DNA from: Phycisphaeraceae bacterium
Lineage (GTDB): Bacteria > Planctomycetota > Phycisphaerae > Phycisphaerales > SM1A02
Reading direction: 5' to 3'
Length of the DNA stretch: 64,000 bases
Assembly (NCBI GenBank): GCA_019636755.1
Contig: JAHBWZ010000002.1
Coordinates: 496,001 to 560,000, forward strand
The stretch's first letter is position 1. Each line of letters opens with the position of its first letter. This document shows positions 1-64,000 of this stretch, piece by piece. The position numbers and the translations under genes are program-made. Below the pieces are notes generated by a model that saw only the letters and a program-made list of their open reading frames with translations, had not been told where the DNA came from and did no database searches.

Positions 1-1259
1 CACGCGCAGGCATGGCCGCACGGGCCCCAGTTGGCCAGGAGCAGCAGCAGATCGCTGAACCCGATCCCGCCGTCCTCGTCCAGGTCTCCGGGACGGTCGC
101 AGCCGTCGATCGGGGTCAGAAGGTACAGGCGATAGCGGTCATCTCCCTGGGAACCACGTTCGCCCCACGCGATGATCCAGCCGTGATCGTTGACGTCGAA
201 CGCCTGGCGCAGAAGGACGGTCTCGCAGTCCTCGCACTCGATCTCCACGGTCCCGGCACCGCCGCCTATCTGGAGCCGCCACCCCTCCCATGCACCGCTG
301 TTCGTCATCGATGCATACGCCGGGAGTCTCCAGAGGAGCGGGACCACCTGATCGGTATCCCACCCCACGACCTGCGTCAGGAACGATGCGCGGTTGATCG
401 ACTCGGCGCGGGAATGAAACGCCACCGCATCCACCGCATCGTGCAGCCGCACCAGCGCCGACGATGATGCCGGCCAGAGCACCGCCTCGCGCCGGCAGTC
501 GATCTCCTCCACCTCCTCCTCTTCGATCACCACCGTGCGGCGCTCCGCGTCGTACGCGAGCGTGCTGGGCATCGCGGGGCCACCCGTGACACACACCGCA
601 CGATCCAGCGGTGAGAAGGCCGGCGTGCCGCCCAGGTCCTCCAGGACGCCCGCCGACACGAAGCAGCGCGAGTCCTCGCTTCCCTGGCAGTCCGAGTACA
701 CGCACGTCCCGTCTCTGCCCGTCTCGAGCACGACCGCAGGATCGTCGTCTCCGGTGACCGCCATCGCCCGTGCCCATCGGTTCTCGGGATCGCAGGGGCT
801 GGGCGCTTCGCCTTGGAAGACCAGCACCTGCCACGGCAGTCCCAGGATGTCCGCGGGATCGGCGATGAACGCCTTGCCGGTGCCCGCGATGATGCCGGTG
901 CCGCCGAACTGGCCCACGATGAAGCCCCCGTCACCGATGTCACGCGCATAGGAATGGCCGGTCAGGATGGGCTCAGGATCCTGGCCGGAAGTGTCCACGA
1001 ACCAGGTCGAGAGATCGTGCACACCGGCGGCCTTCCCGAATGCGGCCTCCGGCAGCCACACCATCGCGCGGTACGACCCGCCCGAGAGGCGCCGCGTGAA
1101 GGCGATCTGGCCGCAGTTGTTGATCCCGAACCGGCCTTCAAGGTCCGCATCAGGCTGGAACCCGATGATCGAGATCTCCGTCATCTGGTACCGCGGCGGG
1201 TCGGCGTGGGCTGAGCGCGACATGTCACGCAGCCCCGGAAACAGGCATGAGAGCGCCAT
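1..1259 (-). CDS. Secreted HAF-repeat-like protein with dockerin-like C-terminus (runs off left edge)
   Basis: The minus-strand frame is open from 1322 to the window edge, and the first ATG in it is at 1259; the C-terminus lies outside the window. The N-terminus (MALSCLFPGLRDMSRSAHA) looks like a weak signal peptide with an AHA cleavage site. The body contains degenerate repeats of the HAF type, such as FGINNCGQIAF and FDVNDHGWIIAWG. These recur in the two other HAF-like proteins of this window. The visible end, GDLDEDGGIGFSDLLLLL followed by ANWGPCG, is an EF-hand/dockerin-like calcium loop of the planctomycete type. No Shine-Dalgarno sequence precedes the ATG, so the start is uncertain. The function is unknown; it is presumably exported. 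It lies downstream of, and in the same direction as, the beta-helix and HAF genes at 2229-5268. Confidence 0.7.
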   Translation of the reverse strand, partial: MALSCLFPGLRDMSRSAHADPPRYQMTEISIIGFQPDADLEGRFGINNCGQIAFTRRLSGGSYRAMVWLPEAAFGKAAGVHDLSTWFVDTSGQDPEPILTGHSYARDIGDGGFIVGQFGGTGIIAGTGKAFIADPADILGLPWQVLVFQGEAPSPCDPENRWARAMAVTGDDDPAVVLETGRDGTCVYSDCQGSEDSRCFVSAGVLEDLGGTPAFSPLDRAVCVTGGPAMPSTLAYDAERRTVVIEEEEVEEIDCRREAVLWPASSSALVRLHDAVDAVAFHSRAESINRASFLTQVVGWDTDQVVPLLWRLPAYASMTNSGAWEGWRLQIGGGAGTVEIECEDCETVLLRQAFDVNDHGWIIAWGERGSQGDDRYRLYLLTPIDGCDRPGDLDEDGGIGFSDLLLLLANWGPCGHACA

Positions 1260-1458
1260 CAGCGCGCAAGAACCGCGAACCGCGAACCGCGAACGGGAAT
1301 CGTGCCGGCCGACGCGCCGGCGTCAAGGGAGATGGGATGTCGAGTGTTCGTCATGACGGCGGGTACTCCTTTGGTGAGGTCTGGTGTCATGAACGCGAAA
1401 AGGCGGATCCAGTGAACGAGGGCGGGAGGCACGAGGTCGGCCGGGCCGGAGCGGGAGG

Positions 1459-1510
1459 TCCCCGGGGGTCCGGGGGTCCGGGGGTCCGGGGGTTCGGGGG
1501 TTCGGGGGCC
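1459..1510 (+). repeat. Tandem G-tract array (G-quadruplex-capable)
   Basis: Six runs of five G are spaced by three bases (GGGGGTCC three times, then GGGGGTTC twice, then GGGGG). This fits the intramolecular G-quadruplex pattern exactly. It lies about 200 bases upstream of the minus-strand gene that starts at 1259. Confidence 0.85.
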
Positions 1511-1943
1511 AAGCACGGGCCAAGCCGTCCTCTTCTTCTTCAGGTACGCCATCCTGCACGGGATCCTGCGGGCATCGGCGCGAAATCAGAAATTTCTTCG
1601 GGGCGGGATGGGGAGGCGGAGGGGGCCTCGAGCACGCACGCACGGCACCAGAGGGGCCAAGGTCGGTAGCCGCCAGTACGCCGGCCGAGCCGAAGGCGAG
1701 GACGGCGTACTGGCGGTTGCGGCGCCAGAATCTTCCCCGCCCCGCGAGGGGCGGCGGAGGCGGTCGACGTCGTGCGCTTCCGCTCCCCCTTGCGGGGGAG
1801 GATTGTTCTTGGCGCGCGATGTCCACGAGTTCCGCTTCGCTCCCTTCGACTGTGCTCAGGGCTACCGACCTTGGCTCCTTCGGAGCCGCAGGCGCGCGCA
1901 CCACCGCATCCCGGCGAGAGAGCAATCGGGCATGCTCCCTTCG

Positions 1944-1986
1944 CAAGGGGGGTTCAAGGGGGGCGACAGCCCCCATTGGCGTGCGC
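1944..1986 (+). repeat. Family B dispersed palindromic repeat
   Basis: The copy has a G-rich left arm followed by the hairpin GGGGGCGACAGCCCCC and a tail ATTGGCGTGCGC. Near-identical or related copies occur at 20943-21015, 29742-29786, 29941-30015, 58708-58750, 58913-58958 and 63471-63513, all intergenic. The role is unknown; the stem could act as a terminator. Confidence 0.75.
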
Positions 1987-2136
1987 TTTACGTATGCCCC
2001 GGATGTGCGGGTCCGCCTCATCGACATCAGATGATTGGCATCACGATCGACGGCACCCACTCCGTCCAGGCCTTCGGCCTGTCGAGTCCCGCGTGCTCGT
2101 CAGTGCCAGAGCGCGCACAGACCCCAAGGTGCCCCG

Positions 2137-2175
2137 GATGTCCCGGCGGCGGATGGCGCCGTCCGCCGGGACATC
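2137..2175 (-). terminator. Strong hairpin downstream of the beta-helix gene
   Basis: A 39-base near-perfect palindrome runs from GATGTCCCGGCGG to CCGCCGGGACATC around a GGCGCC centre, starting 53 bases after the stop of the 2229-3817 gene. A matching hairpin sits at the same place after the paralogue at 61275-63053. There is no T-tract, so it is a terminator or 3-prime stabiliser by inference only. Confidence 0.5.
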
Positions 2176-2228
2176 GACAGGCCATGGGTCGATGACATCA
2201 TGCAGCGCTCGCCGCGGCGGCGTGCGGG

Positions 2229-3817
2229 CTACGGCGTGCCGTTGATGATCATCGCTTCGATGCAGTTCGCCAGCGCCACCGGGTCCCATCCGACGTGCGC
2301 GATGCACTTGGCGACGGATCCCTGATCATCGCCCCGGTAGCACGGGGACGTCCCCGGCGTCCAGTTGGCAAGGAGTTCAAGGAGGTCGACGAATCCGACG
2401 TACCCGTCACCCGTCAGGTCTGCCGCGGCACAGGGATCCTCCGGGTCGAAGGGACTTCCTGCCAGCATGAGAGCAGGAAGAGCACATCGTTGAACCCAAC
2501 CGCACCGTTCCCATCCAGGTCGCCGATCGCCACGATCTCATACGCGCCCATGTCCGGCGCGCACAACTGGATCCTGGTACCGAGCGTACGGTCCGGGAGC
2601 ATCTGATCCGTCGACTCGTCATCGCCATCGATGTCGAAGCGATCGCGGACCGCGTCGGACATCGCGTGGCCACCCGTATCGCGGGCGGGCGAGTCTCCCT
2701 GGAGCCGGTAGTCCGGCGGTGAGGACGGCATCTGCCCCGTGCAGGGCTCCGCGGGATCGACGAACCTCGGATCGGCATCCAGGATCTCTTGGCCCGGGAA
2801 CGGCGGCGAGGATGACGGCCAGTCCTCGATGATCGAATACGCGACCACGAGGACACCGTCCGGGTACGTTGAAGGCGCTCCGTTGTCGGTCAGCGGCCGG
2901 ACCACCATCTGCGCTTCGGCGCCGGCAACATCCGCAACATTCCCCCAGAAGATGCAGTTCCCGATGAACGGACCGGACGGTCCCGGTTCCTCAGGGTCGT
3001 GGGAGACACGAACGTGCATGAACAGCGCTCCGCCCTCTGCGTCCTGGATGGCGTCGGGCCCGCTGGTCGCGGCGTTGTGCGCGAACGTGCAATGCATGAT
3101 CCGGGTCTCATCCGGGGCCCGGCCGGCGTAGATCGCCCCGCCGCGGCCGACCCCGCCGTTGTTGACCTCCGGCTCACCATGTTCGCCGTGCGCGCAGTTG
3201 CGATAGAACACGCTGCCCGCGACTTCCAGTTCGCCGCCGCCATGTGCCGTATCCGCGTACATGAACGGTGACTGTCCGTCGGCGTTGCCGCCCTCGATCA
3301 CCAGGCCGTCCAGTTGCGGTGAGATCGGGGCGAATCCGGCGCTTTCGATCACCACCACGTGGTGCGCGTTGTCGCCGATCCCGCCGCCGCCGATCTCGCC
3401 CGTGAGGATGGTCTGCCACGCGTCGTTGCCATGGTCACGCTCGCCGTACAGATCCTCGGTCCCGGCGAAGTGGCCGCGGATGACGATGGACGCCGTCACC
3501 TCGAACGTGTCGGTGCGGACGCCCGTCGGACTGCCACCGTCGCCAGGCACGTCCGTGACGTACGTCCCGGCAGCGACCCAGATTTCGTCGCCCTCCGTCT
3601 GGGCCATCTCCAGTGCCTTCTTCACCGTGCGGAGGGCGTTCTGCCACGAGTCACCATCATTCGCGTCATTGCCGGACGTGGAGACGTAGATGCGGTCTGC
3701 ACGCGCCTCCGGGACGATGCTGGCTGCCGCCAGAACACCGGTCGCGATTCCCATGGTCCATCCGATACCGATTCGAGAACAGGCGGTCATCACTCGACTC
3801 CTGTGCTGATGGGACAC
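2229..3817 (-). CDS. Secreted right-handed beta-helix (choice-of-anchor Q-like) protein with dockerin-like tail; frameshifted near C-terminus
   Basis: A signal peptide (MTACSRIGIGWTMGIATGVL and following, cleaved near EARA) precedes a beta-helix/pectate-lyase-like body with family hallmarks DRIYVSTSGNDANDG, DEIWVAAGTYV and GHFAGTED. The frame that starts at 3817 carries a first EF-hand, GDLDGNGAVGFNDVLFLL, reads SCWQ and then runs into a stop at 2414. The neighbouring frame continues exactly where the paralogue at 61275-63053 does: SPFDPEDPCAAADLTGDG, a second loop, and the shared end CIEAMIINGTP at 2229. One base has therefore been gained or lost around 2447-2470. This may be a sequencing error or a real mutation; the first EF-hand survives either way. 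It is the paralogue of the 61275 gene and follows the HAF-like gene, as there. Enzymatic activity cannot be judged. Confidence 0.8.
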
Positions 3818-3921
3818 CCTGCCCCAGGCGCGGAACGACCGCGCGGGACCTGATCTCCCTGGACAGCGTTGATCGATGCAGATCGGCCGCCGTCAGCGCA
3901 TCGGCGCCGCGCCGGCCACGG

Positions 3922-5268
3922 TCAGAACACAGGCCCCTCGTACCAGTGCTCGAGAAGGATCATCAGGTCAGCCGCATCCACGGCGCCGTTCTCATTGAGA
4001 TCACCTTCACCCTGGTCGCTTCCCCACATGGCCAGCAGTCGCAGCAGGTCTGCAAGCCCGACGCGGCAATCGCCATCGAGGTCACCCGGCGGTGGTGGGA
4101 CGCGACGGTGGACGTGTCTGGAGCTGGCCAGCAGGCCGTTGTCGCTCCACCCAGGTCGACCTCCGCTCGGCAATCCCGGCGGAACAATCGGCGGATACCC
4201 CGACCAGTCCGCATTCAGCATCTGCGTCACGATGGCCTGGCCCTGAAGCGATTCTGGCGCGACGGCTGTGTACATCGTCTGGAACGGATATGGACCACCG
4301 GTGCTCTGTCCGAACACCATCCCGTCGGATGTCATGGTCCACGACCGAAGACCGGTATACCCGGACAACGGCGCGATCCGCTCATAGACCGCTTCCCCGT
4401 CGCGAAAGCGAGCGCGATAGGACTGGTAAGGCGACACCGCGGGCAGATCCTTGACGCTCAGCAGGAACTCCCCGTCATCGGACCCGCCGATGATCGCGGT
4501 CATGCTCCTGCCTTCGATTCCCGGGTACTCCACCGCGCGCCCGTCATGGGCGACCCACGGATGGCAGATCTGCCACTGCTGCCCCGTCCAGCCGGCGAGC
4601 GTCCGACCATCGCGGGAGATGTACGTGCCCCCGACCGCGGGACCCGAGATCCCGAGCAGGTCTCCGATGTCAGTCAGTACGCCGTCCTGCCAGAGCAGCG
4701 TGCGACGCGAGGAGGAGCCGTCGAGGTCATACGCGAAGTAGACGAGCAACTGGTCCTGGTCGTTGAGCGCCTGCGGATCTGTGAACGCCCCAGGCCCATG
4801 CCCAAGCGGCAACGGCGGCGTGATGATCGTCAGCACGCCGTCCTTCAGGATCCATGCGACATAACCCCAGCCGATCCCCGGGATGGACGCCTCCCCCGCG
4901 ATCGTCCCTCGGTTGTTGATGAAGAGCGCCATGGAATCCGTCGCCCCGGGAATCACGATCTCCTGGAGTGGAGTACCGCTCTGCCAGCGATACGCGCGGG
5001 GCGGCGCCACGGAGCAGTGTGAGTGACCGACAACAACGCCGTCGTTGTTGATACCGCGCGCATAGATCTGCCTCGACCCGAACGAACACGCCGGTCCTGT
5101 GACCGTATCGATCCACTCGAAGCAGTTCCCGGGACCGCCCGCCCGGGCGGCTGACCACCATCCGGGCAGGACGATTCCGCCCACAGCCAGCCCGCACACG
5201 GCCAGCGCGTACCATCGCCGCCACCCGGCATGCCGCCGCCCAACTCCAGACGCGCATTGCTCCACCAT
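3922..5268 (-). CDS. Secreted HAF-repeat protein with two dockerin-like EF-hand loops
   Basis: The open frame extends to 5661, but the start is best placed at ATG 5268. It follows GGGGAGC at proper distance and opens a clear signal peptide (Arg-rich start, hydrophobic YALAVCGLAVGGIVL, cleavage near AARA). The body has HAF-type repeats: RGINNDGVVVGHSH, FINNRGTIAGEA and ALNDQDQLLVYF. The tail holds two calcium loops, GDLDGDCRVGLADLLRLL and GDLNENGAVDAADLMILL, ending in EHWYEGPVF. The product is 448 residues. The paralogue at 59556-61178 shares the architecture but is much diverged in sequence, while promoter and leader are strongly conserved. Binding partners and role are unknown. Confidence 0.82.
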   Translation of the reverse strand: MVEQCASGVGRRHAGWRRWYALAVCGLAVGGIVLPGWWSAARAGGPGNCFEWIDTVTGPACSFGSRQIYARGINNDGVVVGHSHCSVAPPRAYRWQSGTPLQEIVIPGATDSMALFINNRGTIAGEASIPGIGWGYVAWILKDGVLTIITPPLPLGHGPGAFTDPQALNDQDQLLVYFAYDLDGSSSRRTLLWQDGVLTDIGDLLGISGPAVGGTYISRDGRTLAGWTGQQWQICHPWVAHDGRAVEYPGIEGRSMTAIIGGSDDGEFLLSVKDLPAVSPYQSYRARFRDGEAVYERIAPLSGYTGLRSWTMTSDGMVFGQSTGGPYPFQTMYTAVAPESLQGQAIVTQMLNADWSGYPPIVPPGLPSGGRPGWSDNGLLASSRHVHRRVPPPPGDLDGDCRVGLADLLRLLAMWGSDQGEGDLNENGAVDAADLMILLEHWYEGPVF

Positions 5269-5531
5269 CACCACGCTCCCCGGCCCCGTGGGCCGATTCG
5301 GCGTACCCCGGGCCCAATACGACAGGGCCCTCGACAGGGCCCTCGACAGGGCCTCGACAGGGCCTCGACAGGGCCCTCGACCGATCCCGGATGCAGGCCC
5401 GGCCCGCATCCCTTCCTCGATTGTCGTCCGGAGTGGTTCGACCGGACTGTCTCGACCGGAGGGGTCCACCGGACCCCTGCGTTCCCCACCGCCGCGCCCT
5501 GAAGTGACATGGGCGTGATCGGACAGTGGAC
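5269..5531 (-). promoter_or_regulatory. Long conserved 5-prime leader of the HAF gene
   Basis: About 260 bases lie between the promoter and the ATG at 5268. Most of this aligns with the leader of the paralogue at 59329-59555. Shared blocks include AGGGGTCCGGTGGAC, CGAGGAAGGGATGCGGGCCG and TACGCCGAATCGGCCCACGG. Several GGGCCC-centred palindromes could fold. It is conserved better than the coding sequence, so a regulatory RNA role is possible. Confidence 0.6.
5321..5378 (-). repeat. Five tandem 11-12 base units in the leader
   Basis: The unit reads GACAGGGCCCTC on the plus strand, in lengths 12, 12, 11, 11, 12. The paralogous leader near 59490-59503 has a single equivalent unit, so this is a local expansion between otherwise conserved blocks. 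Confidence 0.85.
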
Positions 5532-5559
5532 ACTGTACCACGTCGACCGCGCGTGTCAA
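5532..5559 (-). promoter_or_regulatory. Sigma-70-like promoter of the HAF gene
   Basis: On the minus strand TTGACA (5559-5554) and TACAGT (5537-5532) are separated by 16 bases. The same pair with the same spacing is conserved upstream of the paralogue (59301-59328). Confidence 0.75.
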
Positions 5560-5617
5560 GCAATGATCATGTCCATGAACAGGGCGGTGCACAGACGGTG
5601 AGTCAATCGCCTCACGG

Positions 5618-5905
5618 ATGATCGTCGCGCACGGACCACCATCCCTGCAGAGAGACGTCATGGCAGGTCCGCATCATCGACATCAGATGTTCGACACCAC
5701 GATCGACACCACGCATCACGGGCACGCCTTCAGCCTGCACTGTTCGTCTGCACGCATCCGCGGGTATCGCTGCGCTCCGGACGCTGCGGCTCCGCGCGTC
5801 CAGGTCTTCGGCCTGTCGCGTGCGTGGGCAGCAGTCGCTCGGCCGCGAAGAAGACGGCGGCCGACATCGGCGTGCACGCGTGGACGCTGTGAGAGAGATC
5901 GAGCG
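5618..5905 (-). repeat. Long repeat upstream of the HAF promoter (inverted copy of 58965-59274)
   Basis: Read on the minus strand, this region aligns along nearly its whole length with 58965-59274, including GGCCGCCGTCTTCTTCGCGG, GGCCGAAGACCTGGACGCGC and GGTGCAGGCTGAAGGCGTGCC-like blocks. No coding frame is conserved. The stretch from the HAF upstream region to murJ (5662-6024) holds nothing else that I recognise. Confidence 0.8.
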
Positions 5906-6024
5906 AGCGAGCGCGCACGCGCATGCACGAGTCAGCAATCCTGACAATGCACCTGAGCATGGCGCCATGCACGCCCTCGCCTTCCGGACGCGCGATCATG
6001 CCGGGGATCCGACGCGCCTTCCGG

Positions 6025-7602
6025 TCACGCCTTCGGCCCCGTCGACTGCTCCGGCGCGCCGCGGAGCGCCCAGCGCAGTTCGGCCATGCGCATGACGCGC
6101 GCTGCCGCGGCGTAGGCCAGCGCCCCCGCGGCGACGGAGAGCGCCAGGGCGCCGGCCGACGCGGACCACGACGCGCCGGGCTGCACCCGGGAGAGCGCCA
6201 GCGCGGCGGCCGCGCCGCACAGGAGCGCGGCTCCGAGCGTCCGCGCCCACGACCCCAGCACCCCGCGATCGATCAGCGCACGCGTCCGGCGGCGGAGCGT
6301 GACCGAGAGCAGGACCGACTGGACGACCGCGCAGACGGACGTCGACCACGCCAGCCCCGCTTCGCGCAGCGGTGTCCAGATGAGCGTCACGTTGAGCAGC
6401 AGGTTGAGCCCGACGACGGCGGCGGCGATGCGCACCGGGGTCATGGCATCGCCCCGGGCGTAGAACGCCCGCGCCAGCACATGGGTCATCGAGTACGCCC
6501 AGATGGCCGGCGCATAGCCCAGCAGCACGAACCCGACGCGCGCTGCATCGTCGCGGTCGAAGTCTCCGCCCGCCAGGACCGTCGCCGCCAGCGGCTCGCG
6601 CACCACGATCAGTCCGATGCTCGCCGGCACGCCGATGAACATGACCAGTCGCAGACCTCGGCGCAGCGTGTCGGCGAACGCCTCGCCGTCCGGCGCCTGC
6701 TTCGCCAGGAGCGGGAAAATGGCCGTCGCGATGGCGATGCCGAAGACGCCGAGCGGGAACTGGTAGAGCCGCTGCGCAAAGGACACCGTCGCCATCGCGC
6801 CCTCGCTGAGCGGGTAGGGCACGCCGAGGATCGTCGGGCCGAACACCGCCGGCCAGCCCGCGATGAGTCCGTCGATCAGCGTGTTGACCTGCAGCACGCC
6901 CAGCCCCACGATCATCGGACCGGCCTGCCGCATGATCCGCCGCAGGTGCGGCCCGGTGCCGGCACGCGCGCGCGTCCACCAGTGAAGGTCCCGCAGCGCG
7001 TACAGCGTCCACGCCATCTGGATGACGCCCGCGATGAGCACGGCGACCGCGACGATCGTGATCCGCTGCGGAGCGTCCCGGGTGATCACCAGGGCGCCGA
7101 GCGCCGCCACCACGATGGCGCCGTTGAGCAGCACCGGCGCCGCGGCGGTCGGTCCGAATCGGCCATGCACCTGCAGCACGGCCCCCAGGACGGCCACCGC
7201 GCAGACGAGCGGCATGTACGGCAGCATGATGAGCGCGAGGCGCATCGTCAGCGTCCCCGCGCCATCCGGCGTCACCGCCAGCAGGATCACCAGCTCCAGC
7301 ACCGCGACGATCGCACCAAGGACCACCACCAGCGCCGTCACCAGCGCCGACGCCACCCGCCGCGCCATCGCCGGGTCCTCCTGCTCCAGGCGCGCATAGA
7401 CCGGCAGGAACGCCGCGGAGAGCGCCCCCTCGCCGAAGAGCCTGCGGAAGAGGTTCGGCACCATGAACGCCAGGAAGAAGGCGTCCATGATCGCGCCGGC
7501 ACCGAACATGCGACTGAGTGTCGCGTCGCGCAGCAGCCCGGTGACGCGGCTTCCCAGCGTGAGCAGGGAGACGGTCCGCGCGTGTCGCTCGAAGCCGCTC
7601 AT
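6025..7602 (-). CDS. murJ: Lipid II flippase MurJ (MviN family)
   Basis: This integral membrane protein of 525 residues belongs to the MOP/MviN family that flips lipid II across the inner membrane for peptidoglycan synthesis. The N-terminus has the family signature: ARTVSLLTLGSRVTGLLRD, then GAGAIMDAFFLAFMVPNLFR and LFGEGALSAAFLPVY. About 13-14 hydrophobic segments follow. The start is ATG 7602, overlapping the stop of the VanZ-like gene as ATGA, which signals translational coupling; an ATG 15 codons upstream is less likely. It is the last gene of the parA-VanZ-murJ operon. Confidence 0.93.
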   Translation of the reverse strand: MSGFERHARTVSLLTLGSRVTGLLRDATLSRMFGAGAIMDAFFLAFMVPNLFRRLFGEGALSAAFLPVYARLEQEDPAMARRVASALVTALVVVLGAIVAVLELVILLAVTPDGAGTLTMRLALIMLPYMPLVCAVAVLGAVLQVHGRFGPTAAAPVLLNGAIVVAALGALVITRDAPQRITIVAVAVLIAGVIQMAWTLYALRDLHWWTRARAGTGPHLRRIMRQAGPMIVGLGVLQVNTLIDGLIAGWPAVFGPTILGVPYPLSEGAMATVSFAQRLYQFPLGVFGIAIATAIFPLLAKQAPDGEAFADTLRRGLRLVMFIGVPASIGLIVVREPLAATVLAGGDFDRDDAARVGFVLLGYAPAIWAYSMTHVLARAFYARGDAMTPVRIAAAVVGLNLLLNVTLIWTPLREAGLAWSTSVCAVVQSVLLSVTLRRRTRALIDRGVLGSWARTLGAALLCGAAAALALSRVQPGASWSASAGALALSVAAGALAYAAAARVMRMAELRWALRGAPEQSTGPKA

Positions 7603-8798
7603 GCGCTGCCCGGCTCCGGCGCCTCGCGTGTGAACGCCGTGCCGCACTCACCGCAGACGCCGCGGGCGGGCGACCCGATGCCGCCCGCGGGCGCCGGTCC
7701 ACCCGGCGCCGTCACCGGGGTGCCGCGCAGGTCATGGCCGCAGACAAGGCAGATCTCGCCGCGGTCGACCAGGCGGGCAAGGGCGTGCCTGTAGACACGC
7801 ACCGCGATGGCACCAAGCACCAGGACGATCGCCAGGTCGATCGCCTGCAGGAACGTGGGATCGCCCGAGAGGGGCCCCGCGCCGCCCGTCATCCAGCGCA
7901 TGAACGCGGTCGCGCCGCCGGATCCGGGCCGGCCGAGCGCCGCGCCGTAGAGCAGCGGGAGGAGAAGCGCGGCGGCGAGCAGCACCAGGGCGCCACCCAG
8001 CACCACCAGCAGCGAACGGCCCGCCGCGCGGAGAATGGCCGGGCGCGCGGGGACCCGCAGCATGCTCCACAGTGCATCGCCGGCCGGCCCGCCGCATGCC
8101 TCGCATCGGTCGAACGGCGCCGCGCGGCCGTCGACCGCCGTCGTGCGCGGCGGCACCGCGCCGCAGTGAAGGCACGGCGCCACCTGCTGCGCCACGGCGA
8201 TGGTGCGCACCCACGCGGACCAGATGAGCGCATGCAGGACGATCATGACCACGCCGCCGATGCCGAGGAGGATCGGTCGCGCCTGCGCCGCCGGGACGGC
8301 GGAGAGCAGGATGGGCACCGGCAGGGCCGCAAGGGCCGCGGTGAAGGCAAGCCGCATCCAGAGTCCGGCGGAGAGGAACGCGCGATCCAGCGCCATCCCG
8401 GAGAGCGCCAGGCGCAGCCGGTGCCGCGCGCTCCCGACCGGGCCCAGCGCGAAGAGCCACAGCCCGGCGACCAGGACACCCATGACGTTGGCCATCGCAT
8501 CACGCACGGTCGCATGCCGATTGATGCCGGGCAGCGCCTGCGACGCTTCATCAACCACGCTCCACGCCGCCACGATCACCACGGCGAGCATGCGCGATCG
8601 CGTCCAGCGCGACCGCCAGAACAGGATGAGCAGTCCGCCGAAGACCAGCAGGTGCACCACCTTGTCCGATCCGGGCACCTGCGCCGGCATCGACAGCTGC
8701 GGCCAGTGGGTCGCGATGCCCACGAGCAGGAACACGGCGAGGAACATCGCGCGGAACGGCCTCGCGGCGCGGCGTTCGAATGGCACCGGCTCAGGCAT
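7599..8798 (-). CDS. VanZ-like membrane protein with two zinc-ribbon-like CxxC clusters
   Basis: The 399-residue protein starts with a VanZ-family region (residues about 15-130). It has several membrane helices and the typical segment GSDKVVHLLVFGGL, followed by DEASQALPGINRHATVRDAM. More helices follow, then a cytosolic-looking stretch with CLHCG and CEACG (around residues 205-240), two further helices, and a C-terminal pair CLVCG and CGECG. The cysteine pairs suggest zinc binding. VanZ proteins are usually much shorter, so this is an unusual fusion. ATG 8798 overlaps the end of parA by 8 bases, and the stop overlaps the murJ start. Cell-envelope placement fits murJ; the exact role is unknown. 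Confidence 0.75.
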   Translation of the reverse strand: MPEPVPFERRAARPFRAMFLAVFLLVGIATHWPQLSMPAQVPGSDKVVHLLVFGGLLILFWRSRWTRSRMLAVVIVAAWSVVDEASQALPGINRHATVRDAMANVMGVLVAGLWLFALGPVGSARHRLRLALSGMALDRAFLSAGLWMRLAFTAALAALPVPILLSAVPAAQARPILLGIGGVVMIVLHALIWSAWVRTIAVAQQVAPCLHCGAVPPRTTAVDGRAAPFDRCEACGGPAGDALWSMLRVPARPAILRAAGRSLLVVLGGALVLLAAALLLPLLYGAALGRPGSGGATAFMRWMTGGAGPLSGDPTFLQAIDLAIVLVLGAIAVRVYRHALARLVDRGEICLVCGHDLRGTPVTAPGGPAPAGGIGSPARGVCGECGTAFTREAPEPGSA

Positions 8799-9762
8799 TG
8801 ACCGCGGCGGCGGGCCCGTTGCTGATCATGTGCCCGTCCGCGGAAGGCACGATCTCGATCTCCGCGGCGGCGCGGCGACGCGGATCGGACTCGGCGGTTT
8901 CACCGGCGCGGATGGCCAGCGGCTGCATACCCCAGTCCTTGAGAAGCTGCGCCGCGAGGGCGCGATAGTCCGACGCACCCGGGCAGCCCGGCGCGTAGTC
9001 GAAGATCGACCCGCCGAAACTCGGCGCTTCCGCCAGCTTGATGTTGCGCCGGACGGGGGGGCGCAGGACGCGACACGTGCTCCACGGCACGGACTGCTCG
9101 CGCGCCTGGTGGAAGAAGGCATCCAGGTCCGCGACGATCTCGCGCGCCAGCGAGGTCTGGCCGTCGTGCATGCAGAGGATGATGCCGGTCACGCGCAACC
9201 GGGGATTCACGGAGTTCGACACCATGCCGACGGTCTCCAGCAGTTTCCCGACACCCTGCAGCGCGAGGAAGTGCGCCTGCATGGGGACGAAGATCTCCGT
9301 CGCCAGCACGAGCGCGTTGAGCGTGAGCAGACCCAGGCTCGGCGGACAGTCCAGCAGGATGACGTCGAAGCGATCGCGGACCGGCGCGAACCGGTCGCTC
9401 AGGATTCGGGTCCGGTCCGGCCGCGTGGCCAGTTCCGTTTCCGCGGCCGCCAGGTCCACCACCGCGGGCACCAGGTCCAGGTTCGGTCGGACATCGCGCC
9501 GGAGAACGTCTTCCACCGTGCAGGTGGGATCCACGAGCAGGTCGTAGACGGTCCGGGAGAGCTGGTCGGCATCCTGCCCGAAGTGCAGCGTCAGGTGTGC
9601 CTGCGGATCGAGGTCGACCAGGCAGACCCGCCGGCCGGCCATCGCGAGGGCATGCCCGATGCTCGCGGTCGAGGTCGTCTTGCCGACGCCACCCTTCTGG
9701 TTGATGAAGGCGACGACGCGCGGAGACTCGGCTGCGCTTCCGCCGGTCAGGGTGGACGCCAT
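8791..9762 (-). CDS. ParA/Soj-family ATPase
   Basis: The 323-residue P-loop ATPase has a deviant Walker A, INQKGGVGKTTSTASIGHAL (residues 18-37). It also has CLVDLDPQAHLT and ILLDCPPSLGLLTLNAL (Walker B region). These are classic for chromosome- or plasmid-partition ParA and its relatives. No parB gene or obvious parS site lies beside it. It could therefore serve a positioning role other than chromosome segregation, or work with a ParB encoded elsewhere. A C-terminal extension of about 40 residues is not typical. It is the first gene of the operon with VanZ-like and murJ genes and is divergent from recO across only 33 bases. Confidence 0.85.
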   Translation of the reverse strand: MASTLTGGSAAESPRVVAFINQKGGVGKTTSTASIGHALAMAGRRVCLVDLDPQAHLTLHFGQDADQLSRTVYDLLVDPTCTVEDVLRRDVRPNLDLVPAVVDLAAAETELATRPDRTRILSDRFAPVRDRFDVILLDCPPSLGLLTLNALVLATEIFVPMQAHFLALQGVGKLLETVGMVSNSVNPRLRVTGIILCMHDGQTSLAREIVADLDAFFHQAREQSVPWSTCRVLRPPVRRNIKLAEAPSFGGSIFDYAPGCPGASDYRALAAQLLKDWGMQPLAIRAGETAESDPRRRAAAEIEIVPSADGHMISNGPAAAVNA

Positions 9763-9769
9763 GGGGGCG

Positions 9770-9775
9770 AGTATA
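9770..9775 (-). promoter_or_regulatory. Minus-10-like hexamer of parA, leaderless arrangement
   Basis: TATACT on the minus strand ends 7 bases before the parA ATG at 9762, so transcription would begin at or next to the start codon. A GATAAT (9780-9785, plus) sits 10 bases before recO. No minus-35 consensus is evident. Confidence 0.5.
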
Positions 9776-9795
9776 ACTGGATAATCCGAGGCGAC

Positions 9796-10578
9796 ATGGC
9801 CCCGATCCGCGATCAGGCGATCTGCCTCCGGCGCTGGGAGTTCTCAGAGACCTCGCAGACCGTCTGCCTTCTCACGCGGACGCACGGCCTGCTGCGTGGC
9901 CTCGCGCGCGGGGCCCGGCGCGAGCGCGGGCGCTTCTGCGGCGGGTTCGACACGCTCACCCGCGGTGAGATCGTGGCGTACGTCAAGCCGGCGCGGGAAC
10001 TGGCGAACCTGACGGAGTGGACGCTCGTGGACACGGCGCGCCCGCTGCGCGAGCGCCTGTCGGCGAACCGGGTCGGCCTGTACATGGCGGACCTGGTGCT
10101 CCATCTCGTCACCGACCACGATCCCCATCCCGCGCTCTACGACGCGCTCGATCGCGCGCTGGATGCCCTGCAGACCGCCGGGGACGAGGCGCGCGCCCTC
10201 CTCGGCTTCCAGTGGGCGGCCCTGGAGATCTGCGGCTACCGGCCCGTCGTCGATCGGGACGCGGTCACCGGCGGTCTGCTGCCCGCCGCGATCGCCGGCG
10301 TCGTGTTCGCCCCGCTGGCCGGCGGGCTGACCGCCGCGCCAGGGCAGGCGGGCTGGCCGCTCCGCGCGGGGACCGCGGCGCTGCTCCGGTCGCTCGCCCT
10401 GGGACAGGAACCGCCGGCGGCCGCGGAACCGGACGCGCTCCAACGCGCCAACCGCCTGCTCGCCGCGTACACGCGTGAGATCCTGGGACAGGAACTCCCC
10501 GCACTGCGCTGGTGCTTCGGGCCGCTTCGCACCACCGTCCGCATGACGGGCGGCGCGGCGGGTCCGGGAAGCGGCTGA
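9796..10578 (+). CDS. recO: DNA repair protein RecO
   Basis: This 260-residue protein matches RecO, the recombination mediator of the RecFOR pathway that loads RecA onto SSB-coated DNA. The N-terminal OB-fold region reads RDQAICLRRWEFSETSQTVC then LLTRTHGLLRGLARGARRE. The family helical region follows (LYMADLVLHLVTDHDPHPAL) and later GFQWAALEICGYRP. The zinc-finger cysteines found in many RecO proteins are not evident. The open frame extends far upstream, but ATG 9796, with GAGG four bases ahead, fits the conserved N-terminus. Confidence 0.88.
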   Translation: MAPIRDQAICLRRWEFSETSQTVCLLTRTHGLLRGLARGARRERGRFCGGFDTLTRGEIVAYVKPARELANLTEWTLVDTARPLRERLSANRVGLYMADLVLHLVTDHDPHPALYDALDRALDALQTAGDEARALLGFQWAALEICGYRPVVDRDAVTGGLLPAAIAGVVFAPLAGGLTAAPGQAGWPLRAGTAALLRSLALGQEPPAAAEPDALQRANRLLAAYTREILGQELPALRWCFGPLRTTVRMTGGAAGPGSG

Positions 10579-10874
10579 ACCGGTCGCCCGACCGGGGCCC
10601 GGTCAGCGCGGGGAGTTCCCGAAGGGGCTGGACGGACCGGGCACCTGCCTCCCTGGACCGATCATCGCCCGAGGCGGAGACGCATCGACGGACCTGCCGA
10701 CCGAGGCGGCGAGTCGGCTCAATCGGCCGGGCGGCTGTGTCGATCATCTCCCCGGGCGCCGCCATCGACCGGCCCACATCACGCCATCCGGGAGGTCCCC
10801 GTCCACGCGGCCGCGGCGACGCCCCGCCCGGATGCCACCCAGGGGCGCCCAGCGCCCGGGGGGACCGCCTCGCC

Positions 10875-12455
10875 GTGCCCCGATCACTGCCCGACATTCT
10901 CCAGGCGCTCGACGACGTCGCCATTCCGGGGCCCGCCGGCATCGCGTCGCGCATCGGCACGCTGCTTCGCCGGACCTCGACCAAGCCGGCGATGCTGGCC
11001 GAACTGCTCCGATGCGATCCGTGGGCGGCGGCGCAGATCCTGCGCGAGCGATTCCAGCAGGGGGGCGTCCGCGGGGATCGGATCTTCGACCTCCGGCGAT
11101 CGATTCTCCTGATCGGACAGGACCGGATCTCCGCCGTCGCCGCCTCGCTCCGTCCAAGCGACCCGCGCGACCCGGTGTACGGTCCGTGCGCCCGGCGCGC
11201 CCTGGCCTGCGCCATCGCGGCACGACTCCTGGCGGAGACGACCGGCGCGGTCGATCCGGACGAGGCGTGGTTCGGTGGTCTGCTGCAGGATCTCGCCGTC
11301 CCGCTGCTGGCGGATCGGCTCGGCACGGAGTACACCGCGCTGCTCGGAACCGGCGCGGACCACGGGATGCTTGTCCACGCGGAGCGCGCCCACTTCGGGT
11401 TCGACCACGCCGACATAGCGGCCGGAATGCTGCGGCAGTGGCACTTCCCCGATGACTTCGCCGACGCGATCGGCCGTCATCATCACGTCACCGATCCGGG
11501 CGGCGCTGACCCGCACGGCTTCCCGGCCTCCGCGCAGGCATCGGCGGACGCATCGCCGGCCGGCGACGCGATCGCGGCGCTGGCGCGGATCCTGAATCTC
11601 GCATCGCTCGCGGCCGCGACGGTCATCCGCGGCGAGTGCAGGGGCGCCGCATCGCGCTTCGCACTTGCCGCCGGGCGCGTCATCGCCATGGGACCCACCG
11701 ACGCCCATCGGCTGCTGCACCGGTTCGAGACGACGTTCGACGCGCTCGAGCCGCTGCTGCGGGACGCAACCGGTGAACTGCGATCGGACGCACGGATCGA
11801 ACGGACCCGCGACCCGCGGCACGAGGCGGGGCGGGAACGCGCTGTCCCGGATCACGCGTCGACGGCGCCGGCGCCCGAGGTCGCCACCGCGGCGCCGACC
11901 GGCGCGCCGACCGCGCCGATCGCGTCACACGGCCGGATCGATGTCGATCCCGCGACCGGCTTCCTCGATGCCCTGGCGTGGGAGCCGGTGCTGCAGGCGC
12001 AGGTCGAGCGCGCCGTCGCGGCGGGGGAGGACCTGGCACTGCTCGCCATTGAAGTCGATGAACTCGGCCGGCTCAATGCACAGGCCGGCTTCGCGGCCGG
12101 GGACGTCGCGATCGCGGGCATCGCGGGCATCATCACGCAGACCCTCCTGACCCGGATGCCGGCCGCGCCCGACGGTGCCGCGATCGTCGCCCGCAGCGGT
12201 GACGACGAGTTCAGCATCCTGCTGCCCGGGACCCCGGCAGTCCGCGCGGCCGACCTCGCCGAGCGGCTCCGCATCCGCGTCCGATCCGAACTGCCGTGCA
12301 CGATCCGCATCGGGGTCGTCGCCCTCGTCGGCGGGGGCCCGGCCCAGATCGCGGCGCCCGCGCTCTTTCTGCGCATCGCCCGGCGGGCCGCCGATGCCGC
12401 CCGCGCCGCCGGCGGCGACTGCGTCCGCATGTTCCGACCGCGCCTTGCGGCGTGA
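10875..12455 (+). CDS. HDOD domain protein with degenerate GGDEF-like domain
   Basis: The N-terminal half (about residues 5-220) is an HDOD domain: SLPDILQALDDVAIPG, then LLQDLAVPLLADRL and ending near RHHHVTDP. It lacks a full catalytic HD signature, as expected of HDOD. The C-terminal part (about 355-526) resembles GGDEF, with IVARSGDDEFSILLPG at the active loop. The second Gly is Asp (GDDEF), so cyclase activity is doubtful. The start GTG 10875 follows GGGGGGA and precedes the conserved domain; the frame is open much further upstream but reads as low-complexity Arg/Pro sequence. The 10579-10874 gap holds no other gene. It stands in tandem with a paralogue at 12522. Confidence 0.75.
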   Translation: MPRSLPDILQALDDVAIPGPAGIASRIGTLLRRTSTKPAMLAELLRCDPWAAAQILRERFQQGGVRGDRIFDLRRSILLIGQDRISAVAASLRPSDPRDPVYGPCARRALACAIAARLLAETTGAVDPDEAWFGGLLQDLAVPLLADRLGTEYTALLGTGADHGMLVHAERAHFGFDHADIAAGMLRQWHFPDDFADAIGRHHHVTDPGGADPHGFPASAQASADASPAGDAIAALARILNLASLAAATVIRGECRGAASRFALAAGRVIAMGPTDAHRLLHRFETTFDALEPLLRDATGELRSDARIERTRDPRHEAGRERAVPDHASTAPAPEVATAAPTGAPTAPIASHGRIDVDPATGFLDALAWEPVLQAQVERAVAAGEDLALLAIEVDELGRLNAQAGFAAGDVAIAGIAGIITQTLLTRMPAAPDGAAIVARSGDDEFSILLPGTPAVRAADLAERLRIRVRSELPCTIRIGVVALVGGGPAQIAAPALFLRIARRAADAARAAGGDCVRMFRPRLAA

Positions 12456-12521
12456 AGCCGTCGTCCCATCCGGCCGATCTCATCCGGGAACGTCCGACTG
12501 CTCATCATCGGGGATCCGTTC

Positions 12522-14099
12522 ATGCAAAGCCCGGGACTGGAGGATGTTCTTGCGTCACCGAACCTGCCATCGCTCCCGGCGGTCGCGCTTGAAGTCCTTG
12601 AACTTGCTCAGCGCCAGGACACCGAGATCCGTGCGATCGCCCGCTGCATCGAGCGCGATCCCGCACTGACCACGCGTGTGCTTCGAGTCGTCAACTCGTC
12701 CTACTACGCGCTGCGGCATCCGTGTTCCACGATCGACCGGGCGCTCACGCTGCTCGGTCTTTCCGCCGTCCGCGCCATCACGCTCGGCTTCTCGCTGGTC
12801 GACGTGACGCGCGATCGCGACGGCCTGGACTTCATGGGACTCTGGCGTCGCAGCCTCTACTCGGCGGCGGCGGCGCGCCGGATCGCGACCCGCGTCGGCG
12901 TCGTCGACCCGGACGAGGCGTTCGCCGCGGCGCTCATGCAGGACATCGGCATGCTCGCGCTGAACGGCGTGTTCCCGGGGACCTACCGTGAACTCCAGCC
13001 CGACGGCGGCGGGCGCCACGATGAACTCGCCGCGATGGAGCGCGCCCGCTGGGGCTTCGATCATGCCGCCGCGGGGGCGCTGCTGGCCGAGCGATGGCGG
13101 CTTCCGCGGCCGATCTGCGACGCGATCCGCTTCCACCACAGCACCGGCATCCCGGCCGAGTGCCCGCTGGCGCGCACCGCCGCCATCGGCGCCGGGGTCG
13201 TCACCGCCATGGAGTCCGAGCATCGGTACCGGGAACTCCGATCGCACTTCGGCCGCGCCGCGGAGTGGATGGACCTCACGCCGGATGATCTCACGCGCCT
13301 TCTCGATGCGACGGTCGCCGACGGCGCCCAGCTGGCGGATCTCTTCGTCATCACGCTCGATCGCGCCCCGGACATCGGCGCCGTCCTCCTCGCCGCCGAG
13401 CAGGTCCAGGTGCGCGCCGCGGCGGCGATGTCGCACCGCATCGCCGAACTCGAATCGCTCAACAGCCAGTTGCGGCAGCGTGCCGAACTCGACACGCTGA
13501 CCGGGACGGTCAACCGCACCTTCTTCGACCGCGAACTCGCCATGCGGCTCGACCAGGCGACCACGTTCAACGGATCGCTCGGGCTCGTGCTGCTGGACCT
13601 CGATCACTTCCAGGCGATCAATGATGAGTATGGTCGACCGGTCGGTGACACGGTCCTGAAGGCGGCGGCGCTGCGCTTCCGGGAGGTCATGGGCGACCGG
13701 GGCGACGTGGCACGGATCGGCGACGACGAGTTCGCGGTGCTGATCCCGGGCGCCACGGACGCCGTGCTCGAGTCGCTCGCGGACCGCCTGCGCGCCCGCA
13801 TCGGCGAGAGCGCGTTCCCGCTCCTGCCCGACGAAGACGGTGAGGCGGACACGATCATGGACCGGCCCGGCGAAGGTTCGGCCGTCGAGGCGCCGGGCAC
13901 AGGCGACGGCGCACGCATCCGTGTCACGACCAGCGCCGGGGCCGTGCTCATGGTGTCCGCCCCGGACAATCCCCTGACCCTGCCGTCGCTCATGATGCAG
14001 GCGGCGGATCGTGCACTCCGCGCAGCGAAGAACGCGGGGCGCAACTGCATCCGGATCTTCCGGGCGCACCCGCGCCCGGCCGATCGGAAGGCCGGCTGA
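12522..14099 (+). CDS. HDOD-GGDEF signalling protein
   Basis: This is a 525-residue paralogue of the preceding gene. HDOD occupies about residues 10-210: LPSLPAVALEVLELAQRQD, ERDPALTTRVLRVVNSSYY and AALMQDIGMLALNGVFPG. A GGDEF domain follows from about 320, with TLTGTVNRTFFDRELAMR, metal-site LVLLDLDHFQAINDEYG and active loop VARIGDDEFAVLIPG. The active loop is again GDDEF rather than GGDEF. A loop rich in acidic and Gly residues is inserted near 440-460. ATG 12522 follows GGGGA at good distance. It probably acts in cytoplasmic signalling; whether it makes cyclic di-GMP cannot be told. Confidence 0.85.
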   Translation: MQSPGLEDVLASPNLPSLPAVALEVLELAQRQDTEIRAIARCIERDPALTTRVLRVVNSSYYALRHPCSTIDRALTLLGLSAVRAITLGFSLVDVTRDRDGLDFMGLWRRSLYSAAAARRIATRVGVVDPDEAFAAALMQDIGMLALNGVFPGTYRELQPDGGGRHDELAAMERARWGFDHAAAGALLAERWRLPRPICDAIRFHHSTGIPAECPLARTAAIGAGVVTAMESEHRYRELRSHFGRAAEWMDLTPDDLTRLLDATVADGAQLADLFVITLDRAPDIGAVLLAAEQVQVRAAAAMSHRIAELESLNSQLRQRAELDTLTGTVNRTFFDRELAMRLDQATTFNGSLGLVLLDLDHFQAINDEYGRPVGDTVLKAAALRFREVMGDRGDVARIGDDEFAVLIPGATDAVLESLADRLRARIGESAFPLLPDEDGEADTIMDRPGEGSAVEAPGTGDGARIRVTTSAGAVLMVSAPDNPLTLPSLMMQAADRALRAAKNAGRNCIRIFRAHPRPADRKAG

Positions 14100-14120
14100 G
14101 CCGCGATCGGCGCCCCGGAT

Positions 14121-15341
14121 TCACGCGGGCCGCAGGGATCCCGTCACCACCGGCCTCATCGGATATCGCGCGACGACCGATCGGAGACCGTCCAGCGTCA
14201 CCGCTTCGATGCGGGCGAGTTCAGACTCGAGCGGGCGATGCACGCGCGCGTAGGTCCAGACCTGCCCGATGCGGCGCATCCGGCCCGCGGGGAGTTCGCC
14301 GTGCAGCGTGACCGATGTCGCGATCTTCGCACGGACGCGCGCCAGGTCATCCTCGGTCATGGTGTCGAGCAGCCCGTCGATCTCCCGCAGGACGATCGAC
14401 TCCACCTCGTCCGCGTGCTCCTCGGAACTGCTGACGAGCGTACAGAACTCGCCGCCGCGGTCATGCGGATCGAACTGCACCTGTGCGTCATCGGCCAGGC
14501 CGGTCTCGATGAGCGACCAGTAGAGGCGCGAGCCCTCCGTGTCGCCGAGGATCTGCGCCAGGATCGCCGCGGCGTAGCGATCGTCATCCTCGATGCCGGG
14601 AGCCGGCGCGAGCATGAGCAGGTACTGCCGGTTGACCGACGCCTGCTCGATCATGAACCGCTCCGGCTGCGGCGTGAAGGACGGGTAGGTGCGTTCGGCA
14701 TCCGTCCGTTGCCAGTGCCCGCACGCCCGTCCGGCCCGTTCCACCATGCGATCGAAGTCCACGCGGCCGGAGAGAGAGAGGACGGTGTTGTCCGCGGAGT
14801 ACCGGCGGTCGAAGTAGGCCGCCATCGCGTCGCGCGAGAGTGCGGAGATCGTCTCCTCGGTACCGAGAACGCGATGCGCCAGCGGGTGCCGCCGGTAGTA
14901 CATCTCCATCGCCCGCTCGTAGAGGACCCAGACCGGCTGATCGCGGTACATCGCGATCTCCTCCAGAATCACCTTCCGTTCATCATTGAAGTCGGATTCC
15001 CGGAGCGAGGGCCGCATGATGTCCGCGAGGATGTCGAATCCATCGCCGAGATGTTCCGGCAGCAGGTGGATCCAGAAGGCCGTGAGTTCCGAGGTGGTGA
15101 AGGCGTTGTGGACCGCACCCAGGCGGTCGAAGTCCCGGTCCACTTCCCGCGCACTCCGCCGCTCCGTGCCCTTGAACATCATGTGCTCGAGGAAGTGGCT
15201 GACACCCATGGCCGCCGGCGCTTCATCCCGCGCGCCGGTGCGCACGAAGAACCCGGCCGCGGCGGTGTGCGCGTCCGGGTCCACCTCCGCGATGATCGAG
15301 AGCCCGTTCTCCAGCGATGCATGCCTGAACTCGATGGCCAT
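14121..15341 (-). CDS. M16-family zinc metallopeptidase (processing-peptidase/PqqL-like)
   Basis: The 406-residue protein carries the inverted zinc motif HFLEH (in GVSHFLEHMMFKGTERRSA, residues about 47-51). The downstream glutamate region ERKVILEEIAMYRDQP (about 120) follows. These define M16 peptidases, related to mitochondrial processing peptidase. Both the active N-terminal and inactive C-terminal halves are present. No signal peptide is seen, so it is probably cytoplasmic. It converges with the HDOD-GGDEF gene, 21 bases apart. TATCAT ends 6 bases before the ATG, suggesting a leaderless transcript. Confidence 0.9.
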   Translation of the reverse strand: MAIEFRHASLENGLSIIAEVDPDAHTAAAGFFVRTGARDEAPAAMGVSHFLEHMMFKGTERRSAREVDRDFDRLGAVHNAFTTSELTAFWIHLLPEHLGDGFDILADIMRPSLRESDFNDERKVILEEIAMYRDQPVWVLYERAMEMYYRRHPLAHRVLGTEETISALSRDAMAAYFDRRYSADNTVLSLSGRVDFDRMVERAGRACGHWQRTDAERTYPSFTPQPERFMIEQASVNRQYLLMLAPAPGIEDDDRYAAAILAQILGDTEGSRLYWSLIETGLADDAQVQFDPHDRGGEFCTLVSSSEEHADEVESIVLREIDGLLDTMTEDDLARVRAKIATSVTLHGELPAGRMRRIGQVWTYARVHRPLESELARIEAVTLDGLRSVVARYPMRPVVTGSLRPA

Positions 15342-15428
15342 GCCGCGATGATACCGGGACCTTCCGGGACCCCCCGGTGACTCCCCGGCGCGCCGGTCGC
15401 CGGCCGACGCACGCAGACCGCAGGGCGC

Positions 15429-15899
15429 TCACGCCGGCCTGGCCGGCGCACCGCCGCAGCGGATCCGGCTGCCGAGCCAGACGCCGGCGAGTCCGACGAC
15501 GATCACGCCCGCGTTGTACCAGGCGGGGCTGAACGCAAGCTGCCCGGCCTCGACGAACGTGAGATCGGCCACGCGCCGTCCATCCGGAAGCGGCTGTGCC
15601 TCGCCTCCGAGCTGCATCGCGAACGTGACCAGTCCGAGTACGAGCACGATGCCGAGCAGGATGTTCGTGGCATGGCGCCGGCGCGAGCCGCCGACCGCCG
15701 CCGCGACGAATCCACCGACGACCGCTGCCGCGAGCCCGAACCCGAGCATGACGATGCACCAGACGGGACTCGCCACCGTCGACTCGCCGGCGAACGCGAA
15801 CCCGGGCCCCATGGTGACCCAGACGAGCCCGATGCCGGCGACGACGAGCATCGCCATCACCAGGTACCCGAGAATCGCCGAAGCAATGGCGCGGATCAT
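15429..15899 (-). CDS. Small hypothetical membrane protein (four TM segments)
   Basis: The 156-residue protein has four hydrophobic segments: AILGYLVMAMLVVAGIGLVW, WCIVMLGFGLAAAVVGGFVA, ILLGIVLVLGLVTFAM and AGVIVVGLAGVWLG. A GAGGG Shine-Dalgarno-like sequence precedes ATG 15899. I do not recognise the family. It lies between the M16 gene and the AsmA-like gene with short gaps on both sides. Confidence 0.7.
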   Translation of the reverse strand: MIRAIASAILGYLVMAMLVVAGIGLVWVTMGPGFAFAGESTVASPVWCIVMLGFGLAAAVVGGFVAAAVGGSRRRHATNILLGIVLVLGLVTFAMQLGGEAQPLPDGRRVADLTFVEAGQLAFSPAWYNAGVIVVGLAGVWLGSRIRCGGAPARPA

Positions 15900-16014
15900 G
15901 ACGTGTCCCTCGATGACCTCCGTACGACCGACAGCCCGCCGGCGGGGCCGATGGCCGGAGGATACCTGAGAAGAGTCTGCGCAAGTGCCCGGACCGCCTC
16001 CGCCGCGCAGTCGC

Positions 16015-19000
16015 TCAGCCCGCGCTGCCGGTCAGGATCCGCCGTATCGCGCCGCCCACCTCCGCGAACGGAATGACTTCGACCGCCGGCTCGGCGAGCG
16101 TGCCGTGAATCCGGATGGAGGACGCACTGCTCTGCACGGCGCTCAGGAGCCGGTCCAGCCGGGCCAGGATGGGAATCCGCATGTCGCGCAGCGGCCGCAC
16201 CGCCGCCACTGCGACACCCGAGATGGCGCTCGACGCGCCCTCCCGGAACGCCTCGATCGAGAGGCGCGCGACGATGTCCGTACCGCGGTTGAAGTAGGTG
16301 AGTCGACTGATTTCCACCGATCCGCCCTCGATCCGGATCTCCGCGTCACCCTCGCCCGAGGGCTCGTCGCGCGAGAAGTCGAGCCTGACGAGGCGATAGA
16401 GCTGCTCGAAGCCGGGCAGGCCGACGAGTTCCGAGGCGCGCAGGTGCGCGCGACCCTGTCCGAAGAGCCGGTCCAGGCTGACCGGATTGCCGCCCAGGGC
16501 GATGGACCCGCTGACCCGGCCCGGGACCGGGTCGCCGCTGAGCGAGAAGAGCCCGGCGACCTGGTCCAGGTCGACATCGTCGAACTGGACATGCGCGTGG
16601 AACGACGGTTCGTCGCCATGCCGGGTGAGACGTCCCCACAGCGTGACCGTACCGTCGGCGGCGTGGAGGACCGCCCGATCAACGACCAGGCGCGACAGCC
16701 CGACGGATCCGGTCAACCCGAGGCGATCAAATGCGACGGGCCCGAACGCGCCTTCCCGTGTCCCGGTCTCCACGGTGATCGCCATCGGCTCGCTCGCGCG
16801 CGGGTCGGTGGCGCGTGCGATCCGCAGCGATCCCTCCGAACGGCCGACCGGCGCGTGGGTGATCGGCAACGACAGCGGAATGGACGCCAGGTCGACGTCG
16901 CGCCATGCGAGGTGCACATGGCTCTCCATCCATGCGGACTGCGAGAGCACCAGCCGCGCATCGCCGTGCACGTGCCCGATCGGTCCGTCCAGCACGATCG
17001 TGGGAAGCACGATCGTGCGGCCCTCCATCGCGCCGCGCACCTGGAATGATCCGATGGATGCCTCGCCGACGGCGAGCGCGCCGGAGAGGTCCAGCGAACC
17101 CGTCGCTCCGGGTCCGCGCAGATCGACCGCCAGCGCCGCGCTGCCGTCGACGTGCCCGGTCACACCGGTGTCCGCATGGGCGACCGCCCAGCGGTCGGCA
17201 CGGAGCACCACGGTGATCTCGTGCGGCGCATCGAGCCGGAGGCGCGCTTCGCCTTCGAGCGTCCCGTCGTCCTGCGTCACGCGCATGCCGTCCAGCACGA
17301 CACGCCGTCCATCGATGCGCACACGCCCCTCCGCCTCGGCACGGGCCACCGCGGGACCGCTGACGGCCTCGGCGCTCCACGCGCCCTCGACGCGGAGTCG
17401 CTCGAGATCCAGTCCGGGCAGGTCGATCTCGACTTCGGCGGCGACGCTTCCCTGCATCGCGAGCGGCACCTGCGCCACCTCGAGCAGGCGCGCCAGGCTG
17501 CTGTTGCCGCTGCGCGCCCGGGCGCGGATCGTCCCCGACGTCCGCTCGTAGTGGCCTTCCGCGGACCAGTGGCCGCCGAACAGGTCCAGCCGCGGCGTGC
17601 GGACCTGCAGTGCATCCGCCGCAAGATGTCCGGACCATGCGATCTCGGCCGGGGGCACCGGGCGGTCGACCACGACGAGATCCTGCCATGTCACCGCACC
17701 GTCCAGCTCGATCCCGATCGGATGGACGCGGCCGGTGCCGCGCACGGTCAACTGCGCACGACCCGCCACCGGCATCGCGTCGGTCGGGCGCAGGGCCGTC
17801 CTGATCTCGGACTCAAACGTCAGCGGGTCATCGGCGCCGTCCATCCGGTACACACCGGTCCCGGTCAGCCGGATGTCGCCCTGCGACACGGTCACGCGCT
17901 CGAAACGCACCTCGGCCCGGTCACCGCGGGCCACGACGGCCGTGTGCAGGGGACCGGCGGGAAGATCCGGGTGCAGGGCGCCGATCTCCCAGCCGTCGGC
18001 GCGGAACGACGCGCTCCAGGCCCGCGTCTGTGCATGCACGACGGCGCGCCCGCTCACCGGCGCCCCGGGAAGCGAGACGCGCGCCACGGAGAGTTCCGGC
18101 CACGCCGCGGCGAGGCCCAGGTCCAGCCCGTCCAGCGCGAGCGATCCATGCTCGTGCCGCACCTCGAGGCGCCTGGCGAGAAGCCGGCCCTCCAGGGCAC
18201 CGAACGTCCGGCCGGCCAGTTCCAGGTCCAAGTCACCGGCGACGGATCCCAGCCGATCCGCGGCCGAGCCGCTGATGTGCGCGCGGATGGTCTTCCGGCC
18301 CAGCGCCGGCAGCGAGATCTCTCCGCGCACTTCGCCGGCGTGCGCGACTCCCGACGCCGTGTCGGCGCCGCGCCAGGCCACGTCGAATGTCCCGGCGGCG
18401 GACTCGAGTGCATGGTCGATCGAGACATGCGCGACGACCGTGCCGCCCTGCACCACCGCGCGGGACACCGAGACGGAACGTCCATCGGTCGCGATCCGGC
18501 CTCCGTCGATCGTCACCGCGGGCATGCCGGAATCGGCGACCACGAGCCGGAGCCCGCGCGGATGCAGGATGAGCGCCGACCGCGCCATGCGCAGATCCGC
18601 ATCGCCGGTGAGCGACACCCCGCCCGCGTCCGCCTGCTCGAGCATGAGGTGTCCCGCCAGCGCGCCGTCCTCCAGCGCGCCGTGCCACCGTCCCCGCAGG
18701 TGCACGGGCCCGGGAAGATCCTCGATCCAGTCGCGAAGCAGCGCCTCAATCCCGGCAAGGTCGAACTGCACGTCATGACGCCACGGCGCCTGCGGCGCAA
18801 GGCGTCCCTCCAGCCGCCGGATCGCCGGCCAGTCGACCATGAAGGACCACGCGCCCGCATCGACCGGTTCACCGGAGAACCCGATGGGCGCGTGCACCTG
18901 CGGCGCAGCGCCGTGGCGCGTCACGCGCAGCGACGCGTTGCGGATGTGCACGTGCGGCAGGGCCATCGACCCGTCGCCGGCGCCCGATCGCCCGATCGGC

Positions 19001-19344
19001 GACGCCGCAAGCTGCCGGGCGACCCGCTCGATGTTCAGCCCGCCGTCCGCGCGCTGCTCCAGGACGACGACGGGTGAATCCATCTCCACGCGCGACAGTC
19101 CCAGCCCGCGCGTGAGCAGAAGCCGGACCACGCCGCGGTGGCGGAGCGTGATCTCGCCGACCTCGAGGAATGAACCGCTCTCCAGCGGCAACCGCACCGA
19201 GAGCCCGTGGACGCGCGTCTCTCCGCCCCAGTCGGACCGCAGGGCATCGATGGAGATGACGAGCCCGGTCTCCTGCGACAGGCGATCCACGATCATCCGG
19301 CGCGGCAGGTCGCTGCGCAGGACGAGATGTACCGCGATCACCAT
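16015..19344 (-). CDS. AsmA/TamB-like large envelope protein
   Basis: The protein is 1109 residues from ATG 19344. It consists of repetitive beta-rich sequence typical of AsmA/TamB/YhdP-type lipid-transport bridges, with a conserved C-terminal section (GNPVSLDRLFGQGRAHLRA, and LPGFEQLYRLVRLDF). Such proteins need an N-terminal membrane anchor. The ATG would give only a short one (VIAVHLVL). The same frame is open upstream to the stop of the preceding gene at 19405 and encodes RRLLFILLGLIVLAALA, a full TM segment, but contains no ATG, GTG or TTG. Initiation at ATC 19398 or ATT/CTG just after it is therefore likely. It sits 6 bases after the DUF6655-like gene stop if ATC is used, implying an operon. 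Confidence 0.8.
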   Translation of the reverse strand: MVIAVHLVLRSDLPRRMIVDRLSQETGLVISIDALRSDWGGETRVHGLSVRLPLESGSFLEVGEITLRHRGVVRLLLTRGLGLSRVEMDSPVVVLEQRADGGLNIERVARQLAASPIGRSGAGDGSMALPHVHIRNASLRVTRHGAAPQVHAPIGFSGEPVDAGAWSFMVDWPAIRRLEGRLAPQAPWRHDVQFDLAGIEALLRDWIEDLPGPVHLRGRWHGALEDGALAGHLMLEQADAGGVSLTGDADLRMARSALILHPRGLRLVVADSGMPAVTIDGGRIATDGRSVSVSRAVVQGGTVVAHVSIDHALESAAGTFDVAWRGADTASGVAHAGEVRGEISLPALGRKTIRAHISGSAADRLGSVAGDLDLELAGRTFGALEGRLLARRLEVRHEHGSLALDGLDLGLAAAWPELSVARVSLPGAPVSGRAVVHAQTRAWSASFRADGWEIGALHPDLPAGPLHTAVVARGDRAEVRFERVTVSQGDIRLTGTGVYRMDGADDPLTFESEIRTALRPTDAMPVAGRAQLTVRGTGRVHPIGIELDGAVTWQDLVVVDRPVPPAEIAWSGHLAADALQVRTPRLDLFGGHWSAEGHYERTSGTIRARARSGNSSLARLLEVAQVPLAMQGSVAAEVEIDLPGLDLERLRVEGAWSAEAVSGPAVARAEAEGRVRIDGRRVVLDGMRVTQDDGTLEGEARLRLDAPHEITVVLRADRWAVAHADTGVTGHVDGSAALAVDLRGPGATGSLDLSGALAVGEASIGSFQVRGAMEGRTIVLPTIVLDGPIGHVHGDARLVLSQSAWMESHVHLAWRDVDLASIPLSLPITHAPVGRSEGSLRIARATDPRASEPMAITVETGTREGAFGPVAFDRLGLTGSVGLSRLVVDRAVLHAADGTVTLWGRLTRHGDEPSFHAHVQFDDVDLDQVAGLFSLSGDPVPGRVSGSIALGGNPVSLDRLFGQGRAHLRASELVGLPGFEQLYRLVRLDFSRDEPSGEGDAEIRIEGGSVEISRLTYFNRGTDIVARLSIEAFREGASSAISGVAVAAVRPLRDMRIPILARLDRLLSAVQSSASSIRIHGTLAEPAVEVIPFAEVGGAIRRILTGSAG

Positions 19345-19404
19345 CGCCAGCGCGGCGAGGACGATGAGTCCCAGGAGAATGAACAGGAGACGGCGGATCC
19401 TCGA

Positions 19405-20010
19405 TTACTCCGGCGCGTCCGTCGGCGCGATGTCACCGATGGTCCGGCGGCCGAGTCCGAAGATCCACCAGTCCTCGCGCGTCGTCCGCCCGATGGCCGG
19501 TCCGGACGCCATCACCACCTCACCGGTGTCCTTCCAGTACGCGATGAACGCCACGCTGGCCAGGCCCAGCTGGTGCTGGTTCTTGATCAGTGCAATCTCC
19601 GGCGTCGCCAGCGGCGTGCGCGCCGCGATCCCGTCGGAATCCCCGGCGCCGAACACCAGGGAAGGAACGCCCAGCAGGAAGTCCGACCGGTCGATGCCCA
19701 CACCACCGCTGCGGACCTCCAGCACGATCTGCGCATCCTCTCGCTTCGGGAGGAGCTGGGCACCGTTCATGAGCAGCCGGGCACGGAGTTCACCGAGCAC
19801 GAACGCGGACTCCGACGCGGCGAAGTACTGGCTGTCGACGAACACGGTCCGGCCGCGGAGCCCCTCGACCGACAACTGCTCGACAGCGCGCTGCGCGGCG
19901 GTGGAGAGCATGAACTGCTCCGTCGCGGTCCGGGCCGGATCCGTGGTCCGGATGGTCGCCGTGCACGCCGGCTGCAGCGCGCAGAGGAGCACGAGCAGCA
20001 CCGCCATCAT
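19405..20010 (-). CDS. Probable exported DUF6655-like protein
   Basis: From ATG 20010 the protein has 201 residues, with a signal sequence MMAVLLVLLCALQPAC ending in a cysteine that could be lipidated, though QPAC is not a canonical lipobox. The stretch TIRTTDPARTATEQFMLSTA after it resembles planctomycete DUF6655 proteins as I remember them. GCGGGG precedes ATG 20010; an ATG at 20085 would add an unlikely N-terminus. It ends 6-61 bases before the AsmA-like gene, depending on that gene's start, and probably shares its transcript. The function is unknown. Confidence 0.68.
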   Translation of the reverse strand: MMAVLLVLLCALQPACTATIRTTDPARTATEQFMLSTAAQRAVEQLSVEGLRGRTVFVDSQYFAASESAFVLGELRARLLMNGAQLLPKREDAQIVLEVRSGGVGIDRSDFLLGVPSLVFGAGDSDGIAARTPLATPEIALIKNQHQLGLASVAFIAYWKDTGEVVMASGPAIGRTTREDWWIFGLGRRTIGDIAPTDAPE

Positions 20011-20185
20011 CGGCACCCCGCGGGTGGCGCGGCATGCCCGGTCCACGGACCCCGGGGCAAGGCTGTCGGGTGCGGGCGCAGACATGGGCGGGCATGGTAG
20101 CCCATCACGCCGAGGCGACGGAATCATGGACCCATGCTGTCGCGCGACCGCGGCCGTTCAGCGCGCGATCGCCGCCGGCACCCGA

Positions 20186-20851
20186 TCAGGGAGCGCCGGT
20201 CCGCGCGAAGAGCGCGCGCAACCGGCGGACCGGCGGTGACTCGTCGTCAAGGAACACCGAGACGTCATCGACGGGCCGCAGACCATGGCGTTCCAGGAGG
20301 GATCGGACCTCATCCGTCGTCAACGGCCAGGGCGGTCCCTGGTCCGTGGTCACCGGCTCATGGCTGTGCCGCGCAATGAGCAGCAGGTGACCGCGCTGTC
20401 CGACCAGCGACGCGATGCCGCGCGCCGCCTCCGGCCGCGCGTCGATGTCGATCGCCTGGAGCGTGTTGATCTCGACGACGAGATCGAACCGCCGCTGCCA
20501 GCGACCCGGAAGCGAGAAGAGATCGGCGACGTGATACCGATCGCTGTGCCCGGCATCCAGGCGCTGGGCCCAGTGGATCGCCGTCGCACTGCAGTCGAAC
20601 GCGGTGACGTCGAAGCCGCGGCGGATGAGTTCACGGGCATCGCTGCCCAGTCCGCAGCCCACGACGGCAACGCGGGCGCCGCACCGGACGATGGACGGGG
20701 CGACCGCGTTGAGCCAGTTGACCAGCGACGGACTCGCCCGCCCGTCCTCCCAGGGGACCAGGGCAGCGTCACCCGCGGCATCGCGGTAGATGGACTCGAA
20801 GTACAGGGGATCGCGCGTCAGCAGCGCCGGCCCGGATGCGGTGAGGGCCAT
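20186..20851 (-). CDS. Class I SAM-dependent methyltransferase (TPMT-like)
   Basis: The 221-residue protein has a Rossmann methyltransferase core: motif I VAVVGCGLGSDARELIRRG (about residues 60-78), acidic loop FDVTAFDCSATAIHWAQ, and motif IV-like FDLVVEINTLQAID. The PLYFESIYRDA N-terminal pattern recalls thiopurine-methyltransferase-like enzymes. An excellent Shine-Dalgarno GGAAGGAGG precedes ATG 20851, although the frame is open to 21292. The substrate is unknown. Confidence 0.82.
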   Translation of the reverse strand: MALTASGPALLTRDPLYFESIYRDAAGDAALVPWEDGRASPSLVNWLNAVAPSIVRCGARVAVVGCGLGSDARELIRRGFDVTAFDCSATAIHWAQRLDAGHSDRYHVADLFSLPGRWQRRFDLVVEINTLQAIDIDARPEAARGIASLVGQRGHLLLIARHSHEPVTTDQGPPWPLTTDEVRSLLERHGLRPVDDVSVFLDDESPPVRRLRALFARTGAP

Positions 20852-20942
20852 GCGGCGCCTCCTTCCAGTCGGGGAAGTCCGACCAGGCCGCCAGTCTACC
20901 GACCCGCCGCCGCACCTGTCCAGAGTGGCCTGCGCATGGGAC

Positions 20943-21015
20943 CCACGCCGAAGGGGGCTGCGGCACCCCTGAACCCCCTGGCGAAGGTGCGCCTCCGGCC
21001 ACCAGCGGCGTGCGT
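20943..21015 (-). repeat. Family B repeat upstream of RHS copy 1
   Basis: On the minus strand the sequence carries the G-rich arm, a GGGGTGCCGCAGCCCCC stem-like centre and the CGCACGC-type flank CGCTGGTGGCCGGAGGCGC. It aligns with 29941-30015 upstream of RHS copy 4, and similarity extends on towards both RHS start codons. The gap 20852-21203 contains no other gene. Confidence 0.7.
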
Positions 21016-21186
21016 GGCGGCCGCCCGTTGAGCACCGGCGCTTGACATCGCTCTCGCCGCGACGCTCTTCCCGGCGATCGAACATCATCGCGTGCGGCCG
21101 ACCACGCCCTGACTGGACGGCGCGATCGCAACGGACGGCCAGCCCGCAAGCACCTGTCTCCCGTCCGCCCACCCCAACCGATCCGG

Positions 21187-21192
21187 TACGCT
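21187..21192 (+). promoter_or_regulatory. Minus-10-like element of RHS copy 1
   Basis: TACGCT ends exactly 11 bases before ATG 21204, within a block GATCCGGTACGCTCTCCCGC shared by the RHS copies. No Shine-Dalgarno sequence fits, so a very short or absent leader is likely. Confidence 0.5.
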
Positions 21193-21203
21193 CTCCCGCG
21201 CCC

Positions 21204-23141
21204 ATGCCCCTGCGTCGCGCCATCCACGTGATGATCGTCGCACTGCTGGCGCTCGTCGCGTCAGGCATGCTGAGCACGCCCGCGCATGGCACCCTGGTCC
21301 GCGTGGACTACCGGGCGCCCGTGGTGCGTATGGACCGGGCCGTGTACGGCAATACCGGCGCCGGGACGTTCGGATCGTCCCCGACGTCAGAAGCCACGAT
21401 CTACCCGGGACTCGATCGATTCGGAAGGCCCGTCTCGCATCTCTGGATCCGGGATCGGGGCGGATCGGGGCTCTTCACCACGGCAGAGTCCGTCTATGAC
21501 CGTGACCAGTGGGATGCGTGGAATCGTCTGGTCGCCGTCACGTCCGCCGTGGACCAGGGCGCGCCGGTCGCGCGCTCGCGTTCGGTCTACGACGCGCACC
21601 ATCATCGCATCACGCATGACGCCGACACGACCGGGAATGGCGCGATCGACACGCGCCGGGAGGTCTACTACGACGAGTCCTGGCGTGCGGTCCAGGTTCT
21701 TCTCCGGGCGTATGACACCGGTACGTCGTCGTGGGCGGACCCGCACGAACAGGAAGACCTGTTCTGGGGCGCGCGCGGGCCGAACGACCTTGTGCACCGC
21801 ACCGTTCTGGACATCGACGATCCCGGGGAACCGGTGCGCACGAAGGAGCGGTGGGTCATCACCGACCTCCAGTTCTCCGTCATGGCAGTGGTGGACCAGG
21901 CCGGCGCGATCGTTGAGCGCGTGTCCTACGGGCCATACGGCGACCCGCGGCACCACCCACACGCGGACCTGAACGGCGATGGCGCGGTCACGTTCGCTGA
22001 CTCCCTGCTGCTCCAGGGGAACTGGGGCAACCCGGGCCTGGGCGATCTCAACCAGGACGGCACGGTCGATTTCTCCGATCAGTTGATCCTCACCGGCTCG
22101 TACGCGTCGGCGCTGCCGCGCGGCCTGGGCCTGTCGACAGACGGGAACGTGATCGGGTTCACGGGTCACGTGTTCGACGCAGAGACCGGCCTGCTGCTCG
22201 CGCGCCTGCGCGTGCATGACGCGGTGGTGCTGGGCCGGTGGCTGTCGCGCGACCCGGCAGGCTTCGTGGACGGGATGAACCTGTACGTGTACGTGCGGGG
22301 GAATCCGCTGGTGTGGTGGGATCCGCTGGGGATGTGGAGTCTGAGCGGGTGGATTCAGGAAGCGTCGTACTTCATCCGCGGCATGGGAATGGTGGTGTCG
22401 GATGCCATCCAGGATCGCGTCTCAGCGATATGCGATGATCCGGCAGGGTTCCTTGAGTCATTTACACTGCGCGCTCAGGGTGAAGCGATCGGGAAAGACC
22501 TGATCGCGCGGTGGGAGCGGGCTCGGAAGATCACTGAGCAGGATGCGGCCCTGTTCATTGCTCCGGATACGACATGGAGCTTTGTGCTGAACCTCGGCGC
22601 AGAACTCACGCCCGCGGGCAGAGCTGCTGAAGGGCTCGCTGGCTTTGATCGCGACAGCCAGGACGTCATCGACGATTCGTTGGTGCGTGCGGGGATGGTA
22701 TCGTCGGCTGTCGGCGAAAGTCTTTCGATGGTAGCCGGCGGTAGCGGCGTGGCTGGACAGGCGAGCCGGATGACTAGAAAGTCAGTGCCCACGCCGCATG
22801 GAACGGCGATTCAGGCCAACACACCCGCAGCACATGCGGCTCTTCGAGATGTTCGAAGTGGAGAGACAGTTTACCGTCAAGGATCATTCGGAGTTCAGAA
22901 TACTGCAGATGCGCAGTTCTGGTCTCTTCAGAATCCGGCATCGACAATGGACTTTGCCAGCCAAATGGGGATGTTCGGCGGAGCATCGCGCCCGGATTGG
23001 ATCATGGGAGGTCAAGTATCTCGCAGATCCGCCGTGGTTACGCGCCCTGCGCCCAGAATCGGTTCAAATGTCGGAGGGAATATGGAAGCGGTTGTTCCGC
23101 CAGGTGGAGTCCAGATTCTCTGGTTTCACATGCCCGATTAG
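21204..23141 (+). CDS. Secreted RHS-core polymorphic toxin with EF-hand loops, full-length (cassette 1)
   Basis: The 645-residue protein has a signal peptide (MPLRRAIHVMIVALLALVAS, cleaved near AHG) and an RHS-repeat region (about 30-250) ending in the typical DQAGAIVERVSYGPYGDPR. Two EF-hand/dockerin-like loops follow, ADLNGDGAVTFADSLLLQ and GDLNQDGTVDFSDQLIL (about 254-300). The RHS-associated core is at about 318-378 (DAETGLLLARLRVHDAVVLG; RDPAGFVDGMNLYVYVRGNP). After WWDPLGMW the sequence is cassette-specific and less GC-rich. The final 100 residues (VYRQGSFG, QFWSLQNP, GGNMEAVVPP, WFHMPD) look like a compact toxin. A YR...FWS...E order would suit an ADP-ribosyltransferase-like fold, but this is a guess. 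The 23153 gene follows as candidate immunity gene. Confidence 0.85.
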   Translation: MPLRRAIHVMIVALLALVASGMLSTPAHGTLVRVDYRAPVVRMDRAVYGNTGAGTFGSSPTSEATIYPGLDRFGRPVSHLWIRDRGGSGLFTTAESVYDRDQWDAWNRLVAVTSAVDQGAPVARSRSVYDAHHHRITHDADTTGNGAIDTRREVYYDESWRAVQVLLRAYDTGTSSWADPHEQEDLFWGARGPNDLVHRTVLDIDDPGEPVRTKERWVITDLQFSVMAVVDQAGAIVERVSYGPYGDPRHHPHADLNGDGAVTFADSLLLQGNWGNPGLGDLNQDGTVDFSDQLILTGSYASALPRGLGLSTDGNVIGFTGHVFDAETGLLLARLRVHDAVVLGRWLSRDPAGFVDGMNLYVYVRGNPLVWWDPLGMWSLSGWIQEASYFIRGMGMVVSDAIQDRVSAICDDPAGFLESFTLRAQGEAIGKDLIARWERARKITEQDAALFIAPDTTWSFVLNLGAELTPAGRAAEGLAGFDRDSQDVIDDSLVRAGMVSSAVGESLSMVAGGSGVAGQASRMTRKSVPTPHGTAIQANTPAAHAALRDVRSGETVYRQGSFGVQNTADAQFWSLQNPASTMDFASQMGMFGGASRPDWIMGGQVSRRSAVVTRPAPRIGSNVGGNMEAVVPPGGVQILWFHMPD

Positions 23142-23152
23142 AGCATAGATGG

Positions 23153-23425
23153 ATGAATCCGTATACACTCAGAAACAATGACGATCTCTTAGACTATCTG
23201 GTGCGGACAGCCAGAGTCCTTGTTGACAGTGGCCATGGCGCATTGGCTCAGAGAGTGGAGCGCGCCGCACTCTTTGCGAATGGATCGCCGTCCGAGTTCT
23301 TGCATGAAGCGCAGAGTGCGCTTAGGAGTCTGGGTATTGCCAAGCCGAGTGGTTTGGATCTCTCTGAACTGCGATCAGTGGTCGATCAGATTGAAGTGGC
23401 CTTTCGCAGTATCGGAGGAGCATGA
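23153..23425 (+). CDS. Candidate immunity protein of cassette 1
   Basis: A 90-residue acidic helical protein begins at ATG 23153, 12 bases after the toxin stop (MNPYTLRNNDDLLDYLVRTA at the N-terminus). It is less GC-rich than the chromosome. Position directly behind the variable tip is the basis for calling it immunity. I do not recognise the family. Confidence 0.65.
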   Translation: MNPYTLRNNDDLLDYLVRTARVLVDSGHGALAQRVERAALFANGSPSEFLHEAQSALRSLGIAKPSGLDLSELRSVVDQIEVAFRSIGGA

Positions 23426-23637
23426 AACTCACCTATCGACTGAAAGAGCAACATCACGTCGATAGACTTGCGCCGCTGTCCGCGCGCCCGGGGACCCCTC
23501 CGTGTCAATATGACCGAGGCCCCCCGATTGTGTCCCTCACCCACGTCGACGGCGACGAGATGCTCTCCCAGGACGACGACCCTGACCCGTCAGGAGCCTG
23601 CGTGTGAGGGACAGCTGTCAACCAATCCCAACCCTTA
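23426..23637 (+). other. Remnant sequence between cassette 1 and IS630
   Basis: A short frame starts at ATG 23422, overlapping the immunity stop as ATGA, and reads MKLTYRLKEQHHVDRLAPLS before turning into unconvincing sequence (61 codons). Part of it (about 23441-23495, AGAGCAACATCACGTC onward) recurs at about 24815-24866, just after the IS. The stretch is probably a broken cassette end. Confidence 0.4.
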
Positions 23638-23737
23638 TACGGCTCCCAGATGACCCTCGCGCGCCGTTCGGCGCCTGTTAGGGTTGCGCGATTGCGCGCG
23701 GTCGTGCATGATGTGGACCCTATCGGCAGGAGGCCAT

Positions 23738-24238
23738 ATGAACGTGCACGAACGGAGTCGCGGTGATCGTCAGAAGCTCGGTCGAAGTATCAGGGCCGAG
23801 CGGGACGCCATGCAGCGCGACCGCCTGCGCGCGGTCGCACTCGCGATCGACGGTCGCGAGACGCTCGACATTGCCGAGACGCTCGGCCGAAGCCGGGCCT
23901 TCGTCCAGAGGTGGGCGTACGCGTATCGCGACGGCGGCCTCAAGGCCATTCGCGGCGGGACCGCCCCGGGACGCGCGCGATTCCTCACGCCCGAGCAGGA
24001 GGCGCGGTTCATCTCGCGCGTTCGATGCGGCGCGACGCCCGAGGACGGCGTGTCTGCGCTGCGAGGGCCGCAGCTGCGCCACATCCTCGAGAAGGAGTTC
24101 GGAGTCGCTCACTCGCTGAACGCCGTGTACAACATCCTCGCACGCAACGGCTTCTCGTGTCAGCAGCCGCGGCCACGGCATCCGAAGCAGGATCCGGCCG
24201 ACGTCAGGCGGTTCAAGCGAAGCGCCCCCCTTTTCTGA
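23738..24238 (+). CDS. IS630 transposase, N-terminal part (orfA)
   Basis: This 166-residue helix-turn-helix part begins at ATG 23738 behind GGCAGGAGGCC, a strong ribosome site. It includes ALAIDGRETLDIAETLGRSR (DNA-binding helices) and YNILARNGFSCQQPRPR. The frame ends at a TGA right after the run CCCCCCTTTT (24225-24235). The catalytic half continues in the minus-1 frame, so slippage on this run would yield the full transposase. Confidence 0.85.
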   Translation: MNVHERSRGDRQKLGRSIRAERDAMQRDRLRAVALAIDGRETLDIAETLGRSRAFVQRWAYAYRDGGLKAIRGGTAPGRARFLTPEQEARFISRVRCGATPEDGVSALRGPQLRHILEKEFGVAHSLNAVYNILARNGFSCQQPRPRHPKQDPADVRRFKRSAPLF

Positions 24239-24243
24239 AGCGC

Positions 24244-24789
24244 ATGCAGGATGCCCGGCCGCGGACGCGTCTCCGCGTCCTCTTCCAGGACGAAGCGCGA
24301 TTCGGCCAGCAGGGCACCCTCACCACGGTGTGGGCGCCCGCGGGATCACGCCCGACCGTGATCAGGCAGAACGGACGCCGCTCCATCTGGGTATTCGCGG
24401 CGGTGGAGCCAGCGAGCGGATGGTCGATGGCGATGGTCGCCCGCCACGCGAACACGGAGTCGATGCAGACGTTCCTCGACCGCACCGCGTCGCACATCAG
24501 GCCGCGCGAGCACGCGGTGATGATCCTGGACGGAGCAGGATGGCATTGCTCGAAGGAACTCCGCTGGCCGAAACGGATCACGCCCCTGTTCCTGCCGCCG
24601 TACTCGCCGGAGCTGAATCCCGTCGAACGGCTCTGGCTGTGGTTCCGCAACAACGACTGGAGCAACCGCGTATTCGAGGATGAGGAAGCCTTGATCGCAG
24701 CCGCACGCGAGAGCCATCGCCGCCTGACGCGAGCGAGGGTGCGCTCCGTCTGCCGAGCTTCATGGATCACGCCTGAGGAGCATCTGTGA
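24244..24789 (+). CDS. IS630 transposase, catalytic DDE part (orfB)
   Basis: This frame is open well upstream of 24244 and joins orfA in the minus-1 direction at the C6T4 run. It carries the DDE triad: RVLFQDEARFGQQG (first Asp), AVMILDGAGWHCSKELRW (second Asp) and LPPYSPELNPVERLWLW (Glu). ATG 24244 is the first in-frame start after the slip site, but production as a fusion with orfA is more likely. The stop lies 6 bases before the right inverted repeat ends. Confidence 0.87.
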   Translation: MQDARPRTRLRVLFQDEARFGQQGTLTTVWAPAGSRPTVIRQNGRRSIWVFAAVEPASGWSMAMVARHANTESMQTFLDRTASHIRPREHAVMILDGAGWHCSKELRWPKRITPLFLPPYSPELNPVERLWLWFRNNDWSNRVFEDEEALIAAARESHRRLTRARVRSVCRASWITPEEHL

Positions 24790-24912
24790 GCCGTATTACA
24801 AGGTTCCTGAACGATAGAGCAACATCCCGTCTGTGAATCTGCGCCGCTGCCTGCTCGCCCGGGGACTCCATCGCCGCCCCAGTCCCCCGTTCGCCCACCC
24901 TGTCCGATCCGG

Positions 24913-24918
24913 TACGCT
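24913..24918 (+). promoter_or_regulatory. Minus-10-like element of RHS copy 2
   Basis: TACGCT lies 11 bases before ATG 24930, in the same GATCCGGTACGCTCTCCCGC block as copy 1. Confidence 0.5.
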
Positions 24919-24929
24919 CTCCCGCGCCC

Positions 24930-26228
24930 ATGCCCCTGCGCCGCGCCATCCACGTGATGATCGTCGCACTGCTGGCGCTCGTCGCGTCAGGCATGCTGAC
25001 CACGCCCGCGCATGGCACCCTGGTCCGCGGGCCGCATGACCACCATCACACCGCCAGCGCGGTCACGTTCGCTGACTCCCTGCTGCTCCAGGGGAACTGG
25101 GGCCACCCGGGCCTGGGCGATCTCAACCAGGACGGCACGGTCGATTTCTCGGATCAGCTGATCCTCTCCGGCTCGTACGCGTCGGCGCTGCCGCGCGGCC
25201 TTGGCCTGTCGACGGACGGGAACGTGATCGGGTTCACAGGTCACGTGTTCGACGCGGAGACCGGCCTGCTGCTCGCGCGCCTGCGCGTGCATGACGCGGT
25301 GGTGCTGGGCCGGTGGCTCTCGCGCGACCCGGCGGGCTTCGTGGACGGGATGAACCTGTACGTGTACGTGCGGGGGAATCCGCTGGTGTGGTGGGATCCG
25401 CTGGGGGTGTGGAGTCTGAGCGGATGGTGGCGTGACCTGCGTGAGGGCGCCGCCGCGCTCATCAGCGGTGACGCCGGGGTCAGCGCATGGCAGGCGAACG
25501 ACCAGGCGATGCTGGAGCGTCACCGTGCACTGGCGCAATCGGATGACCCGGTCGTGCGTGCGGCCTCGGAACGGATGGCCGGAAGCCTTGAGCGGGGAAT
25601 CGATGAGACCTCCAGAGCGGTCACGGACTTCCACCAGGCGCGGGCCGAGGCTGCCGTGGCGATTGCGACGGCCCCGGTGGGCGGAACCGCCGCGCTGGCG
25701 ATCGGAGTGGCGCATGGGTGCGTGAACGCGGCGATCGATGTGTCGCAGGGGCAGTATGCGAACGCGGTGATGGGCGTGGTGCCGGGGGCAGGCGGCGCGG
25801 CAGTGAGCCGGATCATGAGCCGGGCGGGTCCCGGTGCACTGGGCGCGTTGGCTCGACCGGTTGCGCGGCAGGCGGATGAGGTGGCGGGTGCGGGAAGAGG
25901 GGTACAGCCGTTTCAAGTCGGGCGGTATGGCGACCTCCAAGCTGCGTCGCGAGTCGGTGATGATCTGGCGCTGCATCACGCTGGTCAGCAGCACCCGATG
26001 CGGCAGATCATCCCCGGGTACAATCCTCATACGGCTCCAGTGATGTCGCTCCCGACTGCACAGCATCGCCGGATACCAAATCTCTCAGGACCCTATGGAG
26101 GCACTGCGCGTGACCTTCTTGCTCGGGACATTCGTAACATGCGTGCTTACACCGATGCTCCAAACAGCGGGCTCCGAGAGCTGATTGAACTCAACAGGCA
26201 GATGTATCCAGGTGCATTCGCAAAATGA
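24930..26228 (+). CDS. Secreted short RHS-core toxin, HNH-like tip (cassette 2)
   Basis: The 432-residue protein has the same signal peptide as cassette 1, but after GTLVR it jumps to GPHDHHHTASAVTFADS. The RHS repeats and the calcium ligands of the first EF-hand loop are missing. The second loop (GDLNQDGTVDFSDQLIL) and the RHS core up to WWDPLGVW are kept nearly unchanged. A pre-tip helical/Ala-rich region follows. The last about 90 residues (LALHHAGQQHPMRQIIPGYN, then PTAQHRRIPNLSGPYGGTA and LNRQMYPG) have the His/Asn pattern of LHH/HNH-type nuclease toxins. Its stop overlaps the 26225 gene (ATGA). Confidence 0.82.
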   Translation: MPLRRAIHVMIVALLALVASGMLTTPAHGTLVRGPHDHHHTASAVTFADSLLLQGNWGHPGLGDLNQDGTVDFSDQLILSGSYASALPRGLGLSTDGNVIGFTGHVFDAETGLLLARLRVHDAVVLGRWLSRDPAGFVDGMNLYVYVRGNPLVWWDPLGVWSLSGWWRDLREGAAALISGDAGVSAWQANDQAMLERHRALAQSDDPVVRAASERMAGSLERGIDETSRAVTDFHQARAEAAVAIATAPVGGTAALAIGVAHGCVNAAIDVSQGQYANAVMGVVPGAGGAAVSRIMSRAGPGALGALARPVARQADEVAGAGRGVQPFQVGRYGDLQAASRVGDDLALHHAGQQHPMRQIIPGYNPHTAPVMSLPTAQHRRIPNLSGPYGGTARDLLARDIRNMRAYTDAPNSGLRELIELNRQMYPGAFAK

Positions 26229-26578
26229 ACTCTCACGACTTTGTCCGTGCTATCACGACCGTTGTTTACAGCGCAGCCGTCAAGGGTACGCTGGATGTCA
26301 TTGAGAGTCCTCCCGGGCGGCGTCCCGATCCCCGATTGGTGGAGCTCAGCCAGTGGTTCCACAGTTTGAGTTCGGAAGGCCGAATGGCCATTGTCGAGAT
26401 CGTCGAGTTGGCGGCGAATCAGGCAACGTACAACTTTCTCTTGGTTCTTGACGGACTCCTGACTCTAGAGCCTATCGGGGCAAAAGGAAACCTCGAGCTG
26501 TTTCATGTGCAGGGAGGCGCTCGCAATCAAGTGAACAGCATGGACGGTGAGCAGCTGAGTACTCTGTTTAAACTATGA
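26225..26578 (+). CDS. Candidate immunity protein of cassette 2
   Basis: A 117-residue protein (MNSHDFVRAITTVVYSAAVK at the start; FLLVLDGLLTLEP near the end) begins in an ATGA overlap with the toxin stop, implying coupled translation. It is soluble and less GC-rich than the RHS core. The immunity role is inferred from position. Confidence 0.72.
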   Translation: MNSHDFVRAITTVVYSAAVKGTLDVIESPPGRRPDPRLVELSQWFHSLSSEGRMAIVEIVELAANQATYNFLLVLDGLLTLEPIGAKGNLELFHVQGGARNQVNSMDGEQLSTLFKL

Positions 26579-26723
26579 AGATCGCTCGCAACGGTGACAC
26601 TGTCCGTGGACAGAGGAATGACAAACGACCAGCCGGTGGAGTTCATTCACACAGTTCTGCACTCCTCTGGAGCGCAGTTGCCGCGCCCAGTCCACAGTCA
26701 ACCAGCGATGGTCCCCAATCCTG

Positions 26724-26729
26724 TATGCT
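26724..26729 (+). promoter_or_regulatory. Minus-10-like element of RHS copy 3
   Basis: TATGCT, closest of the four to the sigma-70 consensus, again ends exactly 11 bases before the ATG (26741). The surrounding block is partly diverged, so hexamer and spacing are what has been kept. Confidence 0.55.
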
Positions 26730-26740
26730 TTCCAGCGCAC

Positions 26741-28039
26741 ATGCCCATCACGCGCACCATTCGCCTGATGGTCCTCCTGCTGCTGGCGCTCGTCGCGTCA
26801 GGCATGACGAGCTCGCCTGCGCATGGCACCCAGGTCCGCGGGCCGCATGACCACCATCAGACCACCGGCGCGGTCACGTTCGCTGACTCCCTGCTGCTCC
26901 AGGGGAACTGGGGCAACCCGGGCCTGGGCGATCTCAACCAGGACGGCACGGTCGACTTCTCGGATCAGTTGATCCTCACCGGGGCGTACGCGTCCGCGCT
27001 GCCGCGCGGCCTGGGCCTGTCGACGGACGGGAACGTGATCGGGTTCACGGGTCACGTGTTCGACGCGGAGACCGGCCTGCTGCTCGCGCGCCTGCGCGTG
27101 CATGACGCGGTGGTGCCTGGCCGGTGGCTGTCGCGCGACCCGGCGGGGTTCGTGGACGGGATGAACCTGTACGTGTACGTGCGGGGGAATCCGCTGGTGT
27201 GGTGGGATCCGCTGGGGATGTGGATCTTCAGGTGGCTGGGTCTGGCAACAGACCAGAGCGCAGCCGGTGCAACCACGACCGGGTGGGATGTTGCCGACGC
27301 CTATGTGACCGGATTCGTGAAGGGAATCGGCGAGGCCGCCGCCAATACGAAGGCTGGCATCGAAGGCGGCCTGAAGACCGTCATCATCGGCGGCGGCGTG
27401 ACGCTGGGTCTCGTTGACGAGCGGCACCTCGACGAGGTCCCGATCGCGGCGGCCATGATGGATCGGGTCATGGAGGGGAACGAAGGTTCGCTGCTGGGCG
27501 ACTTCGCCCGCATCTCGACGGTCGAGCCGTTGGCGGCGATGCGTGACGGCATTCTGTCGGGCGACCCGGAGGCCGCGGGCGCTGCGCTGCGAGGCTTCGG
27601 TCTGTTCATCCTGACTCGGCAGTGCGTGAGAGGGCGCACGGGTCGGATGGTGGATGATGGGGTGGATGCCGCAAGGGGGGTAAGGTACGGGCCTCTGAAC
27701 AGGGGACCGCTGCCGGATGGGGTCGCGAACACATTCCGCGGTGGGTCATACACCGGCACGACGGTCTCGGAGCCGACGATGCTCTACAGAGTGCACGGTG
27801 GCACAGCCGGAGAGGTTGGGCAGTTCTGGACCCGGACACCACCAGCCGGCCCACTGCAATCACAGATCGATCTTGCCCTCAATCCTGCTTGGGGAAATAC
27901 CGCGACGCAGGTCACGACGATTCGGGTGCCTGCAGGAACTACGATCTTCGAAGGGTTTGCGGCCGGTCAGGGCGGGCTCGTCGGAGGTGGAAGCCAAGTC
28001 GTCATCCCCAGCGTCAACCCCGCGTGGATAGTCCGATGA
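26741..28039 (+). CDS. Secreted short RHS-core toxin (cassette 3)
   Basis: The 432-residue protein has a related signal peptide (MPITRTIRLMVLLLLALVAS), the shortened join GTQVRGPHDHHQTTGAVTF, one intact EF-hand loop, the RHS core to WWDPLGMW and then a new tip. The terminal domain (TMLYRVHGGTAGEVGQFWTR, DLALNPAWGNTATQVTTIRV, then FEGFAAGQGGLVGGGSQVV) shares with cassette 1 the order YR...QFW(S/T)...Glu. An ADP-ribosyltransferase-like toxin is possible but unproven. The stop overlaps the next gene by ATGA. The open frame extends to 26594; ATG 26741 starts the signal peptide. Confidence 0.82.
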   Translation: MPITRTIRLMVLLLLALVASGMTSSPAHGTQVRGPHDHHQTTGAVTFADSLLLQGNWGNPGLGDLNQDGTVDFSDQLILTGAYASALPRGLGLSTDGNVIGFTGHVFDAETGLLLARLRVHDAVVPGRWLSRDPAGFVDGMNLYVYVRGNPLVWWDPLGMWIFRWLGLATDQSAAGATTTGWDVADAYVTGFVKGIGEAAANTKAGIEGGLKTVIIGGGVTLGLVDERHLDEVPIAAAMMDRVMEGNEGSLLGDFARISTVEPLAAMRDGILSGDPEAAGAALRGFGLFILTRQCVRGRTGRMVDDGVDAARGVRYGPLNRGPLPDGVANTFRGGSYTGTTVSEPTMLYRVHGGTAGEVGQFWTRTPPAGPLQSQIDLALNPAWGNTATQVTTIRVPAGTTIFEGFAAGQGGLVGGGSQVVIPSVNPAWIVR

Positions 28040-28335
28040 CGTCGCGAAAGAGCTGGATGACGCCGCGGGAGATCAGGTCACCTGGTGAGCTTGCCGAAGT
28101 GATCCGCAGCGTTACCGAGGCGGTTCGTGCCGGTGACTTGCGCGCTGTCACTCCAAACAATCCGCCTCTCGGAGCAGCGATTGATATCCGGCAGATCGCT
28201 CCTGGAGGCCCGTGGCCAGACTACCTGGAGCTTCACTTCGCAGATGCACAGACAGGCGAGCGCTTCAGGCTGGTCGCCGAGACCTATCACGGAGCTGGTG
28301 GTCTTTGGGAGCTAGTGGACGAGCCACCGACATGA
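28036..28335 (+). CDS. Candidate immunity protein of cassette 3
   Basis: A 99-residue soluble protein (MTSRKSWMTPREIRSPGELA; later LELHFADAQTGERFRLVAET) begins in an ATGA overlap with the cassette 3 toxin. Its own stop overlaps the next toxin start as ATGA. Toxin, immunity and next toxin thus form one tightly coupled run. Confidence 0.72.
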   Translation: MTSRKSWMTPREIRSPGELAEVIRSVTEAVRAGDLRAVTPNNPPLGAAIDIRQIAPGGPWPDYLELHFADAQTGERFRLVAETYHGAGGLWELVDEPPT

Positions 28336-28895
28336 GAGGGACCGGATACGTGTCCAGCCGCGACCCTCTCCTCGCGATCCTGTGCGTCCTCGCGAGCCTC
28401 CTTGTCCCGGCGATCGCGTCGGCGAACTCGGCCGCGGGCGCCGAAACTCTCGCCTGGGCTTTCGACCTCCAGGATCAGGTCGGCGTCAAGGTCGAGCGCT
28501 CGCTAACTTTCGCACTGCACCAGGGATGGGCGCCGACGTACGATCAACTCGCGTCCGATTCCCTCCTTGCCGCAAGGGGGGGAGCGCACAGCGCTGCGAA
28601 CGCCGTACGGTTGAATCGCCAGCTTGCGGCGCAGGAGATCGCGGGAGGCCATGCGTTCGGGAAGCACGCTGGCGAGTTCGCGGATCTCGGGATCCAGACT
28701 CGCCAGCAGTTTGCGAGCCACATCGAGAACATCATGAACTACCCGTCGGCCACGCGGGCACTCAGCAATGGACGCACGGCCTTCTGGGACAATGCAACGG
28801 GGACGGTGGTCATCAGGAACCCGTCAGCCGTGGATGGCGGAACGGCGTTCCGCCCGACGACGGGTATGTCGTACTTCACCGACACTCTCAAGTAA
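28332..28895 (+). CDS. Stand-alone secreted toxin candidate without RHS core (cassette 4)
   Basis: This 187-residue protein starts at ATG 28332 in an ATGA overlap. It has its own signal peptide (LLAILCVLASLLVPAIASA) and no RHS or EF-hand part. The C-terminal domain reads GGHAFGKHAGEFADLGIQTR, QFASHIENIMNYPSATRAL, NGRTAFWDNATGTVVIRNP and DGGTAFRPTTGMSYF. The HAF.KH start and the TAFW...VVI...GGTAF strands recall small RNase toxins of the BECR type. The assignment is from memory of such tips. The frame opens at 28212 inside the previous gene. Confidence 0.72.
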   Translation: MRGTGYVSSRDPLLAILCVLASLLVPAIASANSAAGAETLAWAFDLQDQVGVKVERSLTFALHQGWAPTYDQLASDSLLAARGGAHSAANAVRLNRQLAAQEIAGGHAFGKHAGEFADLGIQTRQQFASHIENIMNYPSATRALSNGRTAFWDNATGTVVIRNPSAVDGGTAFRPTTGMSYFTDTLK

Positions 28896-28906
28896 GGACG
28901 CCTGCC

Positions 28907-29242
28907 ATGTCCCTGCTGCACTGCACTGAGGAGGATCGCAGGATCATCGCCGACTCTCTGAAGGCTGCGGTGGAAGGACCGTTCTTCCCTGACTGGGAGT
29001 TCTCGACGCTCTTCGGGTTACAACGGGCCGAAGTAGCCGAGATTGCTCGTGCTTGGCCAAAGGTCGAAGAGTCCGACGATCGAGTCGATCTTGCCGTAAA
29101 CAACGCCCTTGGCAACCTTGCCGGATACCCTCACGGCCACGAGCAGGAATGGGAGCGGTTCCTCTCTGTGCCGCCAGCGCGACTGTTGGACACGCTGAAA
29201 CGCTGGCGACTTCCACATGGCGCGAGTCCGACGAGACCCTGA
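28907..29242 (+). CDS. Candidate immunity protein of the stand-alone toxin
   Basis: A 111-residue protein starts at ATG 28907, 11 bases after the toxin stop, behind AAGG. Features include ADSLKAAVEGPFFPDWEFST, LFGLQRAEVAEIARAWP and NNALGNLAGYPHGHEQEWE. I recall similar small proteins next to bacterial toxin tips but cannot name a family. The role is inferred from position. Confidence 0.7.
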   Translation: MSLLHCTEEDRRIIADSLKAAVEGPFFPDWEFSTLFGLQRAEVAEIARAWPKVEESDDRVDLAVNNALGNLAGYPHGHEQEWERFLSVPPARLLDTLKRWRLPHGASPTRP

Positions 29243-29434
29243 AGCACGCACGCGCGTGCCATTCCAGATGCCGCCTCGCCGATCGCTGACCCGGCGGGCA
29301 CCTGGCTGATGACGGCGAGGATGATCAGGTCGGGCCGCTCCTGGTGGTAACGCTCGGAGCTGACGATGACACGAGCCGTTGTCGGCGATGCAGCTGTGTT
29401 GGCCAGGCAGTTATGGATGTGTCGTAGTTTGGCT

Positions 29435-29659
29435 ATGAAAGACGATCTGATGCTCGGATGGTCCTTTGATGTTGAGGAAGTCTCAATGGCTGTCTTTCGG
29501 GTAACTGGCAGGGATCAGGACGGTCGGGTTGTCGAGAAGACTGGGTTGGACCCAGGAAGGCTACTGTGCGAATGTAAGGCGGGGCGATGTGAATCATCCA
29601 GGAAGCTCAACGCCGACAGAAACAGTCGAGAGGTCCTTGGCTGTCGCAGTGGTATATAG
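29435..29659 (+). CDS. Small orphan immunity-like gene or remnant
   Basis: Frame of 74 codons from ATG 29435 (MKDDLMLGWSFDVEEVSMAV; GRDQDGRVVEKTGLDPGRLL). The W.F.VEE.S.AVFRV.GRD..GR pattern looks like genuine small-protein sequence. It is in a locally AT-richer stretch and has no toxin next to it; its end (after LLCECK) may be damaged. The 29243-29434 gap holds nothing I recognise. Confidence 0.45.
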   Translation: MKDDLMLGWSFDVEEVSMAVFRVTGRDQDGRVVEKTGLDPGRLLCECKAGRCESSRKLNADRNSREVLGCRSGI

Positions 29660-29741
29660 GTTTCGGCTTTCTGGACAAGTGGTGAGTGTTGTTCCGGCAA
29701 CCAGTCGTTCCTGATTGCGGGAGCGATCAGGAACGCACCTG

Positions 29742-29786
29742 CGCAAGGGATGTTCAAGGGGGGCGCCAGCCCCCATTCGCGTGCGT
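29742..29786 (+). repeat. Family B repeat, plus orientation
   Basis: GCGCAAGGGATGTTCAAGGG followed by the GGGGGCGCCAGCCCCC hairpin and ATTCGCGTGCGTG. It faces the copy at 29941-30015, forming an inverted pair about 150 bases apart. Confidence 0.75.
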
Positions 29787-29940
29787 GATCATGGCGTGCG
29801 GGAAGTTACGTTGTCACGAGACGCAAGGCATCGATCGATCGTGTCGGAGCGCGGCTGAGCGCTGTCGCTCAGATCGAGCAGGCGCATGTCCTTGAGCAGA
29901 TGCAGTCGATCGCTCTCCGTATCAACGCGTTCTGAAATCG

Positions 29941-30015
29941 CACGCCAATGGGGGCTGTCGCCCCCCTTGAACCCCCCTGGCGAGGATGCGCCTCCGGCCA
30001 CCATCGGCGTGCGTC
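29941..30015 (-). repeat. Family B repeat, minus orientation, upstream of RHS copy 4
   Basis: Carries the GGGGGCTGTCGCCCCC hairpin and the extended flank TGGCGAGGATGCGCCTCCGG shared with 20943-21015. The following 180 bases up to the RHS start are also related to those upstream of copy 1. The rest of 29660-30204 contains no gene. Confidence 0.78.
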
Positions 30016-30187
30016 GCGACCGCGCCTTGACGCCATCGACTGACATCGCTCCTGCCGAGCCTCTCCTCCCGTGGAGCAGGCGTCATGTGCGGCCGCCGAC
30101 GTCGTGACTCGACCGCGCGCAATCCACGCATGGCCGGCTCCTGCCGCTCTGGTCCCGCCGCCCGTTCACGCACCCCCTCCAATCCGG

Positions 30188-30193
30188 TACGCT
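30188..30193 (+). promoter_or_regulatory. Minus-10-like element of RHS copy 4
   Basis: TACGCT again ends 11 bases before the ATG (30205), within AATCCGGTACGCTTTCCCGC. Confidence 0.45.
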
Positions 30194-30204
30194 TTCCCGC
30201 GCCC

Positions 30205-30882
30205 ATGCCCCTGCGCCGCGCCATCCACGTGATGATCGTCGCACTGCTGGCGCTGGTCGCGTCAGGCATCACGACCACGCCCGCGCATGGCACCCTGGTC
30301 CGCGGGCCGCATGACCACCATCACACCGCCAGCGCGGTCACGTTCGCTGACTCCCTGCTGCTCCAGGGGAACTGGGGCCACCCGGGCCTGGGCGATCTCA
30401 ACCAGGACGGCACGGTCGATTTCTCGGATCAGCTGATCCTCTCCGGCTCGTACGCGTCCGCGCTGCCGCGCGGCCTTGGCCTGTCGACGGACGGGAACGT
30501 GATCGGGTTCACGGGTCACGTGTTCGACGCGGAGACCGGCCTGCTGCTCGCGCGCCTGCGCGTGCATGACGCGGTTGTGCTTGGCCGCTGGCTGTCGCGC
30601 GACCCGGCGGGCTTCGTGGACGGGATGAACCTGTACGTGTACGTGCGGGGGAATCCGCTGGTGTGGTGGTGTCGGATGCCATCCAGGATCGTGTCTCGGC
30701 GATATGCGATGATCCGGCAGGGTTCCTTGAGTCATTTCCACTGCGCGCTCAGGGTGAAGCGATCTGGAAAGACCTGATCGAGCGGTGGGAGCGGGCTCGG
30801 AAGATCACTGAGCAGGATGCGGCCCTGTTCATTGCTCCGGATACGACATGGAGCTTCGTGCTGAACCTCGGCGCCGGACTCA
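30205..30882 (+). pseudogene. Broken RHS-core cassette (copy of cassette 1 tip, deleted and interrupted)
   Basis: Signal peptide, EF-hand loop and RHS core match cassette 2 closely up to YVRGNPLVWW. The sequence then jumps to the region of cassette 1 encoding VVSDAIQDRVSAICDDPAGF but in another frame, so translation goes off and stops at 30777. The join is at a shared TGGTGGT. The correct frame of the tip continues with ITEQDAALFIAPDTTWSFVL until the transposon derivative at 30883. The toxin domain and immunity gene are absent. Confidence 0.85.
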
Positions 30883-31163
30883 TACGGCTCACAGATGAGC
30901 CTCCGGCGTGATCCGTTTCGGCCAGCGGAGTTCCTTCGAGCGATGCCATCCTGCTCCGTCCAGGATCATCGCCGCGTGCACGCGCAGCCTGATGCGTGAC
31001 GCGATGCGGTCGACGATCGTCTGCATCAACTCCGTTCGTGCCCGCGCATGATGTGGCCTCCATCGGATGATGGAGGCCACGTCAGGAACAGGCACGACTG
31101 CGCGCGATCACGCGCCACCCGGACAGGCGCCGAACGGCCCGCGCGGGTCACGCTGGAGCCGAC
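30883..31163 (-). mobile_element. MITE-like deletion derivative of the IS630 element
   Basis: The ends match the intact IS: TACGGCTCACAGATGAGCC at 30883, and on the minus strand CGGCTCCAGCGTGACCC near 31163, followed by GGCCGTTCGGCGCCTG as in the IS left end. Inside, only fragments of the transposase remain (VHAAMILDGAGWHRSKELRW). One deletion joins two GGATCACGCC sites, the other two ACGGAGTYG sites. It is inserted between the broken RHS copy and the last codon of the S8 gene. Confidence 0.82.
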
Positions 31164-32921
31164 TCAGGGGCACCCGCCCCATGCCGAGAGCAGCGCCAGC
31201 AGATCGTCGAAGCCGACTTCGCCGCTGCCGTCCAGGTCCTCGGGGCAGCCCGGGCAGGGCCCCCACGCGGAGAGCAGCGCCAGCAGATCGTTGAAGCCGA
31301 CCTCGCCGTCGCCGTCGATGTCGCCGGGGCAGGGGGGGTCTGCAGGCATGGCGGCGGCGACCGCCGCGCCGGCGCTGGCAAGGCCCCAGCCGAAGACCGT
31401 GTCGTAGCCCGCCGCGCCGCGATCCTTCGCGGTGGATGCCATGATGGACTCCACGCCCGCGGGCGTGAGCGCGGGATCGGCGGAGATCACCAGCGCCGCC
31501 ACACCGGCGGCATACGGCGATGCGAACGACGTGCCGTCGATCGTCGTGTAGTTGCCGCCTTCGTAGCCGGCGCTTCCCATGCGGTCGGTCGTCAGCACCT
31601 GTTCCCCCGGCGCCATGATGAACAGGCCGGGGCCGTACTGGCTGAACGATGCACGGGCACCGCTGCTGTTGATCGCGCCCACCGCGTTGATCGAGGCGAT
31701 GCTGGCGGGATAGGAGATGGACCCGTTCCCGCCGTTGCCGGACGCGGCGAAGTGAAGCACGCCCTGCGCTCGCGTGGTGTTGAACGCCGTCGTGATCGCC
31801 GCCGACTCCGTACCGCCGCCCCAGGACGAGTTCGTGACCCGGGCGCCGGTCGTCGCCGTCCAGTTGATGCCGTTCGCCGTCCATGAGTCCTGCGACTCCA
31901 GGAACGGAAGGCAGAACCCGAACAGCGAGAGTTCATTGAAGATCTTCCCGGAGCGCACGCGACAGCCCGGCGCGATGCCGGTGATGCCCAGGCCGTTGTC
32001 GATGGTCGCCGCCACGCAGCCCGCGACCGCGGTTCCGTGGTTGTCGCACGAGCCGCCCGGCCCGCCGCCCACGGTGTTGTTCGTGAAGTTGAATCCCGGG
32101 ATCTGGCTGATGTCGTTGTGCGACTGGTCGATGCCGCTGTCCAGCACGACCACCACGACGGACGGATCGCCCATCGTCAGTTTCCACGCCTCCGGACCGT
32201 CGAGATCGTGATCGTTCGCCTGGTTCAATGCCCACTGGGAGGCGAACTGCGGATCGTTCGGAATGTGCACGAAGCGCTCCGCCCAGTAGATCATGTCGCT
32301 CTGCGCGAAGACGACGCGCGGATCCGCATCGACCAGTCCGTTGACCAGGTCCAGCACCGCGCGGGCGGTGCGGTGCGGCGTGCGCAGCCGGTACACGCCG
32401 TCCATGCCGGCGAAGTCCGGATCGAGAACCACGCCTGCGCCGTGCGCCTCGAGCAGGGCTCGTGCCGCGTCCGACGGAACGCCGGGCAGGAAGCCGATCA
32501 GCGCGTCCCCGGTCACGACGACCGGGAGCCCGCCGGTGCCGACGAAGACCGGCGAGACGAAATCGACGGCGCGGTCGCGCTCGAGCGACGCCAGCAGTGC
32601 CGACGACGTGGCACCCTCCGGGACCACCAGGTACGTCCAGCCCGGCACGGTGCTCGGTGCCTGGTCGGCCGGCGCGACACCGTGCGCCTGGAAGATCGCG
32701 GCGACGGGACCCGGCTTCGACGGGTCGATGAACGCGGCGACCATGGACCCGTCGACCTGGAGGTCGACGCGCTCGGCGAAGTATCGGTACTCGAATGCAT
32801 GGTTCCCGGACGTCGTCGAACCGGCGAGGGCGGTCGGAAGACCACCGACCGGAACGGCGACGGCGGCAAGAAGCAGCGACAGGACGCGACAGGGACGCGA
32901 GCAGCGATGACGGGGCGACAT
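31164..32921 (-). CDS. Secreted subtilisin-like serine peptidase (S8) with dockerin-like tail
   Basis: The 585-residue protein has a signal peptide (VLSLLLAAVAVPVGGLPTAL, cleaved near ALA) and a propeptide-like region. The S8 catalytic triad is Asp about 262 (VVVVVLDSGIDQSH), His about 294 (CDNHGTAVAGCVAATI) and Ser about 461 (IDGTSFASPYAAGVAAL), with oxyanion Asn in FAASGNGGNG. The tail has two EF-hand loops, GDIDGDGEVGFNDLLALLS and EDLDGSGEVGFDDLLALLS. ATG 32921 follows AAGGAG; the frame is open to 33299. Its TGA directly abuts the MITE-like element. The 32922-33204 gap contains only a doubled 15-base motif near 33168-33197. Confidence 0.92.
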   Translation of the reverse strand: MSPRHRCSRPCRVLSLLLAAVAVPVGGLPTALAGSTTSGNHAFEYRYFAERVDLQVDGSMVAAFIDPSKPGPVAAIFQAHGVAPADQAPSTVPGWTYLVVPEGATSSALLASLERDRAVDFVSPVFVGTGGLPVVVTGDALIGFLPGVPSDAARALLEAHGAGVVLDPDFAGMDGVYRLRTPHRTARAVLDLVNGLVDADPRVVFAQSDMIYWAERFVHIPNDPQFASQWALNQANDHDLDGPEAWKLTMGDPSVVVVVLDSGIDQSHNDISQIPGFNFTNNTVGGGPGGSCDNHGTAVAGCVAATIDNGLGITGIAPGCRVRSGKIFNELSLFGFCLPFLESQDSWTANGINWTATTGARVTNSSWGGGTESAAITTAFNTTRAQGVLHFAASGNGGNGSISYPASIASINAVGAINSSGARASFSQYGPGLFIMAPGEQVLTTDRMGSAGYEGGNYTTIDGTSFASPYAAGVAALVISADPALTPAGVESIMASTAKDRGAAGYDTVFGWGLASAGAAVAAAMPADPPCPGDIDGDGEVGFNDLLALLSAWGPCPGCPEDLDGSGEVGFDDLLALLSAWGGCP

Positions 32922-33204
32922 GGGGCGGGGCTCCTTCAGGACACGGGGTAGATCACAGGCTACATGAGCCGTGAGCCAGCCGGAACCGCCTGCCTGCCAT
33001 TCCGTTGCAGAAGTTCGCACGAGCACCCGCCCCGCCGGCCGCCGCGGCGGGTCGTCGTGGGCGGCGCGGCCGCGGCCTGGCCTGGGCACGGTCACGCGCG
33101 AGCGCGCTCGCCCGCTGGTCCGCTGGTCCGCGCGTCCGGTGCCCGATCCGCCCGAGCGATGCACCGGCTTCTCGGAATGGGCTTCTCGGAATGGGCCGCC
33201 CGGA

Positions 33205-35388
33205 TCACGCCCTGGCGCGAAGCAGGCGCAGCGCATTGGCCACGACGACGAGCGTGGAGCCCTCGTGCAGCAGCACGGCCACCCCCAGTGGTGCCACACC
33301 GACGGCGGCCATCGGCGCCACGACGGCGATCACCCCGAGCGCGATGGCCAGGTTCTGGCGGATGATCCGCTGCGACCGTGCCGCGAGCGCGAACGTTGCC
33401 GGCAGGCGCTCCAGCGTCGTCCCCATGATCGCGACGTCTGCCGTCTCCAGCGCCGCGTCGGTCCCCGCGGCGCCCATCGCGATGCCGACCGACGCGGCCG
33501 CCAGTGCCGGCGCATCGTTCACGCCGTCGCCGACCATCGCGACCGTCCCCAGTTCCGACCGGAGCCGACCGATGCGTTCCAGCTTCTCCTCCGGCGAGAG
33601 CGCGGCCTCCCACGCATCGAGTCCCACCGCCTCCGCCACGCGGCGCGCCGCCGCCTCGTGATCGCCGGTCAGCATGACCTGCCGCACCACGCCCATCGTG
33701 CGGATGCGCGCGATCACCTCCCGCATGCCCGGACGGATGGCGTCCTCCAGCATGATCGTGCCGGCGAACCGGCCATCGACGCCCACCGACACGCGTGATC
33801 GGCCCGCGTCGCGCGCGTCCACCGCGTCCGCCTGCGCCGTCGCCTCTGCATCGGCACGGCGCCGATCGTGCTCCGTGGCGCCGCCCGCCGCGATGAACCC
33901 GGGGCGACCGACGCGGACCACGCGATCCTCGACACGGCCTTCGGCGCCGGCACCCGACACCTGCCGGACATCCGCCGCCGCGGGAATCGAGAGATCGCGC
34001 TCACCGGCGGCGCCGACGACCGCGCGCGCCAGCGGGTGATGCACCTCCCGTTCCACGGCCGCCGCCAGGCGCAGAACGTCCGCCTCGGAGAATCCGTTCG
34101 CGGGATGCACCGCCGCGACCACGGGGTGGCCGATCGTGATCGTGCCGGTCTTGTCGTAGGCGATGGCGCGCAGGCTGCCCAGCGCCTCCAGGTGACCACC
34201 GCCCTTGATGAGCGCCCCGATCTGCGCGGCCCGCGCCACGGCGCACAGCACCGTCGCGGGAACACCGATGGCCAGCGCGCAGGGTGACGCCGCGGTCAGG
34301 AACGCCATCGCGCGATAGAACGCGACTCCGAGCGGCACCTCGAAGAGGAGCGGCTGCGCCAGGAGCAGAGCGCCCGTCATCAGGAACACCAGCGGCACGT
34401 ACCAGCGCTCGACGCGCTCGGTGAAGAGCTGCGCCTGCGACTTGTTGGCCTGCGTCTCGGAGACCAGCCGCATGATCCGTGCAATCGTGCTCTCGGCCGC
34501 CGGCTTCGTCACGCGCATGCGGAGCCGGACCTCGCCGTTGAGGGTTCCGGCGAACACCGGGGATCCGGGTTCCTTCACGACCGGCACGGGTTCACCGGTC
34601 AGCGTGGACTCGTCGATGGCGCCGGACCCATCGATGAGTTCTCCGTCCAGCGGCACCCGATCGAACGGGCGCAGGATCACGATCGAACCGATCGCGATGT
34701 GCTCGACGCGCTGTTCCTGCACCACGTCATCTGCGACCTCGACGGCCGCGGTCTCCGGCGCCAGTTCTGAGAGCGCGCGGATCGCCGACCGCGCGTGCCC
34801 CAGCGCCAGGTGTTCGCCCGCGGCGCCGAGCCCGAAGAGCACGAGGAGGAACGCGCCTTCCTCGAAGTGGAGAAGGAACGCCGCACCGATCGCGGCGGCG
34901 AACATCAGGAGATCGATGTCCACGCGCAGGCGCCGCAGCGTGCGCAGCGCCTCCGGACCGGTCCGGGTGCTGGCGAGGACGCCCGCGGAGAGGCAGAGCG
35001 CGAATCGCAGCCAGACGGGTCCGCCGCTGAAGAGCAGCACCGTCGAGGTGATGAGCAGCACCGCCGCGATGGCGACGCGCCGCAGTTCCGGCTGGCGGAC
35101 CACGAATATCGCCGCGCGCCGGAGCGTCGCCCATGGGCCGATGTCCGCCCTGGTGTCGTGTCGGGTGTCGCCGCGGGACGCGTCGCGCGGACAGGGCGGC
35201 GCGGCCCCCGCCGTCGCCGGAATGATGGGCAGTCCCGCACCCGGCGTGCCCCAGCCGCGATCGCGCCAGCGCCGCGGGCACGCGTCCGGGCATGCCTCGC
35301 AGACGGTGCACGGAGCGGATGCATCAACGACTTCTCCGGGTGCCGCGCCGGGTGCCGCGCCGGCCGCTCGACCGGTGTCACGCGTCAT
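33205..35388 (-). CDS. P1B-type heavy-metal-transporting ATPase (P1B-4-like)
   Basis: The 727-residue P-type ATPase has a Cys-rich N-terminus (CTVCEACPDAC), the actuator TGE loop (ESTLTGEPVPVV), metal-site SPC in LTAASPCALAIGVP (about 368), phosphorylation site DKTGTITIG (about 412), VMLTGDHEAAARRVAEA and GDGVNDAPALA (about 622). It ends with LLHEGSTLVVVANALRLL (about 706). SPC with HEGxT is the P1B-4 pattern, linked to Co, Zn or Fe export, so it is not a standard copper pump. The start ATG 35388 overlaps the OLD-like gene stop as ATGA, so the two are translationally coupled. Confidence 0.9.
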   Translation of the reverse strand: MTRDTGRAAGAAPGAAPGEVVDASAPCTVCEACPDACPRRWRDRGWGTPGAGLPIIPATAGAAPPCPRDASRGDTRHDTRADIGPWATLRRAAIFVVRQPELRRVAIAAVLLITSTVLLFSGGPVWLRFALCLSAGVLASTRTGPEALRTLRRLRVDIDLLMFAAAIGAAFLLHFEEGAFLLVLFGLGAAGEHLALGHARSAIRALSELAPETAAVEVADDVVQEQRVEHIAIGSIVILRPFDRVPLDGELIDGSGAIDESTLTGEPVPVVKEPGSPVFAGTLNGEVRLRMRVTKPAAESTIARIMRLVSETQANKSQAQLFTERVERWYVPLVFLMTGALLLAQPLLFEVPLGVAFYRAMAFLTAASPCALAIGVPATVLCAVARAAQIGALIKGGGHLEALGSLRAIAYDKTGTITIGHPVVAAVHPANGFSEADVLRLAAAVEREVHHPLARAVVGAAGERDLSIPAAADVRQVSGAGAEGRVEDRVVRVGRPGFIAAGGATEHDRRRADAEATAQADAVDARDAGRSRVSVGVDGRFAGTIMLEDAIRPGMREVIARIRTMGVVRQVMLTGDHEAAARRVAEAVGLDAWEAALSPEEKLERIGRLRSELGTVAMVGDGVNDAPALAAASVGIAMGAAGTDAALETADVAIMGTTLERLPATFALAARSQRIIRQNLAIALGVIAVVAPMAAVGVAPLGVAVLLHEGSTLVVVANALRLLRARA

Positions 35389-37220
35389 GCGCCGCCCTCG
35401 CGCGCCTGCTCGACGACCTGCTCCACGACGCGGCGCAGGATTGCCGGAACATGCGTGCCGTCCACGCGGCTCCGACGGCGCATGGCGTCGATGGCATCCA
35501 GCGCGAGCGCCGGCTTCGAGCGGCTGCGGATCGCGCGATCGATGATCGCCCGCGTGGAGAGCGGCTGACCGCGCCGGCCCTGTGCCGACGCGATGTCGGC
35601 AAACCCGGCGGCCTGCAGGTAGACGTCCGCGTATCCATGCTCGAACAGGCAGTACTCGATGTCCGGCTCCTCGAGTCGCGTGACACGCGTGCGCCCGACC
35701 GCACGTCTGGACGCGTCACGCGCGGCATCCTGGTATTCGCCGCCCATGCGATCTCCGTCGGTGAGCAGGTGCCATTCGATTCCCATCGCCTCGGCAAGCC
35801 GGACAAGCGGCTCCACGCCCGCCTGAGCATACTCCAGGCAGCGGATGCCCTCGAGTGCGAAGTCGAATCCGATCGCCGCCGCGATCTCGCCCAGGAGCCA
35901 GAACTCCGTCTCGCCCTCCACCAGCAGCCAGCATCGCGCGAAGAACGCGCCGGCGCGACCGACGCGCACGTGGTATCCGATCCGCCGGCGGTCATCGACG
36001 GAAAGCGCGTCCGGGTGGACGGCATGCACCCGTGTTCCTTCACGCGTGCGCACCAGTCGACGGACCGACTCCAGCGGCAGGAATGTCAGCAGTTCTCCGC
36101 TGTTGGACGTCAGGATCTTCTGGACCGGCAGTTCGGCAAGGATGCTCGCCGCCGCGGCGAGCAGCCGCGGATGCAGGTGCGCTTCCGCGTCCTCCACGAT
36201 GACGATGGGTCGGATGCCGTCGCGCCCGCCCGGATGGTCCGGTGCCCGGCGACCCGGTGCTTCCCCGTTCGCGTGTCCCTCGATCTCGAGCAGCGCGCCG
36301 AGCACCAGGAGCGCCGCCAGGCGCGCAAGCCCGGACCCGGGACGCCACGCCTTCGCGCCTTCCTCGGTCAGGGTGAGCGCACCACCCGGTCGATCGATGC
36401 GCCGCGCCGAGGCCGAGGTGTCGGCGTCGGCGTCGGCGGTCGGGTGCGCGTGCCGGAGCCATCCGAGCACCGCCATGGCCCCGGCACCCGACGATGCGAG
36501 CACCCGGACCAGGTCCTCCTCGCGGACCGGCCGGGTCATGCCGGCGACCCGCCGATAGAGCGCCCGGGCCCGCTCGAGCAGCGCGTCCTGCGCGGTGGCC
36601 GGCGCTGGCCGCATGCCGGCGTGCCCGTCGCCCGGCCGGGCCCCGGGCTCGTCGGTCGGTGCCGGCGGTTCACCGCGCAGGAACGGTCGATCGACCGGAA
36701 TGACGATGGCCGGGCAGACGCGCCGAAGTTCGGTCAGGAGCGCCGGATCCGTGCCGACCGCGCGCCTGTCACCAGTTTTTCCACCGGCTTTCCCCTGGTG
36801 ATCCCCGGATTCATCCACCACGCCCGGTCTGCGGATCGCCCATCGCACCCGCCTCGTCGGATCGGTCTCTGTCATGTCAGCGGTCACATCCAGCACGACG
36901 CCGGGCCGTCCGTCCCGGTCGGGACCCGTGAGATCGCGGAGTGCCTTCGTCGCCAGCCGCTCCCACTCGCGCGGCTCGGAGGCCGAGAGATGCAGGCGGA
37001 TCCGGATCGGCCCCGCGCCTGCGGCCTCGCCGTGTCGGTCGCGCGGCTCGATCTCCATCGTGCCCGCGGGCGCGCCACCGCCCAGGCAGACGGCGATCGC
37101 CCGGATCAGTGTCGACTTCCCCGCATCGTTCTCGCCGATGAGGACCGTCGTCGGTCCGAAGTCGACCGAGAGCCGCGCAATGCCGCGATACCGCTCGACT
37201 GTGGCGTGCACGATCTGCAT
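35385..37220 (-). CDS. OLD-family-like AAA ATPase with TOPRIM domain
   Basis: The 611-residue protein begins at ATG 37220 with MQIVHATVERYRGIARLSVD and Walker A GPTTVLIGENDAGKSTLIRA (about residues 24-43). Later come the ABC-type region RPIVIVEDAEAHLHPRLLAA (Walker B/D-loop) and ILTSNSGELLTFLP. A TOPRIM-like domain follows from about 430: CWLLVEGETEFWLLGEIAAA and WHLLTDGDRMGGEYQDAA. This order is that of OLD nucleases. Such proteins act in DNA processing or phage defence; whether this one does is unknown. Coupling to a metal ATPase is unusual. Confidence 0.8.
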   Translation of the reverse strand: MQIVHATVERYRGIARLSVDFGPTTVLIGENDAGKSTLIRAIAVCLGGGAPAGTMEIEPRDRHGEAAGAGPIRIRLHLSASEPREWERLATKALRDLTGPDRDGRPGVVLDVTADMTETDPTRRVRWAIRRPGVVDESGDHQGKAGGKTGDRRAVGTDPALLTELRRVCPAIVIPVDRPFLRGEPPAPTDEPGARPGDGHAGMRPAPATAQDALLERARALYRRVAGMTRPVREEDLVRVLASSGAGAMAVLGWLRHAHPTADADADTSASARRIDRPGGALTLTEEGAKAWRPGSGLARLAALLVLGALLEIEGHANGEAPGRRAPDHPGGRDGIRPIVIVEDAEAHLHPRLLAAAASILAELPVQKILTSNSGELLTFLPLESVRRLVRTREGTRVHAVHPDALSVDDRRRIGYHVRVGRAGAFFARCWLLVEGETEFWLLGEIAAAIGFDFALEGIRCLEYAQAGVEPLVRLAEAMGIEWHLLTDGDRMGGEYQDAARDASRRAVGRTRVTRLEEPDIEYCLFEHGYADVYLQAAGFADIASAQGRRGQPLSTRAIIDRAIRSRSKPALALDAIDAMRRRSRVDGTHVPAILRRVVEQVVEQAREGGA

Positions 37221-37423
37221 CGGCGTGGATTCATCGACCGAAGCGCGGCACCGCCCGCGAGGAATCGCGCCAGGATCGGCTGTACACGATCGGCAGTACA
37301 CAAGATGCGGGGGCGTGCGCGCCTACGCGACACAATCGATGGAGATCACCGCCCGCAGTCGGCTGCACATGTCCGCCGGTGACGACCGGGCGAGTGGCAT
37401 CCCGGTCGTGCGTGCTGTGAAAG

Positions 37424-37496
37424 TACCCCGTAGGGGAGTCGAACCCCTGTTCCCGCCGTGAGAGGGCGGTGTCCTGGGCCACTAGACGAACGGGGC
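37424..37496 (-). tRNA. tRNA-Glu (CTC anticodon)
   Basis: 73 bases on the minus strand fold into a full cloverleaf: acceptor GCCCCGT/ACGGGGT with a G-U first pair, D-arm GTCT/GGAC, anticodon stem CCGCC/GGCGG around loop CTCTCAC (anticodon CTC, read GAG), T-arm AGGGG-TTCGACT-CCCCT and discriminator A. The CCA end is not encoded. It lies between the OLD-like and MBL genes. Confidence 0.93.
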
Positions 37497-37631
37497 GGCG
37501 AGCCCCGGAGTGTAGCGACTTCCTCCGGACGGTCAACGGAGGCGCGCATGCACCGTCGGAACAGGTCTCGCGGTAGCATCCGCACCGATACGCCCGTCCG
37601 GGCGAAAGCCCGGACGAAGGAGATTCCAGCG

Positions 37632-38576
37632 ATGCTTCCCAAGATGCCGGCGCCGGTGCAGCAGCCGGGCTTCCTCTTCGTTCCACCGTTCCGGATCCAG
37701 GGCTACAGCATCGCGGGGGAACACACCGTCATCCAGGTTCCGGAACTGGATGTCTGCTTCGACATAGGCTCCTGCCCGCGGTTCGCGATCAGTTCGCCGT
37801 TCATTGCGCTCAGCCACACCCACATGGACCACGTGGGGGGGTTGCCGTACTACTTCAGCCAGCGCGTCTTCCAGAAGATGGGACCGGGGACCGTGGTCTG
37901 CCATCCGGAGGCCGTGGAGCCGCTGCGCGTGATGATGCGCTCATGGGGGGACCTCGAGCGCCAGCGCACGCAGCATGCCATCGTGCCCCTGGAGCCGGGA
38001 CGCGACCTCGAGATCAAGCCGAACATCGTCCTGCGGGCCATCGAGGTCAGCCACACAATTCCCGCGCTGGGCTTCGCGCTGGTCGAGCGGCGCAGTAAAC
38101 TCCGGCCGGAGTTCGCGGGTCTGCCGCAGGAACGACTGCGCCAACTCCGTGCGGAGGGCGTGGAGATCACGCAGGTCATCGAGATTCCGCTGATCGCCTA
38201 CACCGGCGACACGGAATTCGGCCCCTTCCTGTTCCGCGACGAGTTCTCTCGCGCGGCAACGGTGATCTGTGAGTGCACCTTCGTCGACCCAGGCCATCGC
38301 GATCGCGCCGCCATCGGCAAGCATCTGCACCTCGATGACATCGCGAAGCTGATCGACGTGTGGGAGGCACGGACGATCATCCTGGGTCATCTCTCCCGGC
38401 GGTCGCACATCGGTGAAATCCGCCGGTTCCTGCGCAGTCGCATCAACCGCGAGGAATGCGATCGGCTGCATCTGCTCATGGACCATCGCGCGAATCGCGA
38501 GCGCTATGAGCAGCAGGCCCTGTCCATCGGCGCCGCCGCGGCGATCGAAGCGCACGACGAGACTGAAGCCGGTTGA
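37632..38576 (+). CDS. MBL-fold metal-dependent hydrolase (RNase Z-like)
   Basis: The 314-residue protein has the metallo-beta-lactamase zinc motif LSHTHMDHVGGLPYY (about residues 60-74). It also has AIEVSHTIPALGFALVERR and IPLIAYTGDTEFGPFLF, and the late His-region ARTIILGHLSRRSHIGEI. Layout and the LSHTHMDH...SHTIPALGF pattern resemble tRNA 3-prime-processing RNase Z relatives; the second half is compatible but the enzyme identity is not certain. ATG 37632 follows GAAGGAGAT. It stands between tRNA-Glu and dnaA. Confidence 0.8.
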   Translation: MLPKMPAPVQQPGFLFVPPFRIQGYSIAGEHTVIQVPELDVCFDIGSCPRFAISSPFIALSHTHMDHVGGLPYYFSQRVFQKMGPGTVVCHPEAVEPLRVMMRSWGDLERQRTQHAIVPLEPGRDLEIKPNIVLRAIEVSHTIPALGFALVERRSKLRPEFAGLPQERLRQLRAEGVEITQVIEIPLIAYTGDTEFGPFLFRDEFSRAATVICECTFVDPGHRDRAAIGKHLHLDDIAKLIDVWEARTIILGHLSRRSHIGEIRRFLRSRINREECDRLHLLMDHRANRERYEQQALSIGAAAAIEAHDETEAG

Positions 38577-38695
38577 CCGGATGCGCGATCGGTCGTAGAT
38601 TCTCCGCCGCGCTCGCACGGTTCGCACTCGCGGCCGCGCGCCGGGCGCCCGTCGCTGTCACTTCCAGCAGGAACCGCGCATTGCGAGCCGATCAG

Positions 38696-40090
38696 ATGGG
38701 CCGACCAGATCCGAATCTGCTCGATGGCATGCTGACCTACCTCCGGCGCACGCATCCCGCGATGTGCCGGCGCTGGTTCGCCGACATCGAACCGCTCGAC
38801 CAGTCCGGCGGGGTGCTGCGCCTGCTCGTGCGGGAGAGCGTTCAACTGCGCTATCTCCAGCGCCAGTGCAGCCAGCAGTTCTCCGAAGCAGCACAGGCGG
38901 TCACCGGGTCCCTTCTCGCGGTGCGCTTCGTCGGCGAATCGGAAGTCAGCGCATCGCGGGAGGACCTCCCCGCGGGCGTGCGCGCCGCGGAGCTGCAGGG
39001 CGCCGAGAAGACCGGCGCGTTCGTACGCCGGTCGACCAGTACCTCGAGTGCAGATCTCTATGAGATGGTCCTCTCGCCGGACTATCTCTTCTCCAACTTC
39101 ATCACGGGGCCCGACAACCGGCTGGCGCATGCCGGCGCCGTTGCCGTGGCGCGGAAGCCGGGACGCGCCTACAACCCGTTCTTCATTCACTCCGGCTTCG
39201 GCCTGGGAAAGACGCACCTCCTGCACGCCATCTGCCACGCGCTGCTGGAAGAGCATCCGGATTTCCGCATCTACTACACGTCGTGCGAAGGATTCATGAC
39301 GCAGTTCCACGAGGCGGTCAGCGAAGGCGACATGACCGGCTTCCGGTACCGCTTCCGCCACGTCGACATGCTGGTCATCGATGACATCCATGACCTCTCC
39401 AAGCGGGAACGGACACAGGAAGAGTTCTTCCACACCTTCAACTGTCTCTCCCAGGCAGGAAAGCAGATCGTTCTCAGTTCCGACGCACCGCCGAACGAGA
39501 TCCCCGATCTCGAAGAGCGGCTGGTGAGTCGCTTCAGTTGCGGACTGGTCGTTCCCATCGACCGGCCGTGCTACGAGACGCGCGTGGAGATCGTGAAGAA
39601 CAAGGCGCTCATGCGGGGCTTCGAGTTCCCCGTCGATGTGGCGGAGTACATCGCCGCCCGTATCGACTCGAACATCCGCGAACTCGAAGGCGCCATCTCG
39701 CGCGTCCAGAGCGTCGCCGCCGCCGAAGGCGCCCCGTTCACACTTGAGCTGGCCAAGCGCGCCATCGGCGAGCCGCGGTCCAGCGGTGCCGGCCACCCGA
39801 CGATTCACCGGATCATCGAGATCATCACCGGCTACTACAACGTCAAGCCGACCGACCTGCTCTCGAAGCGCCGGCACAAGTCGATCGCGCTGCCGCGCCA
39901 GGTCGGCATGTGGCTCGCGCGTCGCCACACCAGGTACAGCCTGGAGGAGATCGGCGGGTACTTCGGCGGCCGCGACCACACCACGGTGATGCACGCCATC
40001 CGGACCGTGGACTCCAAGCGGCAGGTGGACCAGATCCTGGACCACGACGTCGCCCGGATCGAGGAACTCGTCCTGACCCCGGGCTCGTGA
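38696..40090 (+). CDS. dnaA: Chromosomal replication initiator DnaA
   Basis: The 464-residue protein has an N-terminal domain I (LLDGMLTYLRRTHPAMCRRW), a short linker and AAA+ domain III: ADLYEMVLSPDYLFSNFITG, Walker A FIHSGFGLGKTHLLHAICHA (about 164-183), Walker B DMLVIDDIHDLSKRERTQEE and sensor LSSDAPPNEIPDLEERLVSR. Domain IV follows (YNVKPTDLLSKRRHKSIALP) with the DnaA signature LEEIGGYFGGRDHTTVMHAI. ATG 38696 is the start best matching family length, though the frame is open from 38573 and no strong ribosome site is seen. The intergenic region behind it may hold oriC. Confidence 0.93.
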   Translation: MGRPDPNLLDGMLTYLRRTHPAMCRRWFADIEPLDQSGGVLRLLVRESVQLRYLQRQCSQQFSEAAQAVTGSLLAVRFVGESEVSASREDLPAGVRAAELQGAEKTGAFVRRSTSTSSADLYEMVLSPDYLFSNFITGPDNRLAHAGAVAVARKPGRAYNPFFIHSGFGLGKTHLLHAICHALLEEHPDFRIYYTSCEGFMTQFHEAVSEGDMTGFRYRFRHVDMLVIDDIHDLSKRERTQEEFFHTFNCLSQAGKQIVLSSDAPPNEIPDLEERLVSRFSCGLVVPIDRPCYETRVEIVKNKALMRGFEFPVDVAEYIAARIDSNIRELEGAISRVQSVAAAEGAPFTLELAKRAIGEPRSSGAGHPTIHRIIEIITGYYNVKPTDLLSKRRHKSIALPRQVGMWLARRHTRYSLEEIGGYFGGRDHTTVMHAIRTVDSKRQVDQILDHDVARIEELVLTPGS

Positions 40091-40896
40091 CCGACCCCGG
40101 CGCCGGTGCCACGGCCCCGACGGGACTCCCCACGGACGCCGGCCGCGACCGCGGCGTCGGCACCGCCGTCCATCCCTGTCGGGTCAACCCGGGAACCGGC
40201 CTGCCCAGCCCTGGACACCCCCGCGCGAGGGCCCGGACCCGCGCCACCGTCGATGTGGACAACCTGTCGCCGGCTGTCGGCGCGTGTCGCGCGGTCGGCC
40301 CGCCTGGAGGGGCCCCGGGACGCCACACGCCCCCGGGCGCGCCATCGCGTGCCGCCAATGAACACCAACCGGCGGCAGGTGGAAGGCAAACGTCAGGTTG
40401 TTCCGTGAGTTCGTGCTCGGAAAACACTGGCAATACAGGTGTTCCATCTCTCTACCGGTGTCCGTCCACAAAACGACAGGGCCAATTCCTGCGGAGAGGA
40501 AATTGATCTCTTCCTTCCCTTCCCGGACGGACTGCCGGGAGCGCGGGAGGCATCCGGACATCCGTTCGCGACATCCGGCCCGCATCGATTCCGAGGCCCT
40601 TGCGCCCGTGTGGACACATGGTGGACCCTCGCGCCACGGCGGCGCGGCGACCGCGATCGCGCACCCCGGACTCGCGGCGCCCTGATCCACCCGGCGATCC
40701 CGCGCCTTCCGCGGATTCCTGCCGCGCAGCGGTGACGGAACGGGCTTCTATACTGGCCGCCCCGGTCAGCCGCGCGGCGGACGGGCGTTCGCGGGAAGAA
40801 CCGCGCGGCCTCCGGTCGATATCACCCGGTGGTGTCCGATCCGGATCCGATGGACGGGGGAGGAGTCCGGCCTGCTGCCGGCCGTTGGGAGAATCC
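40091..40896 (+). other. 806-base gene-free region after dnaA; oriC candidate
   Basis: No supported gene. Three DnaA-box-like 9-mers are visible: TGTGGACAA at 40254-40262 (reverse complement TTGTCCACA, a perfect high-GC consensus), CCGTCCACA at 40462-40470 (two mismatches) and TGTGGACAC at 40609-40617 (one mismatch). The AT-richest stretch lies between them (about 40395-40530). TATACT at 40749-40754 could be the minus-10 of the following operon. Confidence 0.45.
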
Positions 40897-41970
40897 ATGA
40901 CCGACCCGCTCGCCTCCGCCTCCATGTCCCAGGCCTTCGATGCCGAGACCGCCGTTCGCGAAGTCACGCTGGCGGCCGAGCGCCTCTCCGAGGAGGTCCA
41001 CAAGGTCGTCGTGGGGCAGGAGCGCGTCCTGGACGAGCTTCTCATCGCCGTCTTCTGCGGGGGCCATGCGCTTCTGGAGGGTGTGCCGGGTCTGGCGAAG
41101 ACGCTGCTGATCTCGACGCTTGCCCGGACGATGAGCCTTGGATTCTCGCGCATCCAGTTCACGCCGGACCTGATGCCGTCCGACCTGACGGGCACCGAGG
41201 TGATCGAGGAGGACAAGACGACGGGCAGCCGGGAACTGCGCTTCGTCAAAGGTCCGATCTTCTCGAACGTCATCCTCGCGGACGAGATCAACCGGACGCC
41301 GCCGCGGACACAGGCCGCGCTCCTGGAAGCGATGCAGGAGCGCCAGGTGACCGCCGGCGGCGTCCGCCACGTCCTGCCGCAGCCGTTCTTCGTCCTGGCG
41401 ACGCAGAATCCGATCGAGCAGGAAGGGACGTACCCGCTGCCTGAAGCGCAGCTCGATCGCTTCATGTTCAACGTCCGGATCGACTATCCGAGCGAGGAAC
41501 AGGAACTGGAGATCGTGCAGAAGACCACCTCCGCGGAGGTCCGTGAACTCCAGGCGGTGCTGAGCGGCGAGGATGTGCTGCGCATCCAGCACCTTGTCCG
41601 CGAGGTGCCGGTGGCGGATCACGTGGTGCGGTTCGCGCTGCGTCTTGCCAGGGCCACGCGCATCCGGGAGTCGAGTCCGAAGCCGGAGATCGTGCAGAAG
41701 TACGTCTCGTGGGGCGCCGGACCCAGGGCGAGCCAGTACCTGGTGCTCGCCGCGAAGGCGAAGGCGCTGCTCTCCGGATCACCGCACGTCATGCCGGATC
41801 ACATCCGGGCGGTGGCCCTGCCCGTCATGCGGCACCGGATCATTCTGAACTTCAACGCGGAGGCGGACGGGATCTCGACGGACCACGTGGTGGCGCGTCT
41901 CCTGGAGACGACGCCGGTCGACGATGCGGATCCCGCGACCGAGCGGCGGCTCTCCGCGGTCATGCGATAG
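40897..41970 (+). CDS. MoxR-family AAA+ ATPase
   Basis: The 357-residue protein matches MoxR: VVGQERVLDELLIAVFCGGH, Walker A LLEGVPGLAKTLLISTLART, RIQFTPDLMPSDLTGTEV, Walker B SNVILADEINRTPPRTQAAL and FVLATQNPIEQEGTYPLPEA. These ATPases act as chaperone-like partners of VWA-domain proteins, here encoded immediately downstream. ATG 40897 follows GGGAGA. It is the first gene of an operon running to about 55 kb. Confidence 0.95.
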   Translation: MTDPLASASMSQAFDAETAVREVTLAAERLSEEVHKVVVGQERVLDELLIAVFCGGHALLEGVPGLAKTLLISTLARTMSLGFSRIQFTPDLMPSDLTGTEVIEEDKTTGSRELRFVKGPIFSNVILADEINRTPPRTQAALLEAMQERQVTAGGVRHVLPQPFFVLATQNPIEQEGTYPLPEAQLDRFMFNVRIDYPSEEQELEIVQKTTSAEVRELQAVLSGEDVLRIQHLVREVPVADHVVRFALRLARATRIRESSPKPEIVQKYVSWGAGPRASQYLVLAAKAKALLSGSPHVMPDHIRAVALPVMRHRIILNFNAEADGISTDHVVARLLETTPVDDADPATERRLSAVMR

Positions 41971-41986
41971 GCCGCGGACGGACACG

Positions 41987-42961
41987 ATGGCTGAAGGAAC
42001 CACCGTCCGCGCTGAGAGCTACCTTGCTCCGGAAACGCTCGTGCAGCTCGCCCCGTTCACGCTGCGGGCGAAGATGATCGTCGAGGGCGTCATGAGCGGT
42101 ATGCACCGCTCACCGTACCAGGGCATGGCGGTCGAGTTTGCGGAACACCGGCAGTATGTGGCCGGCGACGATCCGAAGCACCTGGACTGGAAGGTCTACG
42201 CGCGGACCGACAAGCTCTACATCAAGCAGTACCAGCAGGAGACGAATCTCGACGTCATCGTGATGATTGACGCGTCCGCGTCGATGGGATACGGCAGCCT
42301 GGAGGTGAAGCAGGGATGGGGCGGGACGACGGCCAGCGGGCGCATGCTCCGGTGGACCAAATTCGATCACGCCACGGCGCTGGCTACCGCGGTGGCGCAT
42401 CTCTGCCTCGGGCAGCAGGACCGCATCGGCCTGGCGGTCTTCGCCGATGACATCCTGGCGCTCGTCGCGCGTTCCAGCGCGCAGGACCAGTGGCGCCGCA
42501 TCGTCAACGCGCTTCGCGTCATGCCGGTCGAATCCGGCACCGATCTTCGGAAGGTCGCCGACAAGGTTCTCGGAAAGGTCCAGAATCGAGCCCTGTTCAT
42601 CATCATCTCGGACTTCTTCGAGGACGAGGAGAACGTGCGGCAGATGCTCGCCCGCTTCAAGCATCGCCGGCACGACGTGCTGCTGGTCAACACGCTCGAC
42701 CGCGAGGAGATGCGGTTCGGGTTCCGTGATCCGACGCCGTTCGAAGGCCTGGAAGGCGAGGGGCGGCTGCGCGTGGATCCGCGCGCGATCCGCGAGGGGT
42801 ATCTCGCCGCGCTGCGCCGCCACCTGGACGCGGTCTCCTCCCACGCCCGCGCCTTCGGGTTCGACGAGGTGCGCGTCGACACGCACGAGTCCGTCGGGCC
42901 GCCGCTGGCGTACGTCCTGGCCCGCCGCGGCGCGATGCTCAAGCGGAGCGGCGTGATATGA
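41987..42961 (+). CDS. DUF58 / VWA-like protein
   Basis: The 324-residue protein has the DUF58 pattern: GMHRSPYQGMAVEFAEHRQY, GDDPKHLDWKVYARTDKLYI, and a MIDAS-type metal site VIVMIDASASMGYGS (DxSxS). It is likely cytosolic and works with MoxR, as in Bat/MoxR operons. ATG 41987 is 17 bases after the moxR stop; its stop overlaps the next start by ATGA. Confidence 0.93.
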   Translation: MAEGTTVRAESYLAPETLVQLAPFTLRAKMIVEGVMSGMHRSPYQGMAVEFAEHRQYVAGDDPKHLDWKVYARTDKLYIKQYQQETNLDVIVMIDASASMGYGSLEVKQGWGGTTASGRMLRWTKFDHATALATAVAHLCLGQQDRIGLAVFADDILALVARSSAQDQWRRIVNALRVMPVESGTDLRKVADKVLGKVQNRALFIIISDFFEDEENVRQMLARFKHRRHDVLLVNTLDREEMRFGFRDPTPFEGLEGEGRLRVDPRAIREGYLAALRRHLDAVSSHARAFGFDEVRVDTHESVGPPLAYVLARRGAMLKRSGVI

Positions 42962-45318
42962 CGTTCACCGCCGTCGGGTTCCTGGTGGCCGGGATGGTGG
43001 CGACCGCGGTGCCGATCATCATCCATCTGCTGTGGCGCCATCGGCGGCGCCCGGTGCCGTGGGCGGCGATGCGCTTCCTGCTGGAGGCATGGCGGAAGAG
43101 CCGCCGGCGCCTGGCGCTGGAGCAGTTCATCCTGCTCGCCACGCGATGCCTTGTCCTCATCGTGCTCGGCGCGGCGCTGGCACGGCCGCTGCTGGAGTCG
43201 CAGTTCCCGGGCCTGGGCGCCGGCGGCCGTTCGCTCTACCTCGTGATCGATGACGGCGCGCTCTCCGGGCTGACGGACGACGCGGGCGAAACCGCACTCC
43301 AGCGGCAGATCCGCCGGGCGGAGGCGGCGCTGGCGCGACTCGGGCCGGGCGACGCCGTGGGCGTGGTGACGACCGCGCAGCCGGTGCAGGGGCGGCTCAT
43401 TCCGCCTTCGACCGACCCCGCCGCCGCCGCCGCGCTCATCCGGTCGCTGCGCCCGCAGGCATCGTCATCGGACGTGGCGGGGGCGCTGCGGCTGGTCGCC
43501 GAGGCGCTGGCGCTTCCCGGTGCCGCGGGCATGCATGCGTCCGTGCTGCTGCTCAGCGACCTGCGCGCCGGGGCATGCACGCAGGATGAACCGGTGCCGC
43601 AACTCGTGGCGTCCGGCGGCGGCCGCGCCGATCTGCGCGTCGTGCATCCGGCGCGGGAGCCGGCGCACAACGTGTCCATCATGTCGATCGAGCCGCTCCG
43701 TACCGTCATCATTGCCGGCGCGCAGGACGGCAGCGACATCGTCACGGTGCGCCTCCGCCGGTCGGGCGGCGACCTGCCGCGGGCGGTGTCCACCGTCCGG
43801 CTGTCGGGTGACGGGATCCGGCCGGTGGCGCCGCGCCCCGTGGAGTGGAGCGCGGGACAGATCGAGTCCGCGGTCGATTTCCCGCTGACGTTCGACGCGA
43901 GGGAGGACCGCGAGATCGCACTCAGCGCCCGCATCGACGATGACGTGCTTGTCATCGACAATGAACGCAGCACGATTCTCTCGATGCGCCGGTCGCTGCG
44001 CGGCGCACTCATCGATCGTCGGTCATTCGGCGTCGATCCGTCGCTCGATCGACTGCCGGCGGGCGAGTGGATGCGCCGGGCCCTCGATCCCGCGCACGGG
44101 ACAGCCGCGTCCTTCGGGGTGGTCCCGCCGATCGGACTCATCGATCTCGAGCCGGCCACGATCACGCTGCGTGACCTCCAGGGCAACGACTTCGCGGTCG
44201 TGGCGCGTCCCGACCTGCTCGCCGCCGAGGGCTGGTCGGCCCTCGCCGCGTGGGGTGCGTCGGGTGGACTGATCCTGCTGCTGCCCCCGGGCGAGGCCCC
44301 GGTGCATGCGTGGACGGACGCGTTCCGGTCCGCGTTCGGCACCGCGTGGTCGATCGACCGGGAGGCCGTCACGCGACCGGTGGCGCTGCAGCCGTCGAGC
44401 ACGGGCTCGCGGCTGCTGCGGATGATCGCCTCCGATATCGCCGTGCTCGCGCCGGCGGTGGAGATCTTCCGGCGCGTGCCGATCGCACTCGATCGCGCCG
44501 ACGCGGAGGTCGTGCTCCTCCTTCAGAACGGTGAACCGTGCATCATCGCCGCACCGGTCATGCCTGCAGGCGATCCGCCGTCCGCGATCGGACGGAGCGT
44601 GCCCGCGCCGATGCGCGCCGACCAGGCGGGTTCCTTCACGGCGCCGGGCCTGCTGGTCGTGTTCGCCGTGGCGCCGCGACTGGACTGGACGAATCTGCCC
44701 GCGAAGCCGCTCATGGTTCCGCTGGTGCAGGAACTCGTGCGTCAGGGCGTGAGCGAGATCCGCGCCCGCGTGGAGTACCTGGCGGGCTCCAGTCCGGCAC
44801 TCGTCATGCCGGGCGCGTCCGGACCGGGACAGGTGGAGGCGCCGAGCGGGCGCGTCCTGCCGCTGGATGAGCGCGGGCGACCGGTCCAGCCGCTCCTGGA
44901 GACCGGCGTTCACCAGGTGGTCGACCGCGGCGGCCGCGCCCTTCGATCGTTCACCGTGACCATCGACGCACAGGCGACCAGCGCCGATCCCGTCCCCGCC
45001 GACGTGATCCTGTCCTGGCTCAACCGCCCGATCGCGGGCGACGCGGATTCGCCGGCGCCCGTCGGGCTCAGTCCGTGGCGGACCGTGAGCGACCAGGAGA
45101 TCGCCGAGGGCGACAGCGCCGAGGCCGGGAGCCCGAGGTCCAGCCCCGCGTTCCTGCTGCTCGTCCTGCTGCTCGCGCTGCTCATCATCGAGGCGCTGCT
45201 CGCGCGGCGCTTCTCCTGCGTCGGCCGCGGCGGTGGACCGGCGGGAGACCCGATCGCGCCGACGCTCACCGCGCGCGGCGGCGCTCGACCGGATGCGTCG
45301 GCGAGGGCCGCGGCGTGA
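42958..45318 (+). CDS. BatA-like membrane protein (N-terminal BatA domain, VWA-like body)
   Basis: The 786-residue protein starts in an ATGA overlap. The N-terminus is the BatA-type double membrane segment: VGFLVAGMVATAVPIIIHLL and, after RRRLALEQF, LLATRCLVLIVLGAALARPL. A VWA-like domain follows (SLYLVIDDGALSGLTDDAGE, with imperfect MIDAS), then a long periplasmic-type beta-rich section. A C-terminal TM segment FLLLVLLLALLIIEALLA sits near residue 750. Its stop TGA overlaps the next ATG (TGATG). Confidence 0.88.
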   Translation: MTFTAVGFLVAGMVATAVPIIIHLLWRHRRRPVPWAAMRFLLEAWRKSRRRLALEQFILLATRCLVLIVLGAALARPLLESQFPGLGAGGRSLYLVIDDGALSGLTDDAGETALQRQIRRAEAALARLGPGDAVGVVTTAQPVQGRLIPPSTDPAAAAALIRSLRPQASSSDVAGALRLVAEALALPGAAGMHASVLLLSDLRAGACTQDEPVPQLVASGGGRADLRVVHPAREPAHNVSIMSIEPLRTVIIAGAQDGSDIVTVRLRRSGGDLPRAVSTVRLSGDGIRPVAPRPVEWSAGQIESAVDFPLTFDAREDREIALSARIDDDVLVIDNERSTILSMRRSLRGALIDRRSFGVDPSLDRLPAGEWMRRALDPAHGTAASFGVVPPIGLIDLEPATITLRDLQGNDFAVVARPDLLAAEGWSALAAWGASGGLILLLPPGEAPVHAWTDAFRSAFGTAWSIDREAVTRPVALQPSSTGSRLLRMIASDIAVLAPAVEIFRRVPIALDRADAEVVLLLQNGEPCIIAAPVMPAGDPPSAIGRSVPAPMRADQAGSFTAPGLLVVFAVAPRLDWTNLPAKPLMVPLVQELVRQGVSEIRARVEYLAGSSPALVMPGASGPGQVEAPSGRVLPLDERGRPVQPLLETGVHQVVDRGGRALRSFTVTIDAQATSADPVPADVILSWLNRPIAGDADSPAPVGLSPWRTVSDQEIAEGDSAEAGSPRSSPAFLLLVLLLALLIIEALLARRFSCVGRGGGPAGDPIAPTLTARGGARPDASARAAA

Positions 45319-47636
45319 TGAACACGCCGATCATGCGCCGCCTGCTGGGGCTGGAGACCATCCCGGAGGATGCCGGCAACCTGGCGCTTGTCTTCGAGCG
45401 CGCCTGGCCCGCGTGGGCCTGGGCGCTGGCCGTCCTCGCGATCGTCGGCCTGGCCGCGTGGTCGTACTCGCGCCTGGAAGGATCGCGCGGTCGACGCGGC
45501 ATCCTCGCCGGCCTGCGTGCGCTGATCCTGACGCTGGCGCTGCTGCTGGTGGCCGGTCCGATGGCGGAGATGCCGCGCGAGATCATCGAGCGCGACTGGG
45601 TCATCATGCTGCTGGACCGCAGCGCGTCGATGACGGTCGTGGACCGTCCGGACGACGCTTCCTCGCGCGATGCGGCGCTGCGCAGCGCACTTGCCTTGAA
45701 CGCCGGTCTCTTCGCGGAGATGGCGGCGCAGCGCGAACTGCGGTGGTTCGGGTTCCACGAGGCGCTCTTCCGCCTCGAGGATGCACGCGACGCCGGCGCG
45801 CTTCCCGACCCCGGCCCGGCCGATGGCGCGGCGACGAACCTCGCGGTGGCGCTCGACCAGACGATGCAGCGCGCCGCGGCGCGCCAGGTGTCGGCGATCG
45901 TGCTGATGTCCGACGGGCGGACGAGCACGCCGCCGTCGCGGGCGCTCGTCCGGCAGCTCCAGTCGGAAGCGATCCCGCTCATGGTGGTGCCCTTCGGGTC
46001 ACCGGAACCCCTGGGGGACCTGGCGATCGGCGCCGTGCAGGCGCCCAGCCGCGCCTTCGCGCGGGACCGCGTGCCGGTGACGGTGGAGATCGACCGGATC
46101 GGCAGCGGCGCGGCCGGCCTGGGCGGCACGGTGCAGCTCATCGATGATCTGACCGGTGAAGTCCTGGACAGCGTCCGCGTGGATCCGTCCGAGGAGCGCA
46201 CCGCGGACGTCACGCTGCTCGCGGAGCCGGCGCTCGCGGGCGAGGCGGCCTGGCGCGTGGAGATCGTCCCCGATCGACCCGACCTCGTGGAGGCGAACAA
46301 CCGGCGGACGATCGCGATCGAACTGGTCGATCGACCGCTTCGCGTGCTGTACATCGACGGCTATCCGCGCTGGGAGTACCGGTACATCAAGAACCTGCTC
46401 GTCCGCGAGGAGAGCATCGAGAGTTCGGTGATGCTGCTCTCCGCCGATCGCGACTTTGCCCAGGAGGGCAACCTTCCCATCACGCGCCTGCCGCGCACGC
46501 GCGAGGAGTGGGCGGCTTTCGACGTCATCGTCATCGGCGACGTTCCGGGCACGTTCTTCTCACCCGACCAGCTGGAGCAGATGCGCGGCCAGGTGGCGGA
46601 GGGCGGCGTCGGACTGCTCTGGGTGGCGGGAGAGCGCTCACTGCCGTCCACGTATGCCGGCACCTCGCTCGCCGACCTGCTTCCGATGCGCGGGACGCTG
46701 CGCCTGGCGCCGATCGGGACGCCCGTCCACCTGCGTCCGACCGCGCTGGCGGGGCGGCTCGGACTCCTGTCTCTGGGCGGCGTCGACGAGGCGGAGCGCG
46801 GCTGGCCGCGCGAACTGGCCGACCCGATGGTCGGCTGGTCACGGCTCTTCTGGGCGCAGCGCATCGACGCGGACCTGCTCAAGCCCACCGCGGAGATCCT
46901 GGCGGAGACCTCGGAGTCGTTCGGCGAATCGGGCCCGCTGCCGCTGGTGCTGCAGATGCGCTTCGGCGCCGGGACCTCGATGTACGTCGCGACCGACGAG
47001 ATCTGGCGCTGGCGCTACGGGCGCGGCGAACTGCTCCCGGAACAGTTCTGGATCCAGCTGATCCGCGTGCTCGGGCGCGAGAGCCTGGTGCGCGGCGGCG
47101 AGGTCGCACTGCTCTCCGTGTCGCCGCGCCGCGCCGAGGCGCGCAGTCCCATCCGCATCGCGGTCACCCTGCTGGAGGGTCGGGGCATCGCCGCGCCGCC
47201 CGCGTCCCTGCCCGCCGTCATCGAGAGCGCCACCGGCGAACGGGTCGCCGAGATCGAACTGCCGGCGGATCCCGAGGTCCCGGGTCGCTACAGCCGCACC
47301 TGGATTCCCGCGCTGCCCGGAACCTGGCGGGTGCGCGTCCGGGATGCGTCCGTGCCCGGGCTCGACCTCGTGTCCAGCGTGGACATCGTGACCGCGGACG
47401 AGGAACTGCGCCGACCGGACGCCGACCATGACCTGCTCGCCCGGCTGGCGGCGGAGACCGGCGGTCGGGTGCTGGACCCGGCCGATCTCTCCGAACTCCG
47501 TTCCATCCGCGACCGATCGATCCGGACCCGGGCCCCGCTCCGCGAGCCGATCTGGGACACGGCATTCGTCTTCGGACTCATGCTTCTGCTGCTGACCGTG
47601 GAATGGATCGGTCGAAAGATGCTTCGTCTGCCGTAG
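45318..47636 (+). CDS. VWA-domain membrane protein with glutamine-amidotransferase-like domain
   Basis: The 772-residue protein has two N-terminal TM segments (AWALAVLAIVGLAAWSYS and GLRALILTLALLLVAGP). A VWA domain follows with MIDAS IMLLDRSASMTVVDR (DxSxS), then a class-I-amidotransferase-like domain (RVLYIDGYPRWEYRYIKNLL; DVIVIGDVPGTFFSPDQLEQ; LWVAGERSLPSTYAGTSLAD) without an obvious catalytic Cys. A C-terminal TM (AFVFGLMLLLLTVEWIGR) ends it. ATG 45318 is used rather than the frame opening at 45075, because of the stop-start overlap and signal-anchor. Confidence 0.9.
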   Translation: MNTPIMRRLLGLETIPEDAGNLALVFERAWPAWAWALAVLAIVGLAAWSYSRLEGSRGRRGILAGLRALILTLALLLVAGPMAEMPREIIERDWVIMLLDRSASMTVVDRPDDASSRDAALRSALALNAGLFAEMAAQRELRWFGFHEALFRLEDARDAGALPDPGPADGAATNLAVALDQTMQRAAARQVSAIVLMSDGRTSTPPSRALVRQLQSEAIPLMVVPFGSPEPLGDLAIGAVQAPSRAFARDRVPVTVEIDRIGSGAAGLGGTVQLIDDLTGEVLDSVRVDPSEERTADVTLLAEPALAGEAAWRVEIVPDRPDLVEANNRRTIAIELVDRPLRVLYIDGYPRWEYRYIKNLLVREESIESSVMLLSADRDFAQEGNLPITRLPRTREEWAAFDVIVIGDVPGTFFSPDQLEQMRGQVAEGGVGLLWVAGERSLPSTYAGTSLADLLPMRGTLRLAPIGTPVHLRPTALAGRLGLLSLGGVDEAERGWPRELADPMVGWSRLFWAQRIDADLLKPTAEILAETSESFGESGPLPLVLQMRFGAGTSMYVATDEIWRWRYGRGELLPEQFWIQLIRVLGRESLVRGGEVALLSVSPRRAEARSPIRIAVTLLEGRGIAAPPASLPAVIESATGERVAEIELPADPEVPGRYSRTWIPALPGTWRVRVRDASVPGLDLVSSVDIVTADEELRRPDADHDLLARLAAETGGRVLDPADLSELRSIRDRSIRTRAPLREPIWDTAFVFGLMLLLLTVEWIGRKMLRLP

Positions 47637-47644
47637 ACTCCACC

Positions 47645-50600
47645 ATGCGCGACCTCGTCAGGGAACTCGGCCGGATCCAGGGGAGAGCGCGGCTGCTGCT
47701 CCTGACGCATCGCACGGCGATGGCCGCGGCGGGGTTCCTGGCGGTGCTGCTCCTGGTCATCGCGTTCGACTATCTCCTGCGCTTTCCCGCCGGCCTGCGC
47801 GCACTGCTGCTGATCGGCATCGTCGCGGGCGTGGTCATGGTCTTCCTGCGGGTTCTCCGGCCCGCCCTGCGCTTCCGGCCGACGTTGACCCAGGTGGCGC
47901 TCCGCTGCGAATCGATGCACCCGCCGCTGCGCGGACGGCTTGCCTCGTCCGTCGAGTTCGTGCTGGCGGGAACCGATCGCACCAGCCCGCTGGCGGCGCG
48001 CACGGTGCGGGAGACGCAGCGCCGCGTCGAGTCGATGGCGCTGGCCACCGTCGTCCGGCAGGGGACGGCGCTGGCGGGGGTCGTGGCGCTCGTCGCAACC
48101 GTGCTTCTCGCGACGGCGACGTGGATCTTCGCACCGGACATTGCCCGGATCGGGGCCGCGCGGCTCCTGGCGCCGTTCGCCGGCACGGAGTGGCCTGCGC
48201 GCACGGCGGTGGAGTCGCTCATGTCGGAGGTGCTTCCGGCGAACCGCGTGCATCCGCGCGGGCAGGTGCTCCCGCTGCGCGCCCGGAACCTGACGCCGCG
48301 CGGCGCGCACGAGCGCGTCGAGGCCTGGTTCCGCCTGCAGCGCGAGGGCGAGGACGGTGCCTGGCAGTCCGTCCTGCTCACGCACCAGGGCGACGGGATT
48401 CACGAGCGCCTGATCGACGCCGACGCGGACGCGATGGAGGTGTACTTCGCGACGCAGGACAACCGGTCGCCCGTGGAGCGGCTCCGTCTGGAGCCGCCGC
48501 CGGCGGTTGAACGCGCGGAACTCACGATCGTGCCGCCGGCATACGCCGAGTCGTTTCTCGACGTCCGGACCGTCGACCTGGGAACGGGAACGGACGAGCG
48601 GCGGCGGCTTCGGGAAGGCGTGCTGGTCGGGTCGGAGGCCGTCCTCCGGCTCTCGCTCAACAAGCCGGTGCCGGTGCCCGGTGAGACGGATCCGGACCCG
48701 GCCTGGCTCGCGCGACTGCTGGAGGGATCCCGTCCGGACGTTTCCGCAGACCTCGTCTTCGAGGCAGCTCGACACGACGGACAGTCCAGGCAACTCACGC
48801 TGCGCTGGACCCTGCACGAACCGGCGCGGATGGCCGTCGGACTGGAGGATCGCTCCGGGCTTCGCAATGCCGAACCGATCGAGTACATGATCGACGTCGC
48901 CGCGGACCGGCCGCCGGCGGTCACGCTGACGCGACCGGAGCGCGACGAAGCGATCCTCGCCAGCGCCGTGGTCGAACTGGCCGCCGAGGCGCGTGATGAC
49001 GTGGCGATCGAGCGCCTCTCGCTGGAGGCGCACGTCCAGCGCGCCGCGGCGCTCGCGTCCGGGCTTCCTCCCGATCCGCTCCCGACGCACCTGGAGCGGC
49101 AGAGCGCCGCCCGCGCCGTGGATCTCGCCGGCGCGCTCGACCTGGCGCCGGCCGGCCTCGTGCCGGGAGACGTGGTGCTCCTTGCCGCGGTGGCCGAAGA
49201 CGGCTTCCTGGCGGACGGCGCGCGCCGTGCTCCGGTGCGATCGACCCCGCGGCGCCTGCTGGTCGTCAGTCCGCTGGACCTTGCCGAGCAGATCCGGCGC
49301 GGCCTGGGCACCGTGCGGCAGAACGCGATCCGCATCGAGTCGCTCCAGTCGGAACTCCAGGACGCGGCGGAGGCGCTGGCCCGCAGTCCCGGTCGCGTCG
49401 AAGCGCGGGCGGTGGCACAGGCCCAGGCCCAGCTCTCCGATCGCATCGCCGCGCAGCGGGAGTCGGTGGACATGCTGGTGGACCAGGCGGCGCGCAACCG
49501 GCTGGACGATCCGCAGGTGAGCGACCTGCTGCGGCAGTCGCGGGACCTGCTCAGTTTCGCCGGTCGGGCTGCGGCCGAGGCTGCCGGCGCGGCGGAGCGC
49601 GTGGGCGAGGGGGCGCCGGATGTCCCGGAGGCGCTCGAGTCGCTCGCGGACCAGCAGCAGCGCGTGCGGGACGAACTGTCCGACCTGGTCGCGCTGCTCG
49701 ACCGGGACGAGGACTCGTGGATCGTGCAGCGCCGGCTGGAGGGCCTGCTCACGCGCCAGGAGGCGATCAGCGAGGTCACGGACGCCGTCAATGCCCGGAC
49801 GCGGGGCATGGACCAGTCGGATCTGGCCGCCGGTGAGCGCGAGGAACTCGAGCGCCTGGCCGCCGAGCAGCGCGCCCTTCGTGACGAGGCCAGGGCGCTG
49901 GTCGAAGAGATGCGCCGGCGCGCGCGGGCGCTGGGCGACGTCGACCGCCAGGCGGGCGAAGCGATGCAGCGATCGGCGCGCATGGCGGAGCAGCGCGAGG
50001 TCGACCGGGAGATGGAGCGCGCCGCGGAGCGGATCGAACAGAACCAGCTCCAGGTCGCCGGTGACATGCAGCAGAGCGCCCGGCAGACGATCTCGCGCAT
50101 GCTGGAGGAGCTGGCGGACCAGGGGCGCAATCGCGCCGAGGAACTCCTGCGCCGGCTCTCCAGTCTGCGCGAGGTGCTGGAACGGCTGGTGCAGGCGCAG
50201 GAGTCGGAACTCATGGCGCTGGCCGTCGCCGAGGAGCGCAGCGACTTCACCGGGCGCGACCGGGCGATGATCCGGATCTCCCAGAACACGCGGTCGGCGA
50301 CCGACGAGGCGCGGGCGCAGCCCCCGACGCGCCGGATCGCCCGGCGGCTTCAGCAGGCGGCGGAAGTGCAGGGTGTGGCGATCACCGCGCTGCGCGCCCA
50401 GCCCGTCGCCGTCGCGGATGCACGGGACGCCGAGGAGCGCTCGCTCCGCCTGCTCGTGGAAGCGCTGGAGTCGGCGCAGGACCTGGAGGAGGAAGCGCAG
50501 GAGGATCTCGCGGCGCAGCAGCGCGAAGCGCTGCTGGATGCCTACCGGGCGCTCGGCGAGCGCCAGGTCATGCTCCGGGAGGAGACCCTGCCCCTCGTCG

Positions 50601-51271
50601 GCGTCGAGACCGGCCGGCGTCAGCTGGTCGAAGCCCGGCGCATCGCGTCCGTCCAGGATGACATCCGCGCCGGGCTCGGCGACCTGCTTGCCGGGTCCGA
50701 GGATCTCCGGCAGTCCGGCGTGTTCTCGTTCGTGCACGATCTCATGGACCGCTGGGCGCGCCAGGCGGTCGATGCGCTGCGCGAGGGCACGGTCACCGAC
50801 ACCGAGACCGATCTGCAGCGCCGCATCGCCGAGAGCATCTTCCGGCAGATCGAAGCGCTGGAGGAGGCGTCGGCGCCGCCGCCGGACTTCGCCCGTGAAG
50901 GCGGCGAGGAGCCGGCGGGTGGACAGGGCGGACAGGGCGGCGAATCCGGCGCGGGCCTGGTGCCGCCGGTGGCGGAACTCCGCCGGCTCGTCATGCTTCA
51001 GCAGCAGGTCGCGGAAGAGACGGTGCGTGCCGATGCCGCGCCGGACGCGGGTGCGGAGCGTCGGCGGGAGCGCGCGACGGAACTCGGCGCGATGCAGCGG
51101 CGCATCCTGGAACTGGCACAGGGGCTGGCCGAGATGGTCGGCGCGGGCCGCGCCGGGGGCGCGAGCGGCGACGCGGGCGCCGGCGATGGGGGACCGCCGC
51201 CGACCGGCGACGTCCCGGGACCGCCGCCTGCGCCGGACCCCGCGCCGGACGCGCAGGAGAACCGCCGATGA
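47645..51271 (+). CDS. Large coiled-coil membrane protein of the MoxR/VWA operon
   Basis: The protein has 1208 residues from ATG 47645; an ATG at 47603 overlapping the previous gene is also possible. Two TM segments lie near the N-terminus (MAAAGFLAVLLLVIAFDYLL and ALLLIGIVAGVVMVFLRV), and a third hydrophobic stretch LAGVVALVATVLLATATWIF. A beta-rich section follows, then from about residue 540 a long Glu/Arg/Gln/Ala-rich helical region that looks coiled-coil, ending in Gly/Pro/Asp-rich sequence. The layout resembles DUF4175-like proteins of such operons. The function is unknown. The opposite strand has a 1382-codon shadow frame. Confidence 0.82.
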   Translation: MRDLVRELGRIQGRARLLLLTHRTAMAAAGFLAVLLLVIAFDYLLRFPAGLRALLLIGIVAGVVMVFLRVLRPALRFRPTLTQVALRCESMHPPLRGRLASSVEFVLAGTDRTSPLAARTVRETQRRVESMALATVVRQGTALAGVVALVATVLLATATWIFAPDIARIGAARLLAPFAGTEWPARTAVESLMSEVLPANRVHPRGQVLPLRARNLTPRGAHERVEAWFRLQREGEDGAWQSVLLTHQGDGIHERLIDADADAMEVYFATQDNRSPVERLRLEPPPAVERAELTIVPPAYAESFLDVRTVDLGTGTDERRRLREGVLVGSEAVLRLSLNKPVPVPGETDPDPAWLARLLEGSRPDVSADLVFEAARHDGQSRQLTLRWTLHEPARMAVGLEDRSGLRNAEPIEYMIDVAADRPPAVTLTRPERDEAILASAVVELAAEARDDVAIERLSLEAHVQRAAALASGLPPDPLPTHLERQSAARAVDLAGALDLAPAGLVPGDVVLLAAVAEDGFLADGARRAPVRSTPRRLLVVSPLDLAEQIRRGLGTVRQNAIRIESLQSELQDAAEALARSPGRVEARAVAQAQAQLSDRIAAQRESVDMLVDQAARNRLDDPQVSDLLRQSRDLLSFAGRAAAEAAGAAERVGEGAPDVPEALESLADQQQRVRDELSDLVALLDRDEDSWIVQRRLEGLLTRQEAISEVTDAVNARTRGMDQSDLAAGEREELERLAAEQRALRDEARALVEEMRRRARALGDVDRQAGEAMQRSARMAEQREVDREMERAAERIEQNQLQVAGDMQQSARQTISRMLEELADQGRNRAEELLRRLSSLREVLERLVQAQESELMALAVAEERSDFTGRDRAMIRISQNTRSATDEARAQPPTRRIARRLQQAAEVQGVAITALRAQPVAVADARDAEERSLRLLVEALESAQDLEEEAQEDLAAQQREALLDAYRALGERQVMLREETLPLVGVETGRRQLVEARRIASVQDDIRAGLGDLLAGSEDLRQSGVFSFVHDLMDRWARQAVDALREGTVTDTETDLQRRIAESIFRQIEALEEASAPPPDFAREGGEEPAGGQGGQGGESGAGLVPPVAELRRLVMLQQQVAEETVRADAAPDAGAERRRERATELGAMQRRILELAQGLAEMVGAGRAGGASGDAGAGDGGPPPTGDVPGPPPAPDPAPDAQENRR

Positions 51272-51969
51272 ACCGGACCAGGCAGCACCGCGGAACAGTT
51301 CGAATCGTCGCCATCGTGCTGGGCGTGGTCGCGGCAGCGCTGCCTGCGGCGGCGGATGATCCGCCGGACCTCGATCGGCTGCTCGATCTTCCGCCAGCCG
51401 CGCGCCCGGATGCTGCAGAGCGCGGCGACGGTGCACTCGGGGAGGCGGAAGAACTCAGCCGGCGACTCGCCGGCGATGCCTTCGAACATGCATTCAGCGC
51501 CGCGATCCGGCTCATGGGTCTCGTCAGCGATCGCCTGGAACGCGCCCTCGACACCGGTATCGAAACGCAGCGCGCCCAGCAGGACATCCTGATGCGGCTG
51601 GATGCGCTGGTGGACGAGGCGCGGCGCCGGCAGTCCGCCTCGTCGCGCAGCGGCGGCTCGTCCTCGTCCTCGTCGTCCTCGTCGTCCTCGCCGCAGGGGG
51701 CAGGCGGCGCGCGGCCCGGAGGACAGGCCGGGCGACCGGCGCCGGCGGACGGTTCTCCGTCCGGCAGCGATGGCGACGGTGACCAGGAAGGTCCGCCACC
51801 GCCGCCGCGGCAGGGCGACATCGCGACGCGCCTGGAGGAGTCCCGCAGCGAGTGGGGCAATCTGCCGGAGCGCATCCGCTCCATGCTCCAGCAGGGCCGG
51901 CGCGAGTCGTTCTCCAGCCTGTACGAACAGATGACCCGCGAGTACTACCGGCGTCTCGCCGAGGAGTGA
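51268..51969 (+). CDS. Exported low-complexity protein of the MoxR/VWA operon
   Basis: The 233-residue protein starts in an ATGA overlap with the coiled-coil gene. It has a signal peptide (VRIVAIVLGVVAAALPAAA) and a helical N-terminal part. A serine run coded by TCG/TCC repeats (about 51645-51692) and Gly/Pro-rich sequence follow. The conserved-looking end is WGNLPERIRSMLQQGRRESF and SLYEQMTREYYRRLAEE. I recognise the last part as common in planctomycete operons of this type but know no function. Confidence 0.75.
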   Translation: MNRTRQHRGTVRIVAIVLGVVAAALPAAADDPPDLDRLLDLPPAARPDAAERGDGALGEAEELSRRLAGDAFEHAFSAAIRLMGLVSDRLERALDTGIETQRAQQDILMRLDALVDEARRRQSASSRSGGSSSSSSSSSSSPQGAGGARPGGQAGRPAPADGSPSGSDGDGDQEGPPPPPRQGDIATRLEESRSEWGNLPERIRSMLQQGRRESFSSLYEQMTREYYRRLAEE

Positions 51970-51972
51970 CCC

Positions 51973-53106
51973 ATGGCCGACGAAGCAGGAAGGCGCGCGG
52001 GAACGGATGAACGGATGGCATGCGCCCTGGCCTGCGCGGTGCTGCTCGCGGGTGCCGCCGCCGCGATCACCCATGCCGCGCCGGCCCCCCAGGCGCCGCG
52101 CCCGGGTGCGCAGGTCGAGGATCCGGCCGTCACGGCGCGGGAAGGCGGCGCCGAGAACAACCCCGCGTCCGATGAGATGACCGACGCGCTCATCCTCGGG
52201 ATCGATCGCGGGCTGGAGTTCCTCGCCCTCCAGCAGAATGCCGACGGGTCGTTCGGTCGCGGCCTCTACGGCCGGCACGTCGGCATCTCCGCGCTCTGCG
52301 GTATCGCCTTCATGGCCGACGGCAACGTCCCGGGCCGGGGACGCTACGGGGAGCAGGTGGCGCGGACGCTGGAGTTCGTGCTGGCGAACCAGACGGACGC
52401 CGGTCTCCTCTCCGCCGAGACCACGCACGGGCCGATGTACGGACACGGCTTCGCCGCGCTCTTCCTCGGCGAGGTCTACGGCATGACGCCGGGCGACCGG
52501 CGCATTCACGATGCGCTGGTGCGCGCGGTCGATCTCATCGTCGGCACGCAGAACGAGGAGGGCGGGTGGCGCTACAACCCGATCATCGCCGACGCGGACA
52601 TCTCGGTCACGATCACGCAGATCATGGCGCTGCGCTCGGCGCGGAATGCCGGGATCAAGGTGCCGGTCGAAACGATCGATCGCGCGGTCCGCTACGTCCG
52701 CGAGTGCCAGAATCCCGACGGCGGCTTCCGCTACATGCGCCAGCCGGGTTCGTCCGCCTGGCCGCGGACGGCGGCGGGCGTGGCCAGCCTGTACTACGCC
52801 GGCATCTATGACGACGACTCGATCCGTGCCGGGCTCGACTGGCTGATCGAGCGTGCCATGCCGGGCCGCAACTCGCAGAGTCCGACGCACTATTTCTACG
52901 GCCAGTACTACGCCGTACAGGCGATGTATCTCGCCGGCGGCACCTACTGGTCGGCGTGGTGGCCGGCCATCCGGGACGAACTGCTCGCGCGGCAGTCCAG
53001 CAGCGGGTCATGGCACGATCACTACGCGTCCGGTGCGTACTCGACGGCGATGGGACTCATCGTGCTCCAGATGCCCAAGCGGTACCTGCCGATCTTCCAG
53101 AAGTGA
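51973..53106 (+). CDS. Exported prenyltransferase/squalene-oxidase-repeat protein
   Basis: The 377-residue protein has a signal peptide (ACALACAVLLAGAAAAITHA) and repeated alpha/alpha-toroid motifs: LEFLALQQNADGSFGRGLYG, LIVGTQNEEGGWRYNPI, VRECQNPDGGFRYMRQPGSS, and near the end LLARQSSSGSWHDHYASGAY. These QxxDGSW/F-type repeats define the terpene-cyclase/prenyltransferase superfamily, but catalytic DxDD-like residues are not apparent and export makes cyclase activity unlikely. It starts 3 bases after the previous stop. Confidence 0.87.
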   Translation: MADEAGRRAGTDERMACALACAVLLAGAAAAITHAAPAPQAPRPGAQVEDPAVTAREGGAENNPASDEMTDALILGIDRGLEFLALQQNADGSFGRGLYGRHVGISALCGIAFMADGNVPGRGRYGEQVARTLEFVLANQTDAGLLSAETTHGPMYGHGFAALFLGEVYGMTPGDRRIHDALVRAVDLIVGTQNEEGGWRYNPIIADADISVTITQIMALRSARNAGIKVPVETIDRAVRYVRECQNPDGGFRYMRQPGSSAWPRTAAGVASLYYAGIYDDDSIRAGLDWLIERAMPGRNSQSPTHYFYGQYYAVQAMYLAGGTYWSAWWPAIRDELLARQSSSGSWHDHYASGAYSTAMGLIVLQMPKRYLPIFQK

Positions 53107-53149
53107 ACGGACCCGCCACGCCGCGTCCCCCCGTCGGGGCGCTCCCCCC

Positions 53150-54310
53150 ATGCGCTCTCGACCATCCATCGCCGCCGTTCTCGTCTGCCTGGCCGCCGCG
53201 GCGGTGTCCGCGCCGGCGGCGGAGCGCTTCCTCGTCATCGACGTCACCGGCGCGTCACGCGTGGTGGACGGGCTGGTGATCGACTCGGAGCGGGTGTACG
53301 CGCGTGATGAGCAGGGGGTGTTGCGCAGCCGGCCGATCACGGACGTCCTGGCGATCATGCGGACAGATCCTGGCACCCGCCTGACGTATCCCGGGCTGCT
53401 CATCACGGTCGACGGTCAGCGTCTGCCCGGACACCTCACGATGCGCACCGCCACGCGCCCGGATGCCTTCGTGTGGATGCATCCGTGGATGGGCCAGGTC
53501 GAGGCGACCCTGGAGCAGACCCGCGAGATCATGCTCGACGGGAGCACGCGCATCGCGGACGACCGGGCGCGGGTGAGCGACGTCGTCATCCTGCGGAACG
53601 GGGATCGGATCGAGGGGCTCGTCACCGCGGTCGGTGATCCGTTCGAGATCGAGATCGACCACGGCACCACGGTGCGGACGATGCGCATCCCGCTGGAGCG
53701 CGTCGCCGCGGTCCGGCTGGTCACCCCCGACATCGCACCGAGCGGTGAGCGCCTCTGGTTCCGGGACGGCACCGTCGTCCAGGTCTCGGACCGCCGTGTC
53801 GGCGATGACGGGTATGTGCGCCTGCGCTCAGCGTGGCTGCGGGAGGATCGACCGATCCAGGTCAGTCTCGGTGAGATCGACGCGATCGAAATCGGGGCAG
53901 GCCTGATCACGCCGCTCGCCGGCCTGGCGCCGGTCGACGCGTCGTCGTCGTACCCGCGCTTCGAGATTCCACCGCCGCGCGTGGCGTCCGGCACGTCCGT
54001 GCTCGGCACGCACCCGGTGGAGATGCGCGGCCCGCTCGTGGTCCGGTACCGCCTGCCGGAGCGCTGCCAGCGCTTCGTCGCGACCGTCTCCATGCCGGAG
54101 CGGGCGCGGCAGTACGGCGACTGCGATCTCATCCTGCACAGCAACGGGACCGAGGTCTTCCGGCGGCGGTTCGGCGGTGACATGTGGACGGCACCGGTCG
54201 ATGTGGCGCTCAGCGGTCGCGACTTCCAGGTCGAGATCACCCTGGGCGAACATGGACCGGTGCAGGACGTGCTTCTCTTCGAGCGCGCGATCTTCATCCG
54301 GACGCCGTGA
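53150..54310 (+). CDS. Exported protein with NPCBM-like C-terminal domain
   Basis: The 386-residue protein starts at ATG 53150 with signal peptide SIAAVLVCLAAAAVSAPAAA-like sequence. The middle has repeated short beta units (VVDGLVIDSERVYARDEQGV; SDVVILRNGDRIEGLVTAVG). The C-terminal about 100 residues (TSVLGTHPVEMRGPLVVRYR; CDLILHSNGTEVFRRRFGGD) resemble an NPCBM carbohydrate-binding-like domain. It lies in the same direction as the MoxR operon, 43 bases after the previous gene. Confidence 0.75.
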   Translation: MRSRPSIAAVLVCLAAAAVSAPAAERFLVIDVTGASRVVDGLVIDSERVYARDEQGVLRSRPITDVLAIMRTDPGTRLTYPGLLITVDGQRLPGHLTMRTATRPDAFVWMHPWMGQVEATLEQTREIMLDGSTRIADDRARVSDVVILRNGDRIEGLVTAVGDPFEIEIDHGTTVRTMRIPLERVAAVRLVTPDIAPSGERLWFRDGTVVQVSDRRVGDDGYVRLRSAWLREDRPIQVSLGEIDAIEIGAGLITPLAGLAPVDASSSYPRFEIPPPRVASGTSVLGTHPVEMRGPLVVRYRLPERCQRFVATVSMPERARQYGDCDLILHSNGTEVFRRRFGGDMWTAPVDVALSGRDFQVEITLGEHGPVQDVLLFERAIFIRTP

Positions 54311-54312
54311 CG

Positions 54313-55002
54313 ATGGCGGGTGTGCCCGGCGGCGATCCCGATGTGGTGGCGGAGACGGACGACTGGGTCGTGCTGACGAAGCCCGCGGGATGGCACACCG
54401 TGGCGGGCACCGCAGCCACCGGGCCCTCGGTCGAGGCATGGCTGCGCGGCCCGGCGGGATTCGCGTGGGCACGCGATCTCGTCGAGGGCGGGCTGGTCCA
54501 CCGGCTGGACTTCGACACGTCCGGGTGTCTCGTCGTGGCGAAGCGCGCGGCGGTGCAGGACGACCTGCGGGCGGCGTTCCGGTCGACGGGCCGCATCCGC
54601 AAGTGGTACCTCGCGCTGGTGTCGACCGCGCACGGCGCGATCGACGGACAGGGTCGCTTCGAACTCAGTTTCACCTCGCGCCATCGCGGGTCGCGGAAGA
54701 TCACGGTGCGCCCGACGGGTGATCCGCGCACGCTCGGCCGCTGCACATGGATGGTGCGCCGGCGCGGCGCCTCGGTCGATCCCCCCGGTGACCTGCTGGA
54801 GATCGAACTGATCGGGCCGGGGCGACGCCACCAGGTCCGCGGCGGACTGGCGTTCCTGGGGTTCCCGCTGCTGGGCGATCTCCTGTACGGCGGACCCGCC
54901 CGGCCGGGCGGCGACGCGGGGGCCGCGCTGCATGCCCGCGCGGTGGAGATCGACGGCACCGTCGTCACCTGTCCGGCGCCGCCGTGGGCGCCGGACAGGT
55001 AA
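54313..55002 (+). CDS. RluA-family pseudouridine synthase
   Basis: The 229-residue protein has the RluA active-site motif GLVHRLDFDTSGCLVVAK (catalytic Asp in HRLDFDTSG, residues about 65-80), the start VVLTKPAGWHTVAG and the conserved end LIGPGRRHQVRGGLAFLGFP and LLGDLLYGG. It modifies uridines in RNA; the target is unknown. A GTG at 54307 overlapping the previous stop is an alternative start. Confidence 0.9.
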   Translation: MAGVPGGDPDVVAETDDWVVLTKPAGWHTVAGTAATGPSVEAWLRGPAGFAWARDLVEGGLVHRLDFDTSGCLVVAKRAAVQDDLRAAFRSTGRIRKWYLALVSTAHGAIDGQGRFELSFTSRHRGSRKITVRPTGDPRTLGRCTWMVRRRGASVDPPGDLLEIELIGPGRRHQVRGGLAFLGFPLLGDLLYGGPARPGGDAGAALHARAVEIDGTVVTCPAPPWAPDR

Positions 55003-55016
55003 CGGTCGGCGGCGTG

Positions 55017-55979
55017 TCATCGTCCTGCCGGACGGCGCGACGCGGGCGCGTCGCCCATCAGCGGCTCGCCCAGGTTCATGAACGGCAGCGGCATGGGGCT
55101 CTCCCCGTTGAGGAAGTACAGCTTCGCCGCCGGATCCTTCGAGATCGACTTGAGCGCCTCCAGCACCTGGATCTGGATGTACGCGGGATTGGACGCGATG
55201 GCGCTGTTGATCCGTTCGATCTCGTACGCCTGTGCGTCGGCGAGGAGCTTGCGCTGCTCCGCCTCCTGCTCCGCAGCCTCCCGCTTCGCGCGCGCGGCGA
55301 CCACGAGCTGCTCCTGCTCGGTGCGGTAGCGCTCCAGTTCCGCCTTCTGCCGCTCGGCCTGCTGCTCCGCCTGCTTCTTCTGCTCGATCTGCGAGACGAG
55401 GCTGGGCGGCAGCGTGATGTCGCGGATGAGGACGGCGTCGAGGATGATGCCCAGCGGGTCCAGGTACTCGCGGAGTTCGGTCGTGAGATCGGTCTGGAGG
55501 CGGAGCTGGGTCTCTTCCTGGAAGAAGTCCTCGGCCCGCCGGATGCGCTTGCCCTGTTCCCGGAGGACGCTGCGCAGCTTCGGGACCAGGTGGACCTCGA
55601 TGGCGCGGTCGGCGCTGCCGGTCTCGGAAAGGAGCCGGTGCGCCATCTCACCGTTGATCTTGAACTGCGCGGAGACGTCGATCTTCGTCTGGAGCTGGTC
55701 CTGGCTGGGAACGTCCGCGGCCTCCTTGTGGGTGCGGTTGCGGATGTCGTAGGTGTGGAAGACGTAGAGCGGATTGACCGGGACGTGCAGCCCGGGCCCG
55801 AATGTCTTCGCGATCGGGCGACCGAAGAGCGTCGCCACCTTGACGTGTCCGGGCTCCACGCTCTCGAACAGTCGGGTGGCGACGGGGATCGCGATCAGCA
55901 CGATGATCACGGCGACGATGACGCGGCCGGCCCCGGCGGGCAGGCCCTGCGGCTGCGGTCGGACAGCGCTTCGACTCAT
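55017..55979 (-). CDS. SPFH/prohibitin-family membrane protein
   Basis: The 320-residue protein has an N-terminal TM (VIVAVIIVLIAIPVATRLF) and then the SPFH domain (VEPGHVKVATLFGRPIAKTF; GPGLHVPVNPLYVFHTYDI). A charged coiled-coil tail follows (QIEQKKQAEQQAERQKAELE). Prohibitin/HflK-like proteins form ring assemblies in membranes. GGAGACTGATCC precedes ATG 55979. It converges with the RluA gene, 14 bases apart. Confidence 0.9.
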   Translation of the reverse strand: MSRSAVRPQPQGLPAGAGRVIVAVIIVLIAIPVATRLFESVEPGHVKVATLFGRPIAKTFGPGLHVPVNPLYVFHTYDIRNRTHKEAADVPSQDQLQTKIDVSAQFKINGEMAHRLLSETGSADRAIEVHLVPKLRSVLREQGKRIRRAEDFFQEETQLRLQTDLTTELREYLDPLGIILDAVLIRDITLPPSLVSQIEQKKQAEQQAERQKAELERYRTEQEQLVVAARAKREAAEQEAEQRKLLADAQAYEIERINSAIASNPAYIQIQVLEALKSISKDPAAKLYFLNGESPMPLPFMNLGEPLMGDAPASRRPAGR

Positions 55980-56106
55980 GGATCAGTCTCCGTACGGACG
56001 TTGCGTGAGGGACCGGCGCCCGGTCACGGTGCGATGGTACGGAAAGCGGCGGTGTGTCTGTTGTCCCGTCCGGGCCGGGGTGCGGACAGATGACGTCTGC
56101 GCGGCG

Positions 56107-57264
56107 TCATCCGACGCTGTCGGCGCGCGCCGCGGGCTCGTTCGAGAGCCGCACCAGGTGCTCGAGCGTCCGGGCCGCCGCGCCGCGGTCGATCAGGTCG
56201 GCCGCGCGGACGAGCCCCTCGGACCACGATCCGGCCAGACCCGCCACCTGGAGTGTGGCCGCGGCGTTCAGCAGCACCATCCATCTCGGCGGGCCCTTCT
56301 CCGCGCCGGAGAGGACCGCCCGCACGATGGCGGCGGCGTGATCCAGGTCCCGGCCGACGAGCGCCTCCCGCGGGGCGGGCTCGATGCCGTAGTCCTGCGG
56401 ATCCAGCAGTTCCTCGAAGACCAGCCCGTCGCGGATCACGGCGATCCGCGTCGGCGCGCTGATCGAGAACTCGTCCAGGCCGTCCTCGCTGTGCATCACC
56501 ATCGCGCGGATCGCGCCCAGGTTCGCAAGTGCCTCGGCGATCGGCCGCACGAAGCGACGCTCGTACACACCCATGACCTGGCGACGGGCGCCGGCGGGAT
56601 TCGTCAGCGGCCCGAGCAGGTTGAAGATCGTCGGAACCCCCAGCGCCAGGCGGACGGGCATCACGTGGCGTGTCGCGGGGTGATGGTGGATGGCAAAGCA
56701 GAAGCAGACGCCGGCCTCTTCCAGGCAGCGGCGCTGCACCGCCCGGCCGGCGTCCACGTTCACGCCGAGGCGGGCGAGGACTTCGGCCGAGCCCCGGCCC
56801 GTGCGCGAGCGGTTGCCGTGCTTGGCGACGCGCGCTCCGCCCGACGCGGCGACGATCGCCGCCGCGGTCGAGACGTTGAAGGTCTTGGGAGCCCCGCCGG
56901 TGCCCGCGGTGTCCACGAGGTCCGACTCCGCGACCTGCGTCGAGAGACGGTCGACGTTCGCGCGCATGACCCGGGCCGCGCCCTGGATCTCGTCGGCGGA
57001 GGGCGTCCGCGCCGCGAGCAGCGCAAGGAATGCGCCGATCTCGCCGTGGTGCACGTCGCCGGTCATCATCGCGGTGAAGGCGCGCTCCGTGTCCTGGGCC
57101 GACAGGTGCCGGCCGGTCAGCAGGATGCGCAGGAACGGCGTCAGATCCGGATCGACCGTCGCCTTCGGGAACTCCGGTGGCAGCGGGGATCCCTCGTGAC
57201 CCGGACCGCCGTTCGTGGCGGAACCGACAGTCGCGACGCGGGGCTCTGGTTCGGCGTGGGTCAT
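56107..57264 (-). CDS. trpD: Anthranilate phosphoribosyltransferase TrpD
   Basis: The 385-residue enzyme of tryptophan synthesis transfers phosphoribose from PRPP to anthranilate. Motifs include LVDTAGTGGAPKTFNVSTAA (PRPP loop), ARVAKHGNRSRTGRGSAEVL, and FNLLGPLTNPAGARRQVMGV. An N-terminal extension of about 40 residues, rich in Pro/Gly, precedes the usual first helix (LRILLTGRHLSAQDTERAFT), so the true start may be further in. It is divergent from lgt and has no other trp gene beside it. Confidence 0.92.
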   Translation of the reverse strand: MTHAEPEPRVATVGSATNGGPGHEGSPLPPEFPKATVDPDLTPFLRILLTGRHLSAQDTERAFTAMMTGDVHHGEIGAFLALLAARTPSADEIQGAARVMRANVDRLSTQVAESDLVDTAGTGGAPKTFNVSTAAAIVAASGGARVAKHGNRSRTGRGSAEVLARLGVNVDAGRAVQRRCLEEAGVCFCFAIHHHPATRHVMPVRLALGVPTIFNLLGPLTNPAGARRQVMGVYERRFVRPIAEALANLGAIRAMVMHSEDGLDEFSISAPTRIAVIRDGLVFEELLDPQDYGIEPAPREALVGRDLDHAAAIVRAVLSGAEKGPPRWMVLLNAAATLQVAGLAGSWSEGLVRAADLIDRGAAARTLEHLVRLSNEPAARADSVG

Positions 57265-57452
57265 CGAGGTGGGTCCGCGGTCCGGTGCACGGGCGCCGTG
57301 TGCGGTGGGGGCCTCGTGGGTCGCGCCCCGGGCGTCCAGTGCGAATCCGTCTCATCGGCCGAAACACCGCGCGGCTTCGACGAGGTCCGATCATTCGCGG
57401 TCGGGGCGGCGGCAGGCGCAGAGACAGCGCGTCCGTATCATGCCCGCCGCCC

Positions 57453-58484
57453 ATGCTGCTGCTGCTCGCGGAGTCCTACCTGCATCGGCTCGACCCGGTC
57501 GTCCTCCCGATCGCGGGCGACTTCAAGATCCGCTGGTACGGCCTGGCCTACCTGTTCGGGTTCGTGCTGGCGTGGCTCTTCTACCGCTGGATGGCGCGCC
57601 CGCGCCCGCCGGGCGAACCGCGCGGTCCGCTGCCGCCGGAGGCGGTCTCCGATTACCTCTTCTTCATCATCGTCGGCGTACTCGTGGGCGGCCGACTGGG
57701 GTACATCGTCTTCTACCGGCAGGAGATGCTCATCGGGTTCACGTCGGCGTTTCCATGGTGGGATGTCCTGGCGCTGCAGAAGGGCGGCATGGCGAGCCAT
57801 GGCGGGATCATCGGCTTCATCGTCGCCACGCTCCTGTACGCGAAGCGGCGCGGATACGCCGCGCTGCGCCTGCTCGATCTGGGCGCGTACGTCGCCGGGT
57901 TCGCGCTCGGCGTGGGCCGGATCGCGAACTTCGTCAACGCGGAACTGGGCGGCCGCGTGTGGCGCGGTACGGGTGAACCGCCGTCATGGACGATCAAGTA
58001 CCCGCAGGAGATCCTGGAGCCGGGCTTTCCGCGGCGCGACGCGGTGGCCGACGCGCTCCACCCCGTCATCGGCGGCGGTGAGACGTTCTTCCCGCGCGTC
58101 GTGGAACTCGCCCGCTCGGGCGATCGCGCCGTCATCGAGGCGCTGACGCCGCTGCTCACGCCCTACTGGCCCAGCCAGATCATCCAGGCGATCACCGACG
58201 GCGTGATCCTGATGCTGCTTCTCACCGTGATCTGGATCCGGCCGCGCCGCCCGGGCGTCATCGGCGCATGGTTCCTGATCGGCTATGGCGTGCTCCGCAT
58301 CCTGAGCGAAACCGTCCGTGAACCGGATACCGGCGTCGCGCTCATCCTGGGACTGACGCGCGGGCAACTGCTGAGCGTCGTGATGGTCCTCGCGGGCATC
58401 GTGGCGCTGGCGGTCGTGGCACGCCGGCCCGTCCCGCCCGTGGCGGGGTGGTGCCGCGCGGAATCGACAGAGCGGGCGGCGTAG
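57453..58484 (+). CDS. lgt: Prolipoprotein diacylglyceryl transferase Lgt
   Basis: The 343-residue membrane enzyme adds diacylglycerol to lipobox cysteines of prolipoproteins. Motifs include KIRWYGLAYLFGFVLAWLF, GGRLGYIVFYRQEMLIG, catalytic-region KGGMASHGGIIGF (about 108-120) and signature GVGRIANFVNAELGGRVW (about 153-170). The end LTRGQLLSVVMVLAG is also typical. An insertion around residues 170-235 makes it longer than most. ATG 57453 follows TATCAT by 11 bases, the same spacing as in the RHS genes. Confidence 0.95.
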   Translation: MLLLLAESYLHRLDPVVLPIAGDFKIRWYGLAYLFGFVLAWLFYRWMARPRPPGEPRGPLPPEAVSDYLFFIIVGVLVGGRLGYIVFYRQEMLIGFTSAFPWWDVLALQKGGMASHGGIIGFIVATLLYAKRRGYAALRLLDLGAYVAGFALGVGRIANFVNAELGGRVWRGTGEPPSWTIKYPQEILEPGFPRRDAVADALHPVIGGGETFFPRVVELARSGDRAVIEALTPLLTPYWPSQIIQAITDGVILMLLLTVIWIRPRRPGVIGAWFLIGYGVLRILSETVREPDTGVALILGLTRGQLLSVVMVLAGIVALAVVARRPVPPVAGWCRAESTERAA

Positions 58485-58964
58485 CGGGCACAGCGCGGGA
58501 TGGCGCGCGTGGAAAGATCGGGTTGCGCGGACGACGGGTCGACACCCGACACGTCGCGGTGGATCCGAGTCGGTTCAGCACGAAGAGCGCGAAGGAGAAG
58601 CCAGGCATGCTGCTGATCGTGCGCCGTGATGGTGGCCGCAGTGTCTGTCCATGATCCCGGTTCGCGTTGCGCCTCCTTGATCCTGCTGGTTGTCCGTGCG
58701 GGTGCGCGCGCGCATGGGGGGCTGAGGCCCTCCCTGCAACCCCCTTGCGCGCAGGAGGGTGGTGGTGGTCAGCCGGCGCGCGAGTGGTGGTGCCTGCGCG
58801 CATGGGGTCTGTGGTCGCGCGCTGAGGACGTCTGGCGACGACGGCGCGTCCGTGGCGGAGCGTCCACGACCGATGCGTTGCGAGCCGAGGCGCGCCAGGG
58901 ATCGTCCATCCGCGAGGGGGGTCGCAGGGGGCGCTTCAGCCCCTCCTGCGCTTGCGCGTCCAGA
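58485..58964. other. Gene-free region with two degenerate family B repeats
   Basis: No supported gene. Family B-like copies lie at 58708-58750 (minus) and 58913-58958 (plus), both with the G-rich arm and GC hairpin but more diverged than the others. TCGGTTCAGCACGAAGAGCG near 58570 recalls the CTTCGCG-type dispersed repeat at 63737-63895. Confidence 0.55.
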
Positions 58965-59274
58965 AGGCGAGGGCGTGCACGCCGATGTCGGCCGCCGTCT
59001 TCTTCGCGGTCGAGCGACTGCTGCCCACGCGCGCGACTGGCCGAAGACCTGGACGCGCGGAGCCGCAGCGTCCTGGAGCGCAGCGACACCCGCGGATGCG
59101 TGACGAAGGACGGTGCAGGCTGAAGGCGTGCCAGTGATGCGTGTCGTCGATCGTGGTGTCGATCATCGGATATCGATGACGCGGACCTGCCAGGACGACT
59201 CCCTACAGGGATGGTGGTTCGTGCGCGACGGTCGATCCGTGAGGCTCCTTGCTCACCGTCTGTGCACCGCCGTG
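58965..59274 (+). repeat. Long repeat upstream of the right HAF gene
   Basis: It is an inverted copy of 5618-5905 with roughly nine of ten bases matching by eye. Its last 40 bases (59235-59274) recur exactly at 63961-64000, the window end. Confidence 0.85.
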
Positions 59275-59300
59275 TTCATGGACATGACCACTGCTTGTGC

Positions 59301-59328
59301 TTGACAGGGTCGGGTCACGTGGTACAGT
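59301..59328 (+). promoter_or_regulatory. Sigma-70-like promoter of the right HAF gene
   Basis: TTGACA (59301-59306) and TACAGT (59323-59328) with a 16-base spacer, matching hexamers and spacing of the promoter at 5532-5559. Confidence 0.78.
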
Positions 59329-59555
59329 GCACACCGTCCGATCACCCCCACATCAATTCAGGGCGCGGTGGTCGGAGAGTCAGGGGTCCGGTGGACGGCT
59401 CCGGTCGAACCACTCCGGACGACATTCGAGGAAGGGATGCGGGCCGGGCCCGCGTCCGGGATCGGGTAAGGGCCCAGTTGTGAGATGACTCGAGGGCCCT
59501 GTCGTATTGGGCCCGGGGTACGCCGAATCGGCCCACGGGGCCGGGGAGCGTGGCA
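59329..59555 (+). promoter_or_regulatory. Conserved 5-prime leader of the right HAF gene
   Basis: About 227 bases that align with 5269-5531 except for the five-unit expansion there. It ends in CGGGGCCGGGGAGCGTGGCA before ATG, giving a GGGGAG ribosome site. Confidence 0.62.
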
Positions 59556-61178
59556 ATGGGACGGACTGCGCGGGGTGACACGGGCCGGATCGCGGGCGGC
59601 GTGCAGCGTCGGCGCGCGCCTGGTGGGGTGGAGGTGCAGGTGGTGTCGGGGGCGCCGGCTGCGGCTTGGGGGGCGGCAGATGCAAGGGACGTGTCGAGTG
59701 CGCGCCGGGCGGACCGCGCGCAGAGCAGCGCCGACGGGGTCGGCCGACCGCGGCGCAGTCCTGGGCGTGGGCGCGCCGCGCTGCTTCGGGCAGCGCTCTT
59801 TGCAGGCGCGGTTGCGCTCTTCCTCTCAGGTGTCATCGGTCCGGCGCTGCCCGCCGTGGCCGGTGATGGGGCGAAGGACTCCGGGGACTCCGGGGGCGCC
59901 GGGGGGTCCGGGGGCGCCGGCGCGGGTGGACTGGTCGGGCCGTGCTCCATGGTGCTCGAACCGGTGGAACTGCCGTATCCGCCGTGCTTTCGCGTGGACA
60001 GGACGATCACGGTGACGTGTCCCGGAGGAAGTCCCCCCTTCTACTCGGCGCTGGATATCAACGATCTCGGGGACATCTGCGGCTACCGCTTGTGTGGCGC
60101 CGGTGTACGCAAGGCGGTGGTCTGGCCGCGTGAAGGCGGGATGATCCAGCCGCCGTTCCCGGCGGGTGCGGGTACGAGTGAGACAAGGGCGATCAACAAT
60201 GGTCGGTGGGCGACGGGCAACGTCTACCTCCCCGATGGTGCAGGTGGCGGGGCACGCCACATGTGGCTGTGGAACATCGTGACGAACGAACTGCTGCTGG
60301 TGCCGCCGCCGGTGATTGCGGGTGAGCAAGGGACGTTCGTACAGCCGGAGGACCTGAACGACGCGATGGACGTGGTGGGGACGCTCTCCGGCCCGACCTC
60401 GAACGACCACGCCAACTACGGCCCCTATGCGTTCCGCTGGCGCGGCGGGGAGTTCGAGATCTTCCCGTTCGTGGATCCGCTGGGGGTGGAGCGGAGCGAG
60501 GGGTACAGGACCAACGCTCAGGGGGACATTCTTGGGACGGCTGGCTTCCGCATCGGGGCGCTCCCCAACGAACTGGCGCTGATTTTCTCTGATGCGCAGG
60601 TCACACTCGCTCCGCCGGGCAACTGGACCGCCATGGTGCCCGAAGCGTTCAATGACAGCGGCGTGTTCGCGGCGTATACAAGCGTGTCTGGAAACGGCGG
60701 CGCATGGATCGGTCTGCTCGGGACCAGGGACGGCTACCTGTGCGAACTTCCGGGGATCGAGCAGCCGCAGGGGACACGCCGGATCCATCCCTATGCAATC
60801 AACAACGCCGGCGATGTGGTCGGATACCAGCAGTACAACACGGGCGGCGGACAGTTCGCCATGCTCTGGCGCAACGGCGTGGCTCATCGCCTGGTACGCA
60901 TGGTGATCGCTGCGCCGTGGCCGGCCACCTACAACGGGGGCACTCCCACGGCGATCAGCGAGAACGGGCAGATCGTGATCCCCTCGGGCTCGCCGATCTA
61001 CCACCTGGTCCCGGCGCCGCCTCCGCCGGGTGATCTGAACCATGACTGCCGTGTCGGCTTCCAGGATCTTCTCCTCATGCTGAGCCGATGGGGTACGGCG
61101 GGCGAAGGCGATCTCAATGGTGACGGCGTGATCGACACGGCGGACCTGTGGATGCTGTTCGATCACTGGAATCCGTGA
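59556..61178 (+). CDS. Secreted HAF-repeat protein with two dockerin-like EF-hand loops
   Basis: The 540-residue protein starts at ATG 59556 (GTG 59550 also possible) and is the paralogue of the 3922-5268 gene. An N-terminal extension precedes the hydrophobic signal segment (ALFAGAVALFLSGVIGPALP). After a Gly/Ser-rich stretch come HAF-type repeats: LDINDLGDICGYRL, RAINNGRWATGNVY, DLNDAMDVVGTLSG and YAINNAGDVVGYQQYN. The tail has GDLNHDCRVGFQDLLLMLS and GDLNGDGVIDTADLWMLF. The signal segment lies unusually deep (about residue 80). The function is unknown. Confidence 0.82.
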   Translation: MGRTARGDTGRIAGGVQRRRAPGGVEVQVVSGAPAAAWGAADARDVSSARRADRAQSSADGVGRPRRSPGRGRAALLRAALFAGAVALFLSGVIGPALPAVAGDGAKDSGDSGGAGGSGGAGAGGLVGPCSMVLEPVELPYPPCFRVDRTITVTCPGGSPPFYSALDINDLGDICGYRLCGAGVRKAVVWPREGGMIQPPFPAGAGTSETRAINNGRWATGNVYLPDGAGGGARHMWLWNIVTNELLLVPPPVIAGEQGTFVQPEDLNDAMDVVGTLSGPTSNDHANYGPYAFRWRGGEFEIFPFVDPLGVERSEGYRTNAQGDILGTAGFRIGALPNELALIFSDAQVTLAPPGNWTAMVPEAFNDSGVFAAYTSVSGNGGAWIGLLGTRDGYLCELPGIEQPQGTRRIHPYAINNAGDVVGYQQYNTGGGQFAMLWRNGVAHRLVRMVIAAPWPATYNGGTPTAISENGQIVIPSGSPIYHLVPAPPPPGDLNHDCRVGFQDLLLMLSRWGTAGEGDLNGDGVIDTADLWMLFDHWNP

Positions 61179-61274
61179 TTCGTGACATGATCCGCGCGTG
61201 AGTCGCCCATGCGGGCGGCAGCGCGGTGATCTTCACTCCATCTGTCCGCGCACGAAGCGCGGAGGAGGTATCCC

Positions 61275-63053
61275 ATGGTGTGCATGCAACGCATGCGCGG
61301 GCGCGGTCTCTGCGCCCTGGCGGCCGCGTGGATCGCGGTGACGGTCCCGGTCCGTGGTGACATCCTGCTGGTCCATCACGACCCGCCGGCGACGGGGTTC
61401 TGGTCGACGGCGGTGACGCTTGACACGGCGCTGGCAGCAGCCCAGCCCGGCGACCAGATCTGGATCGCCGGTGGGACGTACGTGCCGCAGTACACGGCGC
61501 CCACCGGGAACCCGCCGCCGACATCGCCGGCGCGGCAGAGGACGTACTTCGTCAAGGTGGACGGCACACTGGAGATCGCCGGCAACTTCGCGGGGACGGA
61601 GACCCAGATCGGCCAGCGCGACCACATCAACCCCGCGCACGAGACGATCCTGAGCGGGCTGATCGGGTCCAATCCGAACGACTGGAACGATCGCGTGTTC
61701 CACGTGATCACGGCGGTTCCGGATCCCTTCACCGAGATTCAGCTCCGCCTCGACGCGCTGACGGTGCAGCACGGCTGGGCCACGGGTGAGACCGGTGGGG
61801 AGGTCGAGGATCCGATCGGACAGGAGGAGTCCAGGGGCCTGGGCGGAGGCCTCTATGGGCGCGTCGGAGAACTCGTTCTGACACTGTGCACGTTCCGTGA
61901 GAACCGGGCCGGGATTGCAAGCTGTGCCGCGGAGTACCAGGGAGGGACCGTCGCTGGATCGGGCGGTGCCGTGGCGCTGCTCGGTAGCAAGGCGGGACTC
62001 GAGGGCCCGGAGGAGATCGAGCCGGAGTCCTATGACATCGAGATCGTCGCGTGCACGTTCGATGAGAACCGTGCGGAAGCCGGCTCCGATGCCCTCCTGA
62101 ATCCCGGCACCCATGGTGGCGCGCTGCATGTCGATGCCCTCGGATTCGCGATGCGGATGACCAACAGCGTCTTCCGCGCCAACTCGGTGTACGGGCTCTC
62201 GTGTCAGGCGACGGTGACCGCGTCCGGTGGCGCGATTTCGTTCGGCGTGGGCGGCGGCTGGCTGACGATCGTGAACTCGACGTTCGTGGACAACGTGGCG
62301 GAGACCTCCGGTGCGGTCCCGGGTACCGCGATCGGAGCCGCCATCGTGCGCTGTCCGGCGACGCGGATCCGCAACACGATTCTGTGGGGGAACACGGCGA
62401 ATGAGGTGCTGAGTCACGTGAGTCGTCCGCCACAGTCCGCCGCCTGCTGGGACGACGGCACAGTCACGTACGCGCACTGCAACGTGGAGCTGACGTCCGG
62501 AACCCAGTCCGGCACCGGCAACATCAACGCCGACCCGCTGTTCGTGGACCGGGAGGCGGGCGATCTCCGGCTGACGGAGGAGTCACCGTGCATCGACGCG
62601 GGCTGGCACGAGCACCTGGTCAAGGACCACTATGACATCAACCGCGACGGCAACCTCCTGGAGGATGCGCCGGATCGCGACCTGGCGAATCGCACATTCG
62701 GCTGTCCGCCCGACATGGGTGCATTCGAGTTCATCCCGGAGGAGATGCCCTTCGGCGATCTGGACGGCAACGGCCGCGTGGACTTCCAGGATCTTCTGCT
62801 GGTCCTGTCCTGCTGGTCGAACCCGGAAGATCCGCCGCTGGATCCGTCGGATCCGTGCGCACCGTCGGACCTGAGTGAGAACGGGTCTGTCGACTTCTGG
62901 GATGTGCTGCTGATCCTGGCGTGGTGGACCAGTTGCGATGGCGAACAGGTCACGCAGGGTTCGGTCTCTGAGTGCATCGACAAGTTCGGATTCACGAACC
63001 CGGCCGCGCTCGCGGCGTGCATCGAAGCGATGATCATCAACGGCACGCCATAG
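61275..63053 (+). CDS. Secreted beta-helix (choice-of-anchor Q-like) protein with dockerin-like tail
   Basis: The 592-residue protein has an excellent ribosome site (GGAGGAGG) before ATG 61275 and a signal peptide (GLCALAAAWIAVTVPVRG). The beta-helix body has ALAAAQPGDQIWIAGGTYVP, EIAGNFAGTETQIGQRDHIN and the typical MTNSVFRANSVYG and AIVRCPATRIRNTILWGNTA. The EF-hand tail GDLDGNGRVDFQDLLLVLS and SDLSENGSVDFWDVLLILA is followed by the family-specific end SVSECIDKFGFTNPAALAAC then IEAMIINGTP. It is the intact paralogue of the frameshifted gene at 2229-3817 and follows the HAF gene by 96 bases. Confidence 0.85.
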   Translation: MVCMQRMRGRGLCALAAAWIAVTVPVRGDILLVHHDPPATGFWSTAVTLDTALAAAQPGDQIWIAGGTYVPQYTAPTGNPPPTSPARQRTYFVKVDGTLEIAGNFAGTETQIGQRDHINPAHETILSGLIGSNPNDWNDRVFHVITAVPDPFTEIQLRLDALTVQHGWATGETGGEVEDPIGQEESRGLGGGLYGRVGELVLTLCTFRENRAGIASCAAEYQGGTVAGSGGAVALLGSKAGLEGPEEIEPESYDIEIVACTFDENRAEAGSDALLNPGTHGGALHVDALGFAMRMTNSVFRANSVYGLSCQATVTASGGAISFGVGGGWLTIVNSTFVDNVAETSGAVPGTAIGAAIVRCPATRIRNTILWGNTANEVLSHVSRPPQSAACWDDGTVTYAHCNVELTSGTQSGTGNINADPLFVDREAGDLRLTEESPCIDAGWHEHLVKDHYDINRDGNLLEDAPDRDLANRTFGCPPDMGAFEFIPEEMPFGDLDGNGRVDFQDLLLVLSCWSNPEDPPLDPSDPCAPSDLSENGSVDFWDVLLILAWWTSCDGEQVTQGSVSECIDKFGFTNPAALAACIEAMIINGTP

Positions 63054-63103
63054 CCCGCGCTGCGGCGACCGCCCACGGATGTCATCGCCCCATGGCCCGG
63101 GGC

Positions 63104-63136
63104 GTCCCGGCGGACGGCACGATCCGCCGCCGGGAC
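63104..63136 (+). terminator. Hairpin downstream of the beta-helix gene
   Basis: GTCCCGGCGG pairs with CCGCCGGGAC around a 13-base centre, 50 bases after the stop. It is the positional counterpart of 2137-2175. No T-tract follows. Confidence 0.5.
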
Positions 63137-63163
63137 ATCCCGGGCGCCTCTGGGGTCTGTGCG

Positions 63164-63345
63164 CGCTGTGGAATCTGCTGGCACGCGTGACTCGACAGGC
63201 CGAAGGCCCTGATCGCGCAGAGCCGCGGCGTCCTGGAGCGAAGCGACACCCCCGGAAGCGTGATGAAGGATGGTGCAGGCTGAAGGCCTGCCCGCGGTGC
63301 GTGCCGTCGATCGTGGTGTCGCCCATCGTGGCATCGCCGTCCTCG
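63164..63345 (+). repeat. Partial copy of the upstream repeat family
   Basis: Blocks such as CTGGAGCGAAGCGACACCC, GATGGTGCAGGCTGAAGGC and GCCGTCGATCGTGGTGTCG match parts of 59060-59165 and, inverted, 5680-5800; weaker similarity exists with 2035-2110. No coding frame is kept. Confidence 0.65.
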
Positions 63346-63470
63346 GCGATGGTGCCGAGGCCGTCCCCGGCCGCGCCGCTGCGCGCGAGCCATGCCGAGG
63401 CACGCAGATGAGGATCGCCAGATCGACGACACGCATGCTCCAGTTCATCGTGCAGGAGCCCGACGACCGC

Positions 63471-63513
63471 GAAGGGGGTTCAAGGGGGGCGACAGCCCCC
63501 ATTGGCGTGCGCG
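63471..63513 (+). repeat. Family B dispersed palindromic repeat
   Basis: GAAGGGGGTTCAAGGGGGGC, hairpin GGGGGCGACAGCCCCC and tail ATTGGCGTGCGC are almost identical to 1944-1986, the copy behind the paralogous module at the other end of the window. Confidence 0.8.
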
Positions 63514-63736
63514 ATCAGATCGCGCAGGCATGGACGTCGTCGTGAGATGAGGAGCATCGGTCGAGCGTTCTCTCTCACGCTCGTCCGCTGGATCACATGT
63601 CCAGAGGATGCACGTCGCTGATCGGAGTCAGTTGGTCACCTTCCTTGTCGACACGGTCTGAAGGCGCACGCCGATGGGAGATGGCGCCACGGTTGAACAC
63701 ACCGTTGCGATGTCGGCGCGAATGCCCGCTCCAGTT

Positions 63737-63895
63737 CTCTCGCCAAGGCGCGAAGGTCGCGAAGATGATGAGGTGATCGTGTTCAGGAGGCGCATGGCTC
63801 TGGATGCCGTCGAGCATGATGTGAACGGTGCATGAAGCGGATGAGCGCACTTGTCCTGGCGCTCTTCGCGTCTTCGCGAGAGCATCCGGATGGAG
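63737..63895 (+). repeat. CTTCGCG-type dispersed repeat pair
   Basis: TTCTCTCGCCAAGGCGCGAA (about 63736) and the inverted-like GCTCTTCGCGTCTTCGCGAG (about 63861) frame about 100 bases without a gene. The motif resembles a repeat seen in many environmental bacterial genomes. The remaining sequence from 63054 to 63960 holds no supported gene. Confidence 0.5.
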
Positions 63896-63960
63896 CCTGG
63901 CGTTTCGGCGGACCTGCCATGACGGCGCTTTGTCGGGACGGCCGTTCATGTGCGAAGATC

Positions 63961-64000
63961 ATCCGTGAGGCTCCTTGCTCACCGTCTGTGCACCGCCGTG
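63961..64000 (+). repeat. Start of a further copy of the HAF upstream repeat (cut by window edge)
   Basis: Forty bases identical to 59235-59274, which in the other copy precede the TTGACA promoter by 26 bases. A third HAF-type gene is therefore expected just beyond the window. Confidence 0.75.

Follow-up and report, generated by a model that had tools for sequence, protein, structure and literature searches.

The window analysed here is a stretch of 64,000 nucleotides from a Phycisphaeraceae bacterium (C12:496001-560000 of a draft genome of 4.11 Mb in 20 contigs), and it carries a gene for a HAF-repeat protein near either end, the two facing in opposite directions (Table 1). Its dockerin, HAF and choice-of-anchor proteins point to a planctomycete-like lineage. 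By score, both proteins belong to the TIGR02913 (HAF repeat) family, which describes the proteins and not the leader discussed below. For dockerin type I (PF00404), the two proteins score 18.1 and 17.6 bits, below the gathering cut-off of 22.9, and we therefore call them dockerin-like only. The predicted structure of the copy E protein has a mean pLDDT of 61 and structural matches with TM (query) below 0.4, and it is only suggestive of a propeller-like mature domain. The second genes of such units (61275-63053; L031, L034, L041) end in a common tail, CIEAMIINGTP, which matched no family, and an ORF near the left window end has the similar ending ACIATIE. Elsewhere in the window, pieces of Rhs core lie at 21042-31035, where a 300-nt stretch occurs four times at 96-97% (21982, 25057, 26868, 30332) and no fewer than three ORFs match the Rhs core and then continue into different sequence, an arrangement resembling an Rhs gene and its displaced tips.

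Table 1. Features of the HAF units in window coordinates, and the seven full copies in the genome (contig coordinates where a contig is named)
Feature	Position	Strand	Remarks
Repeat fragments, downstream end of unit G	2007..2137	-	
Copy G HAF-repeat protein gene, 448 aa	3922..5268	-	TIGR02913 33.2 bits, cut-off 22.65; signal peptide, C-terminal dockerin-like, type I backbone
Copy G leader, end of -10 hexamer to base before start codon	5269..5531	-	263 nt
Copy G 40-nt invariant leader core	5276..5315	-	GGCCC-ACG-GGGCC hairpin and GGGGAG ribosome-binding site
12-nt tandem repeat TCGAGGGCCCTG in copy G leader	5320..5381	-	
Copy G -10 hexamer TACAGT	5532..5537	-	TG-extended
Copy G -35 hexamer TTGACA	5554..5559	-	
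Copy G upstream repeat	5560..5914	-	parts recur at other intergenic sites of the genome without the leader
Copy E upstream repeat	58965..59300	+	
Copy E -35 hexamer TTGACA	59301..59306	+	
Copy E -10 hexamer TACAGT	59323..59328	+	
Copy E leader	59329..59555	+	227 nt
Copy E 40-nt invariant leader core	59509..59548	+	
Copy E codons 1-90	59556..59825	+	within homogenised block, which ends about at the signal peptide; E-F silent changes 0/80
Copy E HAF-repeat protein gene, 540 aa	59556..61178	+	TIGR02913 24.4 bits, cut-off 22.65; type III backbone
Unit E second gene, secreted beta-helix-like protein	61275..63053	+	matches to choice-of-anchor Q and dockerin weak, under the cut-off
Pieces of copy F upstream repeat	63140..64000	+	F promoter, leader and gene just past the window (C12:560 kb)
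Full copy A	C12:18.6k		type II backbone
Full copy B	C12:136k		type I backbone
Full copy C	C14:23k		type II backbone
Full copy D	C4:24.6k		type III backbone
Full copy E	window 59k		type III backbone
Full copy F	C12:560k		type II backbone; tandem behind E
Full copy G	window 5k		type I backbone

The region upstream of the copy G gene (5269-5905) and that upstream of copy E (58965-59555) are inverted copies of each other, with 83.1% identity over 623 aligned columns. The initial annotation had described long, nearly identical blocks. This is accurate for the blocks, which form six inverted arms at 80-97% (5265-5353/59471-59559, 88%; 5368-5446/59400-59478, 91%; 5438-5562/59298-59422, 80%; 5557-5619/59235-59297, 87%; 5620-5778/59075-59233, 88%; 5779-5879/58973-59073, 97%), but not for the whole, because the arms join into the one match of 83.1%. 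The promoter it had pointed out, TTGACA-16-TACAGT, is present upstream of both genes with the -10 hexamer extended by TG, and for copy G one match was found against 0.1 expected in shuffles. The leader, which it had put at about 230 bases, was also recovered, measured from the -10 end to the ATG (lengths in Table 1). In both copies it is GC-rich and its 3′ end reads GGGGAG followed by the start codon; a 40-nt block just 5′ of the start codon is identical in G and E, where none would be expected. GGGCCC palindromes are indeed found in the leader and belong mostly to the 12-nt tandem repeat, which has 5.3 copies in the copy G leader; across the genome its copy number is about one in E and F, three in A and D, and five in C and G.

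The 4.1-Mb genome holds seven full copies of this region (A to G), five of them outside the window, as well as fragments. Each full copy lies upstream of a HAF gene, that of B being decayed. The leader core, taken as 32 nt, occurs without mismatch at exactly seven genome sites, all at these genes, and the hexamers of TTGACA-16-TACAGT are unchanged in all seven full copies. Four contigs of the draft genome end within the repeat. As a separate observation on the repeats of this genome, a REP-like hairpin, GGGGGCTGAAGCGCCCCC, and its partner, GGGGGCTGAGGCCCCCCC, are dispersed over it, with 109 matches at up to two mismatches against 3 in a reversed control. They often stand in tandem units of ~410 bp, with the two forms oppositely oriented, and are found at C1:247125-248345, C2:120038-120862, C19:3923-4338 and other sites, as well as near window positions 58925-58960. 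A search for a RAYT transposase that might drive them gave a single weak Y1_Tnp match, in C17.

The proteins encoded behind the seven fronts have three different backbones. Units of the same backbone are alike over long parts (G-B, 92% over 3.1 kb; A-C, 86% over 3 kb; D-E, 88% over 2.1 kb, which covers most of the HAF part). Across backbones, the bodies are ~40% different between types II and III and not alignable as DNA between type I and the others, whereas the front from promoter to start codon is still about 70-100% alike in 100-column windows. It follows that the initial annotation had compared two copies of different backbone, and its remark that the G and E proteins are alike only in patches agrees with their identity of 27% over 437 columns. 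Copy B resembles G in degenerate form: its coding part has 36 indels and has lost the start codon. Dozens of short indels relative to G, mostly deletions, are seen along this stretch (L033:3000-6200, C12:133-136 kb), and B either has decayed or is a repeat that was poorly polished in the assembly.

Whether the leader is conserved more than the protein, which was the central claim of the initial annotation, depends on the pair that is considered. It is so for G and E, but not for G and B, with 89.4% in the leader and 94.3% in the coding part. A coding identity no lower than that of the leader had been held to speak against the claim; several pairs show it, namely G-B and, in its front part, E-F. 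In the latter pair, identity is 99.1% in the leader, 99.6% in codons 1-90 and 60.0% in the rest; at silent sites, 0 of 80 are changed in codons 1-90, followed by a difference of 0.25 in codons 91-140 and of 0.54-0.59, that is, saturation, from codon 141 onwards. Since the silent sites are frozen for 90 codons and then released at once, this pattern is not what selection acting on an RNA leader would produce. Silent differences are also uneven in D-E (0.00-0.09 at codons 91-200 and 401-545, 0.37-0.39 between) and patchy in C-F (0.07-0.08 versus 0.52). Sites in the leader group A, E and F against C and D (with B and G joining C and D for most of the leader), sites in the coding part group D and E against A, C and F, and the incompatible sites are clustered. 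The PHI test gave P = 0.0005 for positions -120 to 680 of A, C, D, E and F, and P = 0.009 for the leader only of all seven copies. A recent conversion limited to this part had been named as one explanation, and it is supported by the E-F front, whose silent sites are as identical as the leader before saturation sets in, by the first of these PHI values and by the homogenisation within the genomes of relatives described below.

In the types II and III, the beginning of the reading frame itself has unusual properties. In several pairs, nonsynonymous differences in codons 1-90 equal silent ones, and codons 1-76 are disordered in the predicted model of E. The alignment with homologues from relatives sets in only around position 111, their signal peptide starting shortly before, and codons 1-72 of copy E are without counterpart in them. 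Given the equal rates, the disorder and the later start of the relatives with its signal peptide, the first 72 codons of types II and III may belong to an untranslated leader or form a free extension.

The relatives were represented by one genome per species, with no second genome of the window's own genus among those listed; for comparing pairs within and between genomes, the genome of the window was excluded, and genes were removed if their upstream region coincides with the end of a preceding HAF gene. Upstream regions were similar in 16 of 37 pairs within a genome versus 4 of 428 between genomes, and among pairs whose coding sequences are not alike, in 7 of 18 versus 1 of 329. Permutation of the within/between labels gave P <= 5e-5, values that are only a guide because the pairs are not independent, with few genomes supplying most of them. 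Between-genome counterparts whose coding sequences match strongly (scores of 267-940) had upstream scores at background, one of them slightly above. A seeming reshuffling of leader and coding part between two relatives (G065 vs G036) was dropped, as it came from a comparison with faulty upstream filtering.

One relative (G091) has four HAF genes that are 80-88% alike over 160-340 nt upstream, while their bodies are unrelated or patchy. Three of the four have a promoter-like TTGACT-16-CACACT, most have an AAGGAGG site, and about nine codons are shared. In this genome and in a second one (G012), genes with a common upstream block fall into different protein clades, which include other genera, and AU tests rejected trees that hold the genes with shared upstream regions together (0.0002 in G091, 2.5e-7 in G012). 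Such likeness of upstream regions within a genome, across protein clades, is the signature of concerted evolution. The pattern thus recurs in other genera of the family, each with leaders of its own. Concerning gene arrangement, HAF genes in relatives often form head-to-tail pairs with small gaps (L129, L130, L137, L144, L149), and the second gene of such pairs is without a leader of its own.

We thus consider it probable that promoter, leader and, in most copies, also the N-terminus evolve in concert by gene conversion or recombination while the protein bodies stay different, which would be an established process acting in a new family. The fronts are common to three protein backbones, with a sharp break at the start codon or a little beyond it, and they are homogenised within each genome and different between genomes. 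Such a front comprises an intergenic repeat, a sigma-70-type promoter with extended -10, the leader with its ribosome-binding site and, in most copies, the N-terminal end of the protein as far as the signal peptide. Homologous recombination, be it gene conversion or unequal crossing over, would keep copying it among paralogues, with the repeats on either side of the units supplying the homology; either the front would be copied onto a different body, or a body would be exchanged behind the front. The propeller-like mature domains would stay or become different through older divergence together with segment swaps. This reading is drawn from mosaic sequences, homogenised fronts and conflicting trees rather than from recombination events observed directly. 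As a side effect, all copies would have the same promoter and are likely expressed together, given that the hexamers are unchanged in all seven, and a shared regulator is possible since all copies keep the promoter.

For single copies, mis-joining of the assembly within repeats is possible, as the genome is a draft and contigs end inside the repeat. However, reading frames are intact through the joints, and the pattern is repeated in other genomes.

The initial annotation had also proposed a regulatory RNA leader under selection. In this case, a cis-acting RNA or a hairpin masking the ribosome-binding site would be held by purifying selection while the proteins drift. It would fit with the 40-nt stretch that is invariant in all seven copies and has a hairpin beside the ribosome-binding site, and with a second hairpin, GGATGCGGGC-CGG-GCCYGCRTCC, whose pairing is kept via G-U changes in six of the seven. 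However, the leaders fold barely better than shuffled sequences (z-scores of -1.48 and -1.26), and covariation, which had been suggested as a check with further copies in the genome, was absent among the seven copies, with two-sided (compensatory) change in 1 of 75 pairs and a positive term (+1.72). Rfam recognised a tRNA alone in the window and gave no credible match across the repeat region 5260-5920. BLAST of the leader against 200 relatives returned short matches alone (27-49 nt, E above 1e-5), and the exact core was found neither in 84,980 other genomes nor in viral contigs. The equally conserved silent sites of the adjoining E-F codons and the G-B leader, which is no better conserved than the coding part, weigh against it too, as does the fact that the broken copy B retains the core. 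We therefore regard this explanation as unlikely, though the 40-nt core may be under some selection of its own.

Whole units may also have been duplicated recently, followed by fast protein divergence under relaxed or diversifying selection and by no later exchange. The likeness of G-B and A-C over entire units and of D-E over most of the HAF part speaks for such duplications. A common descent of type I (G, a long branch) with types II/III is compatible with the protein tree (AU test, 0.58), and from this genome alone, fast protein divergence after duplication is possible for G. But silent divergence changes in sharp steps, rising from 0 to ~0.55 within one pair and returning to almost 0 in others, the leader and coding phylogenies conflict, and the leader-sharing genes of G091 and G012 sit in different protein clades, which include other genera. 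As the only process, plain duplication is refuted by the mosaic joints, and we rate this account as very unlikely overall. We hold it most improbable that a separate mobile promoter cassette, or else a small non-autonomous element, inserts upstream of HAF genes: the block is multi-copy, has pieces at other intergenic sites and is surrounded by REP-like hairpins, but constant ends were not found across copies, the upstream end varying (query 411-657) and the downstream end lying at the start codon or ~270 nt into the coding part, and the full leader occurs at HAF genes only.

Several families of surface-exposed proteins in bacteria (Borrelia vlsE/vmp, Neisseria pilE/opa, Campylobacter fetus sap) combine a conserved 5′ part with a mosaic variable body. 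Such antigenic-variation families mostly use one expression site with silent cassettes, or phase switches. By analogy, the conserved front and mosaic body of the HAF genes may be likened to them. Unlike systems with an expression site, every full HAF copy has its own TTGACA-16-TACAGT, and none of the seven is promoterless.

Concerted evolution is recognised by paralogues within a genome that are more alike than their counterparts between genomes, and by homogeneous stretches (PMC2720389). The HAF family shows this greater likeness within genomes, the homogeneous stretches, the sharp tract ends and the homogenised silent sites, but differs in that homogenisation falls mainly on promoter, leader and N-terminus, with the mature coding parts far apart. 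In Mycobacterium tuberculosis, gene conversion has been described within the coding part of one duplicated pair, PE_PGRS17/18 (PMC1762029). Like the HAF genes, this is a bacterial GC-rich multigene family in which converted segments appear as blocks of linked differences; the HAF family, however, has seven dispersed copies, is affected mainly in the upstream region and encodes different proteins.

Conserved upstream sequence beside diverged proteins is easily misread as regulatory RNA. In the HAF family, silent sites, a degenerate copy and the relatives indicate that leader conservation is mostly a footprint of recombination. It is conceivable, though we hold it to be rather doubtful, that HAF surface proteins of this planctomycete-like lineage make up a variable-surface system of free-living bacteria, in which recombination would keep a front of promoter, leader and signal sequence interchangeable and new propeller bodies would be shuffled behind it, and which would have arisen in several genera independently. 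A little-studied family of surface proteins that appears to recombine within genomes in several genera may be a candidate system of surface variation.
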